Shown here in pieces: positions 1-42,287 of a DNA stretch of 42,287 nucleotides (its first letter is position 1; each line of letters opens with the position of its first letter). The stretch is from Lachnospiraceae bacterium (GTDB taxonomy: Bacteria > Bacillota > Clostridia > Lachnospirales > Lachnospiraceae). The DNA lies in contig JAIKXN010000242.1 in assembly GCA_024684055.1 (NCBI GenBank), positions 1 through 42,287 of the forward strand, given 5' to 3'. Below the pieces are notes generated by a model. That model was not told where the DNA came from, ran no database searches, and saw only the letters and a program-made list of their open reading frames with translations. A program made the position numbers and the translations under genes.

Positions 1-258
1 GTCCGGTAGAGGTGACTCTCAGGAAAGTGCAACAGAAAATAACCGCCGCGCAAGCGGTAAGGGTGAAAAGGCGGTGTAAGAGACCACCGCTTATCCGGTA
101 ACGGGTAAGGCTGTGTAAACCCCATCCGAAGCAAGACCAAACGTAGCCGATAAGTTTGCCCGACTTGGCTCAGGTAGGTTGCTTGAAATCCGCAGCAATA
201 CGGATTCTAGATAGATGATCGTTCGAGACAGAACCCGGCTTACAGTTCCACTCGTCTG
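1..258 (+). ncRNA. rnpB: RNase P RNA, 3' part (5' end outside the window)
   Basis: This is the catalytic RNA of RNase P, which trims tRNA 5' leaders. The window opens inside it. The conserved blocks are visible: AGGAAAGTGCAACAGAAAATA near the start, the GGTAAGGGTGAAAAGG element around 55-72, the GTAAGAGACCACCGC block around 76-90, and near the 3' end AGATAGATGATCG followed by GACAGAACCCGGCTTAC (about 210-244). These are the landmark sequences of bacterial RNase P RNA. The exact 3' end is estimated; a terminator hairpin follows. There is no protein gene in the first 325 bases. Confidence 0.95.
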
Positions 259-270
259 AGTTAACGGAAT

Positions 271-300
271 GCCTGACAGATAAATGTCGGGCACTTTTAT
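271..300 (+). terminator. Intrinsic terminator of rnpB
   Basis: An 8-bp perfect stem GCCTGACA / TGTCGGGC (with one G-T wobble) surrounds a 6-base loop and is followed by a T-rich run. It lies directly after the RNase P RNA and just before the ABC transporter gene. An ATG within the loop opens the ABC reading frame but is not the translation start. Confidence 0.8.
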
Positions 301-325
301 TATATATTGCCCAAAGGATCAGGCT

Positions 326-2149
326 ATGAAGAAAAACTACACATTCGGACAATTGAAATTCGCCTTAAAACAGGTATGGGAAGCTGACAAACTGCTTCTT
401 GTTTTTTCCATATTCAAAAATTCGATAGAACAGATTTTTTATGTTTTCTTTTTTGTTTATCTGACAAAGTTTATCTTTAACTGTATCGAAAGAAATATCT
501 CTTACAAAAATCTTTTTATTTTTCTTATCGTATCCTGTTCGCTTCACGTCTGCGTTCATTTCACATGCGGATGGTATGAAGCTTACAGAAAGGTAAAAAC
601 ACCCGAGGTTTACAGATATATATTTCATAAGGTAATGGATCTGTCGGATTCGCTGGAACTCTCGGATTACGAATCACCTGAATTTTTCGACAAATATACG
701 AGAGCACTCGACAGATGCGTCGATTCAGCCATCGACCTGGCGATAAAAACAGGCGTTTATGTCGGTAATGTTGTTTCCACGATAGCTTCGCTCGTGATCG
801 TTGTCATGGTCGACCCAGTGTTTCTTGTTTTCATGATAGTTCCTATGATCGTAAGTCTTTATTTCGGAAACAAAAACGGAAAATGCAATTATGAAAGAGA
901 GAATGCGATTACCAGAGACAAGAGAACGGCGGACTATGTAAAGAGAGTTTATTACGAGAAAAAATATGCTGCCGAAGTAAGACTTTTTGATATCAATTCG
1001 ATCATGCTCGACAAGCAGGTTGAAGCGGTTGACAAAATGGAAGAAATTTCTCTTAAGTACAGAAAGAAAACAGCATTTTATTCATTCCTGATGAAGAGCA
1101 GTTATTCGATCCTTGCGGGTATTGTCGCTTACTTTTACGTTGTATGGAAAGTTAAACTCGGAGATGCTTCGGATATTTCAAGTTACGTTGCAATGATCAC
1201 CGCAATGTCTTTTTCGACAAACCAGTTAAAGCAGGCTGTTGAAAACAGAATTTTCTTAAGCAATGAATCAAAGCTGTTCAGAAACCTTGAAGAATTTCTG
1301 TCAAGAAGCGCAAAGAAAGAAACGGGAAAACCCGATATCGGAGAAATAAAAAGCATCGAACTTATCGATGTTTCGTTTGTATACCCCGGAAGTTCTAAAG
1401 AAACCATTAAGAATATCAGCTTCAAATGGAACAAGGGTGAAAAACTTGCTATCGTCGGATATAACGGCGCGGGCAAGACAACTCTTATCAAGCTGCTTAT
1501 GGGTCTTTATCTTCCTACTTCGGGAAAAATCCTGGTAAACGGAGTCGACTTAAATGAGACAGATACTGATTCCTACAGAGAAAGATTCGGTACTGTATTT
1601 CAGGATCTTCAGGTATTCGCAATGCCTCTTGTTGAAAACGTACTTATGAGAAGACCTGAGGGAAAAGAGGATTACGAGAAAGCAAGGAAAGCTCTTGTCA
1701 ATGCGCAGTTTGATGTTGAACACAGAGGACTGGTAAAAGGACTTGATACCGTGGTCAGCCGCGAATTTGACGAGGAAGGATTTGTTCCTTCGGGAGGTCA
1801 GGCACAGAAGATAGCGATAGCGAGAGTGTTTGCGGCAGAGCCCGATATGGTTATTCTCGATGAGCCCTCATCCGCTCTCGATCCACTTGCCGAATACAAT
1901 ATGTATAACAATATGATGAAGCTGTCCGAGGGCCGCGGCGTTATTTTCATTTCACACAGACTTTCGTCGGCCAGGATGGCAGACAAGATATATCTTATGA
2001 AAGACGGGGAAGTTGTTGAAAGCGGATCTCATGAAGAACTTATTGCAAACAGGCGTTATTATCATGAGATGTTTACGCTTCAGGCTGAGAATTATCAGGA
2101 AAGCTTACCCGAAGAAATGTTGAAAGGAGCGGAGGCGTTTTATGCGTGA
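326..2149 (+). CDS. ABC exporter half, ATP-binding/permease (first of a pair)
   Basis: A 607-aa half-transporter with an N-terminal membrane domain of about six helices (residues about 20-310) and a C-terminal nucleotide-binding domain. Visible motifs are Walker A GYNGAGKTT (about 378-386), a slightly altered signature PSGGQ (about 488-492), Walker B ILDE with catalytic Glu about 513, and the H-loop His about 544. The start was placed at 326 because AAAGGA lies 7 bases upstream; the longer frame would begin inside the rnpB terminator loop. The gene overlaps the next ABC gene by 8 bases, so the two products probably form a heterodimeric exporter. There is no peptidase C39 domain and no substrate can be read from the sequence. 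Exporters of this class in Clostridia move drugs, lipids or peptides; none of these can be chosen here. Confidence 0.88.
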   Translation: MKKNYTFGQLKFALKQVWEADKLLLVFSIFKNSIEQIFYVFFFVYLTKFIFNCIERNISYKNLFIFLIVSCSLHVCVHFTCGWYEAYRKVKTPEVYRYIFHKVMDLSDSLELSDYESPEFFDKYTRALDRCVDSAIDLAIKTGVYVGNVVSTIASLVIVVMVDPVFLVFMIVPMIVSLYFGNKNGKCNYERENAITRDKRTADYVKRVYYEKKYAAEVRLFDINSIMLDKQVEAVDKMEEISLKYRKKTAFYSFLMKSSYSILAGIVAYFYVVWKVKLGDASDISSYVAMITAMSFSTNQLKQAVENRIFLSNESKLFRNLEEFLSRSAKKETGKPDIGEIKSIELIDVSFVYPGSSKETIKNISFKWNKGEKLAIVGYNGAGKTTLIKLLMGLYLPTSGKILVNGVDLNETDTDSYRERFGTVFQDLQVFAMPLVENVLMRRPEGKEDYEKARKALVNAQFDVEHRGLVKGLDTVVSREFDEEGFVPSGGQAQKIAIARVFAAEPDMVILDEPSSALDPLAEYNMYNNMMKLSEGRGVIFISHRLSSARMADKIYLMKDGEVVESGSHEELIANRRYYHEMFTLQAENYQESLPEEMLKGAEAFYA

Positions 2150-3953
2150 GAAAAAAGATAAGATCAAGATCAGCCGGCTTATTTCAAATACATTTTTTAT
2201 GATAAGATATGCCGCAAAATACGACCGTCCGCTTATCGTTAAGATTTTCATCATGAATGTGATCTTAAAAAGCGCCATGGCTCTTAACGGAACATTTATT
2301 TTGAAGATGATCATCGACGGACTTATGGGAGATGCATCTTTTGGCGATATTTCGATCATACTTTTGATCTCGCTTGCACTAGTAGTCTGCATTGAATGGA
2401 TAACGCAGATCCTTGAAGAATGGGCGAAGGCGAAGATCATTAAACTTGATGGAAAGATTCAGAGAGATCTGATCGAAAAGAACAGCCGTATGGATTTGAT
2501 CTACTATGACAATCCCGAGTATTATGATACATACGTTTTTGTTGCGAATAATGCCGATCATATGATAGAAGGCGCGGTGGTGATTTCCAGTAAGATCTTC
2601 GGCGGTGCGATAGCTCTTCTGGTGGCAGCATCACTAATCTTAACTGTCAATCCTTTTCTTGCGTTATTTCCCGTCGTCGGATTTATCATAAACCTTGTGA
2701 CTCGTTTCAAGATGGAAGAAATTGAGTATACATGGTGGCTTGAATACAAAAAGCATTTAAGAAAAGCTGATTACTCCAAGCGTGTTTTTTATCAGCCCGA
2801 ATTTGCAAAAGAGTGCAAACTGACAAATGTAAAAGAACCTTTACGACTTCAGTTTGACGAAGCTCTTGATGCGGCATCGGCAGCAGGCAGAAAATACACA
2901 CCGCTTCTTACCTGGATATCTCTTTTAAACTGGATCACCGTATTTACCGTCCTTTCATTCTTTGCAGTGCCTGCGTACCTTGGATACCTTGCGCTGGTAC
3001 TTCACAAAATTGCACTCGGAGAGGTTGCATCGGCTAACAATGCGGCAAACTATGTCAGGAGCAATCTTAATGAGATCAACTACTGTCTGGTTGATTTTCA
3101 GATCATCGGGCAGTATGCGGAGAAATTCAGAAAACTTCTTGATTACGAACCCGTCATCGAAGTTGCCGACGGACTGACACCTGATAAAGAAGCAGGTTCG
3201 CTTGTTTTGTCAAACGTTACATTCAGATATCCGAATACCGACAAGGATACGTTAACGGATATTTCGATTGAGATAAAGCCGGGAGAAAAGATAGCTATAG
3301 TAGGGGAAAACGGAGCCGGCAAGACTACATTTGTTAAACTCCTCATGCGTCTTTACGATGTAACAGACGGAAGCATAAACTACAACGGTCACGATATCAG
3401 GGAATATAAAACGAGCGAGTACAGAAAGAAGATAAGCGCCGTATTCCAGGATTACAACATTTATGCCGGAACGATCGCCGAAAACGTGCTTTTAAGACTG
3501 TATGACGAAAAAGACAGGGATGAAGTCATCGCTGCTTTGAAAAAAGCCGATTTTTCAAAGAAACTCGACAAGCTTCCTGCGGGTATAGATACGGAACTTA
3601 CGAGAGAATTCAGCGAGGAGGGAGTCAATCTTTCGGGCGGTGAAAGCCAGAAGATAGCCATATCGAGAGTATTTCTGAAAAATGAGGACAGAGCGATCTC
3701 AATCCTTGATGAACCTTCAAGCGCACTCGACCCTGTTTCGGAATACAAACTTAACAAAAATCTTATAGATCATGCGCAGAATGATACAGTCATCTTTATC
3801 TCGCACCGCCTTTCGACAACGAGAATGGCCGACAGGATTTATCTTTTTGAGAAAGGAACTGTTATCGAGCAGGGAACGCATGAAGAACTTATGCAGTTAA
3901 ACGGCCGTTACCGAGAGATGTTTGACCGTCAGGCAAGGAATTACATTCAGTAG
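2142..3953 (+). CDS. ABC exporter half, ATP-binding/permease (second of a pair)
   Basis: A 603-aa half-transporter, partner of the preceding gene. The membrane domain covers roughly residues 15-310. The nucleotide-binding domain shows Walker A GENGAGKTT (about 388-396), a canonical signature LSGGE (about 497-501), Walker B with Asp about 523 and Glu about 524, and the H-loop His about 555. Its ATG lies inside the end of the upstream gene, preceded by AAGGAGCGGAGG, so the two are translationally coupled. Both halves share the phrase ILDEPSSALDP and the stretch after the H-loop (RMAD), showing they arose by duplication. Both keep the catalytic glutamate, so there is no obvious dead ATP site. 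No terminator is visible before the next promoter 20 bases later. Confidence 0.88.
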   Translation: MREKKDKIKISRLISNTFFMIRYAAKYDRPLIVKIFIMNVILKSAMALNGTFILKMIIDGLMGDASFGDISIILLISLALVVCIEWITQILEEWAKAKIIKLDGKIQRDLIEKNSRMDLIYYDNPEYYDTYVFVANNADHMIEGAVVISSKIFGGAIALLVAASLILTVNPFLALFPVVGFIINLVTRFKMEEIEYTWWLEYKKHLRKADYSKRVFYQPEFAKECKLTNVKEPLRLQFDEALDAASAAGRKYTPLLTWISLLNWITVFTVLSFFAVPAYLGYLALVLHKIALGEVASANNAANYVRSNLNEINYCLVDFQIIGQYAEKFRKLLDYEPVIEVADGLTPDKEAGSLVLSNVTFRYPNTDKDTLTDISIEIKPGEKIAIVGENGAGKTTFVKLLMRLYDVTDGSINYNGHDIREYKTSEYRKKISAVFQDYNIYAGTIAENVLLRLYDEKDRDEVIAALKKADFSKKLDKLPAGIDTELTREFSEEGVNLSGGESQKIAISRVFLKNEDRAISILDEPSSALDPVSEYKLNKNLIDHAQNDTVIFISHRLSTTRMADRIYLFEKGTVIEQGTHEELMQLNGRYREMFDRQARNYIQ

Positions 3954-3973
3954 CAAAAAAATGGCCTGAAAAA

Positions 3974-4002
3974 TTGAATTGACGGACAAAAAAGTATATA
4001 AT
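3974..4002 (+). promoter_or_regulatory. Promoter of the iorAB operon
   Basis: TTGAAT at 3974-3979 and a perfect TATAAT at 3997-4002 are separated by 17 bases. A second candidate -35, TTGACG at 3979, has a spacer of only 12 and is rejected. The predicted start near 4009 leaves a leader of about 80 bases holding a 6-bp hairpin GATGGT/ACCATC (4055-4069). Confidence 0.75.
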
Positions 4003-4091
4003 AAGAATTTAGTACGGCTATTGAACAGAGACTTTTTTACATGAAAATAAAAATGATGGTATTACCATCTTATTAGGCGGAGGAAATATTA

Positions 4092-5828
4092 ATGGAAAAG
4101 AAGATTATGCTTGGCAACGAGGCTATTGCCCGTGGCGCATATGAAGCGGGAGTTAAGGTATCTTCTGCTTATCCCGGAACTCCCAGTACCGAGATTAGCG
4201 AAAATATCGTTAAATATCCCGAGATTTATGCTGAATGGGCTCCCAATGAAAAGGTTGCCATGGAAGTTGCAATCGGTGCTTCGATCAGCGGTGTAAGAGC
4301 ACTTGCATCAATGAAAATGGTAGGTGTTAACGTAGCATCGGATCCTCTTTATACGGTATCGTATATCGGAGTTAACGGCGGTCTTGTTCTGGTGGCAGCA
4401 GACGATCCCGGACTTTATTCTTCACAGAATGAGCAGGATTCAAGATGCGTAGCCAGAGTTGCTCAGATTCCCGTCATCGAGCCTTCGGATTCTGCCGAGG
4501 CAAAAGAATTCACAAAGATCGCATATGATCTGTCCGAAAAATATGACTGTCCCATTATGATAAGGACAACCACACGTCTTGCTCATTCCCAGGGCGTGGT
4601 TGAACTTTGCGACAGAAAAGAAATTGACGACAAGCCATACGAAAGAAGCGTTCCCAAGAACGTTATGATGCCTGCAATGGCAAAGGGCAGACATGTCTTC
4701 GTAGAGAAGCGTCTTAAAGATATGGCGGAAGATGCATGTACTCTTCCCATCAACAGAGTAGAGATGAATAACACCAAGATCGGTGTTATCACATCGGGTA
4801 TTCCTTATCAGTACGTTAAGGAAGCACTTCCCGATGCGTCTGTTTTAAAACTCGGTCTGGTTCATCCACTTCCCAGAAAATTAATCGAAGAATTCGCAGC
4901 AAAAGTTGATACACTTTATGTTGTTGAGGAACTTGAACCACTTATCGAAGAGCAGGTTAAGTCCTGGGGTATCGCATGCCACGGAAAAGACATACTTACG
5001 GTTCAGGGCGAGTATTCTGCAAATATGTTAAGAAAAGCAATCCTTAACGAAGAGGTTAAGACGGAAGAGCCCGCAAAGGTTCCCGCAAGACCTCCGATTC
5101 TTTGCCCCGGCTGTCCTCACAGATCTACATTTACGGTTCTTAACGAACTTAAGATGCATGCCGCAGGAGATATAGGATGCTACACACTCGGTGCAGTTGC
5201 ACCTCTTAACGTAATCGATACGACCGTTTGTATGGGTTCATCCATTTCCACTCTTCACGGTATGGAAAAGGCAAAAGGAAAAGAATATATAAAGAACTGG
5301 GTTGCTGTTATCGGAGATTCAACATTCCTTCATACAGGCATCAACTCACTTCTTAACATGGTATACAACAAAGCAACAGGTACTGTTATCATCATGGATA
5401 ACTCAACCACAGGTATGACAGGTCATCAGGATCATGCAGCTACCGGTAAGACATTATCCGGCGAAGCTACATATGCAGTAGATCTGATCGATCTTTGCCA
5501 TGCACTCGGTGTTCAGTATGTAACTGTTGTTAATGCATTTGATACAGAGAAATTAAAAGCAGTTATTAAAGAAGAAGTTGCAAGAGATGCCGTTTCGGTT
5601 ATCATTTCCCAGGCACCCTGCGCACTTCTTAAAACAAACGTTTCACATAAGAAATGCTATGCGATTCCCGACAAGTGCAAGAAATGCGGAATGTGCTTAA
5701 AGCCCGGATGTCCTGCCATGAGCAAGAATCCCGACGGAACAATAGCGATTGACGATACAATGTGCAACGGATGCGGACTTTGCGCATCAAGATGCAAATT
5801 TGACGCAATCGAGACAAGGGAGGTGTGA
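4092..5828 (+). CDS. iorA: Indolepyruvate ferredoxin oxidoreductase, alpha subunit
   Basis: A 578-aa large subunit of the thiamine-diphosphate enzyme that oxidatively decarboxylates aryl 2-oxo acids (indole-, phenyl-, hydroxyphenyl-pyruvate) to arylacetyl-CoA, reducing ferredoxin; the reaction is reversible. The N-terminal pyrimidine-binding part has the typical YPGTPSTEI. CPGCPHR lies at about 338-344, the TPP-binding GDS at 408-410 followed by DNSTTGMTGHQ. The C-terminal ferredoxin domain binds two 4Fe-4S clusters: Cys 529/532/535/540 and 558/561/564/568. Full length for the family. AGGCGGAGG precedes the ATG. It is followed at 2 bases by iorB and then by a CoA ligase, which supports an arylacetate pathway. 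Confidence 0.97.
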   Translation: MEKKIMLGNEAIARGAYEAGVKVSSAYPGTPSTEISENIVKYPEIYAEWAPNEKVAMEVAIGASISGVRALASMKMVGVNVASDPLYTVSYIGVNGGLVLVAADDPGLYSSQNEQDSRCVARVAQIPVIEPSDSAEAKEFTKIAYDLSEKYDCPIMIRTTTRLAHSQGVVELCDRKEIDDKPYERSVPKNVMMPAMAKGRHVFVEKRLKDMAEDACTLPINRVEMNNTKIGVITSGIPYQYVKEALPDASVLKLGLVHPLPRKLIEEFAAKVDTLYVVEELEPLIEEQVKSWGIACHGKDILTVQGEYSANMLRKAILNEEVKTEEPAKVPARPPILCPGCPHRSTFTVLNELKMHAAGDIGCYTLGAVAPLNVIDTTVCMGSSISTLHGMEKAKGKEYIKNWVAVIGDSTFLHTGINSLLNMVYNKATGTVIIMDNSTTGMTGHQDHAATGKTLSGEATYAVDLIDLCHALGVQYVTVVNAFDTEKLKAVIKEEVARDAVSVIISQAPCALLKTNVSHKKCYAIPDKCKKCGMCLKPGCPAMSKNPDGTIAIDDTMCNGCGLCASRCKFDAIETREV

Positions 5829-5830
5829 TC

Positions 5831-6400
5831 ATGGAAACCAAGAGCATTATGATTGTTGGTGTAGGCGGTCAGGGTACTTTGCTTACAAGCAGAATTTTAG
5901 GCGGTGTGATTACCGAAGCAGGATATGATGTAAAATTATCCGAAGTACACGGAATGGCACAGAGAGGCGGAAGCGTTGTTACATTCGTTCGTTACGGCGA
6001 AAAGGTTTACGAACCCATCGTTGAAGAAGGATGTGCAGACGTTCTCATTGCTTTCGAGAGACTTGAAGCATTAAGATATGCTCATTTCCTCAAAAAAGAC
6101 GGCGTGCTTATCGTAAACGATCAGAGAATCGATCCCATGACTGTTCTTACGGGGGCAGCAGTTTATCCCGAGAACATCATTGAGGATTTAAAAGGAAAAT
6201 ACAAGGTTATGGCTCTTGATGCCATGGCTGAAGCAAAGAAACTCGGCAATTCAAGAGTTTTCAATACGATCATAGTCGGCGTTGCCGCAAAACATATGGA
6301 TTTTGCAAAGGAAGACTGGATTAAGGTTATTGAAAAGACGGTTCCCGCAAAGACCATTGACATTAACAAGGCAGCTTTTGAAGCCGGTTATGCTTTATAG
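5831..6400 (+). CDS. iorB: Indolepyruvate ferredoxin oxidoreductase, beta subunit
   Basis: A 189-aa gamma-type catalytic subunit of the 2-oxoacid oxidoreductase family and partner of iorA. It shows the family phrases GVGGQGTLL near the N-terminus and SEVHGMAQRGGSV around residue 40. The ATG at 5831 is preferred to the in-frame GTG at 5825, because GGGAGGTG (5818-5825) is the ribosome binding site and would overlap that GTG. The gene starts 2 bases after the iorA stop, so the subunits are probably made in equal amounts. Full length for the family. Confidence 0.96.
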   Translation: METKSIMIVGVGGQGTLLTSRILGGVITEAGYDVKLSEVHGMAQRGGSVVTFVRYGEKVYEPIVEEGCADVLIAFERLEALRYAHFLKKDGVLIVNDQRIDPMTVLTGAAVYPENIIEDLKGKYKVMALDAMAEAKKLGNSRVFNTIIVGVAAKHMDFAKEDWIKVIEKTVPAKTIDINKAAFEAGYAL

Positions 6401-6513
6401 TTTTTAAGGATATGCAATTAAGGATGATTTTTTAAGTTTTAACTTACTGCAGGCGCTTGAACCTGCTGAAGATGCGTTAACAATTAGTACAGGAAAAAGA
6501 GGTTACACACAAC

Positions 6514-7815
6514 ATGATTTGGAATGAAGCAAGAGAGTGCATGAGCCGGGACGAGATGGCCAACATGCAGGGAGCAAGACTTAAAAAGCTCGTCGCAAAT
6601 GTATATCATAACGTTGAATTTTATCGTAAAAAGATGCAGGCTATGGGACTTGAACCCGGCGATATCAAAGGTATTGAGGATATCACAAAACTTCCGTTTA
6701 CCACAAAGAATGATCTGAGAGACAACTATCCTTTCGGTCTTCTTGCAGTACCCAATTCACAGATTGTCCGTGTTCACGCATCAAGCGGAACAACCGGTAA
6801 GGCAACCGTTGTAGCATATACCAGAAGAGATATCGAGGCATGGCAGGAATGCGTTGCAAGAGATCTTGTAATGTGCGGCATCACCAAGGAAGACATGATT
6901 CAGGTTGCTTACGGATACGGTCTTTTCACAGGCGGTCTCGGACTTCATTACGGTGCTGAAAACCTCGGCTGTATGACGGTTCCCATGTCAACGGGTAATA
7001 CCAAGAGACTTGTAACCATGATGGAAGACTTCGGTGTAACAGCTATTGCCTGTACTCCTTCATACCTTCTTCATATTGCTGAAGTTATCGAAGAAATGGG
7101 TGTTAAGGACAGACTTAAATTAAAAACTGCAATCTGCGGTGCAGAACCCTGGACAGAGAAGATGCGACTGCAGATTGAAGAAAAACTCGGAATCAATGCA
7201 CATGATATCTACGGATTAAGCGAAGTGTGCGGACCGGGTGTTGCATGTGACTGCGGCTTCCACAAGGGACTTCATGTTCAGGAAGACCATTTCTATGCAG
7301 AAATAGTAAACAAAGAAACTCTTGATCCCATGGCAGACGGTGAAGTAGGCGAACTCGTATTCACAACACTTACCAAAGAGGGACTTCCTCTCTTAAGATA
7401 CCGTACCAAGGACCTTACAAGTATCGATCATTCTCCCTGCGAGTGCGGACGTACCACACCCAGAATTTCCAAATTCAAGGGCAGAAGCGATGACATGCTT
7501 ATCATCCGCGGCGTAAACGTATTCCCTTCACAGGTTGAAACGGCTCTTCTCGAAATCGAGGGAGTATCGCCTCATTATCTGATGATCGTAGACAGAGTCA
7601 ATAACCTTGATACACTTGAAGTTCAGGTTGAAGTTGACGAGAGTCTCTTCTCGGATGAAATCAAGGAAATGGAAAATCTTACCAAGAAGATTTCGGCTGC
7701 TCTTCAGAGCGCACTTCTCATTGCGGTTAAGGTTAAACTCGTAGAGCCCAGAACTCTCGAGCGTTTCGAAGGAAAGTCAAAGCACGTTATCGACAAGAGA
7801 GTACTTGTTGATTAA
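6514..7815 (+). CDS. paaK: Phenylacetate-CoA ligase (arylacetate:CoA ligase, AMP-forming)
   Basis: A 433-aa adenylate-forming enzyme that joins phenylacetate or a related arylacetate to CoA with ATP. Visible motifs are the phosphate-binding loop SSGTTGKAT from residue 90, YGLSEVCGPG at about 228, LLRYRTKD, and the hinge region GRSDDMLIIRGVNVFP at about 328. The N-terminus MIWNEA...MSRDEM is the usual one for clostridial PaaK proteins, which supports the start at 6514 although the Shine-Dalgarno AGAGG is far (about 12 bases). The 113-base gap after iorB contains a small hairpin, GCAGG/CCTGC at 6449-6466. Next to iorAB it suggests two uses: energy from aromatic amino acids, or their synthesis from arylacetates by reductive carboxylation, as known for rumen bacteria. 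The direction is inferred. Confidence 0.94.
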   Translation: MIWNEARECMSRDEMANMQGARLKKLVANVYHNVEFYRKKMQAMGLEPGDIKGIEDITKLPFTTKNDLRDNYPFGLLAVPNSQIVRVHASSGTTGKATVVAYTRRDIEAWQECVARDLVMCGITKEDMIQVAYGYGLFTGGLGLHYGAENLGCMTVPMSTGNTKRLVTMMEDFGVTAIACTPSYLLHIAEVIEEMGVKDRLKLKTAICGAEPWTEKMRLQIEEKLGINAHDIYGLSEVCGPGVACDCGFHKGLHVQEDHFYAEIVNKETLDPMADGEVGELVFTTLTKEGLPLLRYRTKDLTSIDHSPCECGRTTPRISKFKGRSDDMLIIRGVNVFPSQVETALLEIEGVSPHYLMIVDRVNNLDTLEVQVEVDESLFSDEIKEMENLTKKISAALQSALLIAVKVKLVEPRTLERFEGKSKHVIDKRVLVD

Positions 7816-7876
7816 TTGATCGGAAATAAGTTATTTATAACGGTATACCGATAAAATTTTACAGGAGGGTTTCGAT

Positions 7877-8305
7877 ATGTATCTTAAACAGTTAATAGTA
7901 TTTCTTGAAAACAGAGAAGGAAGATTGGATAATATAACAGACATTCTTGCTAAGAACGATATCAACATCGTATGTCTTTCACTTGCAGACACAAGCGAAT
8001 ACGGCGTAATCAGAATGATCGTTTCCGATCCCGAAAAGGCTAAAGAGGTTCTCAAGGCTGAGGGATGTTCCGCAAGACTCAACGATGTTCTTGCAATCAA
8101 CATGGAACAGAAGGCCGGCTCATTAAACAAGCTTACCAAGACAATGACAAAGGCCAACATTAATATCGAATATATGTATACACTGAACTCAAGCAAGAAT
8201 GCTGGTTCAATGGTTCTTAAATGTTCCGATATCGAAAAGGGCTATGCGGCTGCCAAGGAGGCAGGCTTTGATCTGGTTGATCCCGATACCGCATACAATA
8301 TGTAA
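7877..8305 (+). CDS. Tandem ACT-domain protein (probable amino-acid sensor)
   Basis: A 142-aa protein made of two ACT domains and nothing else (about residues 3-67 and 70-138). ACT domains are small ligand-binding folds that usually sense amino acids. Each half begins with the typical beta strand and then a glycine-centred turn: REGRL in the first and KAGSL in the second. AGGAGG precedes the ATG by 8 bases. Stand-alone double-ACT proteins beside paaK and iorAB are common in Clostridia and archaea, and the likely ligand is an aromatic amino acid, but neither ligand nor partner can be read from the sequence. It is the last gene before a terminator, so it ends the arylacetate operon. Confidence 0.9.
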   Translation: MYLKQLIVFLENREGRLDNITDILAKNDINIVCLSLADTSEYGVIRMIVSDPEKAKEVLKAEGCSARLNDVLAINMEQKAGSLNKLTKTMTKANINIEYMYTLNSSKNAGSMVLKCSDIEKGYAAAKEAGFDLVDPDTAYNM

Positions 8306-8326
8306 AAAATTTTTAAGAATATTTTT

Positions 8327-8363
8327 AAGCGAAGGATTCCCGGAGTCCTTCGCTTATTTTTTT
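8327..8363 (+). terminator. Terminator of the iorAB-paaK-ACT operon
   Basis: A 10-bp perfect stem AAGCGAAGGA / TCCTTCGCTT with a 9-base loop is followed by ATTTTTTT. Its strength and position directly after the ACT gene mark the end of the transcription unit. Confidence 0.9.
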
Positions 8364-8394
8364 ACAAAAAATACTCAAACACAGTTTTGGGTTA

Positions 8395-8423
8395 TTGAGG
8401 AAGAGGGGGTAATGTGATACAAT
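8395..8423 (+). promoter_or_regulatory. Promoter of pcrA (extended -10)
   Basis: TTGAGG at 8395-8400 and TACAAT at 8418-8423 with a 17-base spacer. TG at 8415-8416 makes an extended -10 element. The pcrA ATG follows 32 bases later. Confidence 0.65.
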
Positions 8424-8454
8424 AACAAAGTAATTTTCAGAAAGAGACAACGAT

Positions 8455-10902
8455 ATGAATTTAGAGAGATATTTAAACCCCGAACAGGCTGAAGCAGCCG
8501 ATTCGCTTGAAGGTCCGGTACTGATTCTGGCGGGTGCGGGAAGCGGAAAAACCAGGACACTTACATACAGAATCGCAAATCTTATAGATCACGGAACAGA
8601 TCCCAGAAACATCATGACCATCACTTTCACAAACAAAGCTGCGGAAGAGATGAGAAAGAGAGTCGACGATATAGTCGGATTCGGCTCGGATGCCATCTGG
8701 GTTTCGACATTCCATTCCACATGTGCGAAGATTTTAAGAAGACATATAGATTTACTGGGATTCAGCAACGATTTTTCCATTTATGATACGGATGATTCGA
8801 AGAAAGTCATGACGGATCTTTTGAAAAGACATGATTTTAATCCCAAGGATTATCCGCCCAAGATGATTCTTTCGGTGATCAGCACCAACAAAAACGAAAT
8901 GATCACGCCGGATGAATACGAATCGTCTGCAAAGAATGATTTTGAGAAGAAGACAGCGCTTTTATACAGGGAGTATCAGACGACTCTCATGGATAACAAT
9001 GCGCTTGATTTCGATGATCTGCTTCTTTTATGCGTTGAACTGTTCAAGAAGAACAAGGACGTGCTTGAAAGTTACAGAAACAGATTCAGATACATCATGG
9101 TTGACGAGTATCAGGATACCAATACCGTTCAGTTTGCTTTTGTAAAACTGCTCGCCGACAAGTACAGGAATCTCTGCGTTGTAGGTGATGACGACCAGTC
9201 CATTTACCGCTTCAGAGGAGCGAACATAAGGAACATTCTTGATTTTGAGAAGAATTATCCCGATGCAAAAGTTATCAAACTCGAGCAGAATTACCGTTCA
9301 ACCGAAAATATCCTGAATGCGGCAAATATCGTAATAGCAAACAATGCGGGAAGAAAAGAAAAGACACTCTGGTCGAAAAGAGGAACCGGTACGAAAATCC
9401 ATTTCAGATATTTCAATTCGACCAAAGAAGAGGCTATGTTTGTTGTTGATGACATATATACGAAAGTCAGAAGGCGCGACTGTTTAAGAAACGACTGTGC
9501 CATTCTTTACAGAACCAATCAGCAGTCCCGTGAAATTGAAGAAGCAATGCTTCGAGAGAACATTCCATATACGATTGTCGGAGGTACAAACTTCTATTCC
9601 AGACGTGAGATTAAGGATATTCTCGCTTATTTAAAAACCATTGCAAACGGAAGCGACAATCTTAATGTCGAAAGAATAGTCAACGTACCCAAAAGAGGGA
9701 TAGGCGAGACATCACTTTCGAAAGCAAGAAGTTATGCACTCAATAACGATCTTTCTCTTTTTGATGCGCTTCTTCATGCCGACAGGATTCCGGGTATCGG
9801 AAAGGCGGCTTCAAAGATGATGAATTTTGCGGCGGACATTGCAGTATTCAGAGCCAGGATCAATGAATGCGAATTTGATGACATCCCCGAACTTATCGGC
9901 GAACTTATCGAAAATGTCAAATATCAGGATTATATAAGAGAAACCGAAGATGAAGATTCGGCAAAGGACAGACTTTCGAACATTGACGAACTTATTTCCA
10001 AGGCTGCATATTTTGAGGAAAAATATGCTCAGGATAATCCTGAATCGGAAAAAGGACCTTCACTTCAGGAATTCTTAAACGAGGTTTCGCTTGTTGCGGA
10101 TATAGACAATGCGGATATGGCATCGGACAGAGTTCTTATGATGACTCTTCATTCTGCCAAAGGTCTTGAGTTTTCACATGTTTACATTGTGGGAATGGAA
10201 GACGGACTTTTCCCCGGAGACCGCTCAATAATGAGTGCCGACAGGGAAGACATGGAAGAGGAAAGAAGACTTGCTTATGTTGGAATCACGAGAGCCAAGG
10301 ACGACCTTACGCTTACGGCTTCATCGTCAAGAATGCAGAGAGGCCAGTGGGTGAATTATCCAATAAGCAGATTCGTAAAGGAAATTCCCGTCGAACTTAT
10401 TGATTCATCTGTAAGACTCACGAAGAAAACGGTGGATGAACTTCCGCCCGTAACTTCGAGATATCAGATGTACGGAATGAACAAATCAATCGCAGGAAAC
10501 AATGTCGGAAAGAACAGTCCGATAAAAACCATGCCGTTTGCCGCGGACAAGAGCAAGGGCTTATATTCCAATCCTTCGGGAAAAAGTGTCGGGATTAAGA
10601 CAATGCCAATTGTGGCAAAAGAGAGTTCTTCATATGCTTCTCCTGAAGTAAAGGCAAAAGGAGAGGGCAGGACGGCTGCAAAAGCTAAAATCAAATCCGT
10701 TCCCGAGCTTACAAAGGGAAGCGAGCTGAAAAGCGAAGTAACTTATAAAGTTAATGACCGTGTGAGTCATATCAAATTCGGCGAAGGTATTGTCAGGGAT
10801 ATTGACACTTCCGGAATAAATACATATGTCACTATAGATTTTGAACAATACGGACAGCGCGTGCTGGATTCGAGATTCGCCAAACTTACGGTTATTTCGT
10901 GA
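8455..10902 (+). CDS. pcrA: ATP-dependent DNA helicase PcrA/UvrD
   Basis: An 815-aa superfamily 1A 3'-5' helicase for nucleotide excision repair, plasmid replication and removal of recombination or transcription intermediates. All motifs are present: Walker A AGAGSGKT (26-33), TFTNKAAEEM (Ia), the Walker B box VDEYQDTN with Asp217-Glu218, GDDDQSIYRFRGA (III), LEQNYRST (IV), LHSAKGLEF (V) and RRLAYVGITRAK (VI). A low-complexity linker (about 650-750) leads to a C-terminal Tudor-like module with RVSHIKFGEGIV, known in PcrA to contact RNA polymerase. The length is normal for Clostridia, at the long end because of the linker. It has its own promoter and is a housekeeping gene. Confidence 0.97.
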   Translation: MNLERYLNPEQAEAADSLEGPVLILAGAGSGKTRTLTYRIANLIDHGTDPRNIMTITFTNKAAEEMRKRVDDIVGFGSDAIWVSTFHSTCAKILRRHIDLLGFSNDFSIYDTDDSKKVMTDLLKRHDFNPKDYPPKMILSVISTNKNEMITPDEYESSAKNDFEKKTALLYREYQTTLMDNNALDFDDLLLLCVELFKKNKDVLESYRNRFRYIMVDEYQDTNTVQFAFVKLLADKYRNLCVVGDDDQSIYRFRGANIRNILDFEKNYPDAKVIKLEQNYRSTENILNAANIVIANNAGRKEKTLWSKRGTGTKIHFRYFNSTKEEAMFVVDDIYTKVRRRDCLRNDCAILYRTNQQSREIEEAMLRENIPYTIVGGTNFYSRREIKDILAYLKTIANGSDNLNVERIVNVPKRGIGETSLSKARSYALNNDLSLFDALLHADRIPGIGKAASKMMNFAADIAVFRARINECEFDDIPELIGELIENVKYQDYIRETEDEDSAKDRLSNIDELISKAAYFEEKYAQDNPESEKGPSLQEFLNEVSLVADIDNADMASDRVLMMTLHSAKGLEFSHVYIVGMEDGLFPGDRSIMSADREDMEEERRLAYVGITRAKDDLTLTASSSRMQRGQWVNYPISRFVKEIPVELIDSSVRLTKKTVDELPPVTSRYQMYGMNKSIAGNNVGKNSPIKTMPFAADKSKGLYSNPSGKSVGIKTMPIVAKESSSYASPEVKAKGEGRTAAKAKIKSVPELTKGSELKSEVTYKVNDRVSHIKFGEGIVRDIDTSGINTYVTIDFEQYGQRVLDSRFAKLTVIS

Positions 10903-10926
10903 TGAATGGATATTAAGAAAAACAAG

Positions 10927-10960
10927 GTCGAAAAATAAAATTGTGATTTAATTTTTCGAC
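10927..10960. repeat. Long inverted repeat between pcrA and pseG
   Basis: Two 15-base arms around a 4-base loop (TGTG) are complementary except for one A-A mismatch; the outer ten bases GTCGAAAAAT / ATTTTTCGAC pair perfectly. The RNA would form a stable stem whose 3' arm carries a run of five U. It may be a terminator for pcrA or a transcription-factor site for pseG. There is no long T run after it, so termination is uncertain. Confidence 0.6.
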
Positions 10961-10982
10961 GATTGTTTGTAATGGGAAAAGT

Positions 10983-12047
10983 ATGAAAGTATTATTTCGT
11001 GCAGATGCAAATTCAAATATCGGGCAGGGACATGTGATGAGATGCCTTTCCATAGCTGACGCGCTTACGGAAGCGGGGCATTTTTGTATTTTTGCTTCTG
11101 CCGATGAGACTGCCTCATTGATAATCACTCAGAGAAGATTTGACTGTAAGATTCTCGGAACGGATTATTCGGATCCCGAAAGCGAAACGGAGGCCATCCG
11201 GAAAGTGATCGATGAAATAAAGCCGGATGTGATAATTGTTGATGGTTATTATGTAAACCAAAATTATTTATTAATGCTTCGCGGGTTTGCTCCGACCGTT
11301 TACATGGATGATGTTTATACATTTGCTTATGAAACGGATATGCTTATCAATTACAATGTGTATGCTTCTTTGGAAAAGTATGAAAAACTTTATGAAAAAG
11401 AGGGCGTAAAACTTCCGAAACTTCTTCTGGGACCAAAATATGTGCCTTTAAGAAAAGAGTTTACGATTCGAAAAGAAAAAACGATTCCCGAAAAGGCAAA
11501 AAAGATCATGATATCGGTCGGCGGAGCGGATCCTCTTCATCTGGCACTTGCTTTTCTTGAAGAGATTATATCGGATGATGTGCTTTACTGCGAATATTCC
11601 TTCAATTTCATACTCGGAAGGATGGAACCTGACATAGATATCATAAAGCAGAAAGCTTCAGACAGAGCAAACGTTAAAGTAAACGTAAATGTTCTTAACA
11701 TGAAAGACATGATAGAAGATGCGGATCTTGTTATTTCCGCAGCCGGAAGTACACAGTATGAAATCTGTGCCTGCAAAACACCGTGCATCAGCTTTTCGAT
11801 GGCGGACAATCAGGTTGAGGGATGTTTGAAATTCGATGAGATCGGTGCTTTTGTTTCTGCCGGAGACGTACGAAATAATACGGACTTTGTTAAGGATCTT
11901 TTCTCAAAGATGGTTTCTCTTTCGAAAGACAGAGATAAAAGAGAGAAAATGTCTGCAGTATCCGGTGAACTTGCTGACGGACTCGGCGCTTCGAGAATTG
12001 CCGGAGAACTGGAAAAACTGGTAAAAGCGCCCGTGGACCGGAGATAA
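10983..12047 (+). CDS. pseG: PseG-like UDP-sugar hydrolase (pseudaminic acid pathway)
   Basis: A 354-aa protein of the GT28/MurG-like fold matching PseG, which removes UDP from UDP-2,4-diacetamido-2,4,6-trideoxy-L-altrose in pseudaminic acid synthesis. The N-terminus MKVLFRADANSNIGQGH...R has the family pattern; His17 in the GQGH motif corresponds to the catalytic base known for PseG. The C-terminal half carries the nucleotide-binding ISAAGSTQYEIC phrase. Pseudaminic acid decorates flagella or surface glycans. No other pse gene is present here, so this copy is orphan, or its operon has been split. ATG at 10983 after GGGAAAAGT. A different UDP-deoxysugar substrate remains possible. Confidence 0.85.
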   Translation: MKVLFRADANSNIGQGHVMRCLSIADALTEAGHFCIFASADETASLIITQRRFDCKILGTDYSDPESETEAIRKVIDEIKPDVIIVDGYYVNQNYLLMLRGFAPTVYMDDVYTFAYETDMLINYNVYASLEKYEKLYEKEGVKLPKLLLGPKYVPLRKEFTIRKEKTIPEKAKKIMISVGGADPLHLALAFLEEIISDDVLYCEYSFNFILGRMEPDIDIIKQKASDRANVKVNVNVLNMKDMIEDADLVISAAGSTQYEICACKTPCISFSMADNQVEGCLKFDEIGAFVSAGDVRNNTDFVKDLFSKMVSLSKDRDKREKMSAVSGELADGLGASRIAGELEKLVKAPVDRR

Positions 12048-12098
12048 GAAGAGTGAGAAAGGACATTTCCGGGGCAGGGGAAAAATATAAAATAAAAC

Positions 12099-12127
12099 TA
12101 TCTTTTTTTATACTAAAGTGATATAAT
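12099..12127 (+). promoter_or_regulatory. Extended -10 promoter of the 108-aa membrane protein gene
   Basis: TGATATAAT at 12119-12127 is a perfect TATAAT with the extended TG. The -35 region (TATCTT at 12099) is poor. The ATG lies 43 bases downstream of the -10. Confidence 0.55.
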
Positions 12128-12170
12128 CTATTTATATTGAACTTCTTAGTTGCAAAGGGGGACGAGAATT

Positions 12171-12497
12171 ATGCTTAATGTACTTAAGGTATTTAAGAAA
12201 ATAAAGGATTTTGATGATTTTCTTGAAATTACAAAATTAGACGGAATTTTAAACAAGAAGAAGAGAGAACAGGAAGAAGCAGAAGCTGCAAAGAGACGTA
12301 ATATTATCATTACAATTCTTGCCATCGTTGGTGCGATCGCAGCAGTAGCGGGTATCGCTTATCTTGTTTATCGTTATCTTACACCTGATTATCTTGAAGA
12401 CTTCGATGATGACTTCGATGATGATTTCGATGATGACTTCTTTGATGATGAAGACGCTATCGAAGACAAGGAAGATAAGGAAGACAAGGAAGACTAA
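12171..12497 (+). CDS. Small single-pass membrane protein with acidic repeat tail, unknown function
   Basis: A 108-aa protein with three parts. Residues 1-43 are charged and helical, with a Lys/Glu/Ala-rich stretch. Residues 44-67 are one membrane helix. Residues 72-108 are extremely acidic, built from a DDDF repeat and then an EDK repeat. At DNA level the tail is a run of near-identical 12-base units, so its length may vary between strains. The ATG at 12171 follows AAAGGGGGACGAG; an upstream in-frame TTG at 12150 would bury that site. The positive residues KRR just before the helix predict the basic part inside and the acidic tail outside. It has its own promoter and terminator. I do not recognise a family. 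Confidence 0.75.
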   Translation: MLNVLKVFKKIKDFDDFLEITKLDGILNKKKREQEEAEAAKRRNIIITILAIVGAIAAVAGIAYLVYRYLTPDYLEDFDDDFDDDFDDDFFDDEDAIEDKEDKEDKED

Positions 12498-12539
12498 TTC
12501 AGACTTTTCTAAATATTTTTTATACGGATATAAAAAATT

Positions 12540-12573
12540 AAGGAATAACAAATTTATTTGTTATTCCTTTTTT
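12540..12573. terminator. Bidirectional terminator between convergent genes
   Basis: A 13-bp perfect stem AAGGAATAACAAA / TTTGTTATTCCTT with a 4-base loop is followed by TTTT on the plus strand. On the minus strand the A-rich stretch at 12529-12540 gives a T run as well. It lies between the plus-strand small membrane gene and the minus-strand gene ending at 12626, so it can serve both. Confidence 0.85.
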
Positions 12574-12625
12574 CGCTATGTTATCCGATAAAAAAGTGCG
12601 AAACGTTCGATTTAGTTTTCCTTCG

Positions 12626-13954
12626 CTAATAAACTAGTGCACAAACCTTCCAGCTGCCGTTTTCCTTGTAGTAGTAGAAGCGGGCATTTGTAACGTAATC
12701 CTGGGGCCTTACGCCGTATATGAGCATGTGCTGCGTATGTTCGATATCACAGAAAAACGCATCTTCGCTGTAGGGTATGAACTCAATGATTTTGTCTTCA
12801 ACCTCGGGTGTGGTATGTCTCGGGAAATATGCAAGGCTGCTTCTGTTGGACTTGATCTCTTTAACGATCAGATTGTCCTTGGTAAATACCGTATCGAGAC
12901 TGTTGTCGCCAAGTTCTCTGCAGACTACCTTGGTATAAATATCGACCGCATATTTTGCGAATTCGATCATCTCTTTTTCCGTGTCTTTATCCACAGTGAA
13001 AGGTACTTCGTAAACACCCGTTGAATTGTTTAATTCGGGTTCGATCTCGAGACCGAAACTGTTTACTGCTCTGACTGAAGGCTGTTCGTAAAGATCATCG
13101 ACTTCATAATATTTTGTCGAAGGAAGCCTGGTGAAATCTGCGAAGTGCTTTTCTTCGGATTCTTCCGTTCTGTATACATAATCAGATGAAAGTTCGACAT
13201 CGTTTACGTATATTTTGCAGTTGTCAGCGGCTTTTATTTTAACGTTCCATTCGGGTTCTGTGTAAACTTCGATCCTGTCAGTTTCGTAATTTGGAAGATC
13301 GTGAGCTCTTTTCTGATCGCTCATTTTAAGATACACGGTGGCGATAATGTAATTGTCGGCCGTAATGTAGTAAACCGGATTTTTGTCGGAAGATTCTTTG
13401 GTTTCCGTATATGCAAGTTCTTTTTCACCGATAAGTTTCGAGATATAGTTTTCTACATTTTCTTCGGTTTCAAAATTCGTGATATCGGGCTTTTCGCTGA
13501 TCAGTTCATATATAGCCGATGCATCCCTCGAATTAAATGTTGCCATTATATCATCCATTTTGTGAAATGGAAGAGAAGCCTGGTAAACCGCTTCGTAATC
13601 CGTAAGGAATGCATTGAAGCGAATGAGGAAAACAGCGATGCCGGCAATAAGAATCGTGCACCAGACGGCAAGGAATATCAAAAAGGCTCTTCTTCCTTTT
13701 TTGAGGGAAGAATAGTCGACTGCTTCAGGCTGAACTTCTTTGCCTGTTTTTTCATTTGCTTTGGTGCGGGATTTTTTGCCGGAACGGAATTTACCGTTAT
13801 CGTTTAACGGACGAAGGGCAAATTCCGTGGCTTTTTTTGAATCCGTGATCTTTTTTTCGAGAGATGAAAAAGAAACATCCTGGGCCCATGAAGCATCATT
13901 CGGGTTGTCCATTTTGCTCATTTTCTTTTTGGCATTGAATAAATCGCGGTCCAT
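12626..13954 (-). CDS. Single-pass membrane protein with large extracytoplasmic domain, unknown function
   Basis: A 442-aa protein. Residues 1-88 are hydrophilic and basic, likely cytoplasmic; 89-111 form a single membrane helix; the remaining 330 residues should be outside. The outer part includes a segment of about 150-250 resembling in layout the NTF2-like or TcaA-like modules of Gram-positive envelope proteins, but I cannot name a family with certainty. The ribosome binding site AGAGGTAA overlaps the stop codon of the phosphodiester glycosidase gene upstream (3-base gap), so the two are co-transcribed and coupled. This suggests a shared envelope or surface-glycan role. Confidence 0.8.
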   Translation of the reverse strand: MDRDLFNAKKKMSKMDNPNDASWAQDVSFSSLEKKITDSKKATEFALRPLNDNGKFRSGKKSRTKANEKTGKEVQPEAVDYSSLKKGRRAFLIFLAVWCTILIAGIAVFLIRFNAFLTDYEAVYQASLPFHKMDDIMATFNSRDASAIYELISEKPDITNFETEENVENYISKLIGEKELAYTETKESSDKNPVYYITADNYIIATVYLKMSDQKRAHDLPNYETDRIEVYTEPEWNVKIKAADNCKIYVNDVELSSDYVYRTEESEEKHFADFTRLPSTKYYEVDDLYEQPSVRAVNSFGLEIEPELNNSTGVYEVPFTVDKDTEKEMIEFAKYAVDIYTKVVCRELGDNSLDTVFTKDNLIVKEIKSNRSSLAYFPRHTTPEVEDKIIEFIPYSEDAFFCDIEHTQHMLIYGVRPQDYVTNARFYYYKENGSWKVCALVY

Positions 13955-13957
13955 GGG

Positions 13958-15040
13958 TTACCTCTTTTCAACTACAAAAGCTGAAGGCATTGCTCTCGAA
14001 CCGAGAGTACAACTCGAAACAACATCTTCATTGTTATATACCATTGAGGAGGACATGCCGCCGTCGAGATTGGCAGCATTGACTGCTCCGAATTCTTCCA
14101 TGATTTCAATAAGATCTCCCATTGTGGCGCCTAAAGATGAAGGCTGTCTTCCTTCGATTACAAGAAGGAGAACATCGCCGTTAGCTCGCTGTCCGATTGC
14201 TGTACGGGGATTAAGGCCGCTTCCAGAACCCGAGTAGGATGCGGATTTGCCGTTAACGATAAGCGCCGGTCCGAAAGATACCGCATCTCTTACGCCGATC
14301 GACATTGCATATCCTGCAGTCATTCTTCCGACCACGAGAACGTCTTCGTTTGTGAAACCGTAAATGTCATAGGATGTGCCGGGATCTCCGAATCTGAGTT
14401 TCCCTTCTGAGAAAACAACGCCTTCGGGCATTCCGCCGTTTCCGAGGCCTATTTCATCGTCGTATTTACCGCCGTTTACGCCTGCAACACAGTCATATTT
14501 CTCGACAAGCTTTGCGAGCGTAAGTCCGGGTGCATCGTAATCGTAATAATCCAGAGTGGCAACTTTGACTCTTGAAGGGTCGTAAACCACCATCATTTTT
14601 CCTTTGTAGGTATCTCCGTGAACATCGAAGATATCAATGCCGTCGCCGTCCGGATCGAGAGACGGATCGGTTTCGATCGTTTCCGTTTCCGTGGTTTCCT
14701 CTGAACCTTCGGCAGACGAATTGGTTTTTACCATTGCGATATCGGTAATTTCCTCGAATTCGGTTGTATTGTTTTTGGAAAGAATTTCGTTTATTTCATC
14801 CTGAGAAAGATAGATATCCGCCATGATTCCGCCGACGCTGGATTCTTTTGCGGATGCAACGAAAAGATCCCTGATTCTTTTGGAAGGACCTTTGTTTATT
14901 AGGAAAAGGAAAAAGTAGAGACCGACAACGAGAATTAAAAGAGTGCATCCAAACCAAATAAAGAATCGACCTGCATATCGACCGATTCGTGAAAGGACGC
15001 TGTTCTTATTTCCCCTTTTTTCTGTTCCCCTGGTTTTCAT
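13958..15040 (-). CDS. Membrane-anchored phosphodiester glycosidase (NAGPA domain)
   Basis: A 360-aa protein with a basic N-terminus, one membrane anchor (about 26-48) and an extracytoplasmic phosphodiester glycosidase domain of the NAGPA/DUF2233 type. This family hydrolyses the bond between a phosphate and the anomeric carbon of a sugar and is often found with exopolysaccharide genes. Diagnostic phrases are GVNGG around 170, NPRTAIG at 277-283, LLLVIEGRQ soon after, and NLDGGMSSSM near 324-333. A Glu/Thr-rich linker (about 95-125) separates anchor and enzyme. It is divergent from the Pel operon, sharing the 323-base region upstream. Its start has no strong ribosome binding site, so ATG 15040 is the best but not the only option. 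Confidence 0.88.
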   Translation of the reverse strand: MKTRGTEKRGNKNSVLSRIGRYAGRFFIWFGCTLLILVVGLYFFLFLINKGPSKRIRDLFVASAKESSVGGIMADIYLSQDEINEILSKNNTTEFEEITDIAMVKTNSSAEGSEETTETETIETDPSLDPDGDGIDIFDVHGDTYKGKMMVVYDPSRVKVATLDYYDYDAPGLTLAKLVEKYDCVAGVNGGKYDDEIGLGNGGMPEGVVFSEGKLRFGDPGTSYDIYGFTNEDVLVVGRMTAGYAMSIGVRDAVSFGPALIVNGKSASYSGSGSGLNPRTAIGQRANGDVLLLVIEGRQPSSLGATMGDLIEIMEEFGAVNAANLDGGMSSSMVYNNEDVVSSCTLGSRAMPSAFVVEKR

Positions 15041-15236
15041 AAAATGCTTTGCTTTTCTTGTGTTTGATATACTATATAAATACCATATTTTGGTTTGTTT
15101 AACAACAATTAGTTTTTTGTTGCCAATAAATGTAAAAATATAGTGGAAGTCTTTGACAAATAGGTTTACATAAATTGAAAAATGCGTTTATTTTTTTATT
15201 TTGTGCATTTTTTTATATGATTTCGTGAATAAAAGT

Positions 15237-15264
15237 TTGAAAAATTTATCTTCTGGTATATAAT
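15237..15264 (+). promoter_or_regulatory. Promoter of the PqqD-Pel operon
   Basis: TTGAAA at 15237-15242 and a perfect TATAAT at 15259-15264 with a 16-base spacer. The predicted transcript starts near 15271, leaving an untranslated leader of about 93 bases before the first gene. Confidence 0.8.
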
Positions 15265-15302
15265 AAATTGTTGGTTTTAATAAATAGGGGTTATCTGGTC
15301 CT

Positions 15303-15324
15303 GTTTTAGGGAAAACGTTTTAGG
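15303..15324 (+). repeat. Direct repeat GTTTTAGG in the Pel-operon leader
   Basis: GTTTTAGG occurs at 15303-15310 and again at 15317-15324, a 14-base period. The first copy also forms a hairpin with the following bases (GTTTT-AGGG-AAAAC). It lies in the leader RNA, between promoter and first gene, so it may be a site for a regulator or an RNA element. The role is unknown. Confidence 0.4.
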
Positions 15325-15363
15325 AACGGGTAAAAAGTCAAATTAATAGTTCAGGTAAGTTTT

Positions 15364-15621
15364 ATGAAATATCAGGTCAGAAAAGCAGCCGGAATGTACT
15401 GGCTGACGGATATCGAAAACCGTAATCTTCTGGAATTCAAAAAACCTATGGCCATGAATGAATCGGGGTTTGAAATGTGGCAGAGGCTCGTTGAAAGAAA
15501 GGGCGAAGAGGATACGGCGAAAGAACTGGCACAAATTTATGATATCGACTATGGAGATATCATTGAAGATGTGAAAACTTTCAAAAAAACACTGTCGGAA
15601 AACGGAATTAATTTGAATTAA
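15364..15621 (+). CDS. Small PqqD-like protein (possible peptide-recognition element)
   Basis: An 85-aa protein that looks like a stand-alone PqqD/RRE fold: N-terminal strands containing YWLTDIENRNLLEF, then the MNESGFEMWQRLVE helix, the ELAQIYDI segment and a final helix with DVKTFKKTL. In characterised systems this fold binds leader peptides and presents them to modifying enzymes. Here it is the first gene of the Pel operon, 19 bases before pelD. No leader peptide sits next to it, though a leader-bearing protein gene lies 17.5 kb downstream. It may act in that system, or have been recruited for another protein-binding job. The fold assignment rests on pattern only. The ribosome binding site CAGGTAAGTTTT is modest. 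Confidence 0.65.
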   Translation: MKYQVRKAAGMYWLTDIENRNLLEFKKPMAMNESGFEMWQRLVERKGEEDTAKELAQIYDIDYGDIIEDVKTFKKTLSENGINLN

Positions 15622-15640
15622 AAAATATATAGGATACAAA

Positions 15641-17842
15641 ATGAACATTTTATTAATCGGAGGCTGCGGAAGCCTCATTAACAACCTAATTGTTAAGTTC
15701 AAAAAGGAAGGGCACAGAGTTTATCTTATAACGGGCAAACGTTATTCTAACGATCCTTATCAGAGGGTTTTCGAAAAGTATAATTTCCCTTATGAAGCTT
15801 CATGTCTGAAAGAAATATTTGAAAGTGTAAGACCGGATATTACCATATATCTGGGTGCTTTTGATACCAATTATAAATGGGATAACGAAGAAGCGGAAGC
15901 TGTTCATTATTCCTCAGGTCTCATGAATATTCTGATGAGTTTTACGACAAACGATTCGGGAAGATTCATTTATTTATCCAGTGATGAAGTCTTCGGTCTC
16001 GGCCTTGACAGAGATATTACCGAATACGACGATAAGACAAGCGTAACTGTTAAAGGCATGGTTCTCGCTCAGGCTGAGGAAATGTGCGAGTCTTATAAAA
16101 TCTATAAGGGAATCGATATCATTACCTTAAGAATGGACCATTTATTTACATTCCCCAAGAAGAGAAGCGAAGCGATGGACATCTGCACTCAGATGTGTCT
16201 TACGGCACTTGAAGACGCAACCATTACCATTAATCCGGAAAATGTTCATTCGCTTTTATATGAATCGGATGCTGTTCAGTTTATATTCAACGTGGCAAAA
16301 TCTCCGAGCCACACATACAGTCTTTACAATATTTCATCACAGCAGGAAATCACCGAAAAGGAACTTGCGGATATTATCGTTGAGCATATGCATTCTCCGG
16401 TTGTTATCGTTAACAGGGATGGCGCTCCGATAAGAAGAGTGCTTTCGGGAAAACTGTTCGAAAGAGAATTCGGAAGCAATACAGTCTGCGATCTCGACAA
16501 GGTAATTCAGAAGATTACCGCGTACATGCAGAAGAACAGATATGTATTTTTAAACGATCTTGACAAGAAACCGCCTTTTTACAAAATCATTCTCGACAAG
16601 GCGGGCTGGTTTATCCATGCGATCATTCCTTTCATGGAAAACCTCGTGGCATTCATTCCTTTCTTTATGTTAAATAACAGAGCGGTAGGTTCGCAGTATT
16701 TTGCGAATCTTGATTTCTATCTGCTTTATGTTCTTCTTTTTGCCATAGTTTACGGTCAGCAGCAGGCTATTTTCTCGGCTGTTCTGGCTGTTATCGGATA
16801 TATTTTCCGACAGATGTACGACAAAACGGGATTTGAAGTTCTTCTTGATTCCAATACATACGTATGGATAGCGCAGCTTTTCATCATAGGAATGGCTGTC
16901 GGTTATTTGCGTGACCAAATCAAGAAATTAAGAAAAGAGAGCGTTGACGAAAGAGATTTCCTGTCGCTCCAGCTTCGCGATATCCGTGATATCAATACAA
17001 CAAACGTAAGAGTTAAAGATGCGCTTGAAACACAGATTGTAAACCAGAACGATTCAATGGGCAAGATTTACAAGATTACTTCAAGACTGGATCAGTACTC
17101 GCCCGAAGAAGTTCTTTTCTACGGCGCCGAAATGGTTTCGTCCCTTGTAAAGAGCAAGGATGTTGCAATTTACGTTGTTTCCAATTCACAGTATGCACGT
17201 CTTTTCTCAGCAACGAGCGAGAAAGCAAGAACAATGGGCAATTCCTTAAGATATAAGGAAACAGGCGAATTATACGACAGCATTGGAAACAAGGAAGTAT
17301 ATATCAACAGAAAACTTGATGACGAATTCCCCATGATGGCAAACGCCATTTATGACGATGAAGACAAGATCCAGATCATTGTAATGGTATGGACGATGCC
17401 CTGGGAAAACATGACACTCGGTGAAGCCAACCAGCTTGTTATCATCAGTGCCCTTATCAAGAACGCCATCATCAGATCCAGCCGTTATCTCGATGCTCTC
17501 GCAGAAAAGAGATATCTTGAAGATACAAGAATTCTTAACAAGGAAGCATTTAAAGACCTTACCAATGCATATCTTAATGCCGAAAGAGAAGGGCTTGCAG
17601 AATGCGTTCTTTTGAGGATCAATGCAGATGCGAGCGAATTCGTTTCACTCGGAAACAGACTGGAAAAATTACTCAGAGAATCCGATATTATGGGTATTTA
17701 CGAAGATGACAGGCTTTACATCCTTCTTTCGAATACCAAGAAAGAGGATTCAAGATTTGCGATAGAAAGAATTACCGGCAACGGTATCGACTGTGAATAT
17801 GTGGAGGATGGCGTAAGATGTCTTCGTTCGGACGCGACGTAG
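15641..17842 (+). CDS. pelD: PelD-like c-di-GMP receptor fused to an SDR/epimerase-like domain
   Basis: A 733-aa fusion. Residues 1-280 form an SDR/NAD-epimerase-like domain starting MNILLIGGCGS; its glycine motif is loose and no clear YxxxK pair was found, so it may bind rather than convert a nucleotide sugar. Three to four membrane helices follow (about 320-430), then a short coiled coil, a GAF domain (about 470-600) and a degenerate GGDEF domain (about 625-733). The GGDEF site reads EDDRL (688-692), so no cyclase activity is expected, but the inhibitory-site RxxD is present as RESD (679-682), exactly five residues before it. In Pseudomonas PelD this site binds c-di-GMP and switches on polymer synthesis. 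Overlaps the next gene by 25 bases. Confidence 0.85.
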   Translation: MNILLIGGCGSLINNLIVKFKKEGHRVYLITGKRYSNDPYQRVFEKYNFPYEASCLKEIFESVRPDITIYLGAFDTNYKWDNEEAEAVHYSSGLMNILMSFTTNDSGRFIYLSSDEVFGLGLDRDITEYDDKTSVTVKGMVLAQAEEMCESYKIYKGIDIITLRMDHLFTFPKKRSEAMDICTQMCLTALEDATITINPENVHSLLYESDAVQFIFNVAKSPSHTYSLYNISSQQEITEKELADIIVEHMHSPVVIVNRDGAPIRRVLSGKLFEREFGSNTVCDLDKVIQKITAYMQKNRYVFLNDLDKKPPFYKIILDKAGWFIHAIIPFMENLVAFIPFFMLNNRAVGSQYFANLDFYLLYVLLFAIVYGQQQAIFSAVLAVIGYIFRQMYDKTGFEVLLDSNTYVWIAQLFIIGMAVGYLRDQIKKLRKESVDERDFLSLQLRDIRDINTTNVRVKDALETQIVNQNDSMGKIYKITSRLDQYSPEEVLFYGAEMVSSLVKSKDVAIYVVSNSQYARLFSATSEKARTMGNSLRYKETGELYDSIGNKEVYINRKLDDEFPMMANAIYDDEDKIQIIVMVWTMPWENMTLGEANQLVIISALIKNAIIRSSRYLDALAEKRYLEDTRILNKEAFKDLTNAYLNAEREGLAECVLLRINADASEFVSLGNRLEKLLRESDIMGIYEDDRLYILLSNTKKEDSRFAIERITGNGIDCEYVEDGVRCLRSDAT

Positions 17843-18771
17843 TGGCTTTTATCATCCTCATGGTGATAAATACCGCGGTTTCCGTCATTTATTATCTTTT
17901 AAACAAATTAATATTTAACAAGAATACCGAAGATGAAAAAGAAGATCACGAAAACAAGCACGGCCTCGAGATAAGACTTATTGTAATGATTCTCGTGCCC
18001 GTTGCAGGTCCTCTGTTTTTCATCGGTTCATGGATAATATATAGAATATTCTTTTCCGAAGAAGTCGACCTCGAAGACGTTGTGTTCAGCAAGGACAAAG
18101 TCAAATTCAATGTCCGTGCTGAGGAAGAGAAAGAAAGAAACCTTACTTCTCTTGAAGAAGCGGTTGAGATTACGGATAAGAGAGAACTCAGAACTCTTAT
18201 GATGACTGTTGTTAGCGGCGACATCAAAAAATTCCTTTCTTCGATCAACTTCGCACTCTCAAGCGATGATTCGGAAACGGCGCATTATGCGGCTTCCGTT
18301 CTTCAGGACGCTCTGAACGATTTCAGAGTAAATGTTGCAAAACAGTACAAGAAGATGAGAGAAGATGAAGACAACAAAGCAATCTATGCCGAAGGTCTTA
18401 CCAAATACATGAACGTTATCCTTGCACAGAAAGTTTTCATCGATATGGAACAGAGAGAATACGTCAGCAGACTCGATGAAGTATCCGATATAGTTTTTGA
18501 AGAAGCCAGAGAGAGACTAAACGACGAGGATATGGAACAGGTGGCCCTGAGGCTTCTTGAAATAGACGAGTATGAAAAGTGCGAGAAATGGTCCGACAGA
18601 ATCAAAATGGTCTATCCCGAAGCGCTTTCAGCCTATACATGCAAGCTCAAACTTCTTTTCAAAATGGAAAGAAAAGACGAATTTTTCGAAACCATTGAGG
18701 AACTTAAGTCCTCTTCGATAGTCATAGACAAGGAAACGCTTGAACTTATAAGAGTTTTCCGGAAGGAATAA
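17818..18771 (+). CDS. pelE: PelE-like membrane protein
   Basis: A 317-aa protein with two N-terminal membrane helices (about 8-32 and 49-74) and a charged, entirely helical C-terminal part that may consist of TPR-like repeats. Size, layout and position between PelD and the PelA-position gene match PelE, which in the Pel machinery binds PelD and PelG. The start codon lies inside the end of pelD (25-base overlap in another frame), so expression is coupled. The family assignment depends mostly on context, since PelE sequences diverge strongly. Confidence 0.7.
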   Translation: MSSFGRDVVAFIILMVINTAVSVIYYLLNKLIFNKNTEDEKEDHENKHGLEIRLIVMILVPVAGPLFFIGSWIIYRIFFSEEVDLEDVVFSKDKVKFNVRAEEEKERNLTSLEEAVEITDKRELRTLMMTVVSGDIKKFLSSINFALSSDDSETAHYAASVLQDALNDFRVNVAKQYKKMREDEDNKAIYAEGLTKYMNVILAQKVFIDMEQREYVSRLDEVSDIVFEEARERLNDEDMEQVALRLLEIDEYEKCEKWSDRIKMVYPEALSAYTCKLKLLFKMERKDEFFETIEELKSSSIVIDKETLELIRVFRKE

Positions 18772-18774
18772 TAA

Positions 18775-20574
18775 ATGGTATCAAGAAGAAACCTGGTTAC
18801 GATTCTTCTTATGATGATAACCGTATTTTTCATGTTTCAGTTTACGCAGGTCATCAAAGTCAGAGGCAATCAGTATGATACAAATGAATATGCAAAGGAA
18901 GTAATTCAGACCGCGGACAAGGAATATGTTCCCTCTTCGGAAGATGACACGATCGTATTCCTCGGGAAAACGGGCACGGAAGTTTACGATACCGTTGAAG
19001 AATGGTGCAGATACTCGAAAAGAAATCTTAAGGTGTACGATAATGCGGACATCAAAGATAACTTAAAGGGTTCTCATCTTATCCTTATCGATTCGAATAC
19101 GACGGACATTGTAAAAGATCAGATTAAGATTATGGCTCTTTCCGATTACAAGATTCCCATTGTATTTTTAAATCTTCCGGAAGTTAAGAAGATAAGATAC
19201 GAATACAAATTCAGGGAAATGCTCGGAATCACCAAGGTTAAGGATGATGAAGTGGAAGCAAAAGGCTTTCAGGCATTTGGCGGATTTCTTTTGGGCGGCG
19301 AGGCGGCTTACATGCCTCAGAAAAAAGAGGAAGAAAAATACAACGACTTTGACTGCAATATCCCCTGGTATGAAACAGGTGCGGGAACAAAAACCTACGT
19401 AGTTGCCATGATGGATGAAAGAAGAGTCAAGGCAAATGATTTTCCCAAACTCTTATGGAGAAACAATTATAACGGAACTTTTGTCTTCGTCGTTGCAACT
19501 GATGTGATCAACAAAGATACCGGAATGGGATTCTTGAGCGCCATCGATTATTCGGCTTACGATTACAGTCTTTATCCTGTCGTGAATGCACAGAATTTCG
19601 TTCTTTCCGATTATCCGGTAATAGCGAATGAAAATGATGAAAAGATCGAACAGATTTACAGCATGGATGCGATGAGTCTTTCAAGAGACATTACATGGCC
19701 GTTTTATCTGTCGCTTTCATCGAGATACAAAATGAAACTCACCTGCTTTGTAAATACGGGATACAACTATCCGAATGCGGGCGAGGCTTCCAGAGATTAT
19801 CTTTCGTTCTATCTTCAGCAGGTAAAGGAAATCAACGGTGAGTTCGGACGAAGTCTTAATCTTAATGAATTTGACAAAGAGTTCGGAAACAAGATGGCGG
19901 CCGATGAGCATTTCTTCGAAGATCTGAACGATTATCATTACTCCGCAGCCTACATAAACAGACTTGAGGATAAAGCGGTGAACATGATAAAGGAAGACGG
20001 CACTTTACTCAGAAGAATACACACCGTCGTAAGTCAGAGAGAAGATAACGACGATTTACTCGGTTACCTTGATGATACGGTCACGATCCAGAAGATCACA
20101 AACGTGGCCGACGAATATTCATACAGAAAAGAACTGCGTCACAGATGCATGCTTACATCCATCGGATATGCGTCGACGCTTGTTGATATGCACAAAGTCC
20201 TTTATCCCGAAAAAACATCGGATGAATGGCAGATGTTTTCAAAAGACGTATCATCTTACATCGATACGTTCTGGACGAGAAACGATGAGTTTGAATACAC
20301 CGCGGTTTCGGAAAGCGATACGAGAGTAAGAAATTTCCTTAATCTTGATTATAACGAAGAGAGAAACGGTGATACTCTGGTAATAAACTTAACGGGAACG
20401 GATGATGCGTATTTCGTTTTAAGAACTCACGATGAAGATATTGTAAATGTCGAAGGCGGAGATTTTACAAATCTTGAAAATAACGTTTTCATGATTCACG
20501 CGGTATCGGATACCGTAACGGTTAATTTCAGTGAATCCAAAAAAGTATTAAAGTATGACGGCTTGCTTAAATAG
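18775..20574 (+). CDS. Membrane-anchored extracytoplasmic protein in the PelA position (DUF2194-like)
   Basis: A 599-aa protein with an N-terminal signal anchor (about 6-24) and a long outer domain. The middle (about 210-470) has features of a barrel-type polysaccharide deacetylase or hydrolase: MAMMDERR-like and TCFVNTGYNYPN segments and MDAMSLSRDITWP. I compare it with DUF2194 proteins, which accompany Pel genes in Gram-positive bacteria and are thought to process the polymer as PelA does. I cannot confirm a metal-binding His/Asp set by eye. It starts 3 bases after pelE with GGAAGGA as ribosome binding site, and pelF follows after 23 bases. Function: probable Pel-polymer modification, inferred from context. 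Confidence 0.65.
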   Translation: MVSRRNLVTILLMMITVFFMFQFTQVIKVRGNQYDTNEYAKEVIQTADKEYVPSSEDDTIVFLGKTGTEVYDTVEEWCRYSKRNLKVYDNADIKDNLKGSHLILIDSNTTDIVKDQIKIMALSDYKIPIVFLNLPEVKKIRYEYKFREMLGITKVKDDEVEAKGFQAFGGFLLGGEAAYMPQKKEEEKYNDFDCNIPWYETGAGTKTYVVAMMDERRVKANDFPKLLWRNNYNGTFVFVVATDVINKDTGMGFLSAIDYSAYDYSLYPVVNAQNFVLSDYPVIANENDEKIEQIYSMDAMSLSRDITWPFYLSLSSRYKMKLTCFVNTGYNYPNAGEASRDYLSFYLQQVKEINGEFGRSLNLNEFDKEFGNKMAADEHFFEDLNDYHYSAAYINRLEDKAVNMIKEDGTLLRRIHTVVSQREDNDDLLGYLDDTVTIQKITNVADEYSYRKELRHRCMLTSIGYASTLVDMHKVLYPEKTSDEWQMFSKDVSSYIDTFWTRNDEFEYTAVSESDTRVRNFLNLDYNEERNGDTLVINLTGTDDAYFVLRTHDEDIVNVEGGDFTNLENNVFMIHAVSDTVTVNFSESKKVLKYDGLLK

Positions 20575-20597
20575 CCGAAACAGGAGCAGCTTAGATA

Positions 20598-22019
20598 ATG
20601 AGAATCTGTATTGTTGCCGAGGGATGCTACCCCTACGTGGTTGGTGGTGTTTCAGGCTGGATTAACAGTATGATAAAGTCATTTCCCGAACATGAATTTG
20701 TGGTACTGTCCATAATATCGGACAGGTCGTTGAGCGGGAAATTCAAGTATGAACTTCCGGAAAACGTTTCGGAGGTTTACGAGGCTTATCTTGACGACTT
20801 TGACTGGGGCAACAGACCGAAGGAAGGAAGAAGAACTTATCTTTCCGCGAGACAGTACAAGGCTTTAAGAAGCATAATTTTTAACTACGATCCCGAGTGG
20901 AATGCAATATTCGATCTTTTCCAGAGAAGCAATATTTCCATTGATGATATTCTGATGGGAGCTGACTTCTTAAACATTGTTAAGGAATACTACGACAAGA
21001 ACTTTTCACAGATAGTTTTTTCGGATTTCCTCTGGACTATGAGATCGATCTATCTGCCTTTGTTCCTGATTCTTAAAACAAATATTCCCGACGCGGATGT
21101 TTATCACTGTGTGGCTACGGGATATGCCGGACTTCTCGGAAGTATGGCGAAATATATTTACAATTCGAAACTCATTGTTTCCGAACACGGTATCTATACA
21201 AGAGAACGTGAAGAAGAACTTTTAAAGGCTTCCTGGGTTGGAGGCATCTACAAGAAGATCTGGATAGAGCAGTTCAAAAAGATGTCACAGCTTGCATATG
21301 ACAAGGCGGATATCGTAACGGCTCTTTATCCGCATGCGAGAGAACTTCAGATAGATTTAGGATGCGACAGCAGAAAAATCGAAATCACTCCGAACGGGAT
21401 CGAAGTCGAAAGATTTGAGGATATACCCGGCAAGACTGAAGAAGATGAAGAGTTCATCAATGTCGGAGCGATAGTCAGAGTGGCACCGATCAAAGACATA
21501 AAGACAATGATACGTGCTTTTGCTTTTGCCAAAAAGGAAGTTCCCAATCTTAAACTCTGGATCATGGGACCCACGGAAGAGGAAGAAGAGTACGCAAAAG
21601 AGTGTTTTGAACTTGTAGACGTAATGGAAATAAGAGATGTTGTATTTACCGGAAAAGTAGATGTTACGGAATACATCGGAAGAATGGATTTTACGCTTCT
21701 TACCAGTATAAGCGAGGGCCAGCCCTTAACCATCCTTGAAAGCTTCGCTGCAAAGAAACCGGTTATCGCAACCGATGTGGGTAACTGCCGCGATTTAATA
21801 TACGGAGTCGGCTTTGATGAATTCGGTACGGCAGGAGTTCTCTGTCATATCATGCACATCGAAGAAATCGCTCATGCGATGACTGAACTTGCTCTCGTTG
21901 AAGAGAAGAGAGAAGCAATGGGAGAAGCCGGTTACAAGAGAGTCTGTGCAGAGTACAGAGTCGAAATGATGAAAGATAAATACGAAGAAATATACGAAGG
22001 CATTCGTTTAAGCATGTAA
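20598..22019 (+). CDS. pelF: Pel polysaccharide glycosyltransferase PelF (GT4)
   Basis: A 473-aa retaining glycosyltransferase of family GT4 with the PelF-specific N-terminal part. MRICIVAEGCYPYVVGGVSGW is the PelF signature opening. SEHGIYTRERE (His about 197) and the EX7E motif (Glu 373 and 381, in SEGQPLTILE) are the donor-site landmarks of GT4 enzymes. In Pseudomonas PelF uses UDP-GalNAc/GlcNAc to build the Pel backbone in the cytoplasm. The length is usual for PelF. It sits directly before pelG, as in all known Pel clusters, which makes the assignment secure; the donor sugar in this organism is not known. Confidence 0.94.
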   Translation: MRICIVAEGCYPYVVGGVSGWINSMIKSFPEHEFVVLSIISDRSLSGKFKYELPENVSEVYEAYLDDFDWGNRPKEGRRTYLSARQYKALRSIIFNYDPEWNAIFDLFQRSNISIDDILMGADFLNIVKEYYDKNFSQIVFSDFLWTMRSIYLPLFLILKTNIPDADVYHCVATGYAGLLGSMAKYIYNSKLIVSEHGIYTREREEELLKASWVGGIYKKIWIEQFKKMSQLAYDKADIVTALYPHARELQIDLGCDSRKIEITPNGIEVERFEDIPGKTEEDEEFINVGAIVRVAPIKDIKTMIRAFAFAKKEVPNLKLWIMGPTEEEEEYAKECFELVDVMEIRDVVFTGKVDVTEYIGRMDFTLLTSISEGQPLTILESFAAKKPVIATDVGNCRDLIYGVGFDEFGTAGVLCHIMHIEEIAHAMTELALVEEKREAMGEAGYKRVCAEYRVEMMKDKYEEIYEGIRLSM

Positions 22020-22044
22020 TTTTTCGGAAAGGCGGAATAAACAA

Positions 22045-23514
22045 TTGGCCGGAATAGGTGTCAGATTAAACAGAATATACAACAAGAATACGATTACGAC
22101 CAATGTATTCGGTTTCGGTTACAGTACGGTCATTACCGTTGCTCCGATGTTTCTGGTTATCCTGGCCGTAATGCTGATGCAGTATCTTCTCGGCTTTTCC
22201 AAACTCGGATATGCGTCGAGAGAATTGTATGCATCAACGGTTCTTTATATTTTCATATTTGCGCTTCTTTCCGCATCGCCCTTTAACGCGGTATTGTCAA
22301 AGTACATGTCTGACGTTATTTACTGGGAAACATATGAAGATATCATGCCCTGTTTCCATATAGGACTTGTAATGAACGTAATAATCAGTTCCATCCTCGG
22401 AATTCCTTTTGTTATCAGAGAGTATTTTGTCGGACAGGTTGCGCTTCCTTTTGTTCTTGCCGGATATTTGGGATACATGACGCTTGTGCTTGTTTTCTAC
22501 ACAATGCTTTATCTGTCAATCTGCAAGGACTACAAGAAGATTTCATACTATTTCCTCTGGGGAATGGGACTGACCGTAATACTTTCGCTTATTCTTGTAA
22601 AGCTTTTCAAAGTTGAATGCACTTTTGCGATGCTTGTTTCGCTCGATGCGGGATTTATGCTGATAGCGATACTTGAGTTTGCAAAGGTAAGAAGCTACTT
22701 CAGAACCAATTCCGGAAAGTACAAGGAAGTGCTTTTGTATTTCAAAAAATACTGGCAGCTCGTTATTACGAACTTCCTTTATACTCTGGGACTTTACATT
22801 CACAACTTTGTTTTCTGGACAACGGATATGCGCATCGTTGTTGTTAAATGTTTCGTCAGCATGATGAGTTACGACATGGCCACATGTCTTGCAATGTTCA
22901 CGAATATCTCCGCAACGGTTATCTTTATTTCGAGAGTGGAAATGTATTTCCATGAAAGATACAAACTTTATTCGGAGGCTGTAATCGGCGGAAGAAAAAT
23001 GGATATTGAAGAGTCAAAACACAGAATGTTTTCACAGCTTTCGGAAGAACTATTGAACCTCGTCAGAATTCAGTTTATCGTATCGGTTGTTGTTTTCCTT
23101 CTGGCGGTAATTTTCCTTCCGAGATTCGGATACGGCGGACTTGTAATGCAGATTTATCCCTGCCTTGCAGCCGGCTACTTCATCCTCTTTGTGATGTATG
23201 CGGAAATCATTTTTCTTTACTACTACAATGATTTTGACGGCGCTCTTATAACCGCACTTGTCTTCTGTGCAGCAACGGTTATCGGCGCATGGTTTTCGAC
23301 CTTCCTTTCACCCATCTGGTACGGAACAGGTCTTGTGATCGGATCGACTATCGGATTCATCACGGCTTATTTCAGGATAAGACACATAGAGAGAACACTC
23401 GATATACATATTTTCTGCAAGGGAAGTCTTATGAAGAAAGGTGAGGGCAAAAAGCCTTCGAATCTTGTTTATACAAATCCTGCTTATGCAAAGAAAAAAG
23501 GAGGAGAAAAATGA
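22045..23514 (+). CDS. pelG: Pel polysaccharide exporter PelG (MOP/flippase-like)
   Basis: A 489-aa polytopic membrane protein with about 12 helices, the PelG family, thought to carry the growing Pel chain over the membrane with PelD and PelE. Translation starts at a TTG: the product then begins MAGIGVRLNRIY, which matches the usual PelG N-terminus MAGIGF; GGAAAGGCGGA precedes it by 8-9 bases. The phrase FGFGYSTVITVAPMF in the first helix is typical. The stop overlaps the next gene by 4 bases. A cytoplasmic tail rich in Lys ends the protein. Confidence 0.93.
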   Translation: MAGIGVRLNRIYNKNTITTNVFGFGYSTVITVAPMFLVILAVMLMQYLLGFSKLGYASRELYASTVLYIFIFALLSASPFNAVLSKYMSDVIYWETYEDIMPCFHIGLVMNVIISSILGIPFVIREYFVGQVALPFVLAGYLGYMTLVLVFYTMLYLSICKDYKKISYYFLWGMGLTVILSLILVKLFKVECTFAMLVSLDAGFMLIAILEFAKVRSYFRTNSGKYKEVLLYFKKYWQLVITNFLYTLGLYIHNFVFWTTDMRIVVVKCFVSMMSYDMATCLAMFTNISATVIFISRVEMYFHERYKLYSEAVIGGRKMDIEESKHRMFSQLSEELLNLVRIQFIVSVVVFLLAVIFLPRFGYGGLVMQIYPCLAAGYFILFVMYAEIIFLYYYNDFDGALITALVFCAATVIGAWFSTFLSPIWYGTGLVIGSTIGFITAYFRIRHIERTLDIHIFCKGSLMKKGEGKKPSNLVYTNPAYAKKKGGEK

Positions 23515-23927
23515 GAGACGGATTATTGATTCAGGCAATGTTAATAGTGTTCGGGGCATCAATGTTTATTACGGCTTTTGTGTCGTTAGTCAGAAGAAAG
23601 ATGTCCGAGGTGGTTGTTATTCCGTGGGGACTCGGATCCGTTATCTTTATCATTCTCGGTCTTGTGATAAGACCTGACGGATGGAAGGGTTACTTATCGA
23701 CTTCCGGTCTCATACTGACGAGCGTAATCTGTATCTGCGGCGCATATGCGATATACTTCTTCAGTATACGTATTACCGAAACAATGAAAAAGAATAATGA
23801 ACTCGCAATACAGGTATCGCTTTTAAATACCGAAGTGGAAGAACTCAGAAAAAAGATGGAGATTCTGGAAGAAGAAAACTTCGTGAAAGAAGGTTCCGGG
23901 CATGAAGAAAATTCTGTTCGTAATTAA
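23511..23927 (+). CDS. Small membrane protein with C-terminal coiled coil, unknown
   Basis: A 138-aa protein with three predicted membrane helices (about 6-26, 34-54 and 60-85) and a C-terminal heptad-rich coil (about 88-130, with leucines in LLNTEVEELRKKMEILEEE). It overlaps pelG by 4 bases (ATGA) and the next GT4 gene by 26 bases, with GGAGGAG as ribosome binding site. It is therefore a true operon member. The coil could hold together the membrane polymer machinery. I do not recognise a family. Confidence 0.75.
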   Translation: MRDGLLIQAMLIVFGASMFITAFVSLVRRKMSEVVVIPWGLGSVIFIILGLVIRPDGWKGYLSTSGLILTSVICICGAYAIYFFSIRITETMKKNNELAIQVSLLNTEVEELRKKMEILEEENFVKEGSGHEENSVRN

Positions 23928-25104
23928 TACGCTTGGAAGAGGCGGAGCGGAAAATGCTCTGGTTCAGCTTTTAAAGAAGCTTGATGACAGTAAATACCAA
24001 ATGGATCTTTACGTTATACTCGGTCAGGGTGAGCTTATAAAAAAAATCCCCGCGAGTGTAAACGTTTTAAATAAAGATTACGATGACTCTTCGGTTCTGA
24101 CGGAAGAAGGAAAGAAGAGTTTAAAGAAAAATATTTTAAACAAAATATTTAAAAGAGGTTCGTTTTTCAAAAACTTTTTCTATATGTTCGGAAACGGTAT
24201 TTCCATGGTTTTCAAAGGAAAGATCTATCCTGACAAACTTTTATGGAAAACGCTTTCGGATGCATCGGAAGTTTTTGAAGACGAATATGATCTTGCGGTA
24301 GCTTTTATCGAAGGGGCAAGCACATATTACGTAAAAGATCATGTTAAAGCCGAAAAGAAAGTAACATTTTATCATACCGATTACAGTCAGTCGGGATATA
24401 CCAGGAAAATCGACAAAGACGCTTATCTTTATTTTGACAGGGTGTTTGCGGTTTCCGAAAAGGTAAGAAAAGAATTTTTGAAAGTATATCCCGAATGTGA
24501 AGGAAAAACCGACATTTTCGAAAACATTCTCGACGCCCGCGAAATCAGGGAAAAGGCAGAAAGCAAAGGCGGCTTCGATGATGATTTCGACGGATCGAGG
24601 ATCCTTACTCTCGGAAGACTGACCGAAGCAAAAGCACTTGATATTTCGATAGAGGCCTGCAGAATTTTAAAGGACAGAAAAGAAAATATCAGATGGTATG
24701 TTTTCGGTGAAGGCGAACTCAGGACAAAGCTTGAGGAAATGGTCGAAAAACTCGATCTGAAAGACTGCTTCTTCATGGAAGGTGTGACGGATAATCCCTA
24801 TGTTTATTTAAAGCAGTGCGACATATACGCGCACATCAGCAAATACGAGGGAAAAAGCGTTGCCATAAGAGAAGCACAGGTTCTGGGCAAACCGATTATC
24901 GTTTCGGATAACGAAAGTAATCTCGAACAGGTAACCGATATGGAAAATGCACTTGTTTCAAAACTGGATCCCGAAGATGTGGCAGAGAAGATCATAAAAC
25001 TTCTTCATGATCCGGATTTGAGAAAAAAGCTTGCGGGGAATGCACTTGAAATCGTAAATGATTCGGATAATATTTTCAAACTTGAAAATATCATGAATCA
25101 GTAA
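23902..25104 (+). CDS. Glycosyltransferase family 4
   Basis: A 400-aa GT-B fold transferase. The N-terminus MKKILFVINTLGRGGAENAL is the classic GT4 acceptor-domain opening. The C-terminal domain has TLGRLTEAKALD and the donor loop YEGKSVAIREAQVLGKPI with its two glutamates spaced as in EX7E. It overlaps the small membrane gene by 26 bases. It probably adds a sugar to a lipid-linked or Pel-associated glycan, with donor and acceptor unknown. It opens the second, non-Pel glycan cassette of the operon. Confidence 0.9.
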   Translation: MKKILFVINTLGRGGAENALVQLLKKLDDSKYQMDLYVILGQGELIKKIPASVNVLNKDYDDSSVLTEEGKKSLKKNILNKIFKRGSFFKNFFYMFGNGISMVFKGKIYPDKLLWKTLSDASEVFEDEYDLAVAFIEGASTYYVKDHVKAEKKVTFYHTDYSQSGYTRKIDKDAYLYFDRVFAVSEKVRKEFLKVYPECEGKTDIFENILDAREIREKAESKGGFDDDFDGSRILTLGRLTEAKALDISIEACRILKDRKENIRWYVFGEGELRTKLEEMVEKLDLKDCFFMEGVTDNPYVYLKQCDIYAHISKYEGKSVAIREAQVLGKPIIVSDNESNLEQVTDMENALVSKLDPEDVAEKIIKLLHDPDLRKKLAGNALEIVNDSDNIFKLENIMNQ

Positions 25105-25110
25105 AACCGT

Positions 25111-25125
25111 GAACCCTCAGGGTTC
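25111..25125 (+). other. Short hairpin between two glycosyltransferase genes
   Basis: GAACCC / GGGTTC with a 3-base loop, followed by GAAAAAAATT rather than a T run. It sits in the 54-base gap after the GT4 gene. It is not a terminator; an mRNA-processing or stability element is possible. Confidence 0.35.
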
Positions 25126-25158
25126 GAAAAAAATTCTGAAAGACAGTGTAAAAAGCTT

Positions 25159-25941
25159 ATGAAAAAAAGAAAAAAAGTTCTGATTATTATTCCGGCGTAC
25201 AATGAAGGGAAAAATATAGGAAGTCTGCTGGAAAAACTCGAACGTCCGGACATAGCGGATCTGTGTGATGTACTTGTCATAAACGATGCATCAAAAGACG
25301 ATACCGGACAGGTAGTAAGAAACAGAGGACACAAAGTTGTTCGTAACATCTACAATCTCGGGTACGGAAGCGGGCTTCAGGTCGGTTACAGGTATGCCAA
25401 GAGATATGAATACAGCTTTATCATTCAGATGGATGCGGACGGACAGCATGATACGGAGAATGTCATAAAGATTTACAAGGCACTTACAACACCGGATGAA
25501 AAAGGTGAAATTCCGGATATTGTACTCGGTTCCAGATTTTTAAAAGATTCTCCGAAATACAAATCCAGTGTCGCAAAGGATATGGGATATGTTGTTTTCA
25601 GAACGTTGATCAAGATGTTAACGGGGAAAACGATCATGGATCCCACTACCGGCCTTCAGGGGCTGTCGAGACGTACTTTCTGTTATTATGCAGGTTTCGA
25701 TCATTTCGACGATCAGTATCCCGACGCCAATATGATTCTTCAGATGCTGCTGCTCGGATACAAGGTTGTTGAAATCCCGGCACTTATGCATCAGAGAACG
25801 GAAGGGAAAAGCATGCATTCAGGTCTCAAACCGATCATATACATGGTCAGAATGACGTATTCGATATTTGCGGTATGGATCAGAGTAAAGATTCTAAAAA
25901 TGGATAAGAAAGTTAAACCTAATGATTCCCTTTCTGTCTAA
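25159..25941 (+). CDS. Glycosyltransferase family 2 (dolichyl/polyprenyl-phosphate sugar synthase-like)
   Basis: A 260-aa GT-A enzyme without membrane helices. IIPAYNEGKNIG at the start, VINDASKDDT and the metal-binding DADGQHD (about residue 94) are the GT2 landmarks, and the last phrase is typical of the DPM/DPG-synthase branch, which makes polyprenyl-phosphate-linked mannose or glucose. Such a carrier could feed the large GT-C-like protein two genes downstream, which is an inference. The ribosome binding site is weak. It overlaps the next gene by 20 bases. Confidence 0.9.
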   Translation: MKKRKKVLIIIPAYNEGKNIGSLLEKLERPDIADLCDVLVINDASKDDTGQVVRNRGHKVVRNIYNLGYGSGLQVGYRYAKRYEYSFIIQMDADGQHDTENVIKIYKALTTPDEKGEIPDIVLGSRFLKDSPKYKSSVAKDMGYVVFRTLIKMLTGKTIMDPTTGLQGLSRRTFCYYAGFDHFDDQYPDANMILQMLLLGYKVVEIPALMHQRTEGKSMHSGLKPIIYMVRMTYSIFAVWIRVKILKMDKKVKPNDSLSV

Positions 25942-27220
25942 ATTCCGTAAAAACAAATTCGAAAAAAATGTTTTGACGGAAAGCAAATCCGAACTGAATA
26001 ATCCTTCACGCGGATGGTACAAAATGTTTTATTTTGACGTGGGAGAAGAACCTGACTGGGAAAAAGTCAAAAGGGATTCGGATGAATCCCGGTCTCTGGT
26101 CATGTTGTTTTTTGATATCGGAAAAGCTTCTGAAAGAGAACTCGATAAAGAGGACTTTGAGTATATAAGGAATGTTTTTTCTTATTTCGAAAACCGCGGA
26201 AATGATATCATTCTTCGAATAGCTTACGATCATTTCGGAAAAGCGATAGAACGCGAGCCGAATTCTTTTAATCTTGTTAAAAAGCATACGGAATCGGTTA
26301 CGAAGATCATAAATGACAATAAGAAAAACATTTTCGTATATCAGGGAGTTCTTCTCGGAAACTGGGGTGAAATGCATACTTCAAAGCATTTGACCAAGGA
26401 AAAAATGCGAAGCATCCACGAAATACTGAAATCTGTCGATGAATCTGTTTTTCTCGCGGTAAGAAAACCTTCGCAGCTTCGGATCCTTTGTCACGGAAGA
26501 GAAGATCTGCCTTTCAAAAAGGAATTCAGATGCGGAATATACAATGACGGACTGTTCGGTTCCGATACGGATCTCGGAACATACGGGATTCACGATTCAA
26601 AAAATGCGGGATACGAAAGAGAATGGCTTAAGGAAGAAGAAAAAGAATTCATCCATTCGGTAAGTATTGCAGCGCCTGTCGGCGGCGAAACGGTTAATAA
26701 TGATGAAATATCTTTTTCATGTGATGAGATAATCGAAACTCTTTCGAAAACGGGTATTACATATCTTAACTGTGAATACGACAGGATACTTCTTGATAAA
26801 TGGAAAGGCATAAGATACACGGGAAGCGGTATCTGGAACAATGAATCGCTTTACGATTATATAGGAGCGCATTTAGGCTACAGATTCATTATTTCAAAAG
26901 CGTATGCCAGACCTGCAAAAAACGATTCGTATTTAATCGGAATCACTGTTTTAAACGCAGGATTCGCACCGATCTATCAGGATGCGGATGTTTATTTGGA
27001 AATCGAAAACGGTCAGAAAAACGAAACACACAAGATATCTGACGTATTAAACTTACTTGAAAGCGGCGAATCAAAAAATGTCGAAGCAGCATTTGACATG
27101 AATGAAGGAACCGTAAGAGTTTATGCAAAAAGAGCCGGAGACGGCCGGATAATAAAATTTGCCCATGACTGTGATGAACAGGGCAGGGTAACAGTGGGAA
27201 TATTAAAATGCTTGAAGTAA
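25922..27220 (+). CDS. DUF4874/DUF4832-like protein
   Basis: A 432-aa protein. ELNNPSRGWYKMFYFD near residue 28 matches the start of DUF4874, and the C-terminal part (about 300-430, ending in beta strands) fits DUF4832. Such proteins look like TIM-barrel glycoside hydrolases with a beta-sandwich added and often lie in polysaccharide gene clusters; no activity has been shown that I know of. No signal peptide is visible, so the protein appears cytoplasmic, unless the first 12 residues (MIPFLSKFRKNK) serve as a weak anchor. It overlaps both neighbours (20 and 13 bases) and so is co-translated with them. Confidence 0.75.
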   Translation: MIPFLSKFRKNKFEKNVLTESKSELNNPSRGWYKMFYFDVGEEPDWEKVKRDSDESRSLVMLFFDIGKASERELDKEDFEYIRNVFSYFENRGNDIILRIAYDHFGKAIEREPNSFNLVKKHTESVTKIINDNKKNIFVYQGVLLGNWGEMHTSKHLTKEKMRSIHEILKSVDESVFLAVRKPSQLRILCHGREDLPFKKEFRCGIYNDGLFGSDTDLGTYGIHDSKNAGYEREWLKEEEKEFIHSVSIAAPVGGETVNNDEISFSCDEIIETLSKTGITYLNCEYDRILLDKWKGIRYTGSGIWNNESLYDYIGAHLGYRFIISKAYARPAKNDSYLIGITVLNAGFAPIYQDADVYLEIENGQKNETHKISDVLNLLESGESKNVEAAFDMNEGTVRVYAKRAGDGRIIKFAHDCDEQGRVTVGILKCLK

Positions 27221-29613
27221 ATGAAACAGCTTACTGGATAATTGAATATGCGAAAGTATTTATCGCTTACATGCTGATAACATTTGTATGGCCCAGAGTG
27301 GTATTTCACAGATTTTTGAAAGAAAAGAGTAAAACTTTTATCTTTGCTTTCTGCGTATGCGTCATGATGACACTCGGAAGCGGCGTGATACTTGTTCTTG
27401 GATCGGTACACCTTCTTAACGTATGGGTTATCAGAATTCTCTTTTACGGAACCTTTATTGCGGCTTTGTTTTACAACAACAGGTTCGATAAAGAGAAGTT
27501 TAAGTTCATCAGAAAAAGCGTAACAGGTACCATGGGCAGAAAGACTCTTACAAGAGGAATCGCTTCAGCCATCAGCAAATATGCCGTGATCGTATTCAAA
27601 AAAGTTGTTGCCTTTTTCAAAGGAAACACGCTTCTTTACGGACTTCTTTTGCTCCTTCTCGGATATACGATGCTTTACTTTACATGGAATGCGTTCCAGA
27701 ACTATTCGTATGGTGCAAGTGATATGTATCTTCATAACAAATGGGTATACGGACTTGTTCAGGGAAATGCGTTCAGCGAGGGTATCTATCCCGAAGGCAT
27801 GCACTGCTTTATCTATGCGATCCATGCACTTTTCGGAATCAGAATTTATTCATGTTTCCTTTTCGTTGCCGGAATAAACATCGGTACGATGATGCTCTGC
27901 GCATTCTTAATGTTCAAGGAAATTTTCAGATGGAAATACGCACCCGTTATTGCGCTTACGCTTTTTTCGATAATGGATGTCAAAGACATTTATCCGGTGC
28001 TCAGTTACGGACGTCTCGGCTGGACCATTCCGCAGGAATTTGCATACCCTATGGTATTCTTATGCGGAGCATTTCTTTTAAGATTCTTAAAGGAAAAGAC
28101 GAGAGAGCAGAAAGAAACTCTTAAGGAAGAACTCAAAAAGAAAAAGATAAATGACAATCTTATGATATTCGCACTCGCGATTGCGGGAACCATCGCGATT
28201 CATTTTTATGCAACGATCATTGCATTCTTCATCTGCCTCATGCTTGTAATCCCTTACACTTACAAGCTTTTCAGACAGAGAAGATTTCTCAAACTTTCGG
28301 TTACCGTTGCGGCAGGACTTCTTATCGCGGTTCTTCCCATGCTTATTGCATTTGCATCGGGAAAGAAATTCCAGGGTTCCATCAACTGGGCCATTAGCGT
28401 TATCAAGAATTCGATCATTTCGGAAAGAGTAATAGATTACGATACAGAAGACAATCTTATGGCATATCTTAAAGATAAAAAAGACGATTTTCTTCATATC
28501 GAGCAGATATGTTTTGCAGGAAATGATGTCGGAAAAGTCGTAAGAGGAAAGACGGTAAGAGCAGGTCAGAATCCGATACAGAGAATGATTAAAAAGATAT
28601 ATAACAGAGATTATCTTTTCATGTACGGAGAAGGCCGTGCGACATGGATTCTTGTCTTTGAAGGAATCGCACTTCTTTTGTGGGCCGCATACAGAATTGC
28701 CGGAATATTTATCGGAAAGAAAAATAAGAAGTTCAGGGGCGACCGCTATGACGGATACGCGGGACTCCTTCTTATGGGCGTGGCTTTCACAATACTTAAC
28801 CATCCCGATGCAATCGGACTTCCGGAGATTTTCGAACTCGGCAGAATCTGTGCCGTAACACAGCTGCTTGCACTTGGAATTTTCCTTGTTCCCATCGACC
28901 TTTTAATGTCATTCCCTCTTTACAGGATTCCCGGAATACCCAGTGCCGTTATCGGTGTGGCAGGTCTTGTTTCGAGTATCGTGCTTACGGTTGCAACAGG
29001 CGACTATCACGGATATTCGTTCTACTGCCTCGGAAGATACAACGGTGCGGTAAAGAGCACGATCAGTATTACGGAAGATGTTAAGCCCCAGGAATTTACC
29101 ATTGTATCGACAACGGATGAATTATATCAGTTCATTCAGTACGGCTATCATGAAGAGGTCATCGATTTTATCAACTCGGTAACATATAAGTATTCCTATA
29201 CCTTACCGACCAGATATGTTTTCATATTTGTTGAGAAGAGACCGATTCAGTATCCGCACTATCATTTCGCAAGCGGTCCGAAGTGGCTCGCTCTCGAAAA
29301 ATATGCGCCTTATTTCGGCTCATACGTAAGCCAGAACCCTGATATAATCCAGACGGAATTAAAAGACAAATACGTTACTACCAATACAGGTATGTTCAGC
29401 AATAAATCCGAAGAAGTTTATACGGATCTGCAAACCAGAGCAATCCTTGAATCCAAGCTTAATGCATGGTGTGAGAAGTTTGACGAACTTTATCCGGGAG
29501 AACTTCATACCTACTATGAAGACGATGATTTTGTATGTTATTATTTTGAACAGAATCAGCGTAACATATATGAACTTTCGATAGTGGACTGGAATCAGTA
29601 CAAGAATCACTGA
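27208..29613 (+). CDS. Large polytopic membrane protein, GT-C glycosyltransferase-like (DUF6541-type)
   Basis: An 801-aa protein with about 12-14 membrane helices in residues 10-610 and a soluble outer domain of about 190 residues at the C-terminus. The first big outer loop reads GASDMYLHNKWVYG and then YPEGMHCF, the type of acidic/His motif seen where GT-C enzymes bind polyprenyl-phosphate sugars. It resembles DUF6541-type proteins, though the family name is tentative. Substrate is probably the product of the GT2 two genes upstream. It could alternatively be a polymerase. The start overlaps the upstream stop by 13 bases. Confidence 0.75.
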   Translation: MLEVNETAYWIIEYAKVFIAYMLITFVWPRVVFHRFLKEKSKTFIFAFCVCVMMTLGSGVILVLGSVHLLNVWVIRILFYGTFIAALFYNNRFDKEKFKFIRKSVTGTMGRKTLTRGIASAISKYAVIVFKKVVAFFKGNTLLYGLLLLLLGYTMLYFTWNAFQNYSYGASDMYLHNKWVYGLVQGNAFSEGIYPEGMHCFIYAIHALFGIRIYSCFLFVAGINIGTMMLCAFLMFKEIFRWKYAPVIALTLFSIMDVKDIYPVLSYGRLGWTIPQEFAYPMVFLCGAFLLRFLKEKTREQKETLKEELKKKKINDNLMIFALAIAGTIAIHFYATIIAFFICLMLVIPYTYKLFRQRRFLKLSVTVAAGLLIAVLPMLIAFASGKKFQGSINWAISVIKNSIISERVIDYDTEDNLMAYLKDKKDDFLHIEQICFAGNDVGKVVRGKTVRAGQNPIQRMIKKIYNRDYLFMYGEGRATWILVFEGIALLLWAAYRIAGIFIGKKNKKFRGDRYDGYAGLLLMGVAFTILNHPDAIGLPEIFELGRICAVTQLLALGIFLVPIDLLMSFPLYRIPGIPSAVIGVAGLVSSIVLTVATGDYHGYSFYCLGRYNGAVKSTISITEDVKPQEFTIVSTTDELYQFIQYGYHEEVIDFINSVTYKYSYTLPTRYVFIFVEKRPIQYPHYHFASGPKWLALEKYAPYFGSYVSQNPDIIQTELKDKYVTTNTGMFSNKSEEVYTDLQTRAILESKLNAWCEKFDELYPGELHTYYEDDDFVCYYFEQNQRNIYELSIVDWNQYKNH

Positions 29614-29638
29614 TAACCGTTAAAACGGAAACGCAGAT

Positions 29639-30823
29639 ATGGGAAAGACGGAAGCTAATACACAATCAAATAATGACGAGCTTCTTTTATCCAAAGACGA
29701 AGAATTATTTCTTCGTCTCGTTTCTGCTTATTGCCATGATGAAAAGGCACTGGATGAAATATCTTTAAGTAACGAAGAAAAAGAATCGATAAAGGATTTA
29801 TGCGCAAGACACAATCTTTCGCATGTCTTTCTTAACAAGGAAAATGCCTACGGGACAGTCATAAAGTATTACAGACTTCTTTTTGCTTCGGCGGACATTT
29901 CAAAAATATTATCTGAAAACGGAATCGGATGCATAGTTTTAAAAGGATGTGCGACTTCGGTATTTTACAAAGTCCCTGAAATGAGGAAAAGCGGGGATGT
30001 CGATATCCTGCTTGAAGATCCAGGAAAAATTGACGAAGCAGTTAAAATTCTTTATGCAAACTGTTTTACCAAAAGCGAAGAGCAGCACGCGAATCATCAT
30101 GTGGTCTTAAACGGACACGGCATTAATCTTGAGATTCACACAATGCTCGTCGAACCTTTTGATGACAATTTCATAAACAGATATATAAAAGATCTTTTAG
30201 GTGAAATAAAAGAAAGAAAAATAAAAAGAATCGTCTGCGGTGTGGAAATTCCGACACTTGAGGACGATCTGCATGCATACGAACTGATACTTCATATGCT
30301 TCAGCATTATCTTCGTGAAGGTTTTGGAATAAGGCTTCTTTGCGACTGGACTCTTTTTTGGAACAGGGAAGTGGATGAAAAACATAAGAGTCTTTATCTG
30401 AAACTTGTTAGCGAAAGCAGGATAAAGGGCTTTTCGGATATGGTTACGAAATGCTGTATCGAATATCTCGGACTTGACGAAGATAAAGTCGGGTGGATGG
30501 ACATTGAAAAAGACCTGGATACTTCTTTGTTCATAAAGGATATTCTTTCGGCAGGCGATTTCGGCAATGCGGAAAAAGGCAGAATGGTTTCATTAAGAGG
30601 CACAAAGCCTTCCGATTATATTCGAGAGTTTCATCATCAGATGCATTTGAACTTTCCGAAGGCGGGCAGAGTATTTATCATATGGCCGGTTTTGTGGCTG
30701 ATAACTTATATAAGGTTTGAGAGAAACAACAGGAATATAAGAAAGGTAAATGCAAGCGAAATATTTGCGAGTGCCAGGGAAAGATCGAAGATAGTTCAGA
30801 GTATGCATATATTTATCAGGTAG
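29639..30823 (+). CDS. Nucleotidyltransferase family protein (NTP_transf_5)
   Basis: A 394-aa protein with the hallmark LKG (Lys102-Gly103) followed by YKVPEMRKSGDVDILL, giving the metal-binding pair GD-x-D (Asp120, Asp122). This is the PF14907-type nucleotidyltransferase. Such proteins occur in RiPP clusters (some lasso-peptide sets with an HPr-kinase-like enzyme) and in polysaccharide clusters; their substrate is mostly unknown. The C-terminal part is helical. The ribosome binding site is weak. Its presence here, 8 kb before a PqqD-HPr-kinase gene, gives two readings: glycan tailoring or peptide tailoring. The sequence does not decide. Confidence 0.85.
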   Translation: MGKTEANTQSNNDELLLSKDEELFLRLVSAYCHDEKALDEISLSNEEKESIKDLCARHNLSHVFLNKENAYGTVIKYYRLLFASADISKILSENGIGCIVLKGCATSVFYKVPEMRKSGDVDILLEDPGKIDEAVKILYANCFTKSEEQHANHHVVLNGHGINLEIHTMLVEPFDDNFINRYIKDLLGEIKERKIKRIVCGVEIPTLEDDLHAYELILHMLQHYLREGFGIRLLCDWTLFWNREVDEKHKSLYLKLVSESRIKGFSDMVTKCCIEYLGLDEDKVGWMDIEKDLDTSLFIKDILSAGDFGNAEKGRMVSLRGTKPSDYIREFHHQMHLNFPKAGRVFIIWPVLWLITYIRFERNNRNIRKVNASEIFASARERSKIVQSMHIFIR

Positions 30824-30830
30824 TTTACAG

Positions 30831-31883
30831 ATGGATCCTTTAGTTAGTGTGGTTATTCCGGTATACAATACCGAAAAGTATCTGGAAGAATGCGTTTCAA
30901 GCGTATTGGAACAGACATATAAAAACATAGAAATAATACTGGTTGATGACGGGTCTGCGGACAAAAGCGGCGAAATCTGCGATCGTTTATCGAAAGAAAA
31001 CAGCTGCATCAAAGTGTTTCACAATCCCAACAGCGGTTCGGGCGTATCGAGAAACCTGGGTGTTGACAATTCCGAAGGCGAATACCTGGTTTTCATGGAT
31101 TCGGATGACAAGCTTGACGGGAAAGAAAGCATTTCGTTAATGGTCAGGAAAGCCATGGAAGAAGACAGCGATATTGTTGTCGGCTGTTACCGAAGGTTTG
31201 ACAAAGATTATTTAAGCGGAGTCAACCGTCACGGATTTACAAAAGAAGATACATGGGAATCGGCGGATTTCAGATTCAGGGGTTTTTACAGAAACGGACA
31301 TCTTGCGTATGTCTGGGCGAAACTTTACAAAAAGGAATTCCTTGTTAACAACAACATTCGCCACGACAGGTATCCGTTTACACAGGACAAGGCATTCAAC
31401 ATGCGCTGTTTAAGTCATAAACCGAAATACGGTTTTCTTGACGAGAGCGTTTACTGTTACAGGATCAATATTTCTTCGGTTACATACAAATACAAAAAAA
31501 ACTTTTCCGAAATCTGGATCTCGATCGCAAAAGATTTTTCGGAGAGTCTGAAGGGATATGATGCCGATTTTTCCGACCTTACTTCCTTTCATATAATACT
31601 CGGCGCTTATTATATGGTTAAGCAGGAAGTAAAAAACAAAGCAAAGGTTAAGGAATGCATAAGCTTCTTAAAGAAATATTGTGAAAATGCTTATTCCGCA
31701 GAACAGATAAGAGCAGTAAAAAGGAATTCAAAGAATATTAAATCTTTCAAGTGGAAAGTACTGTTTAACGTGACTGAATTTCTCCTTAAGACGAAATGTT
31801 ATACATCCTTTGTTCTCGGTGTGGGACTGATTCAGAAGATCAATCTTGAAAAGAAGATTTCGGAAAAAAGGTACAGGAAGTAA
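30831..31883 (+). CDS. Glycosyltransferase family 2
   Basis: A 350-aa GT-A transferase. SVVIPVYNTEKYLEECV at the start, LVDDGSADKSGEICD, then FMDSDDKLDG (DxD-like metal site near residue 85) define GT2, the capsule/teichoic acid branch. The C-terminal 100 residues are basic and probably lie on the membrane surface. It starts 7 bases after the nucleotidyltransferase, without a strong ribosome binding site. It likely adds one residue to the glycan built by this operon. Confidence 0.92.
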   Translation: MDPLVSVVIPVYNTEKYLEECVSSVLEQTYKNIEIILVDDGSADKSGEICDRLSKENSCIKVFHNPNSGSGVSRNLGVDNSEGEYLVFMDSDDKLDGKESISLMVRKAMEEDSDIVVGCYRRFDKDYLSGVNRHGFTKEDTWESADFRFRGFYRNGHLAYVWAKLYKKEFLVNNNIRHDRYPFTQDKAFNMRCLSHKPKYGFLDESVYCYRINISSVTYKYKKNFSEIWISIAKDFSESLKGYDADFSDLTSFHIILGAYYMVKQEVKNKAKVKECISFLKKYCENAYSAEQIRAVKRNSKNIKSFKWKVLFNVTEFLLKTKCYTSFVLGVGLIQKINLEKKISEKRYRK

Positions 31884-31909
31884 TTCTTTGAAATTTGTGA
31901 GATGCGATA

Positions 31910-32986
31910 ATGAGTAAGATTGTATTTTTCAGCGGAGGCATTGACAGATACGGCGGAACGGAAAGGGTTCTTTCCATAGTTTCCTCACAACTTTCAAGGC
32001 GAGGACATGAAGTGATAATAGTCAGTATGTGCGGCGAATGCAAAAGCCATTATCCGCTCGATGAGAATATAAGACTGATCTTCATGCAGGCAAAAGGCTT
32101 TGCAAAGGGAATAACTGCCAACCTCTCAAAACTCGGCAAAATAATAGAAGAAGAAAAACCTGATTTCTGGATAGATGTGGATATCATTCTCGGTCTTTAT
32201 ACGGGACTTGTTCGAAAAAAACACAGGGGAATGAAATGGATTTCCTGGGAACATTTCAACTACTATACCGTGTTCCCGTATTATAAGAAACTCAGGGCGT
32301 ATACAAGAAAGATGGTCTGCAAAAAGAGCGACTGTCTCGTGGTCCTTTCAAAAGAAGACGAAGGATATTACAGGGCTAACGAAAAAATAAGACATAAGCT
32401 TATAAGCATTCACAATCCCTCTCCGTATGAAATCTGTATCCCCAAAGGAAACAAAAAGAAAATCATACTTGCGGCAGGAAGGCTTTTGAAAATCAAGGGA
32501 TACGATATGCTTGCTGAAGCCTGGGGGCTTATATGCGAAAAATATCCTGACTGGAATCTTGTAATAGCCGGTGAAGGCGAAGAGAGAGAAAACATCGAAA
32601 ATATAATACAAGAGAAGAATATTAAGAATATTTCTCTTCCGGGTTTTGTCGAAAATATGCCCGAAATGTATAAAGAAAGTTCAATGTTCGTATTGTCATC
32701 GAGAAATGAAGGCTTTGTAATGGTGCTTCTTGAAGCAATGTCGTTCGGCCTTCCATGTGTGGGATTCGGATGCAAAGCAGGTGTGAAAGAGATTATTGCC
32801 GATGGAGAAACGGGATATATCGCAGAACCTGAAAATATAAGCGATCTGGCAGCAAAAATGGAATTGCTTATAAACGATGAAGAAATTCGTGATCAAATGT
32901 CACAAAAAGCCATTGAATCCGTGAAAAGGTTTGACATCAATGTTATCACAGATCAGTGGGAAGACCTGTTTAAGAGTCTTGTTTAA
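31910..32986 (+). CDS. Glycosyltransferase family 4
   Basis: A 358-aa GT-B transferase. FSGGIDRYGGTERVL at the N-terminus and the donor-site phrases AAGRLLKIKGYD and SRNEGFVMVLLEAMSFGLP (EX7E) are typical of GT4. It is the last gene of the 17.6-kb co-directional run; no terminator is visible after it, and the next promoter begins 67 bases downstream. Donor and acceptor are unknown. Confidence 0.92.
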   Translation: MSKIVFFSGGIDRYGGTERVLSIVSSQLSRRGHEVIIVSMCGECKSHYPLDENIRLIFMQAKGFAKGITANLSKLGKIIEEEKPDFWIDVDIILGLYTGLVRKKHRGMKWISWEHFNYYTVFPYYKKLRAYTRKMVCKKSDCLVVLSKEDEGYYRANEKIRHKLISIHNPSPYEICIPKGNKKKIILAAGRLLKIKGYDMLAEAWGLICEKYPDWNLVIAGEGEERENIENIIQEKNIKNISLPGFVENMPEMYKESSMFVLSSRNEGFVMVLLEAMSFGLPCVGFGCKAGVKEIIADGETGYIAEPENISDLAAKMELLINDEEIRDQMSQKAIESVKRFDINVITDQWEDLFKSLV

Positions 32987-33052
32987 GAACTTTGATGTAA
33001 AAGAGAATGCACGAATAAAGAATATCAGGGCATGAGTACAAACGCGTTTTGC

Positions 33053-33082
33053 TTGACTTAAAAATATGTAATAAGCTATAAT
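33053..33082 (+). promoter_or_regulatory. Strong promoter of the leader-bearing 154-aa protein
   Basis: TTGACT at 33053-33058 and TATAAT at 33077-33082 with an 18-base spacer, one of the best promoters in the window. With a good ribosome binding site and a tight terminator downstream, it makes a one-gene transcript expected to be abundant. Confidence 0.82.
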
Positions 33083-33138
33083 ATTTCAAAGTGGGTAGTT
33101 TGTATTTGGTTTAATTTAGGAGAGTGAAAGGAAAATTT

Positions 33139-33603
33139 ATGAAAAATTATGAAAAACCTATGGTTTTATCAAATGAAGAACTGGCTGAAGGCGTATATGC
33201 CGCAAGCGGCAATGAAGGGGTATGCTGGACCATCAGTTATGTTGTGTCTCAGGAATGGAACGGCACAGGTAAGGTGTATGAATTACACGGAAAACATTCC
33301 GATACCGTAAAGCACTGGTCAAAGGGTACTGTAGTTACAATCGAATTCTTAAATCCCAGCAGCAATCCGTTAGTTGTAAGTGCTGAGAACAACATCAATT
33401 ATACAGTTGCCGTTACAGGTAATGTTGCCAAGATTACAAGAAATCTCGGAGCTGATTCATATAAGTCCGGAGATGAATTTACTTATAAGGTATTTGTGTT
33501 TGCAGGATCTGAAACAGCATCAAAGCTTGTATCTATTCAGCATATTTCGATATCCTGTATGATTACTTCAAATGTTCAGGGTGAAGGCGGAGACGGAACC
33601 TGA
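33139..33603 (+). CDS. Leader-bearing small protein, candidate substrate of the adjacent ABC exporter
   Basis: A 154-aa protein. Residues 1-24 look like a leader: hydrophilic, Glu-rich, ending in EGVYAASG (17-24), without a hydrophobic core, so it is not a Sec signal peptide. I recall similar openings on small proteins of other Lachnospiraceae, but this cannot be checked here. The rest is beta-rich with two cysteines, one near each end (Cys29 and Cys140), and Trp30, 40 and 60, an arrangement like a small disulfide-closed carbohydrate-binding or pilin-like fold. The C-terminus is Gly/Asp-rich. Start at ATG 33139, with AAAGGA 6 bases upstream; the in-frame GTG at 33124 would overlap the ribosome binding region. 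Own promoter and terminator; an ABC exporter follows. Function unknown. Confidence 0.8.
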   Translation: MKNYEKPMVLSNEELAEGVYAASGNEGVCWTISYVVSQEWNGTGKVYELHGKHSDTVKHWSKGTVVTIEFLNPSSNPLVVSAENNINYTVAVTGNVAKITRNLGADSYKSGDEFTYKVFVFAGSETASKLVSIQHISISCMITSNVQGEGGDGT

Positions 33604-33624
33604 TCGAAATTGAATAAAAAATTT

Positions 33625-33649
33625 AAAACAGCCTTCGGGCTGTTTTTTT
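33625..33649 (+). terminator. Terminator after the leader-bearing protein gene
   Basis: A perfect stem AAAACAGCC / GGCTGTTTT closed by the very stable TTCG tetraloop and running into seven T. A textbook intrinsic terminator, isolating the upstream gene from the ABC exporter gene. Confidence 0.95.
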
Positions 33650-33676
33650 ATGTTCGGAAAACGAAGCGTTCTTTTA

Positions 33677-33705
33677 TTGTTTATACTTTCAATAAATAGT
33701 ATAAT
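33677..33705 (+). promoter_or_regulatory. Promoter of the ABC exporter gene
   Basis: TTGTTT at 33677-33682 and TATAAT at 33700-33705, 17-base spacer. The ATG follows 28 bases later. Confidence 0.65.
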
Positions 33706-33733
33706 TAACGAAGTGTGATTCAGGGAAAAGAGT

Positions 33734-35524
33734 ATGAAGGATTCGAACAGCGGAATAAAATTTTATATTCGACGTATTCGTGAAGGCCGCCTCAAAGAAA
33801 TGTGGAGGCAGATTAAATGGATTTACGGCTACGGCAAACATTACTGGCTTCAGATTATACTCTATACGCTTCTGGGGCTGGTTAATATAGGCTTATCCCT
33901 TCTGTCGGGACTTGTTTCCAAGGATCTCGTTGATATTATTACAGGACATCAGACAGGAGCTGTAATAAGTTATTTTGTAATGATGATCGTTTATAATGTG
34001 ACGTCGATGATTCTAAATCAGATTGCACAGTATGTATCAACGTATTTAAAGATAAAAGTCGATAATGAAATAAAAGCTGATATATTCGGAAAAATACTTG
34101 TCACGGACTGGGAATCGCTGACTTCGTATCATACGGGAGATTTGCTTACAAGATGGAGCGGTGATGTAAGTGTGGTTTCCGGAGGCATACTTAATTTCGT
34201 TCCGGACATGATACTTTATTTTGTAAGATTTGTTGCCGCGTTTGCAATGGTAATCTATTTCGATCCTTCCTTTGCATTCTTTGCTTTTCTGGGACTTCCG
34301 ATATCCTTTATTCTTTCGAGAACACTTCTCAAAAAAATGGTGGGCAATAATGAAAAATCGGCAGCCATGAATGCAAAAATGTCAGGTTTTAATCAGGAAG
34401 CTTTTTCCAATATTCAGATGATCAAATCATTTGACCTGGCGAAACTGTATATACAGAGACTTAAGGAGATTCAGAAAGAATACCTCGGAATGAGACTGTC
34501 GTTCCAGAGAATGTCTATTGTAACCTCGGTTTTGTTTTCAACGATAGCGCTGCTTGTTTCTTATTCGTCATACGGCTGGGGAATTTACAGAGTGTGGAGC
34601 AATGCTATTTCATACGGTACCATGACAATGTTTCTCGGGCTTTCGGGTTCGCTTACCGGTTCGCTTAACAATCTTACGTCTCTGTTTCCGACCGTTATCG
34701 GACTGACTACTTCGGCAGGACGTCTTATGGATATTGTCGAAATGCCGCAGGAAGATTATTCCAATGATGACGTAGCGCTGGAGTTCCTTAACAAGTACAG
34801 AAATGAAGGTATCAGCCTTAAGATAGACGAGATAGATTTCAAATATAAAACAGGCACTGAAAATGTTTTTGAAAGTGCATCAATGATTGCCCGTCCTCAT
34901 GAGACGGTTGCACTTGTAGGTCCTTCGGGAGAAGGAAAAACCACAATGTTAAGAATTCTTTTGTCGCTTATTTTCGCACAAAGCGGTAATTCGGTTCTTT
35001 TTAACGGAAGCGATGAAGAGAATTGCAAAGAAAAGATTAAACTCGATCCTTCGGCGAGAAAAATGTTTTCGTATGTACCCCAGGGCAATTCGATGGTTTC
35101 AGGTACGATTGCGTATAACATGAGAATGGTTAAGCCTGATGCCACGGATGAGGAAATCATAGAAGCACTAAAACTTGCATGCGCGTGGGATTTCGTTGAG
35201 AAATTACCCAAAGGAATAGAAAGCGAGATTAAGGAAAGAGGCGGAGGATTTTCCGAAGGCCAGGCGCAGAGACTTTCGATAGCGCGTGCGCTTATAAGAA
35301 GGTCGCCGATTCTTCTTCTTGATGAAGCGACATCGGCACTTGATGTTAAAACGGAAAGAAAGCTTCTTAAAAACATCATGAAGGATGATTATCCGAGAAC
35401 CCTTATTGTTACAACACACAGACCTACGGTACTTACCATATGTAACAGGGTGTACGAGATAAAAGACAAGAAACTTACGGTACTCGATGATATAGAAATC
35501 GACAAGCTTATCAGAGATTTCTAA
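33734..35524 (+). CDS. ABC exporter, fused membrane and ATP-binding domains
   Basis: A 596-aa half-transporter, probably a homodimer. Six membrane helices (about 35-330) are followed by the ATPase domain: Walker A GPSGEGKTT (396-404), signature SEGQ (507-510, the variant of SGGQ with Glu in place of the first Gly), Walker B LLLDEATSALD with Glu531, and H-loop His562. There is no peptidase C39 domain, so any leader removal must come from a separate protease. It lies between the leader-bearing protein and, 1.4 kb further on, a Ser/His peptidase gene. Substrate unknown; export of the 154-aa protein is the simplest guess. The last residues (about 570-596) are an acidic, basic mixed tail. Confidence 0.9.
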   Translation: MKDSNSGIKFYIRRIREGRLKEMWRQIKWIYGYGKHYWLQIILYTLLGLVNIGLSLLSGLVSKDLVDIITGHQTGAVISYFVMMIVYNVTSMILNQIAQYVSTYLKIKVDNEIKADIFGKILVTDWESLTSYHTGDLLTRWSGDVSVVSGGILNFVPDMILYFVRFVAAFAMVIYFDPSFAFFAFLGLPISFILSRTLLKKMVGNNEKSAAMNAKMSGFNQEAFSNIQMIKSFDLAKLYIQRLKEIQKEYLGMRLSFQRMSIVTSVLFSTIALLVSYSSYGWGIYRVWSNAISYGTMTMFLGLSGSLTGSLNNLTSLFPTVIGLTTSAGRLMDIVEMPQEDYSNDDVALEFLNKYRNEGISLKIDEIDFKYKTGTENVFESASMIARPHETVALVGPSGEGKTTMLRILLSLIFAQSGNSVLFNGSDEENCKEKIKLDPSARKMFSYVPQGNSMVSGTIAYNMRMVKPDATDEEIIEALKLACAWDFVEKLPKGIESEIKERGGGFSEGQAQRLSIARALIRRSPILLLDEATSALDVKTERKLLKNIMKDDYPRTLIVTTHRPTVLTICNRVYEIKDKKLTVLDDIEIDKLIRDF

Positions 35525-35551
35525 AAAAATATATAAATGGAAGTGACAGAA

Positions 35552-36925
35552 ATGAGCGAACAGAAGAGTATACAGAAAAAAGAAGGTTTTGGAAGTAAGT
35601 TGGGATTTATTTTTGCGGCTGCAGGTTCTGCGGTAGGACTCGGAAATATCTGGAGATTCCCTTATCTGGCAGCAAAATACGGCGGCGGAATTTTCCTTTT
35701 GGTTTACATAATATTGGCAGTAACTTTTGGCTTCTCTCTTATGATAACCGAGATCGGAATAGGCAGAAAGACCGGAAAATCCGTTATCGGAGCTTATAAA
35801 GATGTTGATAAAAGATTTGCATTTCTGGGCCCTGTGGCTGCAGTGGTACCTTTTATCATTACACCTTATTACTGCGTGATCGGCGGCTGGGTACTTAAAT
35901 ATCTTTTTGAATTCATAAGGGGAAACGGAAGAAATGTAGCAGATGAAGGCGATTTCTTTACAGGCTTTATTTCCGGATGGCAGAAGCCTTCGATTTTCTT
36001 TATCGTTTTTGCACTTCTTACAGCGCTTGTAGTTGTTCTCGGAGTACAGAAAGGAATTGAGGGAATCAGCAAGATCCTTATGCCCGTTCTTATCGTGCTT
36101 ATTATAGGAATTGCAGTTTATACTATGACTATTCCCGGTGCGCTTGCAGGTGCAAAATATTATATTCTTCCTAATTTTGAGGGATTTACATTTACGACTT
36201 TTCTTAAGACTCTGGTAGCGGCCATGGGACAGCTCTTTTATTCTATGTCGCTTGCCATGGGTATTATGGTTACATACGGTTCTTACATGAGAAAAGAGGA
36301 CTCGCTTGAAGGTTCTGTAAGACAGATAGAGATTTTCGATACGGCAGTTGCTTTTCTTGCAGGTCTTATCATAGTTCCCGCGGTATTTGCTTTCAGCGGT
36401 GGAAATCCCGAAGCATTAAACAAAGGACCGAGTCTTATGTTTATTACGCTTCCTAATGTATTTCAGACAATGAAGGGCGGACAGATAGTCGGAGCATTCT
36501 TTTTCTTCCTGGTTGCCCTTGCGGCGCTGACATCATCCATATCGCTTCTTGAAACGATTGTTTCGATCGTGAGCGAGAAGACAAAATTAAACAGATTTAT
36601 CAGTACGATAATCTGCTTTGCTTTTGTGGTCATAATCGGAATGACTTCGGTATTCGGTTACAGCATCTGGGATAAAGTTACGATTTTCGGATATCAGTTC
36701 CTGGACTTCTATGACTTCATTTCGAACAATGTGATCATGCCTGTCGTATCGCTTATCACATGTATTCTCATAGGCTATTTTGCCAAGACCAAATATATTG
36801 AAGATGAAGTTCTTCACGGCGAAAAGAAATTCTCTGCAAGGGGACTTTACAAGGTTATGATTCTTGCAATCTGCCCCATCTGCATGATAGTGATTCTTAT
36901 AAGCAATTTCTTCCTGAGTCTGTAA
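35552..36925 (+). CDS. Sodium-dependent transporter of the neurotransmitter:sodium symporter family
   Basis: A 457-aa polytopic protein with about 11-12 helices. The first helix AAAGSAVGLGNIWRFPYLAA holds the sodium and substrate site conserved from LeuT to animal transporters; 11-helix bacterial forms such as TnaT and MhsT import tryptophan or other hydrophobic amino acids. The start at 35552 is preferred to ATG 35537 because GGAAGTG lies 6 bases before it. It starts 27 bases after the ABC exporter and may share its transcript. Whether it belongs to the peptide system or is a simple amino-acid importer is undecided; the latter is more likely. Confidence 0.93.
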   Translation: MSEQKSIQKKEGFGSKLGFIFAAAGSAVGLGNIWRFPYLAAKYGGGIFLLVYIILAVTFGFSLMITEIGIGRKTGKSVIGAYKDVDKRFAFLGPVAAVVPFIITPYYCVIGGWVLKYLFEFIRGNGRNVADEGDFFTGFISGWQKPSIFFIVFALLTALVVVLGVQKGIEGISKILMPVLIVLIIGIAVYTMTIPGALAGAKYYILPNFEGFTFTTFLKTLVAAMGQLFYSMSLAMGIMVTYGSYMRKEDSLEGSVRQIEIFDTAVAFLAGLIIVPAVFAFSGGNPEALNKGPSLMFITLPNVFQTMKGGQIVGAFFFFLVALAALTSSISLLETIVSIVSEKTKLNRFISTIICFAFVVIIGMTSVFGYSIWDKVTIFGYQFLDFYDFISNNVIMPVVSLITCILIGYFAKTKYIEDEVLHGEKKFSARGLYKVMILAICPICMIVILISNFFLSL

Positions 36926-36942
36926 TTAAACGGACTCGGGAC
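36912..36942. terminator. Hairpin between convergent genes
   Basis: TCCTGAGTCTGT and ACGGACTCGGGA form a 12-bp stem with two G-T pairs around AATTAA, overlapping the stop codon of the transporter gene. No T run follows on either strand, so it may be a weak or factor-assisted bidirectional terminator. Confidence 0.5.
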
Positions 36943-36954
36943 AGGATGATCGGT

Positions 36955-37407
36955 TTACGATTTGTTGCCTGTTTTCAGTTTGTGAATGAAGTTACTGATT
37001 TTTTCTCTGTCGGGAAGAAGGAAGAGCCATACTTTCCATGACAGGATATAAAAAGGATTATGAACGCTGAAATAGATTTTCTTTTTGTAAAAGCCGGTCA
37101 TGATGCCGTATACCTGATAGAGTGAAATCGGTCCTTCGATTTCCGACTGGTTATCGCCGACAAAATAAAGTTTTGATCCGTTTACTCTGAAGACTCTGTG
37201 AAGAACCTGTTTGCCGGATTTTCTTCGAAATAAAAGAACATCACCGCGACGTATATTATGGTTTTTAAGCGGTGATATAACCACCTCGTCTTTTTCGGGA
37301 ATTATCAGGGGGTACATGCTGTATCCCTGCAGATGTATCCGAACACTCTTTCCGGAGGCGAGAACATCGTCAATTTTAATTTTCTCAAAAAGATTATTAT
37401 CTATCAT
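36955..37407 (-). CDS. S24/S26-type peptidase (Ser/His signal-peptidase-like)
   Basis: A 150-aa protein of the S24/S26 peptidase type. GYSMYPLI gives the nucleophile Ser30; VLHRVFRV gives His70, the position where bacterial signal peptidases have Lys and the SEC11/SipW branch has His; FVGDNQ gives Asp85. A hydrophobic stretch near the C-terminus (about 118-132) may anchor it. It lacks an N-terminal anchor, unlike normal signal peptidase I, so the catalytic part may be cytoplasmic. Such stand-alone forms are found beside ABC exporters and PqqD/HPr-kinase genes, suggesting a role in leader removal (inference). The start was moved to ATG 37407, because GGGAAG lies just upstream and would overlap the longer start (TTG 37419). 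Minus strand, divergent from the PqqD-kinase gene. Confidence 0.85.
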   Translation of the reverse strand: MIDNNLFEKIKIDDVLASGKSVRIHLQGYSMYPLIIPEKDEVVISPLKNHNIRRGDVLLFRRKSGKQVLHRVFRVNGSKLYFVGDNQSEIEGPISLYQVYGIMTGFYKKKIYFSVHNPFYILSWKVWLFLLPDREKISNFIHKLKTGNKS

Positions 37408-37444
37408 TATTCTTCCCAATTCTACTTATTACAGATCAATGACA

Positions 37445-37476
37445 TTGTAGCATTTTTAAAGGCCCGATGCTATAAT
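37445..37476 (+). promoter_or_regulatory. Extended -10 promoter of the PqqD-kinase gene
   Basis: TGCTATAAT at 37468-37476 is a perfect -10 with extended TG; TTGTAG at 37445 is a poor -35 with a 20-base spacer. The ATG at 37501 follows with GGAG 6 bases upstream. Confidence 0.6.
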
Positions 37477-37500
37477 TAAAGCGTAAATACGGAGATTTTT

Positions 37501-38685
37501 ATGAAGAGAAACAATTCGTTTTATATAAAAAACATAGCCGGAAAAAAGTACATTGTTCCATATGCGCAGATGCTGGCGGACATGTTCTCGGGAGTTAAGA
37601 TCAATGAAACCGGAGAGTATATCTGGAACCTGCTTGAAAAGGATAAGGAAAAAGATGAGCTGATCGAAAAGTGCTGCGAGTATTATGAAACTTCGGGAGA
37701 TGAATGCGAGACAGTAAAAAAAGATGTTTCGGAATTTATCAAAATGCTTTTCTCATACGGGATGATCATAAACGGCAAAATGTTCTCAGAGAAAAATGAT
37801 CTGATAAAGCGTATTTCGATCGCAGGCATCAAAATCGGATTATACGGAGACGGCGAATGTTTAAGAGATGATTTCGATGCTTTTGAAATAAAAAGAAGCG
37901 ACGATGAAAATAAAGCGGATTGCGGAGGAGATGATTTAAGAATTGAAATCCTTCATTCCTTAAGTCCCGTATATGAAAACGGCAGGGAAATAATCAGAAA
38001 CGCAGTTGTCGATACGGTTGAATGCGAGGACAGATATGTTCTAACCTTTTCGGAATCCGACGAAATAATCGAATGCCAGATCAACAAAGAAGGAACACTC
38101 GCAAAAATTTATACACAAAGCAATTTGAGCGATGAAGGAAAAGAGATTCTGTTTCACGCAATAAGACATGTATTCTTGTACAGGGCACTGATGGAAGGAA
38201 TTCCTGCAGTTCATTCGGTTTCGATATTGTATAACAACAAGGCATGGCTTTTTTCGGCATCATCAGGAACCGGCAAATCCACGCATGCTGAACTCTGGAA
38301 AAAGCTCTACGCAACGGAATTCATAAACGGAGATCTAAATCTTATCGGATGTTCAAATAATAAGGCTTATATATATGGATTGCCATGGTGTGGCACAAGC
38401 GGAATCTGCAATACCGGGAAATATGAAATCGGCGGAATCTTTCTATTAAGAAGAAGCGAAAGAAATTACGTTGAGGAATTAAGCGAAGACGAAAAAAGAT
38501 TGCTTGTTCAGCAAAGGATTGTTTCTCCTTCGTGGAATACAGACCTCGTTGACAGACAGTTTGAAACAGTCGATGCCGTATGCGATAAAATAATGACGGC
38601 CAGACTGTACTGCACAAAAGACGACGAAGCAGCCAAGGTGCTAAAGGAATATATTGATACAAAGAGTCAGACCGAAGCCGTATAA
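37501..38685 (+). CDS. PqqD domain fused to HPr-kinase-like domain
   Basis: A 394-aa fusion. Residues 1-95 look like PqqD: INETGEYIWNLLEKD, then ELIEKCCEYY and FIKMLFSYGMI. Residues 100-215 are a variable linker domain. Residues 230-370 are an HPr kinase/phosphorylase-like ATPase: AVHSVSI, P-loop SASSGTGKST (252-261), INGDLNLIG and GLPWCGTSGI. In paeninodin-type lasso clusters a kinase of this fold phosphorylates a serine of the precursor peptide, and PqqD domains bind leaders. One protein with both modules is thus well suited to recognise and phosphorylate a peptide; the target is not known. Own promoter. Its last 15 codons are tandemly duplicated after the stop (see 38638-38730). Confidence 0.88.
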   Translation: MKRNNSFYIKNIAGKKYIVPYAQMLADMFSGVKINETGEYIWNLLEKDKEKDELIEKCCEYYETSGDECETVKKDVSEFIKMLFSYGMIINGKMFSEKNDLIKRISIAGIKIGLYGDGECLRDDFDAFEIKRSDDENKADCGGDDLRIEILHSLSPVYENGREIIRNAVVDTVECEDRYVLTFSESDEIIECQINKEGTLAKIYTQSNLSDEGKEILFHAIRHVFLYRALMEGIPAVHSVSILYNNKAWLFSASSGTGKSTHAELWKKLYATEFINGDLNLIGCSNNKAYIYGLPWCGTSGICNTGKYEIGGIFLLRRSERNYVEELSEDEKRLLVQQRIVSPSWNTDLVDRQFETVDAVCDKIMTARLYCTKDDEAAKVLKEYIDTKSQTEAV

Positions 38686-38730
38686 GTGCAAAAGACATAT
38701 ATGGATAAAAAGAGTCAGGATGAAGCATAA
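38638..38730 (+). repeat. Tandem duplication of the 3' end of the PqqD-kinase gene
   Basis: The last 16 codons (38638-38685, encoding VLKEYIDTKSQTEAV and stop) are followed immediately by a 45-base diverged copy (38686-38730, VQKTYMDKKSQDEA and stop) in the same frame. Eleven of fifteen residues align with identity or close similarity. The second copy is now untranslated unless the first stop is read through. Confidence 0.8.
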
Positions 38731-38766
38731 ACAGTCAGGGAGTCGGAAGACTTCGGTATAACAGTG

Positions 38767-38789
38767 ATTTATATTTTTAAAATATAAAT
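38767..38789. repeat. AT-only perfect palindrome upstream of the 87-aa peptide gene
   Basis: ATTTATATTTT and its exact complement flank a single T. It contains no G or C. It lies 37 bases before the ATG of the small peptide gene and just ahead of its ribosome binding site. It may be an operator, a promoter region or a weak mRNA hairpin. Confidence 0.5.
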
Positions 38790-38825
38790 AAAGTTTCAGA
38801 TGAAATTCAAAAAGGAGGTATCATC

Positions 38826-39089
38826 ATGATAGGTTTAGTTGGTTTGAACTGGTTTAATCAGAACAATACGGTCGGAAGAGATCTTTGGGCTATTACACTC
38901 GCTGAAGGCGGCGGAAATCCTACAATGAAGGTTAATCCTATTTATGTGAAGGAACCCGAAAAGACTGAATCTGACGAAAAGGTTAGTGAGAGTTCGGCGG
39001 AGACTTCCGAAGAGAATAAAAATGTAGGCGCTGCCGAAACTTTTGAAGAAGAATATGATTCGGCCTATGAGACGGAAGGATACGAATAA
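38826..39089 (+). CDS. Small Ser/Thr/Glu-rich peptide, candidate substrate of the PqqD-kinase
   Basis: An 87-aa protein with a near-perfect ribosome binding site AAGGAGGT 7 bases before the ATG, which suggests high expression. Residues 1-41 are mixed hydrophobic/polar with three Trp or Phe clusters (LNWFNQNN, DLWAITLAEGGGN); residues 42-87 are acidic and rich in Ser, Thr, Glu and end in YDSAYETEGYE. There is no cysteine, signal peptide or membrane helix. Position 140 bases after the PqqD-HPr-kinase gene on the same strand, plus the run of serines in the tail, makes it a candidate substrate. No core peptide of a known class is recognisable, so it could also be an unrelated small protein. Confidence 0.65.
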   Translation: MIGLVGLNWFNQNNTVGRDLWAITLAEGGGNPTMKVNPIYVKEPEKTESDEKVSESSAETSEENKNVGAAETFEEEYDSAYETEGYE

Positions 39090-39167
39090 AATCATTTTAA
39101 TTCAATCGGAGAGCGGCATCGGCATTAAAAGACTTCCGAATAACAGGCAGAAGGGTGCGGGATATTT

Positions 39168-39752
39168 ATGAGCAGTAAAGATACAGAAAGCGGTATGATC
39201 ATGCCGGACGAAAATACGGTTTACATGAAAACATATCTTGGTAACAGACTTAATCCGATCAAGCCGGATGCCAAGGATATTAAGATCGAAGATGTGGCAC
39301 ATGCGCTTTCGCTTCTTTGCAGAGGAAACGGACAGGTAACGCATTTTTATTCGGTAGGTCAGCATTGCATTAATGCAGCTAAAGAGGCTGAAACCAGAAA
39401 CGAATCGGACAGAGTGATTCTTGCGTCTCTTTTGCATGATGCATCCGAAGCTTATATGTCCGATGTCATAAGACCAATAAAGCAGTTTCTTCCGAAATAC
39501 ATCGAGATCGAAAATAATTTTCTTGATAAGGTTTACGAGAGATTCGGACTCGGAAAACTGACTGAGGAAGAAAGGATTAAAGTAAAAAGTATTGACGATG
39601 CTCTTTTGGATTATGACATGGTTGAACTGCTAAAAGAACCAATGCCGGCAGACGGCTATAAGTTCTTAAGAAAACCGGATATTGAATTCCGGCCTTTTGA
39701 GGAAGTCGAAAAAGAATATATTCAAATCTTTAAAAAGTATTATAATGAATAA
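39168..39752 (+). CDS. HD-domain hydrolase (YfbR/5'-nucleotidase-like)
   Basis: A 194-aa HD-superfamily metal-dependent phosphohydrolase. The metal ligands are visible: His66 in YSVGQHC, the His90-Asp91 pair in LLHDASEAY, and a late Asp near 145-150 in SIDDALLDYD. The arrangement fits the YfbR-like branch, which removes phosphate from (deoxy)nucleoside monophosphates, and similar proteins are frequent on phages and in accessory regions. ATG 39168 is preceded by AAGGGTGCGGG. A shorter form could start at Met10 or Met12. It is separated from the upstream peptide gene by 78 bases and probably shares its transcript. Confidence 0.85.
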   Translation: MSSKDTESGMIMPDENTVYMKTYLGNRLNPIKPDAKDIKIEDVAHALSLLCRGNGQVTHFYSVGQHCINAAKEAETRNESDRVILASLLHDASEAYMSDVIRPIKQFLPKYIEIENNFLDKVYERFGLGKLTEEERIKVKSIDDALLDYDMVELLKEPMPADGYKFLRKPDIEFRPFEEVEKEYIQIFKKYYNE

Positions 39753-39776
39753 GATATAAAAAAAGAGGTGTAAAAA

Positions 39777-40451
39777 ATGCTTTATTTAACATTAACTTCC
39801 GAAGAAGCACTGCAGGCGCTTGATAACCTTGAATCAGGACTTTCTTCGGTAGACGGTATAACAGGATATTTATATTCAATAGGAGGAACGATACTTGCGG
39901 CGATTGCCGGATTGTTCGGAGTCGGCATATCGGTTATAGTGTTTGTTGTTCCCATTATAGCAGCTATAGTCGGAGTGATCGTTTCAATCATAGAGTATCT
40001 TTTACCTGCAATAGCACTGTTTAAAATGGCAAGGAAAGCAGGTTACAAGTATCCCTGGATGGCTTTCATTCCCATAGTTCAGACATATCTTGAATTTGTT
40101 TTGCCGAGACGTGAATTTAATGTTATTTTTAAAACAAAGAACAGATCGGTAATGGGTATTATAGCCATAGCTCTTTCGTATTTCGGATCGGCGGTTGTTG
40201 TGGCACTTAATGCGGTTCCGCCTCTCGGGCAGATTCTGGATCCGCTTCTTCCCTTTGTGCTTTATGCATTGGGATGGAGAAAGAAATATGATATGATCCG
40301 AACTTTCGGAACAAAGGAACTTGCTATTCCGATTTCGATATTAAGTATTATTTTCCCGTTCCTTTATACAATAACTCTTCTCTTCCTTATGAATAAGGAT
40401 CCTGAGTACGGAGCAGGAAACTACTACAACGTTCCAATGGATGATGTATAA
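39777..40451 (+). CDS. DUF5684-like membrane protein
   Basis: A 224-aa protein with about five membrane helices, the first after a 30-residue outer segment. KMARKAGYKYPWMAFIPIVQTY matches the pattern of DUF5684-type proteins (a basic stretch, then W-x-x-x-I-P at the start of a helix), which lack a known function and often appear near signal peptidases or secreted proteins. It starts 24 bases after the HD gene with AGAGGTG as ribosome binding site and is followed by a terminator, so it ends this transcript. Confidence 0.78.
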   Translation: MLYLTLTSEEALQALDNLESGLSSVDGITGYLYSIGGTILAAIAGLFGVGISVIVFVVPIIAAIVGVIVSIIEYLLPAIALFKMARKAGYKYPWMAFIPIVQTYLEFVLPRREFNVIFKTKNRSVMGIIAIALSYFGSAVVVALNAVPPLGQILDPLLPFVLYALGWRKKYDMIRTFGTKELAIPISILSIIFPFLYTITLLFLMNKDPEYGAGNYYNVPMDDV

Positions 40452-40454
40452 TTA

Positions 40455-40497
40455 TTTCGCCGGCAGTTGATTCTACCGGCGAAAATTATATATTTTT
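40455..40497 (+). terminator. Terminator after the DUF5684-like gene
   Basis: A 9-bp perfect stem TTTCGCCGG / CCGGCGAAA with a 12-base loop, extended by AT pairs outside, then TATATTTTTT. It ends 17 bases before the rlmD start codon. Confidence 0.8.
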
Positions 40498-40513
40498 TAG
40501 TCAGGAGATAAAT

Positions 40514-41959
40514 GTGAAAAAAGGCGACAGAATTGAAGGCTTGGTTGTAAAATATGATTTTCCCAATATCGGTACCGTTGAGGTGGAAGAAGACGGGGAA
40601 AAGCATTATGTGAAAATAAAAAATGCCTTAGAGGGCCAGACAGTATCGGGAGTAATAAACAAGAAAAAACACGGACTCTTGGAAGCGAGGCTTGAAGAGG
40701 TAATAAGGAGAGCGCCCGGGGAGACGGCGGAACCCTGCCCGCATTTTAAGCAGTGCGGCGGGTGTACATATCAGACATTCCCTTATGAAGAGCAGTTAAA
40801 GATCAAGGAAAAACAGATACTTGAAATGTTAAAAAAATCACTTGGCGAACACGCAGGCGATATAGATGAAGCATATGAAGGTATCATTGCGAGTCCCGAC
40901 AGGGCAGAATACAGAAACAAAATGGAGTTTTCATTCGGCGATGAGTACAAAGACGGTCCTCTTGCTCTCGGCATGCACAAAAGAGGAAGTACGTATGATG
41001 TTGTAAATACATCTGAATGTCGAATCGTTGACGAAGACTACAGGCAGATTTTAAAGAGAACACACGAGTATTTTCTGAGTCTTGATCTGCCTTATTTTCA
41101 CAAAATGAGACATGAAGGAATACTTAGACATCTTTGTGTCAGAAAAGGACGTAAATCGGGCGAGATTCTTGTATTTCTCGTTACTTCCTCACAGTGGAAG
41201 GAAAGATTTAGCGAAGAGGAGTGGAATAAGATTCTTGATGACTGGAAAGACATCCTTTTGGGGATTGATCTTAAGGGTTCTTATGCCGGAATTCTGCATG
41301 TAACAAATGACAGCCTTGCGGATGCTGTGATCGATCAGGGAAGCAGGATTCTTTACGGAAAGGATTATTTCGAAGAAGAACTTCTCGGACTCAAATTTAA
41401 GATTTCGCCTTTTTCTTTTTTCCAGAATAACAGTATGGCGGCAGAACTTCTTTATAGTAAGGTAAAGGATTATCTTCTTGAAAACCTTGAAGGCAAGCCT
41501 GTTGTTTACGATCTTTATACAGGAACGGGTACGATTGCGCAGTTAGTGAGTGAAGCGACTTCAAAGACCATAGGTGTGGAAATCGTTGAGGAAGCCGTTG
41601 AGGCAGCAAAAGTAAGTGCGAAAAGAAACGGCGTGGAAAATTGTGAATTCATTGCAGGCGATGTTCTAAAATGCCTTGATGACATAGTCACGCTTCCGGA
41701 TTATATAATACTTGATCCGCCTCGTGACGGCATTAATCCGAAGGCACTTGATAAGATATTAAATTACGGCGTAAAAGATATTGTTTATGTTTCCTGCAAG
41801 CCAAGTTCCCTCGCAAGAGATCTGAATGCATTTTATGAACACGGCTACAGAGTGAAAAAATGCTGCCTGACAGATTTGTTCCCAAGCACGGTGCATGTCG
41901 AAACGTGCGTCTTATTGGGTTTGAAAGATGCCGATGAGTATATCTACATAAATTATTAG
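40514..41959 (+). CDS. rlmD: 23S rRNA (uracil-5-)-methyltransferase RlmD/RlmCD
   Basis: A 481-aa S-adenosylmethionine-dependent enzyme that makes 5-methyluridine in 23S rRNA. An N-terminal TRAM domain (1-60) is followed by an iron-sulfur site CPHFKQCGGC (Cys75, 81, 84) with a fourth ligand Cys169. The Rossmann domain has YDLYTGTGTIAQ (332-343), DPPRDG (401-406), the nucleophile Cys428 in YVSCKPSSLARD and the base Glu463 in HVETCVLL. Start is GTG 40514 with CAGGAGA 7 bases before it; the ATG two bases earlier is out of frame and hits a stop at once. The C-terminus ends at 481 without the tail many relatives carry; that tail lies just downstream as a remnant. Confidence 0.95.
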   Translation: MKKGDRIEGLVVKYDFPNIGTVEVEEDGEKHYVKIKNALEGQTVSGVINKKKHGLLEARLEEVIRRAPGETAEPCPHFKQCGGCTYQTFPYEEQLKIKEKQILEMLKKSLGEHAGDIDEAYEGIIASPDRAEYRNKMEFSFGDEYKDGPLALGMHKRGSTYDVVNTSECRIVDEDYRQILKRTHEYFLSLDLPYFHKMRHEGILRHLCVRKGRKSGEILVFLVTSSQWKERFSEEEWNKILDDWKDILLGIDLKGSYAGILHVTNDSLADAVIDQGSRILYGKDYFEEELLGLKFKISPFSFFQNNSMAAELLYSKVKDYLLENLEGKPVVYDLYTGTGTIAQLVSEATSKTIGVEIVEEAVEAAKVSAKRNGVENCEFIAGDVLKCLDDIVTLPDYIILDPPRDGINPKALDKILNYGVKDIVYVSCKPSSLARDLNAFYEHGYRVKKCCLTDLFPSTVHVETCVLLGLKDADEYIYINY

Positions 41960-41960
41960 C

Positions 41961-42197
41961 CTGACCACCATCAAGAAGAAGCGTGGTAGAGCCACTTATC
42001 GAGAGGTCAAGGAATATGTGCTGAAGAACTATGGACTTAAAGTTTCAAGTCTGGACATAGCTCAAATCAAAGATAAGTGCGGATTTGAAAAGCGGGATAA
42101 TTACAATAAGGGAAAAGAGGGACATAGAGTTCCGATATGCACTCCTAAAAAAGAAGATGCTATTATGGAAGCGTTCAAGCATTTCAACATGATATAA
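41961..42197 (+). pseudogene. Orphan 3' remnant: C-terminal tail of an RlmD-type methyltransferase
   Basis: From 41961 an open frame of 78 codons with no start codon, stop at 42195-42197, begins one base after the rlmD stop and lies in the +1 frame. It reads LTTIKKKRGRATYREVKEYV and later VSSLDIAQIKDKCGFEKRDN and ends in EAFKHFNMI. I recognise this as the tail that follows the HVETV motif in many clostridial RlmD/RumA proteins. Codon use is unlike its neighbour (more CTG, CGA, CAA). The junction to rlmD lacks the expected catalytic domain. It may be a frameshifted true tail of this gene or a leftover of a second copy; the first is less likely because rlmD ends in a complete, different tail. 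Confidence 0.7.
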
Positions 42198-42202
42198 AAT
42201 AA

Positions 42203-42241
42203 AAAAGCCTATCCGAGATATGAGTCTCAGATAGGCTTTTA
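42203..42241 (+). terminator. Strong terminator at the end of the rlmD region
   Basis: An 11-bp stem AAAAGCCTATC / GATAGGCTTTT with an inner GAGA/TCTC extension closes a short loop and runs into T. The remaining 46 bases of the window show no gene. Confidence 0.9.
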
Positions 42242-42287
42242 AATTACGTTAATATCAACTCTTAGAGTAAGGGTGGTTTTTGATTAT

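Follow-up and report, generated by a model that had tools for sequence, protein, structure and literature searches.

The window analysed here, a 42,287-nucleotide stretch of a Lachnospiraceae genome, carries a pel exopolysaccharide operon together with a gene set resembling that of the Linear Polyphosphorylated Peptide (LPP) family of RiPPs, published in May 2026 (PMC13381572), from which the Lpp names below are taken. The following features were assigned.

15641–17842, plus strand: PelD-like protein with an N-terminal SDR (epimerase) domain, first pel gene (Epimerase, E = 9e-14; weak GGDEF)
17818–18771, plus strand: PelE-like protein, named from its position and from relatives that occupy this position elsewhere; no informative Pfam match
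18775–20574, plus strand: PelA-like protein, likewise named from its position and from relatives that occupy this position elsewhere; no Pfam match
20598–22019, plus strand: PelF glycosyltransferase (DUF3492, E = 5.1e-79)
22045–23514, plus strand: PelG exopolysaccharide exporter (PF16933, E = 1.3e-141)
29639–30823, plus strand: NTP_transf_5 nucleotidyltransferase, LppN-/PsmN-like (PF14907, E = 2.4e-27)
33053–33082, plus strand: promoter-like site TTGACT-18-TATAAT (11/12 positions; pattern match only)
33139–33603, plus strand: leader-bearing precursor of 154 aa with a predicted CBM2-like beta-sandwich core; the ORF starts MKNYEKPMVLSNEELAEGVYAASG
33139–33198, plus strand: precursor leader, approximately residues 1–20, with YxxP at residues 4–7
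33205–33207, plus strand: codon of the conserved precursor Ser23, predicted phospho-acceptor, compared in position with LPP S3
33625–33646, plus strand: terminator-like hairpin 3' of the precursor (pattern match only)
33734–35524, plus strand: ABC exporter, permease plus ATPase (ABC_membrane and ABC_tran), LppD-like
36955–37419, minus strand: S26-type Ser/His peptidase without an N-terminal anchor, predicted leader peptidase, LppS-like
37501–38685, plus strand: fused PqqD (RRE) and HprK-like kinase (PqqD, E = 4.9e-11), equivalent to LppB and LppK in one chain
38826–39089: ORF of 87 aa, a real, conserved small gene

The cassette consists of the precursor, the fused PqqD-HprK kinase, the S26-type peptidase, the ABC exporter and the NTP_transf_5 protein. 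The promoter-like site is the best such match of the precursor's region. Sites of this kind numbered 9 there versus 17.5 in shuffled sequence, and nothing can be concluded from these counts. Given the hairpin that follows it, the precursor is probably a single-gene transcript. Its leader carries the motif EGVYAASG, and we infer a cleavage point near residue 20. Searches of the precursor against Pfam, NCBIfam and PDB sequences gave no informative match. The distance from [YWF]xxP to the Ser was 19 in 35 of 39 leaders, while the presence of the Ser in 39/39 is a biased count, because the motif search demanded [SA]G. Ser-Gly was identical in 17/17 rows of alignment A4, several of which matched mainly via the leader, and was also present in all six relatives whose match spanned most of the sequence (G076, G158, G363, G389, G304 and G029). 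One of the 21 genomes of the precursor search (G276) was removed as spurious; its match covered only residues 83–144.

The fused protein is predicted to bind the leader through its PqqD half and to phosphorylate the core Ser. Among PDB profiles, it matched TbiB1 (E = 1.6e-5) and 9x8z, which is LppB (E = 0.0025). The kinase half had no Pfam match; its His238, Lys259 and Asp278 are invariant and GxGK is kept. Of the conserved motif of the HprK-like LPP kinases, the His, GxGK(S/T) and last Asp are retained; GD stands where characterised lasso kinases have DD. GD was also found in other kinases of the group (G035, L130 and more), but in L125 and L126 the kinases encoded directly next to FETxxS precursors have SDE.

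The S26-type peptidase, whose ATG is probably at 37407, contains the motifs GxSMxP and LHR, and its Ser34, His74 and Asp89 were invariant in 17 rows. It had no Pfam match, and its NCBIfam matches to TIGR02228 (E = 1.2e-7) and TIGR02754 (E = 2.9e-5) both lay below the cut-off. These models describe archaeal-type signal peptidases and the Ni-superoxide dismutase maturation protease, respectively, which share S26-type motifs in a small protein and differ in context. No peptidase domain was found among the Pfam matches of the ABC exporter, and a double-glycine/C39 exporter was rejected, as no such domain appeared in the Pfam or NCBIfam matches. For the nucleotidyltransferase, which has invariant GDxD and ExH, the predicted substrate is the precursor in its phosphorylated form. 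A known defence role was likewise rejected, since PADLOC gave no match for five proteins.

A first-pass annotation of this DNA had recognized the leader-bearing protein, the exporter lacking its own peptidase, the Ser/His peptidase and the PqqD-kinase fusion, and all four assignments stand. Its list of five genes was correct for these members only: it also counted the 87-aa ORF, and it overlooked the nucleotidyltransferase and the pel operon. The 87-aa ORF has relatives in 7 of 18 congeners and in none of 12 genomes from other families. It adjoins the kinase gene in four congeners with the cassette; in the congeners G978 and G980, it is flanked by symporter and membrane protein genes, and the 20 kb examined there contain no cassette gene. 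Retained there without the cassette, it is a neighbour and not a cassette part. Its proposed role as a second substrate was rejected on the same ground, and the ORF lacks a YxxP leader. Two further candidates were rejected because they occur in the same flanks without pel and cassette, namely the symporter at 35537 and, at 13958–15040, the NAGPA phosphodiester glycosidase (PF09992, E = 1.2e-36); the other loci compared contained no NAGPA relative.

To define the distribution, 397 genomes of the window's family were searched with the fused kinase. Matches at E = 1e-10 were obtained in 93 genomes, and the 23 with at least 290 bits were counted as cassette genomes; outside this count are G023, G047, G049 and G221 (204–222 bits; none with PelG) and 66 weaker ones. 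Peptidase matches of at least 160 bits occurred in 21/23 cassette genomes versus 0/23 controls, and nucleotidyltransferase matches of at least 280 bits in 22/23 versus 1/23. Exporter relatives were found in the examined neighbourhoods of 23/23 cassette genomes, the window's own being the query. The leader model (E = 1e-3) detected precursors at 36 places in 22/23 cassette genomes versus 0/57 controls, and 28 of the 36 places lay within 10 kb of the kinase gene. That search covered 30 of the 48 PelG genomes without the cassette, leaving out the other 18, and the model does not detect the precursors of the control G035, whose leaders are of a different type (WxxP, NIAASG). Model A1 contains rows from 16 of the 23 cassette genomes, and many gave rows to A2, A3 and A8, so that their own matches are true by construction. 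No A1 row came from G012, G094, G096, G135, G240, G389 or G391; of these, G094, G096 and G391 were found independently of the precursor search and have precursors. The fused cassette was found only in the window's family among the genome sets searched. The relative Eubacterium plexicaudatum, whose strain ASF492 carries the cassette (L002), is filed by NCBI under Eubacteriaceae.

The cassette genes co-occur in 20 genera, where gene order and strand vary and the membership stays the same. This bears out the earlier proposal that these genes form one set in spite of their distribution over separate transcripts, and the co-occurrence in relatives, whose rarity would have refuted that proposal, was indeed found. 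It also argues strongly against independent genes that are neighbours by chance and share no pathway. That reading could appeal to the spread of the set over several transcripts and both strands, and to the symporter gene inside the set, which also stands there without the cassette; set against the constant membership, we regard it as hardly credible.

The gene set, which the first-pass annotation took for an undescribed system, is the core set of the LPP family and is therefore not of an undescribed kind. The lpp genes of Paenibacillus alginolyticus share with it an SpI/S26-like leader peptidase, a PqqD-type RRE, an HprK-like kinase, an NTP transferase, an MsbA-like exporter and the absence of a cyclase, according to the main text of PMC13381572. 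Further likenesses are a YxxP leader that is closely followed by a Ser, the number of precursors (one to three each) and a location within polysaccharide loci (PMC13381572). The peptidase has Ser, His and Asp as in LppS, but its His-Asp spacing differs from the LppS numbering (PMC13381572). Differences also concern the RRE and kinase, which are fused in the window and discrete genes in LPP, as well as in G035 and others. The LPP leader reads YxxPxVLxHQxIxFETxxS; the window's cassette keeps YxxPxV and the Ser without HQ and FET, ending in EGVYAASG instead of HQxIxFETxxS. The Tyr-to-Ser spacing is 19 here versus 18 in LPP, where the Ser at spacing 18 (core S3) is described as the sole phosphosite, which becomes polyphosphorylated, and leader cleavage depends on the RRE (PMC13381572).

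The earlier idea held up in that the set is predicted to mature and export its product under the guidance of a leader, and in that it includes a kinase, with no cyclase seen. Pfam matches of 30 window proteins included neither an asparagine-synthetase-like lasso cyclase nor a B2 protease; the likely genes at 8455, 12150 and 40514 lie outside that scan. Phosphorylated lasso peptides (paeninodin, pseudomycoidin and Bsf) share the HprK-like kinase, RRE, YxxP/WxxP leader, nucleotidyltransferase and ABC exporter, but their products are smaller than the window's. A paeninodin-style phosphosite at a C-terminal Ser was rejected, as the precursor C-termini vary. The fused variant was not found in the literature searched, which included the main text of the LPP paper; the supplements of that paper may hold relatives of this variant. 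In the main text of the LPP paper, "Clostridia", "Lachnospir", "carbohydrate-binding" and "pel" have no occurrences (PMC13381572).

Unlike LPP, as presented in that main text, the cassette is tied to pel. PelG was present in 22/23 cassette genomes versus 48/374 others (Fisher's test, p = 2.4e-17, uncorrected for kinship). In 19 of the 22 pairs, PelG and the cassette lay on one contig, 8.2–19.0 kb apart, and in three on different contigs of drafts. In G035, the unfused set and pelD–G form one co-directional run opened by the nucleotidyltransferase gene. G978 and G980 contain the window's flanking genes in order with no pel or cassette genes between, which indicates that both were gained or lost together here. 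The pelDEADAFG loci of Gram-positive bacteria, among them the larger Roseburia cluster, share SDR-PelD, PelF, PelG and a DUF4832 accessory, and the SDR-fused architecture is known for clostridial PelD (PMC7112168). NTase and PTase genes are listed beside Roseburia pel (PMC7112168, S7 Fig legend). That paper assigns the extra Roseburia genes to functions in capsule or teichoic acid, and leader peptides go unmentioned in its section 6 and further passages.

One way to read the pel link is that a phospho-sugar on the conserved Ser-Gly starts or anchors the Pel chain, making the products protein–polysaccharide conjugates. PsmK and PsmN are reported to add hexoses jointly to phospho-Ser (PMC9266682), the nucleotidyltransferase gene recurs almost as regularly as the kinase gene and opens the pel run in G035, and Ser-Gly is constant throughout A4. 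On the other hand, 48 of the 70 PelG genomes have no fused cassette, so Pel can do without it, and LppN had no detectable effect in B. subtilis (PMC13381572); we consider such conjugates unlikely.

The precursors extend 53–138 residues beyond the SG motif, and many cores comprise 80–138 residues, larger than in LPP as described in PMC13381572. For the two precursors that were modelled, Foldseek ranked cellulose-binding domains first, and a CBM2-like beta-sandwich core, resembling the cellulose- and chitin-binding domains of that family, is predicted. The matches were modest (best E = 2.7e-5, TM 0.4–0.6), clathrin-adaptor mu domains were also among the best, and the likeness is one of fold only, as sequence searches of Pfam and PDB returned no CBM2 hit. 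We take CBM2 to be the family name for these fold matches; one PDB title says CBM2. Some other precursors are Cys-rich and not CBM-like, and the cores are diverse, differing even among congeners (the window versus L146, L148 and L150).

Such diversity would suit secreted antimicrobial or competition proteins of a bacteriocin-like kind, with the pel link reflecting merely a shared surface island. Orphan precursors on five virus records, another difference from LPP as its main text presents it, point the same way, as does the patchy gain and loss that the LPP authors call typical of conflict genes (PMC13381572). The kinase model gave 0/5 over these virus records in a search with no positive control, the precursor had no match in named phage records, and a degenerate DNA pattern run over viral contigs returned 9 stretches, comprising 4 known virus records and 5 chance hits. 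Leader-tagged cargo occurs on virus contigs. Yet pel accompanies the cassette in all but one of its genomes, at short distances, and the many long cores, with CBM2-like predictions for both modelled ones, also speak against this explanation, which we hold to be unlikely.

The cassette is probably a variant of the LPP pathway coupled to Pel, in which proteins of the Pel matrix would be phosphorylated, trimmed and exported. The analysis itself establishes the gene set, the catalytic motifs, the leader family, the co-occurrence with pel and the predicted fold. Judged by homology, the fused protein would bind the YxxP leader of the small protein through its PqqD half, and the HprK-like half would phosphorylate the conserved post-leader Ser (Ser23 here, matching LPP core S3). 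We conjecture that NTP_transf_5 may then add a sugar or nucleotide cap to this phosphate, an activity reported for PsmN. With the help of the PqqD domain, the S26-type peptidase would cut near residue 20, and the ABC exporter would secrete the product. This product may fold as a CBM2-like beta-sandwich; in other species it would be a small Cys-rich protein. The exported product might act as a Pel-matrix protein, again a conjecture. Several observations count against this mechanism: a cut after Tyr would be odd for an S26 enzyme, the leader has neither HQ nor FET, the kinase has GD for DD, LppN had no effect in B. subtilis (PMC13381572), most PelG genomes do without the fused cassette, the fold matches are modest, and some precursors are not CBM-like.

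The LPP authors describe the biological role of the family as unknown and a role in biofilms as speculation (PMC13381572, section 12). With a cassette of the LPP type found alongside a single identified exopolysaccharide in 20 genera, and with carbohydrate-binding-like folds predicted for two of its products, the role of LPP becomes testable, and the pathway would extend to larger, probably folded proteins. A bolder and rather improbable version has these bacteria join phospho-glycosylated proteins covalently to Pel via Ser-Gly. Kinase, nucleotidyltransferase and the Pel synthase would together assemble a bacterial proteoglycan counterpart, and large phages with leader-tagged cargo of their own would exploit the export line. 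The steady tie to Pel suggests a role that can be tested directly: are the products exported, tagged, Pel-bound proteins?

Four of the five genes that the first-pass annotation assigned to a leader-peptide system were confirmed in place. Its inventory was incomplete: it overlooked an NTP_transf_5 nucleotidyltransferase and an operon for the exopolysaccharide Pel.

Features of the window
33139-33603: leader-bearing protein (154-aa precursor)
33734-35524: ABC exporter
36955-37419, minus strand: S26-like peptidase
37501-38685: PqqD-kinase fusion
29639-30823: NTP_transf_5 nucleotidyltransferase (E 2.4e-27)
from 15641: Gram-positive pel operon (PelG E 1.3e-141, PelF DUF3492 E 5.1e-79, PelD with SDR domain)
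25922-27220: DUF4832 accessory of the pel locus
13958-15040, minus strand: phosphodiester glycosidase (NAGPA, PF09992), beside pelD

In PelD architecture and the DUF4832 accessory, the window resembles the clostridial pel loci in the available text of PMC7112168. Two ABC half-transporter genes lie side by side at 284-3953, distant from the cassette, and 4092-7815 holds a pyruvate/indolepyruvate-type ferredoxin oxidoreductase pair and an AMP-binding ligase.

The same gene set characterizes the Linear Polyphosphorylated Peptide (LPP) family of RiPPs, published in May 2026 (PMC13381572). In the available text of that paper, core Ser3 is polyphosphorylated by the kinase LppK; the peptidase LppS cuts with the RRE LppB, not alone, and precursor lacking phosphate is cut poorly in cells. 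In B. subtilis the nucleotidyltransferase LppN produced no effect, and that paper describes the role of LPP as unknown. The system in the window is real and conserved; what is new is a variant, while the LPP kind is already known. The system is of interest chiefly because it is tied to a single exopolysaccharide, a link that suggests a role of the LPP pathway that can be tested.

The Tyr-to-Ser distance is 18 in the available LPP description, versus 19 in 35 of 39 leaders of the window's type. Because this spacing compares with that of the LPP core Ser, the conserved Ser23 of the precursor is the predicted phosphosite. Precursors near the published LPP motif (YVKPMIINETEIQFETLVS and a near copy, distance 18) were found in two loci from another family of the phylum, and FEVEDIICTSG-like leader ends with distance 19 in three loci. 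The latter peptides are possibly a third precursor type of the LPP-type pathway.

Precursors in other fetched loci
L125 5994-6176: LPP-motif-like precursor
L126 13994-14122: LPP-motif-like precursor
L123 7596-7766, L129 1679-1813, L130 7981-8097: small peptides with YxxP-type leader and EDIICTSG-like end, HprK-like kinase genes in the loci

Alignment revealed invariant residues in the kinase (His238, Gly256, Gly258, Lys259, Thr261, Asp278), the nucleotidyltransferase (Asp120, Asp122, Glu165, His167) and the peptidase (Ser34, His74, Asp89). Characterised lasso kinases have two Asp in the available text of PMC10368454, whereas the window's kinase group has Gly-Asp. Gly-Asp also occurs in several unfused kinases, including those of genome G035 and locus L130, and Ser-Asp-Glu in kinases directly beside FETxxS precursors (L125, L126). 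Among structurally characterised leader-binding proteins, the PqqD half matched TbiB1 (E 1.6e-5), LppB (9x8z, E 0.0025) and PbaB1 (9x90, E 0.0026). By analogy, the nearest precedent for the nucleotidyltransferase is PsmN, which attaches hexoses to a phospho-Ser lasso peptide according to the available part of PMC9266682.

When 397 genomes of the window's family were searched with the precursor, 21 matched at E 0.01, and 20 of these matches are real. The refuting outcome named in the first-pass annotation, that the genes rarely occur together in relatives, did not arise: in relatives' neighbourhoods of up to 20 kb and in Eubacterium plexicaudatum ASF492 (L002), the exporter, kinase fusion, peptidase, nucleotidyltransferase and pel genes recur together, with order and strand reshuffled. 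A 17-row profile model of the fusion (A1), searched in the same 397 genomes, scored at least 290 bits in 23 (the cassette genomes), 204-222 bits in four and less in 66. PelG was present in 70 genomes, comprising 22 of the 23 with the cassette (G096 alone gave no match) versus 48 of the 374 others (Fisher p 2.4e-17, an overstatement since the genomes are related). PelG and the kinase shared a contig in 19 of these 22, at start-to-start distances of 8.2-19.0 kb (median 11.3), and lay on separate contigs of draft assemblies in G025, G240 and G389. The fused set is absent from 48 of the 70 genomes with PelG, so the cassette is an accessory of Pel. Across the order, E 1e-40 matches occurred in 3 of 196 genomes, every one from the window's family; across the phylum (398 genomes), the full fusion was found in the window's genome alone, with kinase-only matches in three others.

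Unfused sets accompany pel in two genomes. One co-directional run of ~20 kb in G035 holds the nucleotidyltransferase, pelD to pelG, PqqD, peptidase, kinase and exporter, with two precursors downstream.

Features of the unfused set in G035
L117 2841 to L118 9034: co-directional run
L118 11646-11900 and 14301-14585: WxxP...NIAASG precursors

In G087, pel and the unfused set lie ~14 kb apart on one contig (L142, L143), and no precursor was found in these loci. Given both genomes, the association of an LPP-type set with pel may have arisen repeatedly.

A Ser/Glu-rich 87-aa ORF (38826-39089) had been proposed as part of the cassette. Relatives were found in 7 of 18 congeners, where conservation covers the first 50-60 residues, but in none of 12 genomes from other families. 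The fused kinase is followed by such a relative in G983, G984, G988 and G990, and separated from it by a symporter gene in G985 (L147). The proposal fails on congeners G978 and G980, which keep the gene without the cassette (no A1 match at E 1e-10). Their gene order (L144, L145) is UvrD-like, PseG-like, NAGPA, symporter, 87-aa relative, membrane protein and RumA-like, the first three named by eye from likeness to the window's proteins, and equals that of the flanks within 8455-41959 of the window. Absent are the 20 kb that separate NAGPA from the symporter in the window (pel, nucleotidyltransferase, precursor and exporter) and the two genes, for peptidase and kinase, that separate the symporter from the 87-aa gene. 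This is a natural empty site, split by the symporter gene, and pel and cassette are jointly missing at this site. Both the 87-aa gene and the symporter persist there without either, so they are neighbours of the cassette. The two congeners carry a look-alike of the window's NAGPA gene at the empty site as well.

Eighty genomes were screened with a 24-residue leader model (A8): 23 with the cassette, 30 of the 48 PelG-only genomes and 27 lacking both. The model matched, at E 1e-3, 22 of 23 cassette genomes (36 places, one to three per genome) versus 0 of 57 controls. G096 scored just E 0.0145, and its precursor gene sits between exporter and kinase. Marginal matches in three controls (E 0.02-0.07) stop short of Ser-Gly; control G035 holds precursors of another leader type, overlooked by A8. 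The kinase lies within 10 kb of 28 of the 36 places, and not of the other 8. The peptidase model at 160 bits matched 21/23 cassette genomes and 0/23 controls (four weaker, at most 107 bits), and the nucleotidyltransferase model at 280 bits 22/23 and 1/23 (G035). All 23 cassette genomes had exporter relatives in the neighbourhoods that were fetched, in G135 beside the precursor, not the kinase.

Precursors with intact leaders were also found on five IMG/VR virus records (L052-L056), two of them 137 and 146 kb long. The L055 precursor (9995-10393) has the large terminase on one side and a head-maturation-protease-like gene on the other; L052 carries a phage polymerase and endolysin. The kinase model, run without a positive control, matched 0 of the 5 records, and the precursor search of a named phage collection gave no match. 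The simplest reading, offered as conjecture, is that the virus precursors are cargo dependent on the host's cassette.

In congeners, another core type follows the same leader (L146 4522-4953, L148 10211-10639, L150 8430-8852), as if cores had been swapped.
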